Source: Burkholderiales bacterium
GTDB lineage: Bacteria > Pseudomonadota > Gammaproteobacteria > Burkholderiales > Burkholderiaceae_E
Assembly (NCBI GenBank): GCA_947487165.1
Contig: CANKWX010000030.1
Location: 1 to 43,170, forward strand
Direction of reading: 5' to 3'
DNA: 43,170 nucleotides
Made by a program: the position numbers and the translations under genes
Notes under the pieces: generated by a model
Databases searched by the model: none
What the model was told of the DNA's origin: nothing
The model's input: the letters and a program-made list of their open reading frames with translations, nothing else
Shown here: positions 1 to 43,170 of the stretch, piece by piece
Layout: every line of letters starts with the position of its first letter
Numbering within the stretch: position 1 is the first letter of the stretch

Positions 1-776
1 CGACATCGCCGATTCGCACCGCATAGTTGTTGACCGTTTTGACGATGACCTGCTCGAACTCCTGAGCCCGCTGCAGATCGGTGCGTGACACCACCGTGAA
101 CTCACGCTGGGCGCTTTCGATGCGTCCCGAAGGAATCTCGACATTCTGGCGACGCAGGGCGTCTTCGACATCGAGGGGCGTCAGTCGAAAGGCCGCCAGG
201 CGCTCGGGATCTAGCCAGATGCGCATGGCATAGCGACGCTCACCAAAAATACGGACGTCGGCTGCACCCGGCAGGGTCTGGATCTTGGGCTTGATGTTGC
301 GGCTGACAAAGTCGGTAATGTCGAGCGTGCTCATGGTGTCGCTCGAAAACGCCAGCCAGATGATCGGGGTGGCATCGGCCTCGACCTTGGCGATCACCGG
401 CTCGTTGACATCCTGCGGCAGACGCTGGCGGACCCGCGAGACCCGGTCACGCACATCGGCAGCAGCCGAATCGGGCTCGCGATCGAGGCGAAATCGCACC
501 GTGATCTGACTTTGCTCGGGTCGTGAGATCGAGGTCAGGACATCGACGCCTTCGATACCGGCAATCGAGTCTTCCATGACCTTGGTGACCTGCGTCTCGA
601 CGATCTCGGCCGAGGCACCCAGATACCTGGTGTCGACCGTGACCACCGGCAGGTCGATCTTGGGATATTCACGCACCGACAGCCGGTCGTAGCAGACCGC
701 GCCCAGCAGCATCAGCACCAGGGACAGAACGGTCGCGAAGACCGGGCGGCGAATGCAGATCTCTGACAGGGACATG
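1..776 (-). CDS. RND efflux pump inner-membrane permease, N-terminal part (partial)
   Basis: The reading frame starts at the ATG at 776 and runs off the left edge, so only about 258 N-terminal residues are visible. The protein begins MSLSEICIRRPVFATVLS, the cytoplasmic start and first membrane segment typical of the HAE-1 family of RND transporters (AcrB/MdtB type). The porter-domain motif REYPKIDLPVVTV follows, then GASAEIVETQVT and EGVDVLTSISRPEQS. Members of the family are proton-driven drug exporters of the inner membrane that work with a periplasmic adaptor and an outer-membrane channel. The adaptor gene lies 17 bp upstream on the same strand, and a GGAG Shine-Dalgarno sits about 8 nt before this start, so the two form an operon. 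The pump substrate cannot be inferred from this part. Confidence 0.93.
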
Positions 777-793
777 TCGAAACTCCGCGAGTT

Positions 794-2230
794 CTACTTG
801 GCCGCGGCCGGCGGGGCAGCGGGGGCCGGGGCAGCGGGGGCCGGGGCAGCGGGGGACGGTGCGGCGGGAGCGCCCGCTGAGCCGGCCGGTGCAGCAGAGG
901 CGGCAGCCGGGGCAGCCGATGTACCCGGGGCAGCCGGTGCAGCACCTGCCCCACCGTTCGCTCCCGCACCTTCCGGTCCGCCTCCCTTGGCGCCGGGCGG
1001 CCCGCCACCCGGGCGCTTGGACGGATCGATGACCCGCACTTCCTGGCCGTCGCGCTGCAGCCGCAACTGGCCCGCGGTCACGACCTGATCGCCTTCAGAC
1101 AGGCCGCTCAGGATCTCGACCTTGCCGTCACTGCGCAACCCCGGCTTGACCGCGATGCGCTGCGCCTTGCCGGCATCGACCCGATAGACGAAGACGTCGG
1201 CGCCCTGCGGAATGAGGGCTTCTTCAGGGATCACCAGTGCAGCGGGGTTTTCGCGCAGTACCAGCCGCGCGCGAGCAAACATGCCGGCTCGCAGTGCGCC
1301 ATCGGGATTGGCGAGTTGTCCGCGGGCGAGCAGCGAGCGGCCGTTGGCATCGATCTGGGCATCGACCGCAGTCAGCTTCGCTCTGAAGGTCTTGCCGGGC
1401 ATGGAGTCGAGGGTCAGCAAAATCGGCATGCCGGGTTTGACGCGACCGAAGTAGCGTTCGGGCATTCGCACATCGACCTTCATCGTGGAAATGTCTTCGA
1501 TGATCGCGAGGTCGGCGCCGTCCTTGACGAAATCACCCGGGCTGAGATTGCGCAAGCCCATGACGCCGTTGAAAGGCGCACGGATATCGCTCTTGGAAAG
1601 CTTGGCCTCGGCCAGCTTGAGCTTGGCCTCCTGCACTTTCAGATTGGCGGCAGCCTGATCCTTGGCGCTGGCCGATACGAAATTGCGCTGCGCGAGTTCG
1701 GCGGTCCGGTCGAAATTCGCCCTGGACAGCGACAATTCGGCTCGGGCCTGCTCGGCCTCGGCCGACGCGAGCGATGAGTCGAGCGCGACCAGAATGGTGC
1801 CCTTGCTGACGCGCGCGCCGTCAGTGAATCCAAGGCGCACTACTCGCCCGGCCACCTCAGAGCGAAGGTTGACGGTTTCATTGGCCCTGAGGGTTCCGGA
1901 AGCGACGGCTTCGTCGGTCACGGAGGTCTTGGCGACCTTGGCGACTTCAACGCCAACCGGCCCTCCTGGACCCCCCGGCCTGCCGGCGCCACCCGGCCCA
2001 CCGGCTCCTGCGCCAGGCCCACCGGCAGGAGGGCCGCCAGCCGCCGGCTTGCCATCCGGGCCGGCTTTGGCCGCTTCGCCCCCTCTGGCAGAGGCGGCTG
2101 CGCCGTCAGCCGCCGAGCCTTTCAGCTCGAATCCGAAGGATCCGGGATTCTTTTGATTTGTGTAGGCATACCAACCAAGACCACCAAGCCCGAGCGCGGC
2201 CAGAACGAGATAAAGAAGTCTTGATTTCAT
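794..2230 (-). CDS. RND efflux periplasmic adaptor (membrane fusion protein)
   Basis: A 478-residue HlyD/AcrA-family adaptor that would bridge the inner-membrane pump encoded just downstream to an outer-membrane channel. I chose the ATG at 2230 because it begins with a clean membrane anchor (MKSRLLYLVLAALGLGGLGWYAY). Longer in-frame starts run into the divergent aminotransferase gene. After the anchor comes a Gly/Pro-rich stretch (about residues 40-95), then the barrel-sandwich half-motif SGTLRANETVNLRSEVAGRV, an alpha-hairpin rich in Ala/Glu/Lys, the second lipoyl half (IRAPFNGVMGLRNLSPGDFV) and the beta-barrel and membrane-proximal domains. The last 75 or so residues are almost pure Pro/Ala/Gly and include a short DNA tandem repeat. 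The low-complexity segments on both sides of the conserved core are unusual in extent. No TolC-like gene is visible; it may lie beyond the edge or elsewhere. Confidence 0.93.
   Translation of the reverse strand: MKSRLLYLVLAALGLGGLGWYAYTNQKNPGSFGFELKGSAADGAAASARGGEAAKAGPDGKPAAGGPPAGGPGAGAGGPGGAGRPGGPGGPVGVEVAKVAKTSVTDEAVASGTLRANETVNLRSEVAGRVVRLGFTDGARVSKGTILVALDSSLASAEAEQARAELSLSRANFDRTAELAQRNFVSASAKDQAAANLKVQEAKLKLAEAKLSKSDIRAPFNGVMGLRNLSPGDFVKDGADLAIIEDISTMKVDVRMPERYFGRVKPGMPILLTLDSMPGKTFRAKLTAVDAQIDANGRSLLARGQLANPDGALRAGMFARARLVLRENPAALVIPEEALIPQGADVFVYRVDAGKAQRIAVKPGLRSDGKVEILSGLSEGDQVVTAGQLRLQRDGQEVRVIDPSKRPGGGPPGAKGGGPEGAGANGGAGAAPAAPGTSAAPAAASAAPAGSAGAPAAPSPAAPAPAAPAPAAPPAAAK
813..857. 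repeat. 15-bp tandem repeat, 3 units
   Basis: Units at 813-827, 828-842 and 843-857 share the form GGGGCAGCGGGGGCC; the last ends in AC instead of CC. They encode repeated Ala-Pro steps in the C-terminal tail of the efflux adaptor. The unit length is a multiple of three, so copy-number change would keep the frame. Confidence 0.85.
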
Positions 2231-2256
2231 AAGAGAGACGGCCGAGTCGACCTTCG

Positions 2257-2262
2257 AATCTA
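2257..2262 (-). promoter_or_regulatory. Putative -10 box (TAGATT) for efflux operon
   Basis: On the minus strand TAGATT lies 26 nt before the adaptor ATG at 2230, giving a predicted leader of about 20 nt. No convincing -35 hexamer is visible 16-18 nt upstream, so activator dependence or a weak promoter is possible. Confidence 0.35.
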
Positions 2263-2298
2263 GCACACGAGCCTGCAGGACCGGGACTCGGTGCAGAC

Positions 2299-2304
2299 TA
2301 GAAT
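2299..2304 (+). promoter_or_regulatory. Putative -10 box (TAGAAT) for aminotransferase
   Basis: TAGAAT lies in the short divergent region between the efflux operon and the aminotransferase. Transcription would start near 2311, next to an in-frame GTG at 2313 and 25 nt before the ATG at 2337. There is no clear -35 element. Confidence 0.4.
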
Positions 2305-2336
2305 GGAAGGCTGTGTTTGATCGAGCATCCTGCACC

Positions 2337-3515
2337 ATGCCCCTGCCTGCCCTGGCCAGAGACTCCCTTCGTGCAATCGCCGGCTCCCGGATCCGGGAGG
2401 TCGCCAATGCCGCGATGGGCGCCACCGATCTGCTCGCCTTCTGGTTCGGCGAACCGGCCACCCCCACCCCTGCCTTCGTGGTCGAAGCCGCCAAAGCTGC
2501 GCTCGATGCCAATGACACCTTTTACTTGCCCAATCTCGGCATCACTGAACTGCGCAGTGAACTGGCGGGCTATGTCGATCGCCTGCACCCGCCCTCGGCA
2601 GCCGCCATCGACCGCATCGCGGTGACCAGTTCGGGCGTCGCCGCGCTCATGCTGGCCTCTCAGGCCCTGCTGTCGCCGGGCGACCGGGTGGTGGCGGTCG
2701 TGCCGTTGTGGCCCAACCTGACCTCGATCGCTGCGGTCCTCGGTGCACGGGTCGAGACGGTTGCCCTGACGGTCGATGCACAAGCCGGCGGCTGGACGCT
2801 CGACCTCGATCGGCTGCTGGCAGCACTCACCCCCGATACCCGCCTGCTGATGATCAACTCACCCGGCAACCCGACCGGCTGGGTGATGCCGGCCGACGCC
2901 CAGAAAGTGGTGATCGAACACTGCCGGCGCCTGGGCATCTGGGTGGTCTCGGATGAGGCCTACGAGCGGCTGATCTTCGATGGCAGCCAGTGCGCGCCCT
3001 CGTTTCTCGATGTCGCTGACCCGGACGATCGGCTGGTGGTGGCCAACACTTTCAGCAAGACCTGGCAGATGACCGGCTGGCGACTCGGCTGGCTGGTGAC
3101 ACCAAAGGCGCTGTTGCCCGAGATCGAAAAGCTGATCGAATTCAACACCTCATGTGCACCGGGTTTCGTGCAGCGCGCAGGGCTGGCCGCCGTGCGCCAT
3201 GGCGAGGCCGCCACCCGGTCTTTCGTGGCCACCGTGCGTGAGGGCGCCGACACACTGATGAGCGCCCTGTCTGCGCTGCCGCGCGTGCAGGCCGTCAGAC
3301 CCGACGGCGCGATGTATGTGCTCTTGCGTGTCGAGGGCGAGCACGACAGCCTTGAACTGGCCAAAGCGCTTGCACGCCAGGCGCGACTGGGGTTGGCCCC
3401 GGGTATCGCCTTTGGTCCGGAATGCGAAGGGTATCTGCGCTGGTGTATCGCCCGTCCGCCGCCAACCCTTCACGAAGGCGTCGAGCGGATGGCGGGGTTT
3501 CTGGCCACTCGCTGA
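2337..3515 (+). CDS. PLP-dependent class I/II aminotransferase
   Basis: A 392-residue fold-type I aminotransferase of the aspartate aminotransferase superfamily, transferring amino groups between an amino acid and a 2-oxoacid in the cytoplasm. Visible landmarks are SPGNPTGWVMP (Asn contacting the PLP ring), SDEAYERLIFDG (Asp/Tyr of the cofactor pocket), the Schiff-base lysine in NTFSKTWQMTGWRLGWLV, and the C-terminal carboxylate-binding Arg region (CEGYLRWCIARPP). The length is normal for the family. The ATG at 2337 is preferred because MPLPALARDSL starts just before conserved sequence. An in-frame GTG at 2313 would add eight residues and sits right where a promoter would start the RNA. The substrate cannot be fixed from sequence alone. 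The gene is divergent from the efflux operon and convergent with rnhA. Confidence 0.9.
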   Translation: MPLPALARDSLRAIAGSRIREVANAAMGATDLLAFWFGEPATPTPAFVVEAAKAALDANDTFYLPNLGITELRSELAGYVDRLHPPSAAAIDRIAVTSSGVAALMLASQALLSPGDRVVAVVPLWPNLTSIAAVLGARVETVALTVDAQAGGWTLDLDRLLAALTPDTRLLMINSPGNPTGWVMPADAQKVVIEHCRRLGIWVVSDEAYERLIFDGSQCAPSFLDVADPDDRLVVANTFSKTWQMTGWRLGWLVTPKALLPEIEKLIEFNTSCAPGFVQRAGLAAVRHGEAATRSFVATVREGADTLMSALSALPRVQAVRPDGAMYVLLRVEGEHDSLELAKALARQARLGLAPGIAFGPECEGYLRWCIARPPPTLHEGVERMAGFLATR

Positions 3516-3526
3516 TCGATCACAGA

Positions 3527-3559
3527 CCGGCGCGTGCAGCGGCCCGTCGGACGCGCCGG
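3527..3559. terminator. Hairpin between convergent genes, possible terminator
   Basis: Perfect 9-bp arms CCGGCGCGT (3527-3535) and ACGCGCCGG (3551-3559) enclose a 15-nt loop in the 54-bp gap between the converging aminotransferase and rnhA genes. There is no T tract on either side, so intrinsic termination is uncertain, but the position and GC-rich stem fit a bidirectional transcription barrier. Confidence 0.4.
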
Positions 3560-3569
3560 CGCTGCCGGA

Positions 3570-4052
3570 TCAGCGCCTGGCCGCAGCCAGTCTCAGGGCC
3601 TCGTTGGCCAGCGAATCGGCGCGCTCGTTGAGCGGATCACCGTTGTGGCCCCTCACCCATCGCACCGTCACGCGACGCGCATCGGCGGTTGCAAAAAGCT
3701 TCTTCCACAGATCAAGGTTGGCCACCGGCTCATTGCGCGAATTGCGATAGCCCTTGCGCTCCCAGCCGGCGCGCCACTCGCTGAGCCCCTTGAGCACGTA
3801 CTGACTGTCGGACACCAGTTCGACGGGCACGCCCTCCGGCACCCGCAGCAGGCCTTCGATGGCCGCGGTCAGTTCGGCGATCTGATTGGTGCCATGGCCA
3901 ATAAAGCCATGCACTTCCTCGGCGACCAGACCGTCAGGACCGACGATGACCGCGCCCCAGGCTGAGGGCCCGGGATTGCTCGGCGCGCAGGCGCCGTCGG
4001 TGCAGGCAAGCCAGCGCGGGCTCGAGGCGGGGGGCGTTGATACAGGTGACAT
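3570..4052 (-). CDS. rnhA: Ribonuclease HI
   Basis: A 160-residue RNase HI that cuts the RNA strand of RNA/DNA hybrids, removing R-loops and primers in the cytoplasm. The carboxylate active site is complete: Asp19 in ACTDGAC, Glu60 in TNQIAELTAAIE, Asp82 in ELVSDSQYVLKG and Asp146 in NERADSLANEA. The flexible-loop His136 lies in RGHNGDP. I start at the ATG at 4052 (MSPVSTPP) because the conserved fold begins about 13 residues later; an upstream in-frame extension to 4187 looks non-native. A possible promoter lies about 40 nt upstream. In many betaproteobacteria rnhA sits beside a SAM methyltransferase like the one at 5415-6341. Here cfa lies between them on the other strand. Confidence 0.96.
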   Translation of the reverse strand: MSPVSTPPASSPRWLACTDGACAPSNPGPSAWGAVIVGPDGLVAEEVHGFIGHGTNQIAELTAAIEGLLRVPEGVPVELVSDSQYVLKGLSEWRAGWERKGYRNSRNEPVANLDLWKKLFATADARRVTVRWVRGHNGDPLNERADSLANEALRLAAARR

Positions 4053-4091
4053 CGGCAGGACTCGGCAGCAGGTGGGATGGGAAGAGGACAG

Positions 4092-4119
4092 AGTGTATTG
4101 GGATGTTGCGAGTGAACAA
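4092..4119 (-). promoter_or_regulatory. Putative sigma-70 promoter for rnhA
   Basis: Minus strand: TTGTTC (4119-4114), a 16-nt spacer, then TACACT (4097-4092). Three -35 bases and four -10 bases match consensus. Predicted RNA start is near 4085, giving a leader of about 33 nt before the ATG at 4052. Confidence 0.4.
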
Positions 4120-4224
4120 CCGGACGCCCTCTTGTCGGAGCTTGGCACATAAAAAACCCCGTCCCCCCGGCGTCGTGCAATCGGCACTTAAATCAGGTCA
4201 TTCGATCGCTGAACAAGGTGCGAC

Positions 4225-5430
4225 ATGCTGGGCCATCAGATCACCCGCTATCTCGAATCGATCCGCCGCAACAACCCGATGCCGGTCAATGTGGCCCTCT
4301 GGGACGGCACCGAAGTGGCACTCGGCCAAGACCACAAGGTCGGCATCCGCCTCACCTCGACCGCTGCCGCGCGCTATCTGATCAGGCCGTCGATGAAGTC
4401 CCTCGGCGAAGGCTATGTCGAAGGCCATCTCGATGTCGCAGGCAAGATCCACGACATCCTCGAGGTGGCTGCGGCGCTGTCCCGACACGCCCATCCCGAC
4501 AGTCGCGGCCGGCGCCCCGGATGGCTGGCACGCCACACCCGCAGCTCCGACCGCAAGGCAATCGCCTATCACTACGATGTCTCGAACGAGTTCTACTCGC
4601 TCTGGCTCGACCCGCAGATGGTCTATTCCTGCGCCTATTTCGACAGTCCGCAGACCGATCTCGCCACCGCGCAGACCGCCAAGCTCGACCATATCTGCCG
4701 CAAGCTCAAGCTGTCCCCCGGCATGGCCTTCCTTGACATCGGCTGCGGATGGGGCGCACTCGCCCTGCACGCGGCCAGGCATTACGGCGTCAGGGCGATC
4801 GGCATCACGCTGTCGACCCATCAGGCCGGACTGGCCCGACAACGCGTGCTTGAGGCTGGCCTGCAGGGCCGGGTCGACATCAGACTCCAGGACTATCGTG
4901 ATCTGCCCGAGTCGACGCCCTTCGACCGGATCGCGTCGGTCGGGATGTTCGAGCATGTCGGCCTCAAGCGGCTGAGCGACTACTTCCGGACGGTGACGCG
5001 ATTGCTCAAGCCGGGCGGCATCACGCTGATGCACGGCATCACCTCGAGCGACGCCGACAGTCGCGAGGTGGGCATGGGCGCCGGCGAGTTCATCGAGCGT
5101 TATGTCTTTCCGGATGGCGAGCTGCCGCATGTGTCGCTGGCGATTCGCGAGATGTCCGCGGCCGGGCTGGAGGTGGTCGACGTCGAATCACTGCGCCGGC
5201 ATTACGCACTGACCCTGGAGCACTGGTCGGCCGGCTTCGAGCAGCACTTCGATCGGCTCGAGCACCTGGTCGGCGCGCAGCGGGCGCGAATCTGGCGGGT
5301 CTACCTGGCCGGAAGCGCGCTCGGTTTCGCGCGCGGCTGGATGAACATCTATCAGATGCTGGCGATCAGGAGCCCCGACGGCGCGAGCCCCCTGCCGCTG
5401 ACCCGCGACTTCATCTACCGGCCGCGTTGA
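4225..5430 (+). CDS. cfa: Cyclopropane-fatty-acyl-phospholipid synthase
   Basis: A 401-residue enzyme that moves a methylene from S-adenosylmethionine onto the cis double bond of unsaturated membrane phospholipids, making cyclopropane lipids that help cells withstand acid and stationary phase. The SAM motif DIGCGWGALALHAA lies at about residues 171-184. Residues equivalent to the E. coli active site are visible: Cys in MVYSCAYF (about 136), Glu in GMFEHVG, His in LMHGIT and Tyr in RRHYALTLEHW. The length is close to E. coli Cfa (382). An AAGGTG Shine-Dalgarno 4 nt before ATG supports the start. The 3' end overlaps the convergent methyltransferase gene by 16 bp, so the two transcripts would be complementary at their ends. 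Confidence 0.95.
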   Translation: MLGHQITRYLESIRRNNPMPVNVALWDGTEVALGQDHKVGIRLTSTAAARYLIRPSMKSLGEGYVEGHLDVAGKIHDILEVAAALSRHAHPDSRGRRPGWLARHTRSSDRKAIAYHYDVSNEFYSLWLDPQMVYSCAYFDSPQTDLATAQTAKLDHICRKLKLSPGMAFLDIGCGWGALALHAARHYGVRAIGITLSTHQAGLARQRVLEAGLQGRVDIRLQDYRDLPESTPFDRIASVGMFEHVGLKRLSDYFRTVTRLLKPGGITLMHGITSSDADSREVGMGAGEFIERYVFPDGELPHVSLAIREMSAAGLEVVDVESLRRHYALTLEHWSAGFEQHFDRLEHLVGAQRARIWRVYLAGSALGFARGWMNIYQMLAIRSPDGASPLPLTRDFIYRPR

Positions 5431-6341
5431 TCCATCGTTCCGCGCCGACGGGCGATCGGCAAGACGGTGGCACCGGCCCGCGCAGGCCGTCGCCATGCCC
5501 GGCCCACGATCCGCATGGCCTTGACCCGCTTGACCGCACACAGCGTGTACATCGCCCCGCAGACCGGCCACCAGCGGTCCCCTGCCCGCTCCATGAACTC
5601 AGTGCGATCAAGCCAGGCGCTGGTCCGGCAAGGCGGCCTGAAGCCGCCGTAGCGGGTTCGCTCGAGCTCGAAACCGAGCAGCTTGCACCAGTCGCGAAGC
5701 CGCGGCAGCCCGATCAGATGACCGGCACGCGGCATGAAGGGCGCAAGCACCGAAGGCGGCGCGAGCTGGCGCAGCCCCCACAAGCTGGCCGGATTGAAGC
5801 CGCAGACGATCATCCGTCCTTCGGGGCGCAGCACCCGATCGACCTCGCGCAGCACCTGATGCGGATCCTGAGCGAACTCCAGGACATGCGGCAGCACGAC
5901 CAGGTCAATCGACTGGCTCTCGAAGGGCAGCTCCTCGAAATGACTCACCCGCAGCAGCGGGCCGCGATCGGCCGGCAAGGGGTCGTCGGTAAGCAGTACG
6001 CCCACGCGATTGGCGATCCGATTATTGCGAAGCGCGTCGATTGCGGATTCGCCAAGCTGCACGGCATGAAATCCGAAGACGTCGCCGACCGACTCATCAA
6101 ACTGGGCCTGCTCCCAGTCGAGGACATAACGCCCGGGCGGCGATGCCAGCCAGGCCTGCCAATCGGACCGGACACCGCGCAGATCAGGATCGGGCGTCTG
6201 CCCCGGACCATCGCCCTCGGGCCGCGAACCGCCAGGCCTCGGGTCGGTGGCAGGGCGCGGAGCACTCGGCTGGTCGGCCGGCACGGAGTGACTCAGGCTC
6301 GAGCCGACCACCGACAATCTGTCCCGCGACCTCGATGTCAT
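5415..6341 (-). CDS. SAM-dependent methyltransferase-like protein with degenerate motif I
   Basis: A 308-residue class I methyltransferase-like protein (Methyltransf_11 type). The start at 6341 is set by a strong AAAGGAG Shine-Dalgarno 4 nt before ATG; upstream in-frame starts at 6371 and 6380 lack one. After an 80-residue hydrophilic, Pro/Arg-rich N-terminus comes the fold: YVLDWEQAQFDESVGDVFG, then HAVQLGE where the usual GxGxG SAM loop should be, then LPFESQSIDLVVLPHVLEFAQDPHQVLREVDRVLRPEGRMIVCGFNP. The motif IV and post-motif helices are well kept but motif I is not canonical. From memory this variant loop is shared by a betaproteobacterial family often found next to rnhA and glyoxalase II genes, so it is not simply decay. 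The substrate is unknown. The gene converges on cfa and is divergent from mltD. Confidence 0.82.
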   Translation of the reverse strand: MTSRSRDRLSVVGSSLSHSVPADQPSAPRPATDPRPGGSRPEGDGPGQTPDPDLRGVRSDWQAWLASPPGRYVLDWEQAQFDESVGDVFGFHAVQLGESAIDALRNNRIANRVGVLLTDDPLPADRGPLLRVSHFEELPFESQSIDLVVLPHVLEFAQDPHQVLREVDRVLRPEGRMIVCGFNPASLWGLRQLAPPSVLAPFMPRAGHLIGLPRLRDWCKLLGFELERTRYGGFRPPCRTSAWLDRTEFMERAGDRWWPVCGAMYTLCAVKRVKAMRIVGRAWRRPARAGATVLPIARRRGTMDQRGR

Positions 6342-6487
6342 GACGCTCCTTTGCCCCTGCTCGCGCTTCATTCTGACCACCCGTTCGGCCTCCCGTCACT
6401 TTGCCCCCGACTGCGAAAACCGGCAAGGTGAATACACCCCCGAGATTGACGCTGATCGACAAGGGGTCGCCGCCGGCCAATTGTGTC

Positions 6488-6516
6488 TTGACCGCGACGG
6501 CGGCCTCTCGTAGGAT
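6488..6516 (+). promoter_or_regulatory. Sigma-70-type promoter for mltD
   Basis: TTGACC (6488-6493), a 17-nt spacer and TAGGAT (6511-6516) form one of the best consensus-like promoters in the window. Transcription would start near 6523, about 49 nt before the mltD start codon. Confidence 0.6.
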
Positions 6517-6571
6517 CGACCGCAGTCGTCAAGACGAATCTGATTAAAAAACAGTCATTTAGAGGTATGCG

Positions 6572-8356
6572 TTGAAGCAGACTGCCTTGAATTTTCTGCG
6601 CCCATGCGCCCGCCTCCTTCCTGCCATCCTGCTGCTGATGGTTGCCGGCTGCGCTTCGATGAGCCCGCAGTCGCCCACGCCCACGCCGCCGCCGGCGGCT
6701 CAGGCGGTCGCGCCGGCCGTCGCACCGACCGTGGCGCCGGCCGTGGTGCCGGACGCGAGCCCGCGACGCTCGCCAGCGCTGCAACCCTCGCAGCCCTCGG
6801 CTTCGGCCAGGCCCGCCCCGTCAAGCGCTGCGCAGCCCCAGTACGACGACGTCTGGTCGCGCATGCGGGCCGGCTTTTCGATGCCGGAGCTGAACACGCC
6901 GCTGGTGGGAGAAAAAGAGCGCTATTACCTGGCCCATCGCGAGAGCCTGCAGCGAATGTTCAGCCGCGGTGGCCGCTATCTTTACTTCATCATCGAGGAA
7001 GTCGAGCGCCGCGGCATGCCAACCGAACTCGCGCTGCTGCCCTTCGTCGAAAGCGCGATGAACCCGGTCGCGGTGTCGTCGGCCCAGGCTGCCGGCCTGT
7101 GGCAGTTCATCCCGTCAACCGGCAAGCAATACGACCTCTCACAGAACTGGTGGGTCGACAACCGGCGCGACGTGGCCCAGTCGACCCGGGCCGCACTCGA
7201 TTATTTGCAGAAGATCTACGAGATGCACGATCGCGACTGGTTCCTCGCGCTGGCGTCTTACAACTGGGGCGAAAACGCGGTGGCCCGCGCGGTCAAAAAC
7301 AACCGGGCACGCGGTCTGCCGGTCGACTATCTCAGCCTGTCGATGCCCAACGAGACCCGCAACTACGTCCCCAAACTGATTGCGCTGAAGCACATCGTTC
7401 AGAACGCGAGCGCGCTCGGCATCGTCCTGCCGAACGTGCCCAACCGCCCCTACTTTGCGACCATCGAGAAAACCCGTCCGATCGACCTCAAACTGGCCGC
7501 GCAATTTGCCGGCATGAATGTCGAGGACTTCGTGGCAATCAACCCGGCCCACAATCGGCCGGTGATCGCGGCCAGCCGCAACAATCAGATCCGAATCCCG
7601 GCCGATCGGATCGACAGCTTCCTGTCGGCGGTTGAAATTCACAGCATGAACGACAAGCCGCTGGCGTCGTGGCAGCCCTACACCCTCAAACCCGGCGAAA
7701 GCCTCGACGATGTCGCCCGGCAATCGGGGGTCTCGTCTGCTGAACTGCTGCGAGCCAACGGCTTGAAGCCAGGCGGCCGAATCATGCCCGGAACCCAGCT
7801 GATCGTGCCGCAAGCTGCGGTCAAGGATCAGAACCAGATCGAGTCGTTTCAGGGGCCGCGTGTCTATGAGCAGATCACGATCACCGCGACCTATCACCAG
7901 GTCGGACGACGTGAATCAATGGGCAGCGTGGCATCGCGCTATGGCATCAGTGTTGCTCAGCTGAGTGCCTTGAACGGCGGCGCCAAGTCCGCCCGTGCCG
8001 GGACCCGGCTGCTGGTGCGCCCGGCCAGCAACCAGACCGTGCTGACCACGGTTGGTGGCGCCCGCCAGGTGGTGGCCAGAGCCGAACTCACGCCACCCTT
8101 GCCCGCTGCCCCGGAGGCCATCGATCCGCCGCCTTCAGCGGCAAAACCGGCGCTTGCACGCTCCTCGAAGGCCAGCGCAGGCAGCGCCAAATCAGGCAGC
8201 GCCACTGCGAAAAAGCCGCAACGTTCGTCTGGCCCGGTGGCCAAATCGACACCAAACAGCCGAACTGCCAGCGCGTCGACCACCGTGAAGACCGTCTACA
8301 AGACGCCGCCCAAGCCCGCGCCGGCAAAAGTCCCGACCAAGGTCGCCCGCACCTGA
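6572..8356 (+). CDS. mltD: Membrane-bound lytic murein transglycosylase D
   Basis: A 594-residue lipoprotein that cleaves peptidoglycan glycan strands to 1,6-anhydro ends in the periplasm. The start is a TTG placed 5 nt after AGAGGT; an ATG five bases earlier is followed at once by a stop codon. The signal peptide ends in a lipobox with Cys27 (LMVAGC). A Pro/Ala-rich linker (about 31-90) leads to the SLT domain (about 115-260) with catalytic Glu160 in LLPFVESAMNP, and the family motifs AAGLWQFIPSTGKQY and ALASYNWGENAV. Two LysM peptidoglycan-binding modules follow at about 370-413 and 440-485. The last 100 or so residues are basic, Ser/Ala/Lys/Pro-rich and disordered-looking. E. coli MltD is about 450 residues, so this tail is extra. 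The gene ends 7 bp from the convergent yejF stop. Confidence 0.95.
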   Translation: MKQTALNFLRPCARLLPAILLLMVAGCASMSPQSPTPTPPPAAQAVAPAVAPTVAPAVVPDASPRRSPALQPSQPSASARPAPSSAAQPQYDDVWSRMRAGFSMPELNTPLVGEKERYYLAHRESLQRMFSRGGRYLYFIIEEVERRGMPTELALLPFVESAMNPVAVSSAQAAGLWQFIPSTGKQYDLSQNWWVDNRRDVAQSTRAALDYLQKIYEMHDRDWFLALASYNWGENAVARAVKNNRARGLPVDYLSLSMPNETRNYVPKLIALKHIVQNASALGIVLPNVPNRPYFATIEKTRPIDLKLAAQFAGMNVEDFVAINPAHNRPVIAASRNNQIRIPADRIDSFLSAVEIHSMNDKPLASWQPYTLKPGESLDDVARQSGVSSAELLRANGLKPGGRIMPGTQLIVPQAAVKDQNQIESFQGPRVYEQITITATYHQVGRRESMGSVASRYGISVAQLSALNGGAKSARAGTRLLVRPASNQTVLTTVGGARQVVARAELTPPLPAAPEAIDPPPSAAKPALARSSKASAGSAKSGSATAKKPQRSSGPVAKSTPNSRTASASTTVKTVYKTPPKPAPAKVPTKVART

Positions 8357-8363
8357 GAACGAC

Positions 8364-10001
8364 TCAGCCGTTGATCGCCGAAATCAGCTGACGGGTGTAG
8401 TCGGCCCGGGGCGCTGCGAAAAGCGCCTCGGTTTCACCGGTCTCGACCACCCGCCCGTCTTTCATCACCAGCACCCGATGCGCCATGGCGCGAATGACCG
8501 CGAGGTCGTGGGTAATGAAGAGATAGCTCAAGCCGAGTCGTCGCTGAAGGGCACCAAGCAGTTCGAGCACCTGCTGCTGCACCGAGACATCGAGGGCCGA
8601 TGTCGGCTCATCGAGCAGCATCAGCTCCGGACGCAGAATCGCCGCGCGCGCAATCGCGATGCGCTGCCGCTGGCCACCCGAAAACTCATGCGGATAGCGC
8701 GACAGCGCGCTCGCATCCAGCCCCACTTCCTGCAGCATCTCGACGATCGCATCGCGTCGCTGGGCTTGCGACAGCTCGGGCTGATGCAGCGAGACGCCCT
8801 CCCCCACGATCTGCTCGATCGTCATTCGCGGCGACAGCGAGTTATAGGGATCCTGAAAGACCACCTGCATGCGCCGTCGCACTGGCCGCAAGCTCGACTG
8901 CGACAGGGTATCGAGGCGCTCGCCGCCGAAATGGATCTGCCCCGACGGATCACCCGAGGCCAGCCGCAGCAGGGTCATGCCCAGCGTGGTCTTGCCCGAA
9001 CCCGATTCACCGACGATGCCCAGGGTCTCGCCGCGGGCAAGGCTCAGATCGACCTCGCGTACCGCATCGAAGGGCTTGCGCCCGAACCAGCCCGACTTGA
9101 ACCAGAAGCGGCAACCGACGCCCTCGCCGCGCAGCAGTTCGGGCGCGTCGGCGGCAACGGGTGCCAGCGAGCGACGCGGGCGGCTGTCGATCAGGCGGCG
9201 GGTATAGGGGTCGACCGGCGCATTGAAAAGTTGCTCGGTGGTCGCTGTCTCGACCAGTTTGCCGGCGCGCATCACACCGACACGATCGGCGAAGCGGCGC
9301 ACCAGCGGCAGGTCGTGGCTGATCAGGAGCACCGCCATACCGATACGCCGCTGAAGGTCGTCGAGCAACTCGACGATCTGACGCTGAATGGTCACATCGA
9401 GCGCTGTGGTGGGTTCATCGGCCACCAGCAGTGCCGGCTGACAGGCGAGCGCCATCGCGATCATCGCACGCTGGCGCTGCCCGCCCGAGAGCTCATGCGG
9501 GTAGCTGTGGACTCGCCGCTGCGGCTCGGGCACACCGGTGAGATCGAGCAGCTCGACCGCACGGGCTCGCGCCGCGACCCGGCTGAGACCCTCGTGCAGC
9601 ACCAGGGTTTCGCCGATCTGTTCACCGATGGCAAAGAGCGGATTGAGTGCAGTCATCGGCTCCTGGAAGATCATGGCGATCTCCTTGCCGCGCACCCCAC
9701 GCATCTGCTGCTGCGACAGGCTGGAGAGCTCGCGCCCGGAAAGCCTCACCTGCCCCTCGACCCGCGCGTCGCCCGCCAGCCCCAGCAAGGCCAGCGCGGT
9801 CAGGGTCTTGCCCGACCCGGACTCGCCGACAATGGCAAATTTTTCGCCTCGCCGGATCTCGAACGAGACGCCGTCGACTGCCTTGAATCGGCCCGTGGGC
9901 GTCTCGAAGCTCACGCTAAGATCCGCAACCTCCAGCAGCCGGTCAGCGCGGCCCTCGGCACTTGCCGGCCCCGGCGGAGGTGACATCGGTGTCTCAGCCA
10001 C
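8364..10001 (-). CDS. yejF: Peptide ABC importer, duplicated ATPase YejF
   Basis: A 545-residue protein with two nucleotide-binding domains, the energy unit of the YejABEF oligopeptide importer. Each half has a Walker A (GESGSGKT), a signature (LSGGQRQR and FSGGQRQR) and a Walker B ([12 protein letters not shown] and [12 protein letters not shown]). The oligopeptide-transporter C-terminal extension follows the first half ([16 protein letters not shown]) and appears again at the end ([14 protein letters not shown]). The start used is a GTG at 10001, which overlaps the yejE stop by 8 bp. An ATG at 9986 is possible. This is the last gene of a four-gene unit. Confidence 0.95.
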
Positions 10002-11019
10002 GTCGGGTATCCAGCGCGTTGCGAAGCGCCTCGCCGATGAAGATCAGCAGCATCAGGGTGCCGACCAGCACGGTGAAGGTGGTCAGCGTGATCCACCAGG
10101 CATCAAGGTTGGCCTTGCCCTGCGCAAGCAGTTCGCCAAGGCTGGCAGTCGAGGGCGGCACGCCCAGACCGAGAAAATCGAGGCTGGTCAGCGCGAGAAT
10201 GGCGCCGCTCATGCGAAACGGCAGGAAGGCGATCACCGGCGTGAGGCTGTTGGGCAGCACATGGCGCCGGATGATCTGCGAGCTCGACAGCCCGAGCGCG
10301 CGCGCAGCGGTCACATATTCGAGATTGCGGTTGCGCAGGAACTCGGCCCGGACATAGTCGGACAGCCCCATCCAGCCAAAGAGCGACAGGATGACCAGCA
10401 GGATCAGCACTCCGGGTTCGAAGAGCGAGGCGAAGATCAGCAGCAGATAGAGCTCGGGCATCGAGCCCCAGACCTCGATGAAGCGCTGCAGGATCAGGTC
10501 GGTCTTGCCGCCGAAATAGCCCTGCACCGCGCCGGTGATCAGGCCGATCACGACCCCAATGGCAGTCAATGCCAGCCCGAAGAGCACCGACACCCGAAAG
10601 CCGTAAATGAGGCGGGCCAGCACGTCGCGGCCGCGATCGTCGGTGCCAAGCCAGTTGACCGCAGACGGTGGCGCCGGGTTGGGGCTGGGCGAGAAATAGT
10701 TGATGGTGTCGAATCGATAGGCATTGAGCGGATAGATCGCCCAATTGCCGGGCCCAGCGAGCTGCTGGCGGATGAAGGGGTCGAGATAGTCGGTCTGGGT
10801 GGCGAAGTCGCCACCAAAACTTGTCTCAGGATAATTCGCAAGCAGCGGAAAAAAAGTTTTTCCGTCGTAACGGGCCACGATCGGCCGGTCGTTGGAGATG
10901 AGTTCGGCGCCCAGACTAAGGGCCACCAACACCACAAAAATCCACAGACTCCACCAGCCGCGCCGATCGGTGCGAAAGCGACGCCAGGCGCGCTGCCGGG
11001 GCGACAGCGACGCGCTCAT
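9994..11019 (-). CDS. yejE: Peptide ABC importer permease YejE
   Basis: A 341-residue inner-membrane permease of the DppC/OppC/YejE type. The first membrane segment (WWSLWIFVVLVALSLGAEL) is followed by a long periplasmic loop, GTDDRGRDVLARLIYGFRVS, and the permease core with its cytoplasmic coupling helix EYVTAARALGLSSSQIIRRH, which contacts the ATPase. YejE proteins have a longer first loop than DppC, and this one does too. The start overlaps the yejB stop as ATGA. Within the loop, a run of seven Ts in the coding strand (codons for Thr-Phe-Phe) forms a small AT-rich palindrome around 10846-10864. Confidence 0.95.
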   Translation of the reverse strand: MSASLSPRQRAWRRFRTDRRGWWSLWIFVVLVALSLGAELISNDRPIVARYDGKTFFPLLANYPETSFGGDFATQTDYLDPFIRQQLAGPGNWAIYPLNAYRFDTINYFSPSPNPAPPSAVNWLGTDDRGRDVLARLIYGFRVSVLFGLALTAIGVVIGLITGAVQGYFGGKTDLILQRFIEVWGSMPELYLLLIFASLFEPGVLILLVILSLFGWMGLSDYVRAEFLRNRNLEYVTAARALGLSSSQIIRRHVLPNSLTPVIAFLPFRMSGAILALTSLDFLGLGVPPSTASLGELLAQGKANLDAWWITLTTFTVLVGTLMLLIFIGEALRNALDTRRG

Positions 11020-12062
11020 CGGTTGCCCTCGAACTTGACCCGCGGATCGACCCAGACATAGGCCAGGTCAGTGACCAGCTTGGTGACCAGACCGATCAGG
11101 GTAAAAAGAAAGAGCGTGCCCATCACCACCGGATAGTCGCGCTTCATCACCGATTCATACGACAGCAGACCCAGACCGTCGAGCGAGAACAGCGTCTCGA
11201 TCAGCAGCGAGCCGGTAAAAAATGCGCCCACAAACGCCGCCGGAAAGCCGGTCACCAGCGGGATCAGCGCATTGCGAAACACATGCTTGTAGAGCACCGT
11301 GGTCTCGGACAATCCCTTGGCCCGCGCGGTGAGCACGTACTGCCGCCGGATCTCTTCGAGAAAGGTGTTCTTGGTGAGCATGGTGGTGACCGCAAAACTG
11401 CCGACCACCATTGCGGTGACCGGCATTGCGATATGCCAGAGATAGTCCATCACCTTGCCGGCCACAGACAGCTGCGCGAAGTTGTCGGAGGTCAGCCCGC
11501 GCAGCGGAAAGACCTGCCAGAAGCTGCCGCCGCCAAACAGCACCAGCAGCACAACCCCCAGCACGAAACTCGGTATTGCATAGCCTGCCAGCACCAGGGT
11601 CGAGGTGATCAGATCGAACCTGCTGCCATGGCGCACGGCTTTGGCGATGCCAAGCGGAATTGAAACCAGGTAGGAAATGAAGAAGGTCCACAGACCGAGG
11701 CTGATCGAGACCGGCAGCTTCTCCTTGATCAGGTCCCAGACGCTTTTTTGCTGGAAATAACTGGTGCCGAGATCGAAGCGGGCAAAGCGCTTGATCATCT
11801 CCCAGAAGCGCACATGCGCCGGCTGATCGAAGCCATAGAGCTTGCGGATCTCCTCGAGCTTGGCTTCATCCACACCCTGGCGGCCGCGATAGGTGTTGTC
11901 GCTGGTGGCGACCTCGCCGGGTGAGCCTCGGCCGCGCAGCTCCTGCAGCAGTTGCTCGACCGGGCCGCCCGGCACGAACTGCATGACCGCAAAGGTGATC
12001 AGCAGAATGCCAAAGAGCGTGGGCACCATCAGCAGGACACGTTTGACCAGATAGGCGAGCAT
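11016..12062 (-). CDS. yejB: Peptide ABC importer permease YejB
   Basis: A 348-residue inner-membrane permease of the DppB/OppB/YejB type that pairs with YejE. It begins with the typical MLAYLVKRVLLMVPTLFGILLITF membrane helix and VMQFVPGGPVEQ. The YejB-specific insert follows (roughly residues 45-80), with sequence around KLEEIRKLYGFDQP. The core contains the coupling helix RRQYVLTARAKGLSETTVLYKH and the family C-terminus LAYVWVDPRVKFE. It starts 3 bp after the yejA stop and overlaps yejE by 4 bp, so translation of the set is probably coupled. Confidence 0.95.
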   Translation of the reverse strand: MLAYLVKRVLLMVPTLFGILLITFAVMQFVPGGPVEQLLQELRGRGSPGEVATSDNTYRGRQGVDEAKLEEIRKLYGFDQPAHVRFWEMIKRFARFDLGTSYFQQKSVWDLIKEKLPVSISLGLWTFFISYLVSIPLGIAKAVRHGSRFDLITSTLVLAGYAIPSFVLGVVLLVLFGGGSFWQVFPLRGLTSDNFAQLSVAGKVMDYLWHIAMPVTAMVVGSFAVTTMLTKNTFLEEIRRQYVLTARAKGLSETTVLYKHVFRNALIPLVTGFPAAFVGAFFTGSLLIETLFSLDGLGLLSYESVMKRDYPVVMGTLFLFTLIGLVTKLVTDLAYVWVDPRVKFEGNR

Positions 12063-12065
12063 GGT

Positions 12066-13985
12066 TCAGCGCCCTGCCACCGGCTGACCCTCGGGCTTTC
12101 GCCACCAGGTCTTGAGCGCCCAGCTCGGTGCGGTGTAGTACTTGGGCAGGGTGGCCGGAATGCCGAAGACATCGCGATAGGCCACCCGATGGCTGGCGGC
12201 ATAAAAGTGTGGCACCAGATACCAGCCGTTGCGAAGCACCCGGTCGAGCGACCGGGCGCCGGTCACCAGCGAGGCGCGGCTGTCGCTGCGCAGGATCTGC
12301 GCGATCAGCGCATCGACTGCCGGATCCTTGATGCCGGGCGCATTGTCGGAGCCTTTCTCATCGGCCGCCGCACTGGAAAAGCGCTCGAGCAGTTCGTTGC
12401 CCGGCGTCTGACTGGCCGGCAGCGAGGTCACGGTGACATCGAAATCAAACTCGTCCATCCGCTTTTGAAAGAGCACCGGATCGGTGACCCTCAGCTTAGC
12501 CTGGATGCCGAGCTTCTCGAGGTTTCGGGCCCAGGGCACCGCAATGCGTTCAAGGGCCTTGGAGTAGGACAGCACCTCGAAGGCAAAGGGCTCGCCGCGG
12601 GCATTGCGCAACAGGCCGTCCGGGGCGACCGTCCAGCCTGCCTCCTTGAGCAGCGAAAGCGCGGTGCGAAGATTGTCGCGAAGGGTATGGGGGGCGATGG
12701 TGTCGGGCGGCATCGGCGCCTCGCCGAACACCGCCGGGTCGAGCTGGCTGCGCAGCGGCTCGAGCAGCGCGAGTTCGTCGGCATCGGGCAGACCGGTGGC
12801 CTGCATGTCGGAATTGGTGAAGTAGCTCGGCGTGCGGGCGTACTGACCGTAGAAGACCTGGCGGTTCATCCACTCGAAGTCGAAGGCCTGAGCGAGCGCC
12901 TTGCGCACCCGTACATCGGCAAAAAGCGGCCGACGGGTGTTCATCACAAAGCCCTGGATACCGGCGCTGTTGGCATGCACGAACTGCTGCTTGATCAGCT
13001 CACCCGAGCGGTAACGCGGCCCGACATGACCGCGCGCCCAGTTTTTTGCGGAATTCTCGAAGATCCAGTCGAACTGGCCGGCCTTGAAGCCTTCGAGCCG
13101 CGCGACTTCGTCCTTGAAGTAGGTGTAGGCGACGCGTTCAAAATTGAACATGCCGCGGCGCACCGGCTCGCGATCGGCCCAGTAATCGGCCCGCCGCACA
13201 TAGACAATCGATTTGCCCCAGTCGACGGTATCGATGCGGTAAGGGCCACTGGCAATCGGCGGGTCCTGAACGATCTGATCGAAGGGTTTGCCGTTGCCCC
13301 ATTTGCGCGAGAACACCGGCAGCGAGCCCAGGATCATGTGGAGCTCGTGGTTGCGACGCTTGAATTCGAACCGCACCGTGCGCTCATCGGGTGTTGCGAC
13401 CGACTTCACATCGGCAAAGAGATTGCGGTAGCGCGGATGCGCCAGCTTGCTCATCAGCGTGTCGTAGGAATGCTTCACATCGAGCGCCAGCACCGCATCG
13501 CCATTCGAAAAACGCGCCCTGGCGTTGAGCCGAAAGGTGATCGACAGTCCATCGGGTGCAAAGCGCATCGACTCGGCCAGCAACCCATAGACTGAAAAGG
13601 GCTCGTCTTCGCTTTGTTCGGTAAGGGAGTCGAACATCAATGGACCGACGCCGGCGGCCACCACGCCCTTCAGCGTAAAGGGATTGACCTTGTCGAAGGA
13701 GCCGAAACCGTCGAGGGACAGCAGGCCGCCGCGCGGTGCATCGGGATTGACATAGTTGAAATGGGTAAATCCTGGCCGATAGCGGGGCTGCGCGCCCCAG
13801 GCCATGGCGGTGACGAAACCTTCTGAATCACCGGATGGGGCCGGCAATGGGGTCGCCACGGAAGCACTGACTGAGGCCGCGACCGCCGGCGATCCTGGCC
13901 CAGCCGCCAGCACGGCGCCGGCTGCCGCCATCAGGAGCCCCGCGCCCGCGATGACCCGGGCAATCCACCATGCGACAATCGACAT
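12066..13985 (-). CDS. yejA: Periplasmic peptide-binding protein YejA
   Basis: A roughly 639-residue substrate-binding protein of the SBP_bac_5 family that delivers peptides to YejBEF. In E. coli this system imports microcin C; in Brucella and rhizobia YejABEF affects tolerance of antimicrobial peptides. The N-terminus has a signal peptide (hydrophobic segment ending AGAVLAAG), then the family landmarks [57 protein letters not shown] and [18 protein letters not shown] at 13985 and GTG at 13988 are adjacent in-frame starts; neither has a Shine-Dalgarno. A TAGAAT box ends 6 nt before the ATG, so the transcript may be leaderless. The gene is divergent from fabI with only 25 bp between start codons. 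Confidence 0.94.
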
Positions 13986-13991
13986 CACAAA

Positions 13992-13997
13992 ATTCTA
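13992..13997 (-). promoter_or_regulatory. -10 box (TAGAAT) for yejABEF, possibly leaderless
   Basis: Minus-strand TAGAAT ends 6 nt before the yejA ATG at 13985, so RNA would begin at or beside the start codon. The site lies inside the 25-bp yejA-fabI gap and touches the fabI Shine-Dalgarno region, so polymerase bound here could affect fabI. No good -35 is visible. Confidence 0.5.
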
Positions 13998-14010
13998 TCG
14001 GAGAAACCGG

Positions 14011-14799
14011 ATGTTCCTGGCCGGCAAACGCATTCTCATCATGGGCTTGTTGTCGAACCGCTCGATTGCTTATGGCGTGGCCCAGGCCTGCCGCAAGCAG
14101 GGCGCCGAACTCGCCTTCACTTATCAGACCGAGCGTTTTCGCGACCGGATCACCGAAATGGCCGCCGAATTCGGCTCCGACAAGGTCTTTGCCTGCGATG
14201 TGGCCGAAGACGCCCAGATCGAGGCGCTCTTTGCCGACCTGGGCAAGGTCTGGGACGGGTTAGACGGCGTGGTTCATGCGGTGGCCTTCGCGCCACGCGA
14301 GGCAATTACCGGCGATCTCTACGACGGCCTGTCGCGCGAGGCCTTCCGCATCGCGCACGATATCTCGGCCTACAGCTTTGCCGCGGTCGGCGGGGCGGCC
14401 AGGCCGCTGATGGCCGGACGCAAAGGTGCGCTGATCACCTTGTCCTATCTCGGTGCAGTGCGTGCGGTGCCCAACTACAACATCATGGGCATGGCCAAGG
14501 CCTCGCTCGAAGCCAGTGTGCGCTATATGGCCACCAGCCTCGGCCCGCACGGCACGCGGGTCAATGCGATCTCGGCCGGCCCGATCAAGACGCTGGCAGC
14601 CTCGGGCATCAAGGGCTTTTCCAAGCTGCTTGATTTCGCCGAACAGCACTCGCCGATGCGTCGCAACGTGACCACCGAAGAGGTCGGCAATGTGGCCGCT
14701 TTCATGCTGTCGGACATGGCTTCGGGCATCACCGGCGAGATCACTTATGTCGATGCCGGTTTCTCGATCGGCGTGCCAGGCATGGGAGATCAGTCATGA
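14011..14799 (+). CDS. fabI: Enoyl-[acyl-carrier-protein] reductase (NADH)
   Basis: A 262-residue short-chain dehydrogenase-type reductase catalysing the last step of each fatty acid elongation cycle. The nucleotide-binding start is the FabI form [15 protein letters not shown] rather than the classic GxxxGxG. The active residues align in number with E. coli FabI: Tyr146 (LSYLGA), Tyr156 (PNYN) and Lys163 (MGMAKAS). The start at 14011 is set by a GGAG Shine-Dalgarno 7 nt upstream and the family N-terminus; the frame stays open upstream into yejA antisense sequence but that part is not FabI-like. It heads a run of three genes with 4-bp overlaps. FabI is the triclosan target, and nothing here suggests an altered site. 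Confidence 0.97.
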
Positions 14800-15686
14800 A
14801 ACGCCTCGCAGCCCGAGGGTTCGTGCTGCTCATCGCAGCAAGCCTGTCGGCCTGCGCTACCCGTCAGCCCGATCCGCCAACCTGCCCCGACATCTCCGCG
14901 ATCGCGGAAATGACCCGCACCTATGCCGCGCTCGAGCCCCTGCCCAATCCGTCGGACGCCCTGAGCCTGGCCGGCGCGGTCTGCGGTCGCGACAAGTTCG
15001 TGCGGCTGCTCGGTGAGCGCTATGGCAAGGTGGTCGGCTACAAGGCCGCGCTCACCAATCCGGCGGTGCAAAAGCGCTTCAACTATCCGGCACCGGTGCG
15101 CGGCACGCTGCTCGATGCCATGATCGTGGGCGACGGCGCCGAGCTACCGGCCAAATTCGGCGCTTTGCCGGTGTTCGAAGCCGACCTGGTGGTGGTTGTG
15201 CGTGACGCCTCGATCCATGAGGCGCGCACGCCCGAGCAGGTGCTGGCTTCGATCGCCTCGATCAGGCCATTTATTGAACTGCCCGATCTGATCGTGAAAG
15301 ATCCTTCGCGCATCAACGGCCCGACAATCACGCTGATCAATGCCGGCGCCCGGCTCGGCGTGCTGGGCGCACCGATCGCTGTCACCCCCTCATCCGCACA
15401 GTCGGGAGCTCTGTCGGCGGCGCTGCGCGACATGACGGTTCGGGTCATTGACGGCAACGGCCGCGAGCTCGACAGCGGCAAGGGCTCGGCGATTCTCGAT
15501 CATCCGCTCAACGCGGTCATCTGGCTGGCCGACGATCTGAAAAAATCCGGCATCACCCTCAAACCGGGCGACCTGCTGTCGCTCGGCTCGTTCTCGCGCC
15601 TGTTGCCGCCACAAGCCGGGCAGACCGTGCGCGTGATCTATGAAGGGCTGGCGGGCAACCCGTCGGTGTCGGTGCGGTTTCGGTGA
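14796..15686 (+). CDS. Exported lipoprotein related to 2-keto-4-pentenoate hydratase (FAH superfamily)
   Basis: A 296-residue protein whose body resembles MhpD-type 2-keto-4-pentenoate hydratases, which normally act in the cytoplasm on breakdown products of aromatic rings. Matching blocks include [63 protein letters not shown] and [11 protein letters not shown]. The metal-ligand positions appear as Glu128, Asp130 (Glu in MhpD) and Glu161. The oddity is an N-terminal lipoprotein signal ([14 protein letters not shown], Cys about 20), which would place the enzyme in the periplasm or on a membrane. It overlaps fabI as ATGA with a GGGAGA Shine-Dalgarno, so it is co-expressed with fatty acid synthesis. 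The fold assignment is firm; activity and substrate are unknown. It could be a ligand-binding protein rather than an enzyme. Confidence 0.87.
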
Positions 15687-16738
15687 GCCATTCGGTCGCG
15701 CTGGTGGTTATCGCCCGCGATGAGGCAGCGCGCATCGGCCGCCTGCTCGAAAGCGTTGCGCCCTGGGTCGACCGGCTCTGCGTGCTTGATACCGGCTCGG
15801 TCGATGCCACGATCGACATCGCACGGGCGAGCGGCGCGACCGTCGGCCAGTTTGTGTGGTGCGATGACTTTTCGGCGGCCCGCAATGCGGCGCTCGCAAT
15901 GGCCGACGCCGACTGGCATCTGGTGCTCGATGCCGATGAGTGGCTGGTGAGCGGTGGCGAGTCGATTCGCGAACTCGCCGGCATCGATCCGGGGTTTGTG
16001 GGTGCAGTGCGCATGGAGGAGCATTTCGGCGCAAGTGGTGAAGAACGTGCCGACAGCTGGCTCAGTCGCGTGCTGCCGGGGTCGGTGCGTTATGCCGGGC
16101 GCATTCACGAGCAGCCCTCGCACAGTCTGGCGATTCGGCGCATGCCGATCCATATCGGTCATGACGGCTATGCACCCGCGGCGCTTGCGGCCAAGCGCGG
16201 GCGCAATCGCCGACTGCTCGAAGCCGAGCTCGCCGAGCATCCGGATGATGCCTATCTGTGCTATCAGATCGGCAAGGATGCGGCGGTCTATGACGAACAC
16301 GAGCTTGCAGAAAATTTCTTTTCTCGCGCCCTGCCGCTTGCCGAGGAGCGGGCGCCATGGCGATGCGACCTCATCGCCCGCAGGCTCTTTGCACTCAAGC
16401 GGCTCGGGCGCCATTCGCAAGCGCTGAAACTGGCGACCGTCGAGCAGATTGCCTGCGCCGAATCGCCCGATGTCTTTTTTGCACTTGGCGATGTGCTGCT
16501 CGACTGGGCAGTCAACGACCCGGCGCAGGCCACCTCATTGCTGGCCAAAGCCGAGACCGCCTGGCTCAGATGCCTGGCCATCGGCGAGCGGCCCGATATC
16601 GCGGGTGCGGTGCAGGGTCGCGGCGGGCGCCTTGCCGCCCATAACCTGGCGCTGGTCTACGAGTTCACTGCCCGACCCGAGATGGCCGCCAGGCTGCGCG
16701 CAAAGTTTGGCCTGGATACCCGCCAACTGCTTGGCTGA
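15683..16738 (+). CDS. Family 2 glycosyltransferase with helical-repeat C-terminus
   Basis: A 351-residue cytoplasmic glycosyltransferase. The GT-A fold occupies the first 150 or so residues: VALVVIARDEAARIGRLLESV, VLDTGSVDATIDIARASGA, CDDFSAARNAAL and the metal/nucleotide-sugar motif LVLDADEWL. The rest is alpha-helical with TPR-like spacing (DDAYLCYQIGKDAAVYDEHELAENFFSRAL). This layout resembles small GT2 enzymes of the SunS/WaaE-like type, which act on surface glycans or proteins. It begins at a GTG that overlaps the preceding stop codon (GTGA), making it the third gene of the fabI unit. Acceptor and donor cannot be inferred. Confidence 0.88.
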   Translation: MSHSVALVVIARDEAARIGRLLESVAPWVDRLCVLDTGSVDATIDIARASGATVGQFVWCDDFSAARNAALAMADADWHLVLDADEWLVSGGESIRELAGIDPGFVGAVRMEEHFGASGEERADSWLSRVLPGSVRYAGRIHEQPSHSLAIRRMPIHIGHDGYAPAALAAKRGRNRRLLEAELAEHPDDAYLCYQIGKDAAVYDEHELAENFFSRALPLAEERAPWRCDLIARRLFALKRLGRHSQALKLATVEQIACAESPDVFFALGDVLLDWAVNDPAQATSLLAKAETAWLRCLAIGERPDIAGAVQGRGGRLAAHNLALVYEFTARPEMAARLRAKFGLDTRQLLG

Positions 16739-16818
16739 GCGAATGGGCAGCGCAAGCTGGGCGAAAACGGAGCGCTTGAGCCTGGGCGCAGGCCCTGACC
16801 GAAGCGCAGCACCCCATC

Positions 16819-16883
16819 GCTACATTGAATCGCTACATCAAGCGGCTACATTAAGCGGCTACATTGAACCGCTACACTGCGCG
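16819..16883 (+). repeat. Five 13-bp tandem repeats carrying -10-like hexamers, next to a start codon
   Basis: Units at 16819, 16832, 16845, 16858 and 16871 follow the form GCTACATTGAAYC, varying mostly in the last six bases. Every unit contains TACATT, TACATC or TACACT. The array ends 2 bp before the ATG at 16886. The last unit's TACACT (16873-16878) stands 7 nt before that ATG, the same spacing seen at yejA (6 nt) and at the aldo/keto reductase (7 nt). No Shine-Dalgarno is present. The array may be a leaderless promoter with copies of its -10 box, or a set of regulator sites; 13 bp is about 1.25 helical turns. Confidence 0.75.
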
Positions 16884-16885
16884 CC

Positions 16886-17800
16886 ATGCATACCGACCTT
16901 CCTTCCGGCACCCGTATCGAATACGCGGTGCATGGCGCCCCCGGCGCTCCCGCCATCGTGCTCATTACCGGTCTGGGCCTGCAGATGACCGCCTGGCCCG
17001 CGTCCTTCATCGAAGGGCTGGCTGCCCGGGGCTTCAGGGTGGTGAGCTTTGATAACCGCGATTCGGGTCTGTCGAGCCGCGCCACATCGGCCAAACGGAT
17101 CGATCTGCGGGCTGCGGCCTTCAAGAACCTGATGGGATTTCCGGTCAAGCCGCCCTACACCCTCGAGGATATGGGCCTGGACGCGATCGGTCTGATGGAT
17201 TTTCTGAAGATTGACCGAGCCCATATCATTGGCATCTCGATGGGCGGCATGATTGGCCAGGTGCTGGCTGCAAAGCATCGGCAGCGGCTGCGCACCCTGA
17301 CCTCGATCATGTCGTCGAGCGGCGCGATGCGATTCAGCTTTCATATGTCGCCGGCCACACGCGCCCTGCTCAGCCCGCCGCCGCGCGATGCCACCGAAGA
17401 ACAGATCCTGGATCACACCGAGCACATCTGGATGCTGATCGGCAGCCCCGGGCTGCAGCCGCCGCGTGAGATCCTGCGCGAGCGCCTGCGCCAGGCCATG
17501 CAGCGCGCCTACAACCCGGCAGGCGTTGCCCGCCAGATGCTCGCGATCATGGCCAGCGGCGATCGCAGGCCGCTGCTGCGTACGATCAATACACCGACCC
17601 TGGTGATCCACGGCGATCGCGACACGCTGGTGCCGATCGGGGCCGGGCGTGACACCGCGGCCAACATTCCCGGTGCCTCTTTCCGTGAGGTCGCCGGCAT
17701 GGGCCATGACCTGCCCGAGCCGCTGGTGCCGATGCTGGTCGAACTGGCGGCCGGGCACTGCGAGCAGGCCGACCGTGCCGATGCCTCCCGCGACGCTTGA
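16886..17800 (+). CDS. Alpha/beta hydrolase
   Basis: A 304-residue alpha/beta-fold hydrolase without a signal peptide, so cytoplasmic. The oxyanion region is LITGLGLQMTAW; the nucleophile is Ser118 in GISMGGM; the acid is Asp246 in HGDRDTLVP (Asp244 is the nearby alternative); and His274 lies in AGMGHDLP. FDNRDSGLSS is the family strand-4 motif. Related proteins include esterases and haloalkane dehalogenase-like hydrolases, and the substrate is not evident. It is the first gene of a four-gene unit and its last 20 bp overlap the ABC ATPase gene, which suggests a role linked to the exporter, perhaps in processing its substrate. The start codon directly follows the 13-bp repeat array and has no Shine-Dalgarno. 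Confidence 0.9.
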   Translation: MHTDLPSGTRIEYAVHGAPGAPAIVLITGLGLQMTAWPASFIEGLAARGFRVVSFDNRDSGLSSRATSAKRIDLRAAAFKNLMGFPVKPPYTLEDMGLDAIGLMDFLKIDRAHIIGISMGGMIGQVLAAKHRQRLRTLTSIMSSSGAMRFSFHMSPATRALLSPPPRDATEEQILDHTEHIWMLIGSPGLQPPREILRERLRQAMQRAYNPAGVARQMLAIMASGDRRPLLRTINTPTLVIHGDRDTLVPIGAGRDTAANIPGASFREVAGMGHDLPEPLVPMLVELAAGHCEQADRADASRDA

Positions 17801-18455
17801 GCTGGTCGATGTGCACAAGCGGTTCGGGCCGCAACGCGACGTGCTCGCCGGCATCTCGATGCGTCTGGAGGCCGGTGAGCGTGTCGCGCTGCTGGGCGAA
17901 TCGGGCGTGGGAAAGTCGACCCTGCTCAATCTGATCGCCGGACTCGAACGCGCGGATGCCGGCGAGATCTGGCTCGATGGCCAGGCGGTACACACCCTGA
18001 ACGACGATCAGGCGGCGGCCATCAGGGCTCGCGACATCGGCTTCGTCTTTCAGGCCTTTCACCTGCTCGCGCATCTGCGACTCTGGCAAAACGTCGCCAT
18101 TCCGATGCTGCTTGGCGCCTGCGAGATCGGGAAGGCACGGGCCGCGGCCGAGTCGATGCTCGATCGGGTCGGGCTGGGCTCACGGGTCGAGGCGCTGCCG
18201 CGTGAACTCTCGGGCGGCGAGCAGCAGCGCGTGGCGCTGGCCCGCGCACTGGTCCATTCGCCACGACTGATCCTGGCCGATGAGCCCACCGGCAACCTCG
18301 ACCCGCGCACCGCCGCCCAGGCGCTGGCGCTGATTGACGAGCAGGTGCGCGAGCGCGGTGCGGCGCTGCTGATGGTGACCCATTCGGCGCAGGCCGCCGC
18401 CATCGCCGGGCGACGCCTTCGCCTGACCCCGGCCGGACTGGTCGACGACGAATGA
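17781..18455 (+). CDS. ABC transporter ATPase, LolD/MacB/Att type
   Basis: A 224-residue nucleotide-binding subunit. Walker A is GESGVGKST at residues 39-47. The Q-loop is VFQAFHLLAHLRLWQNV, the signature LSGGEQQRVALARAL, the Walker B LILADEPTGNLD and the H-loop VTHSAQ. The motif set (FQAFHLL, DEPTGNLD) is that of the MacB/LolD/FtsE class that drives mechanotransmission-type exporters. The ATG at 17781 lies inside the end of the hydrolase gene; a GTG at 17775 is an alternative. The gene overlaps the permease as ATGA, pairing the two as one transporter. Confidence 0.94.
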   Translation: MPPATLELVDVHKRFGPQRDVLAGISMRLEAGERVALLGESGVGKSTLLNLIAGLERADAGEIWLDGQAVHTLNDDQAAAIRARDIGFVFQAFHLLAHLRLWQNVAIPMLLGACEIGKARAAAESMLDRVGLGSRVEALPRELSGGEQQRVALARALVHSPRLILADEPTGNLDPRTAAQALALIDEQVRERGAALLMVTHSAQAAAIAGRRLRLTPAGLVDDE

Positions 18456-21058
18456 AGACGGCGGTCGCGACCCTGCGCTGGTGGATCTGGCTGGAGCTCG
18501 GGCAGTGGCGCGCCGCACCCGGCCGCACGCTGGTGTCGATCGTGGCGGTCGCCATTGGGGTGGCACTGGCACTGGCCATCCATCTGGTCAATGCCTCGGC
18601 GCTTGAAGAGTTTCGCCAGGCAATCGCCACGATCAACGGCGAGGCTCATGCGCAGGTTCGCGCGCGCCGCGAGGGCTTCGATGAAGCGCTGCTGGCGCAG
18701 CTCGCCGACCCGCCGATCGACGGGGTCGCCGGGCTCAGTCCGGTGATCGAAACCGATGTGGTGGTGTTGCCTCAGCAGCGTTCGCTGCGGATCATCGCCA
18801 TCGATCCCTTTGCGGCGCTTGCGGTCACGCCGGCGCTGATGCCGATGACGCAAGGCGACGCTGCCTCGCTCTTTGAGGCCGATGCGATTTTTCTGTCGCA
18901 GCCGGCGCTGGAGGCCTTCGGCCTGAAGGTGGGCGATCCGATCAGCCTGCGCGTCGGGCTTGAGCAGCTGGCGCTGCGTGTCGCCGGGACGGTGCCGGGA
19001 GCGGCACCCGGCCAGCAGCTGGCGGTGATGGATCTCGGCACGGCGCAATGGCGCCTGGCGCCGCTCGGCCTGCTCGGGCGCCTGTCGCGCATCGACCTGC
19101 GGCTAAACGAAGGCGCCGATCCGCAGACGGTGCAAGGGGCGGTCTCGGCGCGGCTGCCGGCCGATGCCGTCTGGACAACGCCGGGGACCGACGAGCAGCG
19201 CATGTCGAATGTCTCGCGGGCCTACCGGGTCAATCTCAATGTGCTGGCGCTGGTGGCGCTCTTTACCGGCGCCTTCCTGGTCTTTGCGACCATGGCGCTG
19301 GCAGTCGTGCGCCAGCAGGGCGAACTCGCGCTGCTGGGCGTGTTGGGCGCCACTCCGCGTGCGCGCCTGGGGGCAGTGCTGGCGCAAGGCGCGATCCTTG
19401 GGGCACTCGGGGCGCTGCTGGGCACCGCGGCCGGCGTCGGGCTGGCGGCCCTGCTGCTGGCGGCGGTCGGCGGCGACCTGGGCGGCGGCTATTTCAGCGG
19501 ATCGCGGCCGCGCGTGGTGCTGGAGCCGCTGGCGCTCGGCGGATTTGCCCTCCTCGGCCTTGCGGTCGGCATGCTGGGGTCGGTCGTGCCGGCCTTGGCG
19601 GCCTCGCGAGCCGCCCCGGCCCGTGCATTGCGCAGCGGCAGCGCCGAAGACGCCCTGGCCGGCCTGGCCCGCGGACGCTGGGCACTGGCGCTTGCCGCAG
19701 CCGGCGCCCTGCTGGTCGCCTTGCCGCCGATCAGTGGATTGCCGATCGGCGCCTATATCGCGATCGCCCTGTGGCTGGTGGCCGGCATCGCCTGCGTGCC
19801 CCTGCTCACCCGCACGCTTGGCCGGCTGCTGGCACGACTGGCAGGACGCACACTGTGGCGCTGGCCGGCGGCCTGGCTGGCCACCACCCGCATCGCCCAA
19901 TCGCCGGGCACAGTCGCTGCGGGCCTCGCCGGTGTGGTCGCAAGCTTCGCACTGAGTTCGGCGATGGCGATCATGGTGAGCAGCTTTCGGACCTCGGTGG
20001 CCGAATGGCTTGATGCGGTGCTGCCAGCCGATGTCTATGCCCGGGTCTCGGCCGGACGCGATGCGCCGCTCGACCCGGCATTGCAGCGCCTGATCGCCGC
20101 CGCACCCGGCGTAGTGCGGGCCGATTTCCTGCGCACCATCGAACTCACGCTCGAGCCGCAGCGCCCGGCCGTCGCCCTGCTGGTGCGCGACCTGGATCCA
20201 CGCCATCCGCAGCAGCAACTGCCGATGACCGGTGAGTCGCTTCCGGTGCCACCGGACGCCATCGGGGTCTGGATTTCAGAGCCGATGCTCGATCAGTACA
20301 AGATGCGCCCGGGCGATCGCATCGAGTTGCCCATCGGCGCCCAGAGTCAGGCAGCGAGTCAGGCAGCGAGTCAGGCGCCGGGGCAGGCAACAGGCCCGCC
20401 ACCGCGATTTTTCGTGGCCGGGGTATGGCGCGACTATGCCCGCCAGCACGGCGCGCTGTCGATCGCTGCCGCCGACTGGCAGCGGCTGACCGGCGAAAGC
20501 GGCGCGAGCGACGTCGCCCTGTGGCTGGCACCGGGCGTGGCGCCGGATGCGGTCATCGCCGAACTCGCCCGCACGACGCCGTCGCTGGCAGCGCTCGACT
20601 GGCGCAGCGCGGCCGATATCCGCGCTCTGTCGCTGCGGATCTTCGATCGCAGCTTCGCGGTGACCTATGCGCTTGAGGCAATCGCGATCCTGGTGGGTCT
20701 TTTCGGGGTGGCTGCAGCCTGTGCCGGCGAAGCCCTGGCGCGAGCGCGCGAGTTCGGCATGCTGCGCCATGTCGGCGTGCAGCGCCGCCAGATCGTCACG
20801 CAACTGGCGATCGAAGCCACGCTCGGCGTGAGCGTGGCAGTCGCCTGGGGCGGCGTGATCGGCGCGGCGATCGGACTTGTCCTGATTGAACGGGTCAATC
20901 CGCAGTCGTTTCACTGGACGATGCAGGTTCACTGGCCGCTCGGTCTGCTCGCACTGAGCGCTGCCGCGCTGATTGCGGCAGCGCTGATTGCCGCACTGCT
21001 GGCCGCCCGCAGTGCGCTGGGCGCCGGGCCGCTGGCCGCAGTCCGCCAGGACTGGTGA
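18452..21058 (+). CDS. Large ABC permease with two FtsX-type domains
   Basis: An 868-residue inner-membrane permease. The N-terminal membrane segment (TLVSIVAVAIGVALALAIHLVN) is followed by a periplasmic MacB-like core domain (about 50-250), then a three-helix FtsX block (LALVALFTGAFLVFATMALAVVRQQ onward). Further membrane segments follow, then a second periplasmic domain and a second FtsX block (AIAILVGLFGVAAACAGEALARAREFGMLRHVG). This two-block layout of about 850 residues matches the AttF/AttG-like and YbbP-like permeases, which probably extract or export lipids or small hydrophobic molecules rather than import nutrients. A short 12-bp tandem repeat encodes SQAA repeats in the second periplasmic domain. 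It is translationally coupled to its ATPase, and the AttH-like gene follows 9 bp later. Confidence 0.92.
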   Translation: MKTAVATLRWWIWLELGQWRAAPGRTLVSIVAVAIGVALALAIHLVNASALEEFRQAIATINGEAHAQVRARREGFDEALLAQLADPPIDGVAGLSPVIETDVVVLPQQRSLRIIAIDPFAALAVTPALMPMTQGDAASLFEADAIFLSQPALEAFGLKVGDPISLRVGLEQLALRVAGTVPGAAPGQQLAVMDLGTAQWRLAPLGLLGRLSRIDLRLNEGADPQTVQGAVSARLPADAVWTTPGTDEQRMSNVSRAYRVNLNVLALVALFTGAFLVFATMALAVVRQQGELALLGVLGATPRARLGAVLAQGAILGALGALLGTAAGVGLAALLLAAVGGDLGGGYFSGSRPRVVLEPLALGGFALLGLAVGMLGSVVPALAASRAAPARALRSGSAEDALAGLARGRWALALAAAGALLVALPPISGLPIGAYIAIALWLVAGIACVPLLTRTLGRLLARLAGRTLWRWPAAWLATTRIAQSPGTVAAGLAGVVASFALSSAMAIMVSSFRTSVAEWLDAVLPADVYARVSAGRDAPLDPALQRLIAAAPGVVRADFLRTIELTLEPQRPAVALLVRDLDPRHPQQQLPMTGESLPVPPDAIGVWISEPMLDQYKMRPGDRIELPIGAQSQAASQAASQAPGQATGPPPRFFVAGVWRDYARQHGALSIAAADWQRLTGESGASDVALWLAPGVAPDAVIAELARTTPSLAALDWRSAADIRALSLRIFDRSFAVTYALEAIAILVGLFGVAAACAGEALARAREFGMLRHVGVQRRQIVTQLAIEATLGVSVAVAWGGVIGAAIGLVLIERVNPQSFHWTMQVHWPLGLLALSAAALIAAALIAALLAARSALGAGPLAAVRQDW
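20345..20392 (+). repeat. 12-bp tandem repeat, about 4 units
   Basis: Two exact AGTCAGGCAGCG units (20345 and 20357) precede two drifting ones (20369 and 20381). They encode the Ser-Gln-Ala-Ala repeats of a periplasmic loop in the permease. Length changes would be in frame. Confidence 0.8.
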
Positions 21059-21067
21059 TCGGCCGTG

Positions 21068-22297
21068 ATGATCTCCAGCCGCCGTCAATGGCTCAAAGTG
21101 CTCGCGCTGAGATTGTCGGCGCGCGGGCTGAGCGGCCCGGCGCTTCCCGGATCAATGCTGGTCTGCAGCACGATGGCCGCCGCCCCGACTGCAGCGAACA
21201 CCACAACGCCTGCCCCGGCATCGGGCGTCCCGGCTGCCGCATTGCCTTCGCCTGCCTCCCCGACCTGGGACATCGTCAAATCGGACACGGTTCTGCGCTT
21301 TGCGCAGGACCATGGCGCACACCTCGGTTTTCGCACCGAATGGTGGTACGTCACTGGCTGGCTGCAGCGCGAAGGCGCCGCCGATGCCGGCTTTCAGATC
21401 ACTTTTTTTCGCAGCCGCACCGCGCATCCCGACGCCAATCCGAGCCGCTTTGCGCCAACCCAGCTGGTGCTCGCCCACGCCGCGCTCGCGCTGCCCGAAC
21501 GCGGCCGGCTCCTGCACGCCCAGCGCGCGGCACGCGCCGGATTCGGTCTGGCCACAACGGCCACCGGCGATACCCGCGCAAGCATCGGTAGCGGGCCCGA
21601 TGCCTGGTCGCTCACGCGGGATCCGGCCACCGATCGCTATCGGGCTCATGCGAGCGGCAGCGACTTCGCTTTCACGCTCGAGCTCACCCCGGATGCCCCG
21701 CCGCTGCTGCAGGGCCAGTCGGGCTATTCGCGCAAGGGTCCGAGCCCATCTCAGGCCAGCCACTACTACAGCCGGCCGCAGATGGCGGTCACCGGCTCGA
21801 TCCGCACCAGCCGATCGACCTCGGGCACGACACCCGGCACCGCGGTGCGCGGCCGCGCCTGGTTTGACCATGAGTGGTCAAGCGACTATCTCGGCAGTCA
21901 GTCGAGCGGCTGGGACTGGATCGGCATCAATCTGGATGACGGGGGCGCGCTGATGGCCTTTCAGATCCGCGGGACCGACGGCAAACCGACCTGGCGCGAT
22001 GCCACCTTGCGGCGCGGCGCGAACGGTCCGGTGCGATCGGGCCTGTCGCCGGTCTTCGAGACCCTTCGCAGCTGGCGCTCGGTGCGCAGCGGCGCGCAGT
22101 GGCCGGTGTCTCAGCGCGTTCGCATCGACGATCTGGTGATCGAGCTCGAGCCGCTCTTCGATGACCAGGAGCTTGATGCGCGCGGCAGCACCGGCATCAC
22201 CTATTGGGAAGGCGCGGTCACTGCCAGCGTCTCGGGTCGGCGCATCGGGCGCGGCTATCTCGAACTGACCGGCTATGCCGGCGCGCTGCGGTTCTAG
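21068..22297 (+). CDS. AttH/CrtC-like lipocalin-fold protein with Tat-type signal
   Basis: A 409-residue exported protein of the AttH / carotenoid 1,2-hydratase (CrtC-like) superfamily. Family landmarks are HLGFRTEWWYVTGWL, FQITFFRSR, LLLQG-type spacing with GYSRKGPSPSQASHYYSRPQ, AWFDHEWSS, WDWIGINLDDG and YWEGAVTASVSG. The N-terminus SSRRQWLKVLALRL resembles a twin-arginine signal (S-R-R-x-W-L-K), so the protein may be exported folded to the periplasm. In Agrobacterium the attEFGH set couples an ABC exporter with such a protein, and the order here (ATPase, permease, AttH-like) is the same. A GTG at 21065 directly precedes the ATG used. Substrate is unknown; carotenoid hydration is unlikely because no other crt gene is nearby. 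Confidence 0.88.
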   Translation: MISSRRQWLKVLALRLSARGLSGPALPGSMLVCSTMAAAPTAANTTTPAPASGVPAAALPSPASPTWDIVKSDTVLRFAQDHGAHLGFRTEWWYVTGWLQREGAADAGFQITFFRSRTAHPDANPSRFAPTQLVLAHAALALPERGRLLHAQRAARAGFGLATTATGDTRASIGSGPDAWSLTRDPATDRYRAHASGSDFAFTLELTPDAPPLLQGQSGYSRKGPSPSQASHYYSRPQMAVTGSIRTSRSTSGTTPGTAVRGRAWFDHEWSSDYLGSQSSGWDWIGINLDDGGALMAFQIRGTDGKPTWRDATLRRGANGPVRSGLSPVFETLRSWRSVRSGAQWPVSQRVRIDDLVIELEPLFDDQELDARGSTGITYWEGAVTASVSGRRIGRGYLELTGYAGALRF

Positions 22298-22348
22298 ATG
22301 CCACTGAGACCGCAGCGGCTTTCGGAATCCCGGCAGTAGCGCGGCGGG

Positions 22349-22354
22349 TAGAAT
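22349..22354 (+). promoter_or_regulatory. -10 box (TAGAAT) for aldo/keto reductase, possibly leaderless
   Basis: TAGAAT ends 7 nt before the ATG at 22362 in the 64-bp gap after the AttH-like gene. No Shine-Dalgarno lies between box and ATG, and no clear -35 is seen. RNA would start at or next to the A of ATG. Confidence 0.5.
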
Positions 22355-22361
22355 CAGTCGG

Positions 22362-23417
22362 ATGATCGATCGCAAAAAGCTCGGCCGCTCAGGCCTGACG
22401 GTTCCCGGCATCTGCCTTGGCACGATGACCTTCGGGCAGCAAAACGACACTGCGCAGTCCCATGCGCAACTCGACTACGCGCTTGAGCGCGGCGTCGACT
22501 TCATCGACACCGCCGAGATGTACTCGATGCCGATCCGGGCCGAGACCTTCGGTGCCACCGAGAAGATCGTGGGAGAGTGGCTGCTCAAGGGCAAACGCGA
22601 CCGCGTAATCCTGGCCTCCAAAGTGTCCGGGCCCGGGCGCGGCATGAACTGGATCCGCACCGGTGATCGCGACGGTGTCGAGCCGCTCTCAAAGCGCGAC
22701 GTGCTGCTCGCTTGCGAGGCCAGCCTCAAGCGGCTGCGCACCGACTATCTCGACCTCTATCAGATCCATTGGCCGACCCGCAATGTGCCGCTCTTCGGTG
22801 CCGGGCGCTTCGACCCGAGCAAAGACCGCGAATGCGCCTCGATCCGCGAGACCCTCGAAGGTCTGGCGCAACTGGTCAAGGACGGCAAGGTGCGGGCGGT
22901 GGGCGTGTCCAACGAGACGCCCTGGGGCGTGTGCGAATGGACCAAGGTCGCCGAACAATATTCCCTGCCCCGAATCGCCAGCATCCAGAATGTCTACAAC
23001 CTGCTGTCACGGGAATTCGACGCGGGTGTGGCCGAGGCCTGCCATCGCGAAGACGTCGGTCTGCTGGTCTACAGTGCGCTGGCTTTCGGTCATCTCACCG
23101 GCAAATACCTGCGTGGCGGCAAGCCCTCGGATGCCAGGCTGATCAAGTTCGGCCCGCTGTGGCCGCGCTATGCCCGCCCGCAGATCGAACCCGCTGTGCT
23201 CCGGTACGAAGCCCTGGCGAAAGACGCCGGGCTGACGCTCACCCAGTTGGCGCTCGCCTTTTGCTACCGCAGTCCTTATGTCGCCTCGACCATCCTGGGC
23301 GCGACCAGCGTTGAGCAGCTTCGCGAGCAGATCGACGCCTGGTCGGTTCAGTTGTCAGACGATCTGGTCAAGGCGATCGACGCGATTCACGAGCAGATGA
23401 CCAACCCGGCGCGATAA
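22362..23417 (+). CDS. tas: NADP(H)-dependent aldo/keto reductase, Tas-like
   Basis: A 351-residue cytoplasmic aldo/keto reductase. It aligns along its length with my recollection of E. coli Tas: GLTVPGICLGTMTFGQQNDTAQSHAQLDYAL, Asp and Tyr of the active tetrad in FIDTAEMYSMP, Lys in LASKVSGPGR, His in YLDLYQIHWPTR, and GVSNETPWGV. The C-terminal cofactor-binding stretch is ASTILGATSVEQL. Members of the family reduce aldehydes and ketones; the physiological substrate of Tas is not settled. A TAGAAT box 7 nt before the ATG suggests its own promoter. It is followed by a convergent DUF1232 gene 22 bp away. Confidence 0.92.
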   Translation: MIDRKKLGRSGLTVPGICLGTMTFGQQNDTAQSHAQLDYALERGVDFIDTAEMYSMPIRAETFGATEKIVGEWLLKGKRDRVILASKVSGPGRGMNWIRTGDRDGVEPLSKRDVLLACEASLKRLRTDYLDLYQIHWPTRNVPLFGAGRFDPSKDRECASIRETLEGLAQLVKDGKVRAVGVSNETPWGVCEWTKVAEQYSLPRIASIQNVYNLLSREFDAGVAEACHREDVGLLVYSALAFGHLTGKYLRGGKPSDARLIKFGPLWPRYARPQIEPAVLRYEALAKDAGLTLTQLALAFCYRSPYVASTILGATSVEQLREQIDAWSVQLSDDLVKAIDAIHEQMTNPAR

Positions 23418-23439
23418 GCCTGCCCGGCGCCGAGGACAT

Positions 23440-23748
23440 TCAGACGCGCCGCGGCCTCAGGCGCGAAATCAGCCGATCGGCTTGATCGAAGGCGCGGGCG
23501 GCGACGCCGACCGGCAGGCGGCGGGTCAGGAAGGGAATGCCAAGCGCCAGGACCGCGAGATCGTCGGTCCAGCCGACCAGAAACGCGACGTCAGGCAAGA
23601 GGTCGATCGGGCTCAGCACATACAGGGCGAGGGCGGCGGTACCGAGCTTGAGTGCGCGCGGCGTCTGCCGGTCACGCAGGGCAAACAGCAGCGCCAGGCC
23701 ATCGCGGCCAACGGTTTTGGCGAACTTCCAGAAACGGGCGATCCACAT
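23440..23748 (-). CDS. DUF1232 (YkvA-like) small membrane protein
   Basis: A 102-residue protein with one DUF1232 domain, recognised by the core LYVLSPIDLLPDVAFLVGWTDDLAVLALGI, which is partly hydrophobic and probably membrane-inserted. Flanking segments are basic. The function of the family is unknown. The start is supported by AAAGGA 8 nt before ATG. It converges on the aldo/keto reductase and shares its 5' region with the divergent molybdenum hydroxylase genes. Confidence 0.88.
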   Translation of the reverse strand: MWIARFWKFAKTVGRDGLALLFALRDRQTPRALKLGTAALALYVLSPIDLLPDVAFLVGWTDDLAVLALGIPFLTRRLPVGVAARAFDQADRLISRLRPRRV

Positions 23749-24001
23749 CGTGAAGATCCTTTGACAGGGATGGGCAAGGCGCTGCGAACAGTGATCGCGT
23801 CTGAAGCTCAGAATGGAATGAGGCCGCCCGGCGGAGTTTCAAGGGCGCGTGTGAGCGATGCTACTCTTGATGCGGTCACATCGCGCCTGATTCGGTCTCC
23901 AGCGCCGACCCGATCGGTTCATCCTTCGGGTCATCCATCCGCTCACACCTGCATCACCAACAGTCACCCACCTTCGTCGCCCATTCATCGAGCCTGCGCC
24001 C
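23749..24001. other. Divergent intergenic region, 253 bp
   Basis: This lies between the DUF1232 gene and the molybdenum hydroxylase operon and should hold both promoters. I see no strong -35/-10 pair, no repeat and no convincing small gene. The start at 24002 has no Shine-Dalgarno. Confidence 0.5.
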
Positions 24002-24808
24002 ATGTATCCCTTTACCTACCAACGCGCCCATTCCCTGCCAGACAGCGTGCAGGGATTGCGCAACGATGCTGAGGCCAAGCTGCTGGCCGGCGGCATGACC
24101 CTGCTGCCCACCATGAAAATGCGTCTGGCAGCGCCGTCCCGGCTGATCGACATCACGCGGCTTGCCGATTTGCGCGGCATGACCCGCGAGGGCAATTCGC
24201 TCGTGATCGGCGCGGCGCAGCGTCACGGCGAAGTTGCTGCCGATCCGACGGTGCGTGACGCGATTCCGGCACTGGCCGATCTGGCGGGCCATATCGGTGA
24301 CCCTCAGGTTCGCGCACGCGGCACACTCGGCGGGTCGATCGCCAACAACGACCCGGCCGCCGACTATCCGGCCGCCCTGCTCGGACTCGATGCCACCGTG
24401 ATCACCGACCGGCGTTCGATCGCGGCCGCCGACTTTTTCCTCGGCCTGTTTACCACCGCGCTAGAGCCCGACGAAATCATTCGTGCCGTGCGCTTTACCC
24501 TGCCCCGACGGGCGTTTTATGCCAAGTTCGCGCAGGCAGCCTCGGGCTATGCCATGGCCGGCGTGATGGTGGCGCAGCTTGATGCCGGCATCCGCGTCGC
24601 AGTCACCGGCGCGGGCCCGGGCGTGTTTCGCTGGCGCGAGGCCGAGGCCGCGCTTGAGCGCAGGTGGTCGACTGAGGCAATCGCCGATTGCGCACTCGAT
24701 ACCGGCGCGCTGAACACCGACCTGCATGGCAGCGCCGCCTATCGTGCCCAGCTGGTGCGCGTCATGGCTGCCCAGGCCATCGGCCGCCTGGACGGCGCAG
24801 CCCGCTGA
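24002..24808 (+). CDS. Molybdenum hydroxylase, FAD-binding medium subunit (CoxM-like)
   Basis: A 268-residue flavoprotein subunit of the xanthine oxidase family. It begins [15 protein letters not shown] and has the FAD-binding signatures [30 protein letters not shown] and [33 protein letters not shown]. It would carry electrons from the iron-sulfur subunit to an acceptor. It is the first gene of an M-S-L operon. The family (CO dehydrogenase, nicotine, quinoline and aldehyde oxidoreductases) shares this subunit, so the substrate is set by the large subunit rather than by this one. Confidence 0.93.
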
Positions 24809-24852
24809 ATCGCTGCGCCTCACCTCTCTCAATCAAGCTTCGGATACCGAAT

Positions 24853-25335
24853 ATGAATGTCGAACTGACCGTCAACGGCAAGACCCAATCCGTGCAATGC
24901 GAAGACCGGACCCTGCTGGTGGACCTGCTGCGCGAGCAACTCGGCCTGACCGGCACGCACCTTGGCTGCGACACCAGCCAGTGCGGCTGCTGCACCGTGC
25001 ATCTCGACGGACAGGCCGTCAAATCCTGCACCGTGCTGGCCGCTCAAGCCGATGGCTCGAGCATCACGACCATCGAAGGCCTGTCGCAGGGCGACACCCT
25101 GCATCCGGTTCAGCAGGCCTTTTCGGCCTGCCACGGCCTGCAGTGCGGCTACTGCACGCCCGGCATGATCATGGCCAGCACCGACCTGCTGCGCCGCCAT
25201 CCCGACCCGACCGATGAGCAGATCCGCGAAGGCCTGGCCGGCAATCTGTGCCGCTGCACCGGCTACGTCAACATCGTTGCCGCCGTGAAGCAGGCTGCCA
25301 GCCTGATGCGCGATGCCGGCGGCAAGTCAGCCTGA
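24853..25335 (+). CDS. Molybdenum hydroxylase, [2Fe-2S] small subunit (CoxS-like)
   Basis: A 160-residue iron-sulfur subunit with two [2Fe-2S] domains. The N-terminal plant-ferredoxin-type cluster is bound by cysteines in [14 protein letters not shown] and the following KSCTV. The C-terminal cluster is bound by CGYCTPGM and LCRCTGY. It relays electrons from the molybdenum centre to the FAD subunit. The start at 24853 gives the standard N-terminus ([10 protein letters not shown]). It lies 44 bp after the FAD subunit gene and 36 bp before the large subunit gene. Confidence 0.96.
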
Positions 25336-25371
25336 ATTGGCCGGTATAGCGACCTGAAGAGAGACGACACC

Positions 25372-27693
25372 ATGAACACTGCCACCTTCACCCCTTCCCG
25401 CGTCGAAGACCTGCGCCTGGTCACCGGCCGTGGCCGCTATACCGCCGACTGGAACCTGCCGGGCCAGCTGCATGCCCACATGGTCCGCTCCGACCGCGCC
25501 CATGCACTCATCCTCGGTATCGATACCGCTGCGGCCAAAGCCTCGCCCGGCGTGGTCGCCATCCTGACCGCCGACGACGTCAAAGCCGCCGGCTTCACCG
25601 ACATCCCCACCGGCGCGCCGGTCAAGACTGCCGATGGGTCGATGCAGGTGAAATGCGCCATGCCGGTGCTGGCCACCGATCGCGTGCGCTTCGTCGGCCA
25701 GCCGATTGCCATGGTGATCGCCGACTCGGCTCGCGCCGCCCAGGACGCGGCCGAGCAGATCGCGGTCGATTACGACGATCTGGCCTCGGTCACCAGCATG
25801 GCAGCCGCCCGCCGCCCGGGCGCGCCTGAGCTGCATGAGGTCGCACCCGCCAATCTGTCAGCGCTTGTGAAGGCCGGCGACGAAGCCGCCGTGGCAGCCG
25901 CCTTTGCGCGCGCCGCTTTCACCACCACGCTCGGCATGGAAAGCCAGCGACTGGCGGTGGCCCCGATGGAGCTGCGCGCCTGCCTGGTGGCCTACGACGC
26001 CACCGCCGATCGCTATACGGTTTACACCCCGACCCAGGGCATGCTCGGCATGCGCAGTTCGCTGTCGCAGATCAGCGGTGTGGCAGGCGACAAGATCCAG
26101 GTGATTGCCGAAGACGTGGGCGGATCCTTCGGTCTGCGCGGCGGCAGTGCGTCGGAGCAGGCGCTGCTGATGCTGGCTGCACGCCGGCTCGGCAAGCCGG
26201 TGAAATGGGTCAGCTCGCGCTCAGAGCACTTTACCTCCGAGTGGCATGGCCGCGCCCTGCGCCTGACCGGCCATATCGCCCTCGATGCGCAGCACAACAT
26301 CCTGGCGATTCGCTGGGATCATCAGGCCGACCTGGGCGCCTACACCTGCTACTTCCAGGCCTTCATCGGCACGCGCAACCTCTCGGTCACCATGGGCGGG
26401 GTCTATCGCGTCCCGGCGCTTTTTGCCCGTCAGGAGCTGATCTATACCAACACCGTGCCGGTCTCGGCCTATCGCGGCGCGGGCCGCCCGGACATCGCCT
26501 ATGCGGTCGAGCGTCTGATCGATCAAGCCGCCGCCGAACACGGCATCGACCCGGTCGAGCTGCGCCGACGCAATTTCATCCCCAACGATGCCTTCCCCTA
26601 CACCACCGCCAACGGCACGGTCTACGACAGTGGCGACTTCGACGGCACGATGAGCAAGGCGCTTGCCATGGCCGACTACGCGGGCTTTGCGGCACGCCGG
26701 GATGACGCTGCCCGGCGCGGCAAATTGCGCGGCATCGGCTTTGGCTGCTACCTCGAAGCCTCGGGCGCGGGTGGCGCACCGAAAGACGTGGTGCGCGCGC
26801 GCTTTACCGCCGAGGGTCACATCGATGTTTTCGGCGTCACCGGCTCGTCGGGTCAGGGTCACGAGACCTCGTTTGCGCAGATCGTCGCCGACGGTCTGGG
26901 CCTGTCGCCCGCGGCCATCCGATACCGCGCGAGCGATCCGTCGCAGGAACTGGTGGGCAACGGCACCGGCGGCTCGCGATCGCTCTATGGCGCGGGCAGC
27001 GCCTGCAAGATGCTGGCAGCCCGCATCCTCGAGCTGGCCCGCCCGGCGGCGGCCAGCGCACTCGGTGTCGCCCCCGAATCGCTTCAGTATGTCAACGGTG
27101 CTTTCCAGACCGGCGCCATTTCTTCTGACCCAAGCAAGCGCCTCGGCCTGCTCGAGCTCGCTGCCCGCCTGACCCGCAGCGCCGACGGCGGCCATCCGCT
27201 CGACTGCGAAGGCGAGGCGGTGTCGGGTGCCACCTTCCCCAACGGCTGCCATGTGGCCGAAGTCGAGATCGACCCCCAGACCGGTGTGACCGAGGTCATC
27301 GCCTACAACGCGGTCGACGATCTCGGCACAGTCATCTCGCCGCAACTGGTGCAGGGACAGGTCCATGGCGGTGTGCTGCAGGGCGCGGGCCAGGTCTTCG
27401 GCGAGCAGATCATCTATGACGAAGAGACCGGCCAACTGCTCACCGGCAGCTTCATGGACTATCCGATGCCGCGCGCGGGCTGGGTAGCGAGCATTCGCAA
27501 CGACTACAACCCGGTGCCGACCACGCTCAATGCACTCGGCGCCAAGGGCGTGGGCGAATCGGGCTGCTCGGGCTCGCTGCCGGCGCTGGTCAATGCGATG
27601 AGCGCCGCACTGCGCAGCCGCGGCGTGCCGCCGATGGACATGCCCTTTACCCCAGCCCGGGTCTGGGAGGCGCTCAGCGAACGAGCTGGTTGA
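25372..27693 (+). CDS. Molybdenum hydroxylase, large Mo-pterin subunit (form II CoxL-like)
   Basis: A 773-residue catalytic subunit carrying the molybdopterin cytosine dinucleotide cofactor. The active-site loop is AYRGAGR (366-372), the 'form II' signature, not the AYxCSFR of proven CO dehydrogenases. The base Glu729 lies in AKGVGESGCSG, and the Mo-pocket motif GGSFGLRGG is present. Form II enzymes include aldehyde and heteroaromatic hydroxylases, so CO oxidation should not be assumed. AGAGAG before ATG serves as Shine-Dalgarno. No Mo-cofactor maturation gene (CoxD/XdhC-like) is adjacent. The last 20 bp overlap the convergent gspF. Confidence 0.95.
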   Translation: MNTATFTPSRVEDLRLVTGRGRYTADWNLPGQLHAHMVRSDRAHALILGIDTAAAKASPGVVAILTADDVKAAGFTDIPTGAPVKTADGSMQVKCAMPVLATDRVRFVGQPIAMVIADSARAAQDAAEQIAVDYDDLASVTSMAAARRPGAPELHEVAPANLSALVKAGDEAAVAAAFARAAFTTTLGMESQRLAVAPMELRACLVAYDATADRYTVYTPTQGMLGMRSSLSQISGVAGDKIQVIAEDVGGSFGLRGGSASEQALLMLAARRLGKPVKWVSSRSEHFTSEWHGRALRLTGHIALDAQHNILAIRWDHQADLGAYTCYFQAFIGTRNLSVTMGGVYRVPALFARQELIYTNTVPVSAYRGAGRPDIAYAVERLIDQAAAEHGIDPVELRRRNFIPNDAFPYTTANGTVYDSGDFDGTMSKALAMADYAGFAARRDDAARRGKLRGIGFGCYLEASGAGGAPKDVVRARFTAEGHIDVFGVTGSSGQGHETSFAQIVADGLGLSPAAIRYRASDPSQELVGNGTGGSRSLYGAGSACKMLAARILELARPAAASALGVAPESLQYVNGAFQTGAISSDPSKRLGLLELAARLTRSADGGHPLDCEGEAVSGATFPNGCHVAEVEIDPQTGVTEVIAYNAVDDLGTVISPQLVQGQVHGGVLQGAGQVFGEQIIYDEETGQLLTGSFMDYPMPRAGWVASIRNDYNPVPTTLNALGAKGVGESGCSGSLPALVNAMSAALRSRGVPPMDMPFTPARVWEALSERAG

Positions 27694-28888
27694 TCTCGAT
27701 GATCGGCAGCAACACCGCCAGCACGATCATCAGCACGATCGCGCCCATCACCAGGATCAGCAAGGGTTCGAGCAGGCTGGTCAGCGCAAGCGTGCGGCGC
27801 TCGACTTCACCCGACAGGGTTTTGGCGGTGCGCTCAAGCATGTCGGGCAACTCGCCGGTGGCCTCGCCGCTGGCGATCATGTGGATCATGACCGGCGGGA
27901 AATAGCCGCCGGCCGCCAGCGCACGCGACAGCGGCGCGCCTTCGCGCACCCGTGACACCGCATCGACCACATTGGCCCGCATCGCCTCATTGGTGAGCGT
28001 CTGGGCACCGGCGTCGAGCGCGCGGATCAGCGGCACGCCGCTGGCGGTCAGGATGGCCAGGGTCGAGGCGAAACGCGCGGTATTCACCCCCCGGATCAGC
28101 CGGCCAAAGAGCGGGAGATCGAGCAGCCGCTTGTGCCAGGCCAGTTGCAGGCTCGGCGTCTTGAGCAGCGACTTCGCGCCCACCGCGACGCCGACCATCA
28201 GCAAGGCCACCAGCCAGCCCCAACGCCGTATAAAAGCCGACAGTTCGATGAGGATAACGGTCAATAGCGGCAACTTCTGCTTAGTTTGAGTAAAAACGCC
28301 GACCACTTGCGGCACCACATAGGTCAGCAGGGCGATGATCACGCCTGCGGCCACGATCGTGACAATGACCGGGTAGGTGAAGGCCATCGTGACCCGCTGG
28401 GCGAGCGCCGTCCGGGACTCGACATAGTCGGCCAGCCGCGACATCACCAGCCCGAGATCTCCCGACTGTTCGCCTGCCGCCACCAGCGCGCGATAGACAT
28501 CCGGGAAGTCGCGCGGATACTTGCCCATCGCCGCCGCAAGCGTCTGACCGGCGACCACCTCGCTTCTCACCGCTGCAAAGCGGTCGCGAACCACCGGCCG
28601 CTCGGCCTGCTCGACGATCGCAGCCAGGGCGCGTTCGAGCGGCAGACGCGCCGACAGCAGACTCGCCAGCTGTCGGGTCGCCATCGCCAGATCGGCATCC
28701 TTCAGGCGCCCGCCGATCACCATCGACCCGGCGCCGCCTGCCGCCCGGTCCTCGACTGTCGCCACCGAAATTGGGGTCAGACCCCGTTCACGAAGCACCC
28801 CCCGCGCCTGACGAGGGCTGTCGGCATCGACAATACCGCGTTCGATGCGCCCGGCGGCCGAGGCGGCCTCGAAGCGATAGGCCGGCAT
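27674..28888 (-). CDS. gspF: T2SS inner-membrane platform protein GspF
   Basis: A 404-residue polytopic inner-membrane protein that links the GspE ATPase to the pseudopilus. It has two copies of the T2SSF domain: the first around ATRQLASLLSARLPLERALAAI with membrane helices near 170-240, the second around ARFASTLAILTASGVPLIRALDAG with the final helix LLEPLLILVMGAIVLMIVLAVLLPI. The length is standard. Its start overlaps the gspE stop by one base (TGATG). It is the last gene of the minus-strand T2SS cluster and its 3' end overlaps the convergent CoxL-like gene by 20 bp. Confidence 0.96.
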   Translation of the reverse strand: MPAYRFEAASAAGRIERGIVDADSPRQARGVLRERGLTPISVATVEDRAAGGAGSMVIGGRLKDADLAMATRQLASLLSARLPLERALAAIVEQAERPVVRDRFAAVRSEVVAGQTLAAAMGKYPRDFPDVYRALVAAGEQSGDLGLVMSRLADYVESRTALAQRVTMAFTYPVIVTIVAAGVIIALLTYVVPQVVGVFTQTKQKLPLLTVILIELSAFIRRWGWLVALLMVGVAVGAKSLLKTPSLQLAWHKRLLDLPLFGRLIRGVNTARFASTLAILTASGVPLIRALDAGAQTLTNEAMRANVVDAVSRVREGAPLSRALAAGGYFPPVMIHMIASGEATGELPDMLERTAKTLSGEVERRTLALTSLLEPLLILVMGAIVLMIVLAVLLPIIEINQLVR

Positions 28889-30327
28889 CAGTCGCGCGTC
28901 ACGCGCACCACCTCGTCGAAGGAGGTCGTGCCGTCGTGCACCCAGCGAAAGCCATCGTCGCGCATGGTCTGCATGCCGCTTTTCTGTGCACTCGCGCGGA
29001 TTTCGCCCTCGCTGGCATTGCGATGGATCATGGCGCGAATGTCTTCATCGACCTGCAGCAGTTCGTAGATGCCGGTGCGCCCTGCATAGCCGGTGCGATT
29101 GCAGGCAACGCAGCCAACCGCACGCCAGCCCTTGGATACCGGATCGGGTTGCCGGCATTGCGTGCACAGTCGGCGCACCAGTCGCTGCGCACCCACGCCG
29201 AGCAGACTCGAGGACAGCAAAAAGGGCTCTACCCCCATGTCAATCAGGCGGGTAACCGCCGAGACCGCATCGTTGGTGTGCAGGGTGGCCAGCACCAGGT
29301 GGCCGGTGAGCGAGGCCTGCACCGCGATCTGCGCGGTCTCGAGGTCACGGATCTCGCCGATCATGATCACATCGGGGTCCTGGCGCAAGATCGAACGCAG
29401 TGCCTTGGCAAAGGTCATGTCGATCCGGGCATTGACCTGGGTCTGCCCGATGCCTTCCAGGTCGTATTCGATCGGATCCTCGACCGTCATGACATTGACC
29501 GTGGTCGCATCGATGCGATTGAGCGCCGAATAAAGCGTGGTGGTCTTGCCCGAGCCGGTCGGCCCGGTCACCAGCACGATGCCATGCGGCTGATGCACCA
29601 GCCGATCGAAACTGACCAGCGTCGCATCGGCCATGCCGAGCTTGGCCAGATCGAGCCGACCGGCCTCCTTTTCGAGCAGACGCAGCACCGCGCGCTCGCC
29701 GTGCCCGGTTGGGAGGGTCGAGACCCGGACGTCGACCGCGCGCCCGCCGATGCGCAGCGTAATGCGGCCATCCTGCGGCAGGCGTTTTTCGGCGATATCG
29801 AGGCTCGCCATGATCTTGATTCTCGAGACCAGCGCGGCATGCAATTCGCGCTTGGGCCGCACCACATCACGCAGCGCGCCATCGACCCGAAACCGCACCA
29901 TCGAATAGGACTCGAAGGGCTCGATATGGATGTCGGAGGCGCCATCGCGTGCCGCCTGGGTCAGCAGCGCATTGATCATGCGGATGATCGGCGCATCGTC
30001 CTCGGTCTCGAGCAGATCCTCGATCTTGGGGATGTCCTGCAGCAGCCGCGACAGATCGAGGTCGCTTTCGACCTCATCGACCACCGAGGCGGCTGAGCCC
30101 TCCTGCTGCGAGTAGGCCCGCGCAATGGCCGCCGACAGTTCAGGCCCGTCCTTGCGAACCGGCACCACCCGCAAAGGCAGCGTGCGCGCGAGTTCGGCCA
30201 GCGCCTGCGACGGTGTGGCATCGCCGACCCAGACCTCGATCGAATCCCCCGAGACGCCCGAGACCAGCATCTGATTCTGACGGGCGAAACCATAAGGGAC
30301 GTAGCGGGCAGGCGAGACCTGACTCAT
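28888..30327 (-). CDS. gspE: T2SS assembly ATPase GspE
   Basis: A 479-residue cytoplasmic hexameric ATPase that powers pseudopilus assembly. Visible motifs are Walker A GPTGSGKTTT (about 250-260), the Asp box TVEDPIEYDLEGIGQ, Walker B DVIMIGEIRD and the His box TGHLVLATLHTND. The C-terminal tetracysteine zinc site is present but short: CTQC and CVAC are separated by 14 residues, where the Vibrio EpsE type has about 29. The N-terminal GspL-binding domain is also compact. The ATG at 30327 follows a 70-bp gap after gspD and lacks a clear Shine-Dalgarno. Confidence 0.96.
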   Translation of the reverse strand: MSQVSPARYVPYGFARQNQMLVSGVSGDSIEVWVGDATPSQALAELARTLPLRVVPVRKDGPELSAAIARAYSQQEGSAASVVDEVESDLDLSRLLQDIPKIEDLLETEDDAPIIRMINALLTQAARDGASDIHIEPFESYSMVRFRVDGALRDVVRPKRELHAALVSRIKIMASLDIAEKRLPQDGRITLRIGGRAVDVRVSTLPTGHGERAVLRLLEKEAGRLDLAKLGMADATLVSFDRLVHQPHGIVLVTGPTGSGKTTTLYSALNRIDATTVNVMTVEDPIEYDLEGIGQTQVNARIDMTFAKALRSILRQDPDVIMIGEIRDLETAQIAVQASLTGHLVLATLHTNDAVSAVTRLIDMGVEPFLLSSSLLGVGAQRLVRRLCTQCRQPDPVSKGWRAVGCVACNRTGYAGRTGIYELLQVDEDIRAMIHRNASEGEIRASAQKSGMQTMRDDGFRWVHDGTTSFDEVVRVTRD

Positions 30328-30397
30328 GGAAGCGGCCCTATTTCAGCGAATTGCGAAGCGACACGAAACAACAGCGCCGGCATCAAGGGCCGCGGGC

Positions 30398-32884
30398 TCA
30401 CTTGGACGGACTGCCGGAGACCGGCGCACTCAGGTTGCGCTGAATGATGACCTCATTGGGTGCGGTTTGCATCACCCGCCCGTCGGCGCCGACATCGGGG
30501 TTAGCGGGCGCACCCGATGAAGCCGGGGCAAGTCCGGGCGCAGCACCCGGCGGCGATTGAGCCGGAGGCAGGCCGGGTGCCGTCAAGGTGGGAGCGGGCT
30601 GACCTGGCGCCGGCGGCAGCACCGCCTTCCAGCGATCTGCCATCGCATCGTTGAAGGCCGGTGAGACCCCGGGCGGGGCGGCGCCTGCGGTACCCGGGCG
30701 CGGTGGCATCGGCGAGAGCACCGGCGGCCGCAGCTGCGACTCCGGCATGAGTTCGCTCGGCGTGACCCGCGCATCGCCCTGCAGCATGCGGATGTAGTCG
30801 TATCGATCGGCGGTCAGGCCGTAGGAGCTGTCGGCGGTGCGCAGTACGACCGGGCGCAGGAACACCAGCAGATTGGTCTTGACCCGCTTGCGGGTGTCAT
30901 AGCGAAACAGGTTGCCGATGATCGGCAGGCGCCCCAGCCCCGGGACCATGCTGACGCTGCCCTCGACCCGCTCTTCAATCAGGCCGCCGAGCACCACCAG
31001 CTGGCCATCGTCGACCAGCACATTCGATTCGATCGCCCGCTTGTTGGTGATCAGACCGGCGGCGAGTGTTGCGTCCTGCACGCTCGAGACCTCCTGGAAG
31101 ATCTGCATGCGCACCGTTCCGCCCTCGGCCACCTGCGGGCGGACTCGCAGCGTCGTGCCGACGTCCTTGCGCTCGATGGTCTGGAAGGGATTGATCGCCC
31201 CGGCACCGCCGGTGGAGGTAAACGAGCCGGTGATGAAGGGCACGTTCTGGCCGATGATGATCCGGGCCTCTTCGTTGTCGAGCGTGACCAGGTTGGGCGT
31301 TGCCAGAATATTGGCGCCGGCTTCGGTCTCGAGCGCACGCGCCAGAAAACCGAGGTTGATCGGGCCGATGGTCGCGGTGCCGTTGGCCGACGTGCCGCCG
31401 AGCAGGGGCGCCGCACGGACGATACCGACGTTCAGACCTCGCCCCAGACTGCCGATGTTTTGCGCCGCGTCGATGATGTTGGAGCCGCCACCCCGGGGCG
31501 GCAGATTGGTGCCGCCGATCACCTGGTTCGAGCCGTTGGTGGGCTGCGACAGGAACTGCCACTGCACACCGAGTTCAAGCGCACGGTCGGCGCTGATCTC
31601 GACGATCAGCGATTCGATATAGACCTGCACCCGACGCGCATCGAGCTTTTCGATGACCGCGCGCAGATTGCGGTACACCGGCTCGGGCGCGGTGATGATG
31701 AGGGAGTTGGTGGCCGGATCTGCCGCGATCACTGCGCCGCCTGCCGACACGGCGGTCACCGCAACGCCCAGGCCGGTTTGCGCCAAAGCGGACGTCGCCG
31801 GCGACGCGCCGAGCTGCTGCTGACCGAGCATGCCACCGGCCTGCATGCCCTGGGCACCGGCCCCCTGCTGGACATTGGTGCCAAAGCCCGACGAACCGGC
31901 GCCACCGGTGCCGCCATCGCCGGCCAGCACCGAGCGCAGGACCCCCACCAGCCGCACCGCCTCGGCATTTCGCAGATAGACCACGCGGATGTTGCCCGAC
32001 TCGCTCGACGGCTGATCGAGGCGGGCGATCAGCCCCTTGGCCAGATTCATGCGGGCGCTACTGGCCGAGCGCAGCAGGATCGCGTTGATGCGGGTATCGG
32101 CCAGAACGGTCACCCGTTGCCCGGGGTCGACCACCGCGCCCGGCGTGCCGCCAGCGCGACTGGGGTCGTCGAGCAGCCGCGACACCTGCAGCGCCACGTC
32201 GCTGGCCAAGGCATGACGCATGGCCACCACCTCGACCTCACCGGCCACCGGGCTGTCGAGGGTGGCGATGATGCGGGCAAGTCGCTGCAGATTCGAGGCG
32301 TAATCGGTGATGACCAGCGAATTGTTGTTGGGATAGGCGACGATGGTGTTGTTCGGTGCGATCAGGGGCCTGAGCACCGGCACCACATTGCTCGCCGACT
32401 CATAGACCAGCCGGAAAACCTGGGTGACGATCTGCTCGCCGCCCGCCGTCGGACTGCGCCCGGCATTGACCGGCCCCGACTGCAGCTTGGCGTCGGCCTC
32501 AGGCACCACCCGGGAGATGGATCCGGTCTCGACGATGGCAAAACCCTGCAGCCGCAGCGAGGATTGCAGCAGTTCGTAGGCAGCCTGCGGCGATACCGGA
32601 CGTGCGGTCTCGACGGTGATCTTGCCGCGCACACGCGGGTCGATGATGAAGGTCCGGTTCAGGAGATGGCCGAATGCACCGACCACCGAGTCGATATCCG
32701 CGTCCTTGAAATTGAGCGTAATCGGCTGCGAACCACCGCCCGCGGCCGACTTGACGTCAGCTGCCGACACCATGCCGGGCCCTGCAACCATCGGCCCGAA
32801 ACACAACAGGGCAAATGCAAGCAGCCGCGCCATGAAGTGCGCGAGGCGGCTGGATGCCGGACGCTGCTGCTCGACAGAATTCAA
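30398..32884 (-). CDS. gspD: T2SS outer-membrane secretin GspD
   Basis: An 828-residue secretin that forms the outer-membrane channel. A TTG start at 32884 is supported by GGAG five bases upstream; an ATG at 32833 is an alternative that gives a tidier signal peptide (MARLLAFALLCFGP). The N0 domain (ITLNFKDADIDSVVGAFGHLLNRTFIIDP) is followed by N1-N3 repeats, with a Gly-rich insert near 310-350, and the secretin core ending in VPGLGRLPIIGNLFRYDTRKRVKTNLLVFLRPVVL. The last 110 residues are Pro/Ala-rich with no recognised S-domain, so pilotin dependence is unclear. It starts at the base after the gspN stop. Confidence 0.96.
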   Translation of the reverse strand: MNSVEQQRPASSRLAHFMARLLAFALLCFGPMVAGPGMVSAADVKSAAGGGSQPITLNFKDADIDSVVGAFGHLLNRTFIIDPRVRGKITVETARPVSPQAAYELLQSSLRLQGFAIVETGSISRVVPEADAKLQSGPVNAGRSPTAGGEQIVTQVFRLVYESASNVVPVLRPLIAPNNTIVAYPNNNSLVITDYASNLQRLARIIATLDSPVAGEVEVVAMRHALASDVALQVSRLLDDPSRAGGTPGAVVDPGQRVTVLADTRINAILLRSASSARMNLAKGLIARLDQPSSESGNIRVVYLRNAEAVRLVGVLRSVLAGDGGTGGAGSSGFGTNVQQGAGAQGMQAGGMLGQQQLGASPATSALAQTGLGVAVTAVSAGGAVIAADPATNSLIITAPEPVYRNLRAVIEKLDARRVQVYIESLIVEISADRALELGVQWQFLSQPTNGSNQVIGGTNLPPRGGGSNIIDAAQNIGSLGRGLNVGIVRAAPLLGGTSANGTATIGPINLGFLARALETEAGANILATPNLVTLDNEEARIIIGQNVPFITGSFTSTGGAGAINPFQTIERKDVGTTLRVRPQVAEGGTVRMQIFQEVSSVQDATLAAGLITNKRAIESNVLVDDGQLVVLGGLIEERVEGSVSMVPGLGRLPIIGNLFRYDTRKRVKTNLLVFLRPVVLRTADSSYGLTADRYDYIRMLQGDARVTPSELMPESQLRPPVLSPMPPRPGTAGAAPPGVSPAFNDAMADRWKAVLPPAPGQPAPTLTAPGLPPAQSPPGAAPGLAPASSGAPANPDVGADGRVMQTAPNEVIIQRNLSAPVSGSPSK

Positions 32885-33754
32885 TCAGGCTCCAATCTTG
32901 ATGATGGTCCGCTCACCTTCACGGCGACCCAACAACCCCAGCAGCGGCAGCAATCGCGCCCGCTCTGGCTCATCGGCCAGCGCCTCCGCGGTAAAGCGCA
33001 TACCCGAACGCGCATTCCAGACCCCGTTGCCATCAAGGCGCAATGGACCTGACAGTGTAGACATAGTGACCTTGGCCTGCTCGCCAGATCCGACGACCTC
33101 GATCCGGTAAGCGCCCAACGGACGGACTGGGGTGAGCGCAGAAGCCATCTGGGACAACTCGATCGCGGCACGCCCCTCAAAGCGACCGCCGCGAAGTGTC
33201 ATGTTTTCCCAGGACACCATCAGCGAGCCCGTCGGACGGATTGTATTCCAGGGAGAACCCAACCGGTCGAGCGCAACCTGCGGCAAGCGCAAGACGCCCG
33301 GTGTCGCCCGCAACTCGCCCGAACGGCCGGTAAGGATCACCGGTTCGCGCATGCTGTCGTGTTCGATCCGGGCATCGAGCACGCCCACCAGCAGCGACCA
33401 CGGCGAGACTCGCCAGTCAAAAAAACCGGGAATGACCACCCCGGGGACACTCGCTGCGCGATCGGGCGGCGCCTCGGCGCTCGCCTCCCGGATATCGGCC
33501 AGCACCAGCCGCCCCCTGCCCTGCCAGATCGTGCCGCTGGCATCGGCCAGCCGGACACGCCCTGTGGTGAAGCGCTCGAGGGCCAGATCGGCGAAGCTGG
33601 CCGGCGCCTGCCTCAGCACCACACCGGCCACGGTGAGCAGACCGGCCAGTGCCATGGCGATGCCCCAGCCATTGCCCAGGCCAAGGCTCATGCCCGCCAA
33701 TCCGCGGGCTCGCCGGGATGACTTGCTTGAAAGACTCGCGCCGGGCCGACTCAC
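32885..33754 (-). CDS. gspN: T2SS protein GspN
   Basis: A 289-residue protein with one N-terminal membrane segment (GIAMALAGLLTVAGVVL) and a periplasmic GspN domain. Family-like stretches include LADASGTIWQGRGRLVLADI, WRVSPWSLLVGVLDARIEHD and RPTGSLMVSWENMTLRGGRFEGRAAIEL. GspN is found in only some T2SSs and its role is not well defined. It starts at GTG overlapping the gspM stop (GTGA) and ends immediately before the gspD start, with the gspD ribosome-binding site inside its last codons. Confidence 0.9.
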   Translation of the reverse strand: MSRPGASLSSKSSRRARGLAGMSLGLGNGWGIAMALAGLLTVAGVVLRQAPASFADLALERFTTGRVRLADASGTIWQGRGRLVLADIREASAEAPPDRAASVPGVVIPGFFDWRVSPWSLLVGVLDARIEHDSMREPVILTGRSGELRATPGVLRLPQVALDRLGSPWNTIRPTGSLMVSWENMTLRGGRFEGRAAIELSQMASALTPVRPLGAYRIEVVGSGEQAKVTMSTLSGPLRLDGNGVWNARSGMRFTAEALADEPERARLLPLLGLLGRREGERTIIKIGA

Positions 33755-34251
33755 GGGCCGCGCTTCGGCACTTCGAGCGTGACGCGGGCACTCACCAGAC
33801 CCGGGGCTGATTCGCGTTCGAGCGCGACATCGACCGCTCGCAGCCGAGTCTCACGCAAAGCCGAGTCGAACCAGCCGAGCCAGTCCGCAAACGGCACGCC
33901 CTTGAACCGCAGGTCGATCAGGTCACCGGCGACCGTCAGCTGGGACATCGATCCCTTGAGCCCGGCCGCCGCAATCGACTGCTCGAGCGCCAGCTTGAGC
34001 TGCTGCGGCGTCTCGGCGGCCTGGCTGGTCTGGCCGGCCAGTCGCTGCGCCTCGCCGGCCAGGCCTTCCATCTCGGCAAGCTGGCCGCGCAACTGCGGCA
34101 ATTCGGCCTGCAGGCGCTGGCGCCCGACCCAGGCAGGCTCGAATGCCAGCAGATAGGCCAGCACCATGATCACGCCGGCACCGCCGTAGCCGAGCATCCG
34201 CCGCTCGCGAAGCTGCAGCGAAGACCACCATTGAAGGAGCTTTTCAATCAT
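33751..34251 (-). CDS. gspM: T2SS inner-membrane protein GspM
   Basis: A 166-residue bitopic protein: short cytoplasmic N-terminus (MIEKLLQWWSSLQLRERRM), one membrane helix (LGYGGAGVIMVLAYLLAF), a coiled-coil-like periplasmic segment rich in Leu/Glu/Gln/Ala, and a C-terminal ferredoxin-like domain. It partners GspL in the inner-membrane platform. The ATG at 34251 has GGTGG five bases upstream; a GTG at 34260 is also in frame. It follows gspL closely and overlaps gspN by 4 bp. Confidence 0.9.
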   Translation of the reverse strand: MIEKLLQWWSSLQLRERRMLGYGGAGVIMVLAYLLAFEPAWVGRQRLQAELPQLRGQLAEMEGLAGEAQRLAGQTSQAAETPQQLKLALEQSIAAAGLKGSMSQLTVAGDLIDLRFKGVPFADWLGWFDSALRETRLRAVDVALERESAPGLVSARVTLEVPKRGP

Positions 34252-34263
34252 GACAGCCACCGC

Positions 34264-35511
34264 TCACCGCTGCACGCCGACCACAGCGGTCGGATCGCGT
34301 TCATTGTCGAACTGCAGCTTAAGCCCCGCCTTGGCACAGGCATCAAGCAGGGCTTCGCGCGCCGCACGGCCATCGACCCGCTGCGTCTGAAAACGCACCT
34401 TCAGGCGCCCCTCGCGAAACTCTGCGCCGGCAATTGCATCAGCGCCGGCCGGCCCCAGGGCCTGGCCGAGCTGCGCCATCAGCGGCACGAAATCGTCCGG
34501 ACCACTCTGGCCGCTGCGCGCCCGCAGGTCGGCGATCTGCCGATTCATCTGCAGCAACGGATCGACCACCACCTGGGCGGACGGAAATGCACTGCGAAAC
34601 GTCGATTCAAGACTGCGCCGCAGAGCATCCTTTTCGCGTCCCAGCTGGATCCAGTGCAGATTCAGCCCGATCAGCCAGGCCAGCAGACACGCACCGGCAA
34701 TCGCCATCGGCAGTCGCCAGGCCCGGACATCGAAGGCCGCCAGCATGCGACGCGACGCCGCCGCCCGGCCCGACAGCAGGTCGATCCCGCCCTCCTCGGG
34801 CGGCGCGATCGGTGCGATCTCGAGCGGCAAGGCCAGACGCGCTGCGGCCCGCTCGATCGGCGCATGCCAGGCAGTGTTATCGACCCAGGCCGACAGACTG
34901 TCGGGCCGCTCGCCCCCCGCCATCGCCGCCTCCAGCAGCGCCACCACCGACTCGGTACGCAGATCGACATCGTCCGGGGCACCCCAGCCGAGGCCCTGAA
35001 AGGGGCCGGTTCGCAAAGCGATGCCGCCCCGCACGCAGCCGATCGACCAGGTACCCTGACGCCAGGGCAGGGCCAGCTGTGCCGGCCAGGCGGCGCGCAC
35101 CTTCATGCCACGGCGCTCGAAGGCACCCACCGTGAACTCAAGCCAGGCCCGATCGATGACCGCGATCAGCCGACGCCCTGACTCCAGCGGCGGGCCGATC
35201 ACGAAGGCGCAGGACGCTGCGTCCTGCAGCAGCGACTCCTCGACAATATTGGGAACCGCTTGCACCAGCCGCGCCCCGGAGAGCATCGGCACCTCGGGCA
35301 TCAGCAGCGTGACGTCACGGGCATCGAAGACCAGTTGCACCTGCGTCGTGCCGGCAAGCCCGTCAAGCGAGACTCTCTCGATCGCGCTGCCTGCAAGCTG
35401 GCCGCCCCGAAACGCGAGCAGATGCGCCTCGGTGCCGAAGGCGCGTTCGCCGTCGCTGCGGGGCGGCAGCCAGACGACCGCCCTACCCCGCTTCATCGGC
35501 GCAACTGCCAT
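34264..35511 (-). CDS. gspL: T2SS inner-membrane protein GspL
   Basis: A 415-residue protein joining the GspE ATPase to the membrane platform. The cytoplasmic actin-like part covers about residues 1-250 (VVWLPPRSDGERAFGTEAHLLAF near the start). One membrane helix follows (LPMAIAGACLLAWLIGLNLHWIQL), then a periplasmic ferredoxin-like domain ending near LKLQFDNERDPT. The ATG at 35511 lies right after GAGGTGG and inside the end of gspK (19-bp overlap). An ATG at 35496 is a possible shorter start. Confidence 0.93.
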   Translation of the reverse strand: MAVAPMKRGRAVVWLPPRSDGERAFGTEAHLLAFRGGQLAGSAIERVSLDGLAGTTQVQLVFDARDVTLLMPEVPMLSGARLVQAVPNIVEESLLQDAASCAFVIGPPLESGRRLIAVIDRAWLEFTVGAFERRGMKVRAAWPAQLALPWRQGTWSIGCVRGGIALRTGPFQGLGWGAPDDVDLRTESVVALLEAAMAGGERPDSLSAWVDNTAWHAPIERAAARLALPLEIAPIAPPEEGGIDLLSGRAAASRRMLAAFDVRAWRLPMAIAGACLLAWLIGLNLHWIQLGREKDALRRSLESTFRSAFPSAQVVVDPLLQMNRQIADLRARSGQSGPDDFVPLMAQLGQALGPAGADAIAGAEFREGRLKVRFQTQRVDGRAAREALLDACAKAGLKLQFDNERDPTAVVGVQR

Positions 35512-36425
35512 ACCACCTCGACACGGTCGCTTCCACGCTCCAACAGGGTCTCGCTCTGCGATTCGACTCGGTCGTAGCGTATCACTCCGGTCACAATGAA
35601 ATAGGCCGAGCCGACCGCCAGCATTTCGGGGCTCAGCACCGGCTGCCCTTCGATATCCGTCGATACGTCGCCCAGCGTTCGGTAGAAGGTGCGCTCACGG
35701 CGAGCGACGAATCGGCGCGCCCCCGACAATTCCATCGTCGGAATCGCTGCAGCGATCACTTCGGGCGGCGCGGTATTGATATTGATGGTGGTCGCTCGCG
35801 GCAGCACGGTCACGAAAGGCTCGAGTGCTCTGACCGTCACCAGGTCGACACCCGGGATATCGAGCAGGTCGGCCAGCCGCAGCACCGGCTCGCGCGCAGG
35901 GGGTATGACCCGGCCCTCGAATACCCGTGGCGCCGACTGCAGAACCCGATCGACCACCAGATCGGCGGCCGACTCGGGACGGCCCACCAGCGACAGGAGC
36001 TTTCGAAGGGCGGCCACATGCGGCGCCGATGCCGTGCCATTGCCACCGACCAGCGAATTCAGGTTGAACAGCGCCTGGGCGTCGGCGATCTGTCCGGCGA
36101 GCATCGCCTTGCGTGCGCCTTCATCGAGCTTGGCGCCGGCGGTCACGGTTTCATCGAGACGGGTGTCGACCACCGGCACCGCCCAGGGCTCACCCAGATG
36201 ATCGACTGCGCCAGCGCGCTGATCGGCCCGCAGGATGACCTTCGCCCAATCGACCGCAGCCCGTTCGATCCAGCGGCTTTGCGACAGCGCGAGTCGATTC
36301 TCGATCGATCGGACCGCCACATTCTCGCGCCAGAACAGCCCGGAGACCACGACCGCCGCCAGCGTCACCACCAGCATCGCGGTGATGATCGCCGCACCGC
36401 CCTGGCGCTTTGGGTAGCGACGCAT
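35493..36425 (-). CDS. gspK: T2SS minor pseudopilin GspK
   Basis: A 310-residue minor pseudopilin, the large one that caps the pseudopilus tip with GspI and GspJ. The prepilin leader is MRRYPKRQGG followed by AAIITAMLVVTLAAVVVSGLF. As is usual for GspK, the mature protein lacks the Glu5 found in other pseudopilins. The body contains NLNSLVGG and the helix-hairpin-like ININTAPPEVIAAAIP. The length is typical (about 300-330). It starts 2 bp after gspJ ends. Confidence 0.94.
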   Translation of the reverse strand: MRRYPKRQGGAAIITAMLVVTLAAVVVSGLFWRENVAVRSIENRLALSQSRWIERAAVDWAKVILRADQRAGAVDHLGEPWAVPVVDTRLDETVTAGAKLDEGARKAMLAGQIADAQALFNLNSLVGGNGTASAPHVAALRKLLSLVGRPESAADLVVDRVLQSAPRVFEGRVIPPAREPVLRLADLLDIPGVDLVTVRALEPFVTVLPRATTININTAPPEVIAAAIPTMELSGARRFVARRERTFYRTLGDVSTDIEGQPVLSPEMLAVGSAYFIVTGVIRYDRVESQSETLLERGSDRVEVVWQLRR

Positions 36426-36427
36426 GC

Positions 36428-37207
36428 TCAGTCCTTCACCGGGAAGATCCGCTCAAGCACTTTGCCGTCACTGCGCACGACCACGACCTGCAGGCCGGTG
36501 ACCATGGCAACCGGCGACGGCGGTGGCGCAGCCGCAGGCGGCGGGGAGCCTCCCGTCGCAGACGGGGCACCGCTCTGGCCGCCTGCCGGCGGGGCAGCCG
36601 CAGCCGCTGCGGCCTTGAGCTGACCGGCGAGCGCTTCAGCCACCACCCAGCCCTGACCCTGCACCCAGCCCTGCATTCTGAGCCCCGACACGCCGCCCAG
36701 TACCGGCTGCCAGACCAGTCCGCCCGCCCCTGCATCGGCATCGCTGCCGAGGGGTTTCGCAGACGGCGCAGCTGACGAGACCACCAGCGGACCGAAACCG
36801 CGCTCGAGCACATCCCCGCGCAGGCGCCAGGCGACCCGCTGGATTTTCGTCGGCTCCAGGGCCCCGGTCGACTCGCGCAACAGCTCAAGCGTGGTGGTTG
36901 CCTGTTCGCCCGAGACCGAAAAGGCGATCGACGGCACCGGCAGCTTGAGCAGACGCACCGGCCAGGACTTGCGCAGGTCTTCATCCATCTGCGCAAAGGC
37001 GATCGTCATAAAGCGTAATTCGTCGGAGGCCTTGGCAATCCGATCGCGCGAGGTCAGCACGGTATCGAGTCCGCGCCAGGACAGGAGCGCCAGCACCGCC
37101 AGCAGCGTTGCCGCAATCAGCAGCTCAATCAGCGTGAAGCCGCGCAGGCCGCGCCGCCGGCCGGCGCGCACTCGCCTCGCATCACGATCAGCGAAGGACC
37201 CGTTCAT
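36428..37207 (-). CDS. gspJ: T2SS minor pseudopilin GspJ
   Basis: A 259-residue minor pseudopilin. The ATG at 37207 overlaps the gspI stop (ATGA) and gives a 23-residue basic leader before the cleavage motif RG|FTLIELLIA. The body matches GspJ (LSWRGLDTVLTSRDRI, FAQMDEDLRKSWPVR, WRLRGDVLERGFGP). Near the C-terminus is an Ala/Gly/Pro-rich insert of about 45 residues (after AGQLKAAAAAAA) before the last strand. That makes it longer than most GspJ and may be a lineage-specific loop. Confidence 0.93.
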   Translation of the reverse strand: MNGSFADRDARRVRAGRRRGLRGFTLIELLIAATLLAVLALLSWRGLDTVLTSRDRIAKASDELRFMTIAFAQMDEDLRKSWPVRLLKLPVPSIAFSVSGEQATTTLELLRESTGALEPTKIQRVAWRLRGDVLERGFGPLVVSSAAPSAKPLGSDADAGAGGLVWQPVLGGVSGLRMQGWVQGQGWVVAEALAGQLKAAAAAAAPPAGGQSGAPSATGGSPPPAAAPPPSPVAMVTGLQVVVVRSDGKVLERIFPVKD

Positions 37208-37608
37208 GGCAAGTTCGTCGCAAAGCCCACCAGCCGCGCCAGCCGCACCCGCTGCCCGTCGACCGGAAACACGCTCACCTCGACCCGCCTGAACTGAGGA
37301 TTGGGCGTGACGAACACTTCTTCCTCGCAGGTCATCGCCACATCGGCCTGGGTGCAGTCGTAGCTGCGCTTGCCCTGCTCCGGCCACTCGCCCTGGATCC
37401 GGATTCGCCCAAGCCGGTTCTCGGCACTCCACTGTGCAAGCGTGCGCTGGTGCAACTCGCCGGCGCTGGTGGCCAGCGAGCCGGTTGCCCGCAACGAGGC
37501 CATCAGGGCCACCGCGACGATGGTCAGGGCCACCAGCACCTCAACCAGCGTGAAGCCGCCGACCGGCCTTCGCAACCCGGCACTCAGGACGCGCTCAGTC
37601 AATGACAT
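37204..37608 (-). CDS. gspI: T2SS minor pseudopilin GspI
   Basis: A 134-residue minor pseudopilin with the prepilin motif PVGG|FTLVEVLVALTIVAVALMA. Family-like ARNLAQ-equivalent sequence is AQWSAENRLGRIRIQGEWP, and two cysteines in DCTQADVAMTCEEE could form a disulfide. The start at 37608 (MSLTERVLSAG) lies inside the end of gspH (14-bp overlap). An open frame extends upstream but would give an implausibly long leader. Confidence 0.93.
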   Translation of the reverse strand: MSLTERVLSAGLRRPVGGFTLVEVLVALTIVAVALMASLRATGSLATSAGELHQRTLAQWSAENRLGRIRIQGEWPEQGKRSYDCTQADVAMTCEEEVFVTPNPQFRRVEVSVFPVDGQRVRLARLVGFATNLP

Positions 37609-38116
37609 CGAAGCTGCCCAGGCCGTTGGCAACAATCGTGACGCTTGCGCCCGGCCGCTGCATCCTGACTCGATAAGGCGCCTCGACCATGTCGCGCCCG
37701 AACTCGAGCGACGCGGTGCCATCGGCCCGCTCGATCAGCAGTCGGGTTTCGGTGCCCCAGGGCCGTGGCCGCAGATCGCCGTCGTCGGCCACGGTTCGCC
37801 ATTGCCGGTCGCGAAAGATCACAAAGCGATAACCGCTCGAATCACTTTCGAAGCGGATCGGCGCACCGCGCACCTGCGCTTCCTCACGGGCCAGCGACAG
37901 CAGCAGCGCCAACCGCTCGGCGTCCTGGCGCAGCACCCGGTCGGGACTCGGCGACCCCGACAGGGTGACCATGCCGGTGATGACCGCCACCACGATGAGC
38001 ACAACCAGCAACTCGATCAGGGTGAAGCCACGCTGGCCGATTGAGACACGCCTGCTCGGTCGGACCAGGAGCGGCCCGCCAGGCTGGCGGTCGGGGGATA
38101 TCCACCTCGGGGCCAT
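37595..38116 (-). CDS. gspH: T2SS minor pseudopilin GspH
   Basis: A 173-residue minor pseudopilin with the cleavage motif GQRG|FTLIELLVVLIVVAVI and the GspH/FimT body (ERLALLLSLAREEAQVRGAPIRFES, GYRFVIFRDRQWR). The ATG at 38116 leaves a 30-residue leader. A GTG at 38167 would lengthen it to 47 and overlap gspG by 13 bp. Neither has a strong Shine-Dalgarno, so the start is uncertain while the gene is not. Confidence 0.88.
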   Translation of the reverse strand: MAPRWISPDRQPGGPLLVRPSRRVSIGQRGFTLIELLVVLIVVAVITGMVTLSGSPSPDRVLRQDAERLALLLSLAREEAQVRGAPIRFESDSSGYRFVIFRDRQWRTVADDGDLRPRPWGTETRLLIERADGTASLEFGRDMVEAPYRVRMQRPGASVTIVANGLGSFDVID

Positions 38117-38154
38117 CAGGCACCGGGTTCGCTCAAGCGAAAGAAAGTGCCGGA

Positions 38155-38607
38155 TCAGAGGTTCCACGAACCGATGTCGGCCTCGACACCGGTGCCGCCT
38201 GCCTGGCCGTCGGCGCCCAGGCTGAAGACATCGATCTCGCCGCGCACGCCGGGGCTCAGGTATTGATAGGGACGCCCCCAGGGGTCGCTCGGAAGCTTCT
38301 CGAGATAGGACTTCCAGTTAGTTGGCAGCGGACCGCCGGTGGGCCGCACGACCAGCGCCTGCAGGCCCTGCTCGGTGGTCGGGTAACGCGAATTGTCGAG
38401 GCGATAGAGCTTGAGCGCCTGCATCACCTGGGCGATGTCCTGGCGCGCGGCCACCACGCGGGCCTCATCCGGACGGTTCATGACGCGCGGCACGACCAGC
38501 GCGGCAAGGACCCCGAGAATCATGATCACAACCATCAGCTCGATGAGCGTGAAGCCGGTCTGCCTGAGTGCGCGACGACCGCGACCAAGGGGGTTTTGCA
38601 TGACCAT
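38155..38607 (-). CDS. gspG: T2SS major pseudopilin GspG
   Basis: A major pseudopilin of about 150 residues that builds the periplasmic pseudopilus. The leader ends RQTG|FTLIELMVVIMILGVLAALVVPRVM, with Glu5 in place. Hallmarks are DEARVVAARQDIAQVMQALKLYRLDNSRYPTTEQGLQALV and the calcium-loop region PSDPWGRPYQYLSPG. I prefer the ATG at 38607 because GGGAAA precedes it; 38601 and earlier ATGs are possible. It is the first gene of the minus-strand cluster gspG-H-I-J-K-L-M-N-D-E-F and is divergent from gspC. Confidence 0.95.
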   Translation of the reverse strand: MVMQNPLGRGRRALRQTGFTLIELMVVIMILGVLAALVVPRVMNRPDEARVVAARQDIAQVMQALKLYRLDNSRYPTTEQGLQALVVRPTGGPLPTNWKSYLEKLPSDPWGRPYQYLSPGVRGEIDVFSLGADGQAGGTGVEADIGSWNL

Positions 38608-38754
38608 CGATTTCCCGCCCATAAACTGAATGATTACTGACCGATTGCCGGATGATTCATTTCGCATGGCGCGCAGGTGCCACCTGATTCAGCCTGATGC
38701 CGCCGGGACAAGGACTGAGCAGCCTGACTGGAAAGGCAGGCCTTGCCGGTCGAC

Positions 38755-38760
38755 TATGAT
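38755..38760 (+). promoter_or_regulatory. Putative -10 box (TATGAT) for gspC
   Basis: TATGAT lies 59 bp before the gspC ATG in the gspG-gspC divergent region, with predicted RNA start near 38767. No good -35 lies 16-18 nt upstream. I could not identify the matching gspG promoter on the other strand. Confidence 0.35.
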
Positions 38761-38819
38761 AGCAGCGGGTTTTGCGTCTCATCCCTGAGCAACCCGTCAA
38801 CGATCGGCCGGTTTCGACC

Positions 38820-39548
38820 ATGCGTATTCGTCTTCCTGTGGCCAGGCTTGTCTCGGTAGGGCTCTTTGCCGGGCTGTGCGGGATCATCGCGTCCTGGGCG
38901 CTCGAACTGCTCGGCCCGCAAGCTCCGATCGCGCCTGCCAGTGCGATCGGCCAGGCGCAGCCGCCGACCAACCTCGGTCCGGCCGGCAGCCTCTTTGGTG
39001 CCATGCCGCAGGCCACGACCGCCGCCGCTGTTCAAGCGCCTTCCAACGTTCAGGTGGCCGGCGTGCTTGCCGGTGGCCCGAATGCGGTTGCGCTGCTCGC
39101 GGTCGACGGTAAACCGGCCAAACCCTTCGGCATCGGCGAAACCGTCGCAGACGGCCTGAAAGTGACTGCCATCAGTGCCGACAGCGTCACCCTCGATCGG
39201 CGTGGCCAGGCGGTCAAGCTGCCGACGCCCGCGCGCTCCTCGCTCGCCGTGCTCAACAGCGCGCCACCCGTACCTGCGCCAGGCATGCCTGCGCCCGGCG
39301 GTGCGGGCATGTCGACCCTGCCGGGCAGCGGCGCTTCACTGACACCGATCCCCCAAGGCCCGCCGGGCACCTCCAATCGCCCCTTGCCGCCGGCCGGCGC
39401 TGCCGCCGCGATGCCCGAGCCGCAGGCAGTCCCCCCCGGAATGCCAGGCGTTGGCGTGCCGATCCCGCAGGGCAACGCGCCGCTGGGTGCGGTGCTGCCA
39501 CCGGTGATGATGAACGCCCCGATGCCGGGGCAGCAGTCTCAACCCTGA
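38820..39548 (+). CDS. gspC: T2SS protein GspC, short form without PDZ domain
   Basis: A 242-residue inner-membrane protein that connects the platform to the GspD secretin. After one membrane helix (LVSVGLFAGLCGIIASWALELL) comes the homology-region domain: VQVAGVLAGGPNAVALLAVDGKPAKPFGIGETVADGLKVTAISADSVTLDRRGQAVKL (about 77-135). The C-terminal half is Pro/Gly/Met-rich low-complexity sequence; the PDZ domain or coiled coil of classic GspC is absent. The ATG at 38820 gives the expected short cytoplasmic N-terminus. It is separated from the other gsp genes by being on the opposite strand, and is followed 24 bp later by thyA. Confidence 0.88.
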   Translation: MRIRLPVARLVSVGLFAGLCGIIASWALELLGPQAPIAPASAIGQAQPPTNLGPAGSLFGAMPQATTAAAVQAPSNVQVAGVLAGGPNAVALLAVDGKPAKPFGIGETVADGLKVTAISADSVTLDRRGQAVKLPTPARSSLAVLNSAPPVPAPGMPAPGGAGMSTLPGSGASLTPIPQGPPGTSNRPLPPAGAAAAMPEPQAVPPGMPGVGVPIPQGNAPLGAVLPPVMMNAPMPGQQSQP

Positions 39549-39572
39549 CCTCATCTCAAACGAAAGCCAACC

Positions 39573-40367
39573 ATGCGGCCCTATCACGATCTGATGCGAC
39601 ATGTTCTCGAGCACGGTGTCCAGAAAGCCGATCGCACCGGCACCGGCACCCGCTCGGTCTTCGGCTGGCAGATGCGCTTCGATCTTGCGCAGGGTTTTCC
39701 GCTGGTCACCACCAAGAAGCTGCATCTCAAATCGATCGTCCACGAGCTGCTGTGGTTTTTGTCCGGCTCGACCAACGTCGCCTATCTACGCGACAACGGT
39801 GTCTCGATCTGGGATGAGTGGGCCGATGCCGACGGCGAGCTCGGCCCGGTCTATGGCCACCAGTGGCGCTCATGGCCCACGCCCGAGGGCACGCATATCG
39901 ACCAGATCAGCGAACTCATGGAGCGCCTCAAGCGCGATCCCGATTCGCGTCGTCTGATCATCTCGGCCTGGAACGTTGCCGAGCTGCCGAAGATGGCGCT
40001 TGCGCCTTGCCATGCGCTGTTCCAGTTCTATGTGGCCGACGGCAGGCTGTCGTGCCAGCTCTATCAGCGCAGCGCCGACATCTTCCTGGGCGTGCCCTTC
40101 AACATCGCGTCGTATGCGCTGCTGACCGAGATGGTCGCGCAGCAATGCGACCTGACGCCCGGCGACTTCGTCTGGACCGGCGGCGACTGCCACCTGTATC
40201 TCAACCATCTCGATCAGGCTCGCGAGCAGCTCGCCCGCGAGCCCTTTGCACTGCCGCGCCTCGAATTCAAGCGCCGCCCGGCGTCGATCTTCGACTATCA
40301 CTACGACGATATCGCGATCACCGGCTATCAGGCGCATCCGCACATCAAAGCGCCGGTCGCGATCTGA
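39573..40367 (+). CDS. thyA: Thymidylate synthase
   Basis: A 264-residue cytoplasmic enzyme making dTMP from dUMP with methylenetetrahydrofolate, the same length as E. coli ThyA. Motifs: [17 protein letters not shown] (phosphate/dUMP Arg), [23 protein letters not shown], catalytic Cys in [31 protein letters not shown] and DCHLYLNHL. The product dihydrofolate is recycled by FolA, encoded 7 bp downstream, so the pair is functionally and probably translationally linked. Confidence 0.98.
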
Positions 40368-40374
40368 GGCTGCC

Positions 40375-40881
40375 ATGGCCTCCGCGATGCCCCGCCTGAC
40401 CATCGTGGTCGCCCGTGCCCGCAACGGCGCGATCGGCCGCGACAATGCCATGGCCTGGCATCTGCCCGAGGACCTGCAGCACTTCAAGACAACGACGCTT
40501 GGGCACCCGATCATCATGGGGCGCCTGACCTTCGATTCGATCGGGCGGCCGCTGCCCGGACGGCGAACGATCGTCATCACCCGCAATCCGCAGTGGTCGC
40601 ACGACGGTTGCGAGCGCGCCGGCTCGCTCGATGACGCCATCGCCCTGTGCCAGGGTGCGACCGACATCTTCATCGTGGGCGGGGCGCAACTTTATTCGCA
40701 GGCTTTGCCGCTGGCCGACCGTATCATCGTGACCGAAGTCGATCTCGAGGTCGACGGCGACGCTTTCTTCCCGGCACTCGACACGATGAACTGGACCCGT
40801 ATCAGTACGGCCCCCGCGGTGAGTCGAACCGGCCTGCACTACGCCATCGATCTCTGGGAGCCGGCGCGCGATACCCGCTGA
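40375..40881 (+). CDS. folA: Dihydrofolate reductase
   Basis: A 168-residue enzyme reducing dihydrofolate with NADPH; the target of trimethoprim. Visible features: IVVARARNGAIGRDNAMAWHLPEDLQHFK (active-site acid is Glu in LPEDL, where E. coli has Asp27), PIIMGRLTFDSIGRPLPGR, IVITRNP, IFIVGGAQLYSQALPLADRIIVTEVD and DAFFP. The ATG at 40375 follows the thyA stop by 7 bp; an ATG at 40387 is an alternative that starts closer to the first strand. The sequence gives no basis for calling it trimethoprim resistant. Confidence 0.97.
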   Translation: MASAMPRLTIVVARARNGAIGRDNAMAWHLPEDLQHFKTTTLGHPIIMGRLTFDSIGRPLPGRRTIVITRNPQWSHDGCERAGSLDDAIALCQGATDIFIVGGAQLYSQALPLADRIIVTEVDLEVDGDAFFPALDTMNWTRISTAPAVSRTGLHYAIDLWEPARDTR

Positions 40882-40926
40882 GCGCCCGCCCGCACGGCCC
40901 TACCCTTTCGCTTTCCGAGCAGCGCC

Positions 40927-42447
40927 ATGAACGAATCGATTCCAAGCGCCGCAAGGGTATCGACCCGCCAACTCGACGAATTCAACGCCCTGTATCGGAT
41001 GTTCGATGTGCGGGGCAATGGTCGACTGACACGACAGCAGACCGATGAAGCGCTGCAAGTCCTCGGCCTGGGGTTGTGCGACCACGACCGACAGAAGTTG
41101 CTCGATGCGGTTGACGCTGCCGGCGAGATCACGCAGTCGGCGTTCATCGACTGGCTCTGCCAGCGCAGCGACTTCGATCTCAATCGCGAGATGCGCTCGC
41201 TTTTTTCGCTGCTGGATACCTCCGGCGACGGCCTCGTCTGCGCCGATGAGATGCTCATGCTCGCACGCTGTCTCGATCCGGACTTGAACGAGACCGTACT
41301 CGAAGCCCTGATCGCAAGCCACGACACCGACGGCGACCGGATGATCAGTTTCGATGACTTCATGGCCATGCAGCAGTCGGGCGGTCAACTGCAGGTCACG
41401 ATCGCGGGCATCCGACGATTTCGAAAGCTGCTGGGCCGCTATGCGCTGGCCGCACGCATTCCGCGCATCGCACTGGTCGAAGTCGACTCGGACCTCGGCG
41501 CAGGGCGGGCCGGTGCGGGCGGCGGTATCGCTCTGTTGCGCCAAAGCGCCCTGCAACGCGCGCTCGACACCCGCACGACCACTCTGCGCGGCAGACAACT
41601 GGAACGCGACATACAGGAACGCGACAGCACAACGCCGCATGCGCGCAATATCGACGCCATCCGCACGCTGCTCGAGCAGGCCAGCGCACTGGTCTGCGAG
41701 ACGCTGCAACAGCACGAGTTTCCGGTGGTGCTGGCTGGCGACCATTCGACCGCCGCGGGGACGATCGCCGGCATCGCGAAGGCGTTTCCCGACAAGCGCC
41801 TGGGTGTCGTCTGGATCGATGCCCATGCCGATATTCACTCACCCTACACATCGCTGTCGGGCAACATGCACGGCATGCCGATTGCGATTGCCGGGCGTTT
41901 TGATAACACGGCCAATGCGGTCAATACGCTCGATGACGTGACCCGTGCGCACTGGGACGCCTGCAAGGCGCTCGGGCGCCGTGACAAGGCGAACCTCGAT
42001 CTGCGTGATCTGGTCTATGTGAGCGTGCGCGACACCGAACCTGCCGAGGATGCTGCCATCGCGAAGTTCGCCATCCCGATCTTTCGCACTGCACAGATTC
42101 GGCGTCTTGGGCCTGAGGCGGTGGCGCAAGCCTGCCTCGACCACCTGAACGAGGCCGACATCATTTATGTCTCATTCGATGTCGACAGCATGGATGCCGC
42201 CATCTGCATGGGCACCGGCACACCGGTGGCGGGCGGCATCACCGCCGACGAAGCCGCGCGAATCAATCGGCGACTGGTGAGTGATCCGCGGGTGGTGTGC
42301 TGGGAGATCTGCGAGATCAACCCCGAACTCGATCTGCGCAACTCGACCGGACAGGTATCGATGAGGGTCTACGAAGCAACCCTCGATGCGCTTCACATGC
42401 GCCTGGCCACCGCAGCCGCGATCCACGCCCGACGCGACGGCGTCTGA
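40927..42447 (+). CDS. EF-hand/arginase fusion protein
   Basis: A 506-residue protein joining a calmodulin-like N-terminus to a ureohydrolase. Residues 15-150 hold four EF-hand-spaced helices: loops 1 (27-38) and 2 (about 63) are degenerate, while loops 3 (D97-E108, DTSGDGLVCADE) and 4 (D133-D144, DTDGDRMISFDD) look able to bind Ca2+. Residues about 170-500 are arginase-like with all six Mn ligands: His273 (GDHS), Asp298, His300 and Asp302 (DAHAD), Asp418 and Asp420 (SFDVDSMD). The arginase pocket residues Ser311 and His315 (SGNMHGMP) and Glu463 (CEINPELD) are also present, favouring arginase over agmatinase. The position of the substrate-contacting Asn in arginase (DINTP) is His304 here. No signal peptide is seen. 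It lies 45 bp after folA without an obvious Shine-Dalgarno. Calcium control of arginine hydrolysis is inference. Confidence 0.93.
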   Translation: MNESIPSAARVSTRQLDEFNALYRMFDVRGNGRLTRQQTDEALQVLGLGLCDHDRQKLLDAVDAAGEITQSAFIDWLCQRSDFDLNREMRSLFSLLDTSGDGLVCADEMLMLARCLDPDLNETVLEALIASHDTDGDRMISFDDFMAMQQSGGQLQVTIAGIRRFRKLLGRYALAARIPRIALVEVDSDLGAGRAGAGGGIALLRQSALQRALDTRTTTLRGRQLERDIQERDSTTPHARNIDAIRTLLEQASALVCETLQQHEFPVVLAGDHSTAAGTIAGIAKAFPDKRLGVVWIDAHADIHSPYTSLSGNMHGMPIAIAGRFDNTANAVNTLDDVTRAHWDACKALGRRDKANLDLRDLVYVSVRDTEPAEDAAIAKFAIPIFRTAQIRRLGPEAVAQACLDHLNEADIIYVSFDVDSMDAAICMGTGTPVAGGITADEAARINRRLVSDPRVVCWEICEINPELDLRNSTGQVSMRVYEATLDALHMRLATAAAIHARRDGV

Positions 42448-42454
42448 AGCTCAT

Positions 42455-42473
42455 GAAAAATAATTTATTTTTC
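42455..42473. promoter_or_regulatory. AT-rich perfect palindrome
   Basis: GAAAAATAA (42455-42463) and TTATTTTTC (42465-42473) flank one central T, 7 bp after the arginase stop. In DNA this GC-rich, an 18-of-19 AT-biased dyad is striking. It could be a regulator site for the following lipoprotein gene, an UP-like element, or a weak hairpin ending in Ts that helps termination. Confidence 0.45.
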
Positions 42474-42577
42474 TGAAATCCGGAAATCGGTCAGTCTGCG
42501 CTGCCACAGGTTTCCAGATTCTGCGTCATTGAACGAACTTCGCCTGGCATGTCAGGGTGATGTCACGGTCGATTTTC

Positions 42578-42583
42578 TAGAAT
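42578..42583 (+). promoter_or_regulatory. Putative -10 box (TAGAAT) for DUF2780 lipoprotein
   Basis: TAGAAT lies 58 bp before the ATG at 42642. Here the gene has a normal leader with AAGGA before the start, unlike the leaderless-looking cases elsewhere in the window. No clear -35. Confidence 0.45.
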
Positions 42584-42641
42584 CGCGCGGCAATAAGCCG
42601 GACATCCGACCGCTTCGGACCCAACACAAGGAAACCCCGCC

Positions 42642-43088
42642 ATGAACCGTCGTCACTTCATTTTTGCCACCTGCTCGGCAACTGTCGCACTGACCGCCTG
42701 CTCAGGCCTGCCGATGGGCATGGGCTCGTCGGGCAGCAGTACCGCCGCCATGCTGAGCGGCCTGCAAAGCGCCACCGGCCTGTCGGCCAACCAGAGCACC
42801 GCGAGCGCCGGCGCACTGATGGGCCTGGCTCAGAACAAGCTGTCGCCGACCGATTTTTCGAGCATCAGCAAAAGCCTGCCCGGCATGTCCGACATGATCA
42901 GCAAAGGCTCGTCGCTCGCCGGTGTCTCGCCGTCGGCACTCACCTCGATGAGCTCGGTCGCCAGTGCGGTCTCGAGCCTCGGTGTGACTCCTGCCCAACT
43001 GAACTCGGTTGCAGGCTATATGGGCAAGTATCTGGGCGGCGCCGGCAACAGCTCGGCCGCCTCGCTCCTGGCGGGCGTTCTTCGCTGA
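42642..43088 (+). CDS. DUF2780-type exported lipoprotein
   Basis: A 148-residue protein of unknown function. The N-terminus MNRRHFIFATCSATVALTACSG combines a twin-arginine-like motif (RRHFI) with a lipobox (LTAC, Cys20), so it may be a Tat-exported lipoprotein. The mature part is rich in Ser, Gly, Ala, Leu and Met, with the DUF2780 (VcgC/VcgE-like) pattern: ASAGALMGLAQNKLSPTDFSSISKSLPGMSDMISKG, then VASAVSSLGVTPAQLNSVAGYMGKYLGGAG and a final LLAGVL. AAGGA precedes the start by about 9 nt. It is followed by 82 bp to the window edge in which I see only a weak hairpin without a T tract. Confidence 0.82.
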   Translation: MNRRHFIFATCSATVALTACSGLPMGMGSSGSSTAAMLSGLQSATGLSANQSTASAGALMGLAQNKLSPTDFSSISKSLPGMSDMISKGSSLAGVSPSALTSMSSVASAVSSLGVTPAQLNSVAGYMGKYLGGAGNSSAASLLAGVLR

Positions 43089-43170
43089 GCGCTGCACACA
43101 GAGGCTGACGCCACAGCAGCGCCAGCGTGAGACCCGGCGCCTGGTCTGTCGCCTGTCGGCCTCTCGGATA

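Follow-up and report, generated by a model that had tools for sequence, protein, structure and literature searches.

Whether Ca2+ serves bacteria as a second messenger that controls enzymes is an old open question. In plants and protists, Ca2+-dependent protein kinases hold an enzyme, a basic junction helix and a calmodulin-like domain in one chain. The gene described here, from a 43,170-nucleotide stretch of Burkholderiales DNA (the window), encodes a protein that may work in a similar manner, by analogy only, since its enzyme is unrelated, its domain order is opposite and autoinhibition is not evidenced here. Its closest described counterparts are the bacterial arginases (RocF; TIGR01229, PF00491; B. 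subtilis 6nfp, Thermus 2eiv), with which it shares the fold, the metal ligands, the SGNxHG loop, the EIN motif and the length of loop A. Unlike RocF, it has an added calmodulin-like domain and linker of about 180 residues, carries His and Glu at two substrate-reading positions and scores just under the NCBIfam cut-off. The added domain has the two EF-hand pairs of calmodulin and troponin C-type proteins, from which it differs in its degenerate EF2 and its covalent link to an enzyme. A further described system is the urea transporter (UT, PF03253; Yut); in relatives of the fusion, a neighbouring gene encodes a full UT domain, which differs from Yut in about 200 extra residues with EF-hands and in a score below the NCBIfam Yut cut-off. 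Among titles and abstract beginnings in the open literature we found neither an EF-hand arginase nor an EF-hand urea transporter described in bacteria, and no Ca2+-controlled bacterial arginase, a type of control that an earlier note on this DNA had likewise not known to be described; subscription papers and database annotations may differ.

Table 1. Positions in the window of the fusion gene, its parts and its neighbours
Feature	Positions	Strand	Remarks
EF-hand/arginase fusion gene	40927..42447	+	506 aa, no internal stop (ORF list, Pfam, phmmer)
EF1 loop, aa 27-38, DVRGNGRLTRQQ	41005..41040	+	Non-canonical in the window: R at 3, Q at 12
EF2 remnant, aa 62-73	41110..41145	+	Shortened, degenerate
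EF3 loop, aa 97-108, DTSGDGLVCADE	41215..41250	+	Canonical
EF4 loop, aa 133-144, DTDGDRMISFDD	41323..41358	+	Loop positions 6 and 12 are Arg and Asp in the window
Linker helix, aa 159-176, IAGIRRFRKLLGRYALAA	41401..41454	+	Net charge +5 over aa 158-175
Arginase-family domain, aa 181-482	41467..42372	+	Pfam, Foldseek
Loop A, aa 303-314, IHSPYTSLSGNM	41833..41868	+	As long as in arginases; H304 aligns with human N130
Loop A residues S311, N313			At S137, N139 of human arginase (alignment and published loop A)
Loop B, aa 369-372 (DTEP)	42031..42042	+	E371 aligns with human D183
thyA (thymidylate synthase), upstream neighbour	39573..40367	+	PF00303, 4.9e-125
folA frame (dihydrofolate reductase)	40246..40881	+	PF00186, 5e-55; true start probably internal
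DUF2780 protein, downstream	42642..43088	+	Position at which 19/29 fused relatives have a urea transporter gene

Residues 12-150 of the protein make up a calmodulin-like EF-hand region, residues 159-176 a conserved basic helix and residues 181-482 a complete ureohydrolase of the arginase type (Table 1). The earlier note, made from the sequence letters, had proposed an arginase fused to a calmodulin-like EF-hand domain, and this was borne out by Pfam matches within the one 506-aa ORF to EF-hand_7 (E 4.5e-16; 59.4 bits against a cut-off of 30, in two stretches, the best at aa 88-148) and to Arginase PF00491 (E 1.5e-51; 176 bits against a cut-off of 22, aa 181-482), and by 20 further fused proteins. 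In phmmer searches of PDB sequences, the enzyme half matched the Thermus arginase 2eiv with an E-value of 4.7e-39, and the N-terminal half matched calmodulin-containing chains with values of up to 9.8e-17 (4il1, aa 10-152). We rejected chance EF loops on the strength of these E-values and the 20 other fused proteins, and an assembly chimera because the gene is present in five genomes of the window's genus, and the contig carries the EF part in four of these. The fusion is real, and the architecture is conserved. All six metal ligands that had been read from the sequence are in place: H273, D298, H300, D302, D418 and D420, to which we assign this role from arginase structures, were invariant in 21/21 aligned fused proteins. 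The SGNxHG and EIN motifs, also claimed earlier, are indeed common to the window protein and bacterial arginases, SGNxHG being invariant in all 21. The fusion gene starts 45 nt past the end of the folA frame; between 39400 and 42700 there was no promoter-like site, and terminator-like sites numbered 3 against 1.9 expected. An Rfam search of the window gave no match, and in the plasmid collection no single place in any record covered 80% of the fusion protein.

We scanned one genome per species (84,980 species) and obtained 119 relatives, of which the best 80 were kept. In a tree of 55 enzyme domains, from which repeats and most Bacteroidota were left out, 30 fused rows and three EF-less cyanobacterial rows formed one clade (support 100/100) beside Bacteroidota enzymes. 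The fused relatives belong to Burkholderiales, cyanobacteria and one Myxococcota. Outside the fused clade, the nearest enzyme-domain relatives are unfused arginase-type enzymes of Bacteroidota (L028 and kin), which carry the same His/Glu signature and differ in their gene neighbours and in that an EF domain was not found. On the tree, the history of the EF domain needs three changes, which would most simply be one gain and two losses. Since arginase was kept without it in two sub-lineages (L026; L023 with L025), the EF domain is dispensable. Cyanobacteria and a Myxococcota row surround the group made up of the window clade and L005, and transfer is, we infer, the simplest account of this placement. 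In the window's family, the fusion gene was found in 5/74 genomes, all of one genus (12 genomes sampled), and in the order sample in 1/399, the window's own. The cyanobacterial sample gave 11/386 genomes at E 1e-60, with G304 unfused and distant, G091 lacking the EF domain, and G280 and G450 split over frames; the phylum sample of the Myxococcota genome gave 1/282, that genome itself. Judging by contigs of identical length and by shared sequence, L002, L003 and L004 (G074, G075 and G076) appear to be the same assemblies as G054, G048 and G052, so that counts by genome handle double them. In four cyanobacterial records (L015, L027, L031 and L094), the fusion gene is split over reading frames, through decay or sequencing error. 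Some record labels are at odds with the place in the tree: L002, labelled 'Bordetella parapertussis', lies beside Burkholderiales MAGs, L021, 'Bifidobacterium breve', inside cyanobacteria, and L054, 'Saccharibacteria', inside Bacteroidota.

We then compared the EF-hand loops in an alignment of 21 fused proteins (the window protein and 20 others, the start codons of some being chosen by hand). EF3 was canonical in all 21, EF1 in 17 (the exceptions being the window and three near relatives, L002-L004) and EF4 in 16 (the same four and L018), and EF2 was degenerate in every one. Conservation of loop residues among homologues, which had earlier been set as a test, was thus found for EF3 throughout and for EF1 and EF4 in most proteins, and not for EF2. 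Three of the four loops were canonical in 16/21 proteins; when four canonical Ca2+ loops were looked for in the window protein, one was present, EF3 alone. Its EF4 is without Glu-12 and Gly-6, with the result that of the two loops called canonical in the earlier note (97-108 and 133-144) only the first is fully canonical. As to the two loops called degenerate there, EF2 is so in 21/21, and EF1 only in the window's own clade (4/21). Going by these sequences, the usual number of good Ca2+ loops in the fused family is three, against one in the window clade. EF3 was intact in 4/4 window-clade sequences, and over the six pairs among the window, L002, L003 and L004, dN/dS was 0.11-0.19 in the EF region (aa 12-150) and 0.10-0.15 in the arginase region (aa 181-485). 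The EF region of the window clade is still under purifying selection.

An AlphaFold2 model of the fusion, made from the 21 fused sequences, had a mean pLDDT of 74.9, with values below 50 at aa 188-240 and in two short stretches. It contained EF-hand helices, one helix at 159-176 and an arginase fold from strand 181 on, and the helix is predicted to run directly into the first core strand of the arginase. All 50 Foldseek matches listed for this model were arginases, the best being 6nfp (1.3e-16). For a model of aa 1-182 alone (mean pLDDT 76.8), the matches listed were mostly calmodulins and their kin, those at ranks 1 and 4 (3wfn, 2f2p) being calmodulin tethered to a target peptide; TM-scores by query length, 0.3-0.5, were too low to fix the lobe arrangement of the modelled EF domain. 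In the linker helix, A160 and K167 were invariant among the fused proteins, and L169 and Y172 were kept in 90% or more, and no such helix was seen in the three unfused Bacteroidota relatives aligned. Its amphipathicity was unremarkable (z 0.7-2.1 against shuffles). Being conserved and basic and not unusually amphipathic, it is a weak candidate for a calmodulin-target helix.

The neighbouring EF-hand urea transporter gene in many relatives is a more striking finding than the fusion itself. We surveyed 29 fused and 3 EF-less loci for UT, some on contigs that end soon after the arginase gene; not counted among the 29 are the window, L006, whose EF part lies beyond the contig, and L031, a broken copy with a UT piece downstream. 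A UT-domain gene was located downstream on the same strand in 19 of these 29 fused loci. By Pfam, the UT domain (PF03253) matched with E-values of 2.4e-62 to 6.3e-74 in the four complete copies scanned, and three of these also had C-terminal EF-hands above cut-off, with EF-hand_7 at up to 2.5e-17. By pattern, complete copies mostly have three EF loops and some have two. L005 is the relative closest to the window that has a UT; the copy next to it shows a single loop by pattern, and all Pfam EF-hand scores of that copy were below cut-off. The last stretch of the EF region in the transporters resembles a fourth, degenerate EF-hand.

Searches of whole genomes, which did not take in L012, found UT in 22/32 handles. 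The ten handles without it were G304, G450 (the genome of L027) and eight of the window's genus, taken as five distinct genomes; UT was thus found in 0/8 handles of that genus, the window's genome included, and it was found in 0/14 control genomes. For L008-L011 and L090, UT is not beside the fusion gene and is present elsewhere in the genome. Among 386 cyanobacterial genomes, tallied from a permissive initial screen with no more than 4 arginase or 6 UT candidates scored per genome, UT was above cut-off in 14, of which 12 had C-terminal EF loops and two (G152, G219) a different long C-terminal domain; matches below cut-off in G269, G370 and G445 were left uncounted. The EF-hand form was detected in 9/10 carriers of the arginase clade compared to 3/376 other cyanobacterial genomes (Fisher p 4.6e-15, relatedness ignored). 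Among the ten carriers, G091 has no EF domain and the fusions of G280 and G450 are split over frames; the distant, unfused G304 was not counted as a carrier. With G091 no longer counted as a carrier, the figures were 8/9 and 4/377 (p 3.9e-13, again with relatedness ignored). In Bacteroidota genomes with the unfused enzyme, UT was found in 3/16, and none of those three had EF loops. Urease alpha was above cut-off in 17/20 genomes compared to 3/14 control genomes, the background here being those 14 and not matched cyanobacteria.

Two further sets of transporters were noted. L123, L124 and L125 (in G460, G466 and G217) are cyanobacterial EF-hand UTs in genomes with no EF-arginase at E 1e-60; the UT-EF fusion is apparently able to stand without the EF-arginase. 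L121, L126, L127 and L136-L138 represent a second kind of UT fusion; their frames span 717-743 aa and include a long C-terminal domain that has no EF-hand loops and that, we presume, resembles the peptidase M23/LytM type.

Taken together, the domain make-up, the single fused clade, the recurrent UT gene next door, the intact catalytic residues and the purifying selection on the EF region lead us to favor, on balance, an arginase-type ureohydrolase whose N-terminal calmodulin-like domain would act as a built-in Ca2+ sensor. The enzyme half would split arginine into ornithine and urea in the cytosol, as its residues suggest. Ca2+ would bind EF3 and EF4, and in most relatives EF1 as well, and binding may move the calmodulin-like domain relative to the basic helix, with a resulting change in activity, assembly or docking. 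The EF-hand UT as an operon partner makes a joint Ca2+ role plausible. If the ends of UT lie as in solved bacterial UTs, as we assume, its EF-hands would be cytosolic, and one Ca2+ signal could therefore act on both enzyme and transporter, matching urea production to the passage of urea across the membrane. Urease would be a urea sink where present, and urea may leave, enter or feed urease. More tentatively, we propose a bacterial Ca2+-controlled urea module, in which cytosolic Ca2+ acts on a calmodulin-like arginase and an EF-hand urea channel that are encoded side by side, and which may have been passed between cyanobacteria, Myxococcota and Burkholderiales; the window would represent a later stage, with the channel lost and the sensor changing. 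Here two proteins of one short pathway both have EF-hands and are often encoded together, and natural controls exist: the same enzyme occurs with three loops, with one loop and without the EF domain. The fusions could also serve as parts for Ca2+-switched production of urea or ornithine.

The window lineage itself is a derived case, with EF1 and EF4 altered and UT not found. With one ancestral Ca2+ loop out of three left unaltered and no UT found, any Ca2+ control in this lineage is probably weaker or dependent on EF3 alone, or EF4 may bind Mg2+. The same two observations would fit an EF domain that no longer responds to Ca2+ and persists only because the fusion needs it to fold; we regard this as rather unlikely, because EF3 is intact in the whole window clade and the EF region has a dN/dS about as low as that of the enzyme. 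A second alternative, for the family at large, is docking in place of gating: the EF-hand domains of enzyme and transporter would join the two proteins or attach to a common partner, as a urea-handling assembly, with Ca2+ merely stabilizing the fold. EF-hands on both neighbouring gene products, an EF region maintained under selection, and the degenerate state of EF2 in 21/21 proteins and of the fourth EF-hand-like stretch of UT, as in scaffold EF-hands, all speak for such a role. However, three canonical loops in 16/21 fused proteins favor ion binding, and the window clade retains its EF domain though UT was not found there, and we consider docking alone unlikely.

As for the enzyme half, the best NCBIfam model was the arginase rocF (TIGR01229) at 216.7 bits, below its cut-off of 227.6, followed by formimidoylglutamase at 79.8 bits and two agmatinase models at 68.8 and 66.7 bits. 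The protein has the features of RocF in its PF00491 score above cut-off, its six metal ligands and SGNxHG, and a loop A of arginase length (I303-M314) with S311 and N313; it departs from RocF in H304 and E371, which replace Asn (human 130) and Asp (human 183). Because of these two residues, we filed it as a putative arginase-type ureohydrolase of a His/Glu subfamily and not as a standard RocF. The His in the DINTP motif (H304) did not vary among the 21 fused proteins, and across fused and unfused members of the clade every motif that the pattern could read had His (L033, L039, L040 and L045 were unmatched); Glu stood at the human 183 place in all members with a match there. Comparison arginases (Bacillota, archaeal and Sinorhizobium) had Asn in 4/4 and Asp in the three that matched at the second position. 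As the pair also occurs in unfused Bacteroidota enzymes, it marks a wider subfamily and not the fusion.

According to a study of human arginase, loop A (I129-L140) decides between arginine and agmatine, and its length and shape are a main determinant of arginase or agmatinase, position 130 being important as well (PMC9224512). As given there, N130D alone yields an enzyme active on both substrates, three substitutions with removal of three loop residues yield an agmatine-only enzyme, and the same three without the removal leave arginase activity only (PMC9224512). The earlier suggestion that His in place of the DINTP Asn may alter specificity stands as to the residue, and is tempered by a loop A that keeps arginase length and the equivalents of S137 and N139. 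Among unfused Bacteroidota enzymes scanned, L028 passed the NCBIfam arginase cut-off (242.3 bits), and L041 (220.0) and L049 (201.2) failed it. A SpeA/LysA-type decarboxylase gene lies near L028 and 30/52 other unfused loci; that of L028 reached 153.2 bits, against a cut-off of 369, with the model for biosynthetic arginine decarboxylase. The search for arginine decarboxylase, which covered the SpeA type, found none above cut-off in five Burkholderiales handles (59-71 bits only), which also had no agmatine deiminase; the other five genomes have SpeA, accompanied by agmatine deiminase or additional PF00491 genes. The window's genome and G074 each have a single PF00491 gene. In G077, the genome of L005, PF00491 matches four times, once in a frame of 64 residues, so that this genome could handle arginine by another route. 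Agmatine or another guanidino compound as the substrate would accord with the decarboxylase genes near unfused relatives and the score below the arginase cut-off, but is improbable given the arginase-length loop A, the far lower agmatinase scores, the five handles without SpeA or agmatine deiminase, and the unfused relative that passes the arginase cut-off with the same His and Glu; agmatine was rejected as first-choice substrate, and arginine is, from these sequence features, more likely.

Other genes were seen near the fusion and elsewhere in the window. In three cyanobacterial loci, partner-switch type regulators lie near the fusion gene (L007 4378-7941, L009 3-2501 and L011 3903-7602), with protoglobin-STAS, STAS, HATPase and SpoIIE domains identified by Pfam in L011 and in one L009 gene and the rest by similarity. 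In one cyanobacterial sub-clade, CheA- and CheB-like genes are immediately upstream of the fusion (L016 2468-5723, L017 2565-5823 and L020 2468-5723), called by Pfam in L016 and by similarity in L017 and L020. A small conserved gene of ~90 aa, divergent from the fusion, is found at L018 5594-5863 (minus strand), without a Pfam match in L018, and similar frames are present in L024, L088, L091 and L094. In the window, positions 2313-3515 (plus strand) encode a PLP aminotransferase (PRK06108, 539 bits, cut-off 422), for which the second model was the guanitoxin cyclodehydratase GntC at 246.7 bits, far below its cut-off of 415. Positions 27674-38667 (minus strand) hold a type II secretion cluster, in which F, E, D, L, K and G were identified by profile, with further pseudopilin-like frames between them.
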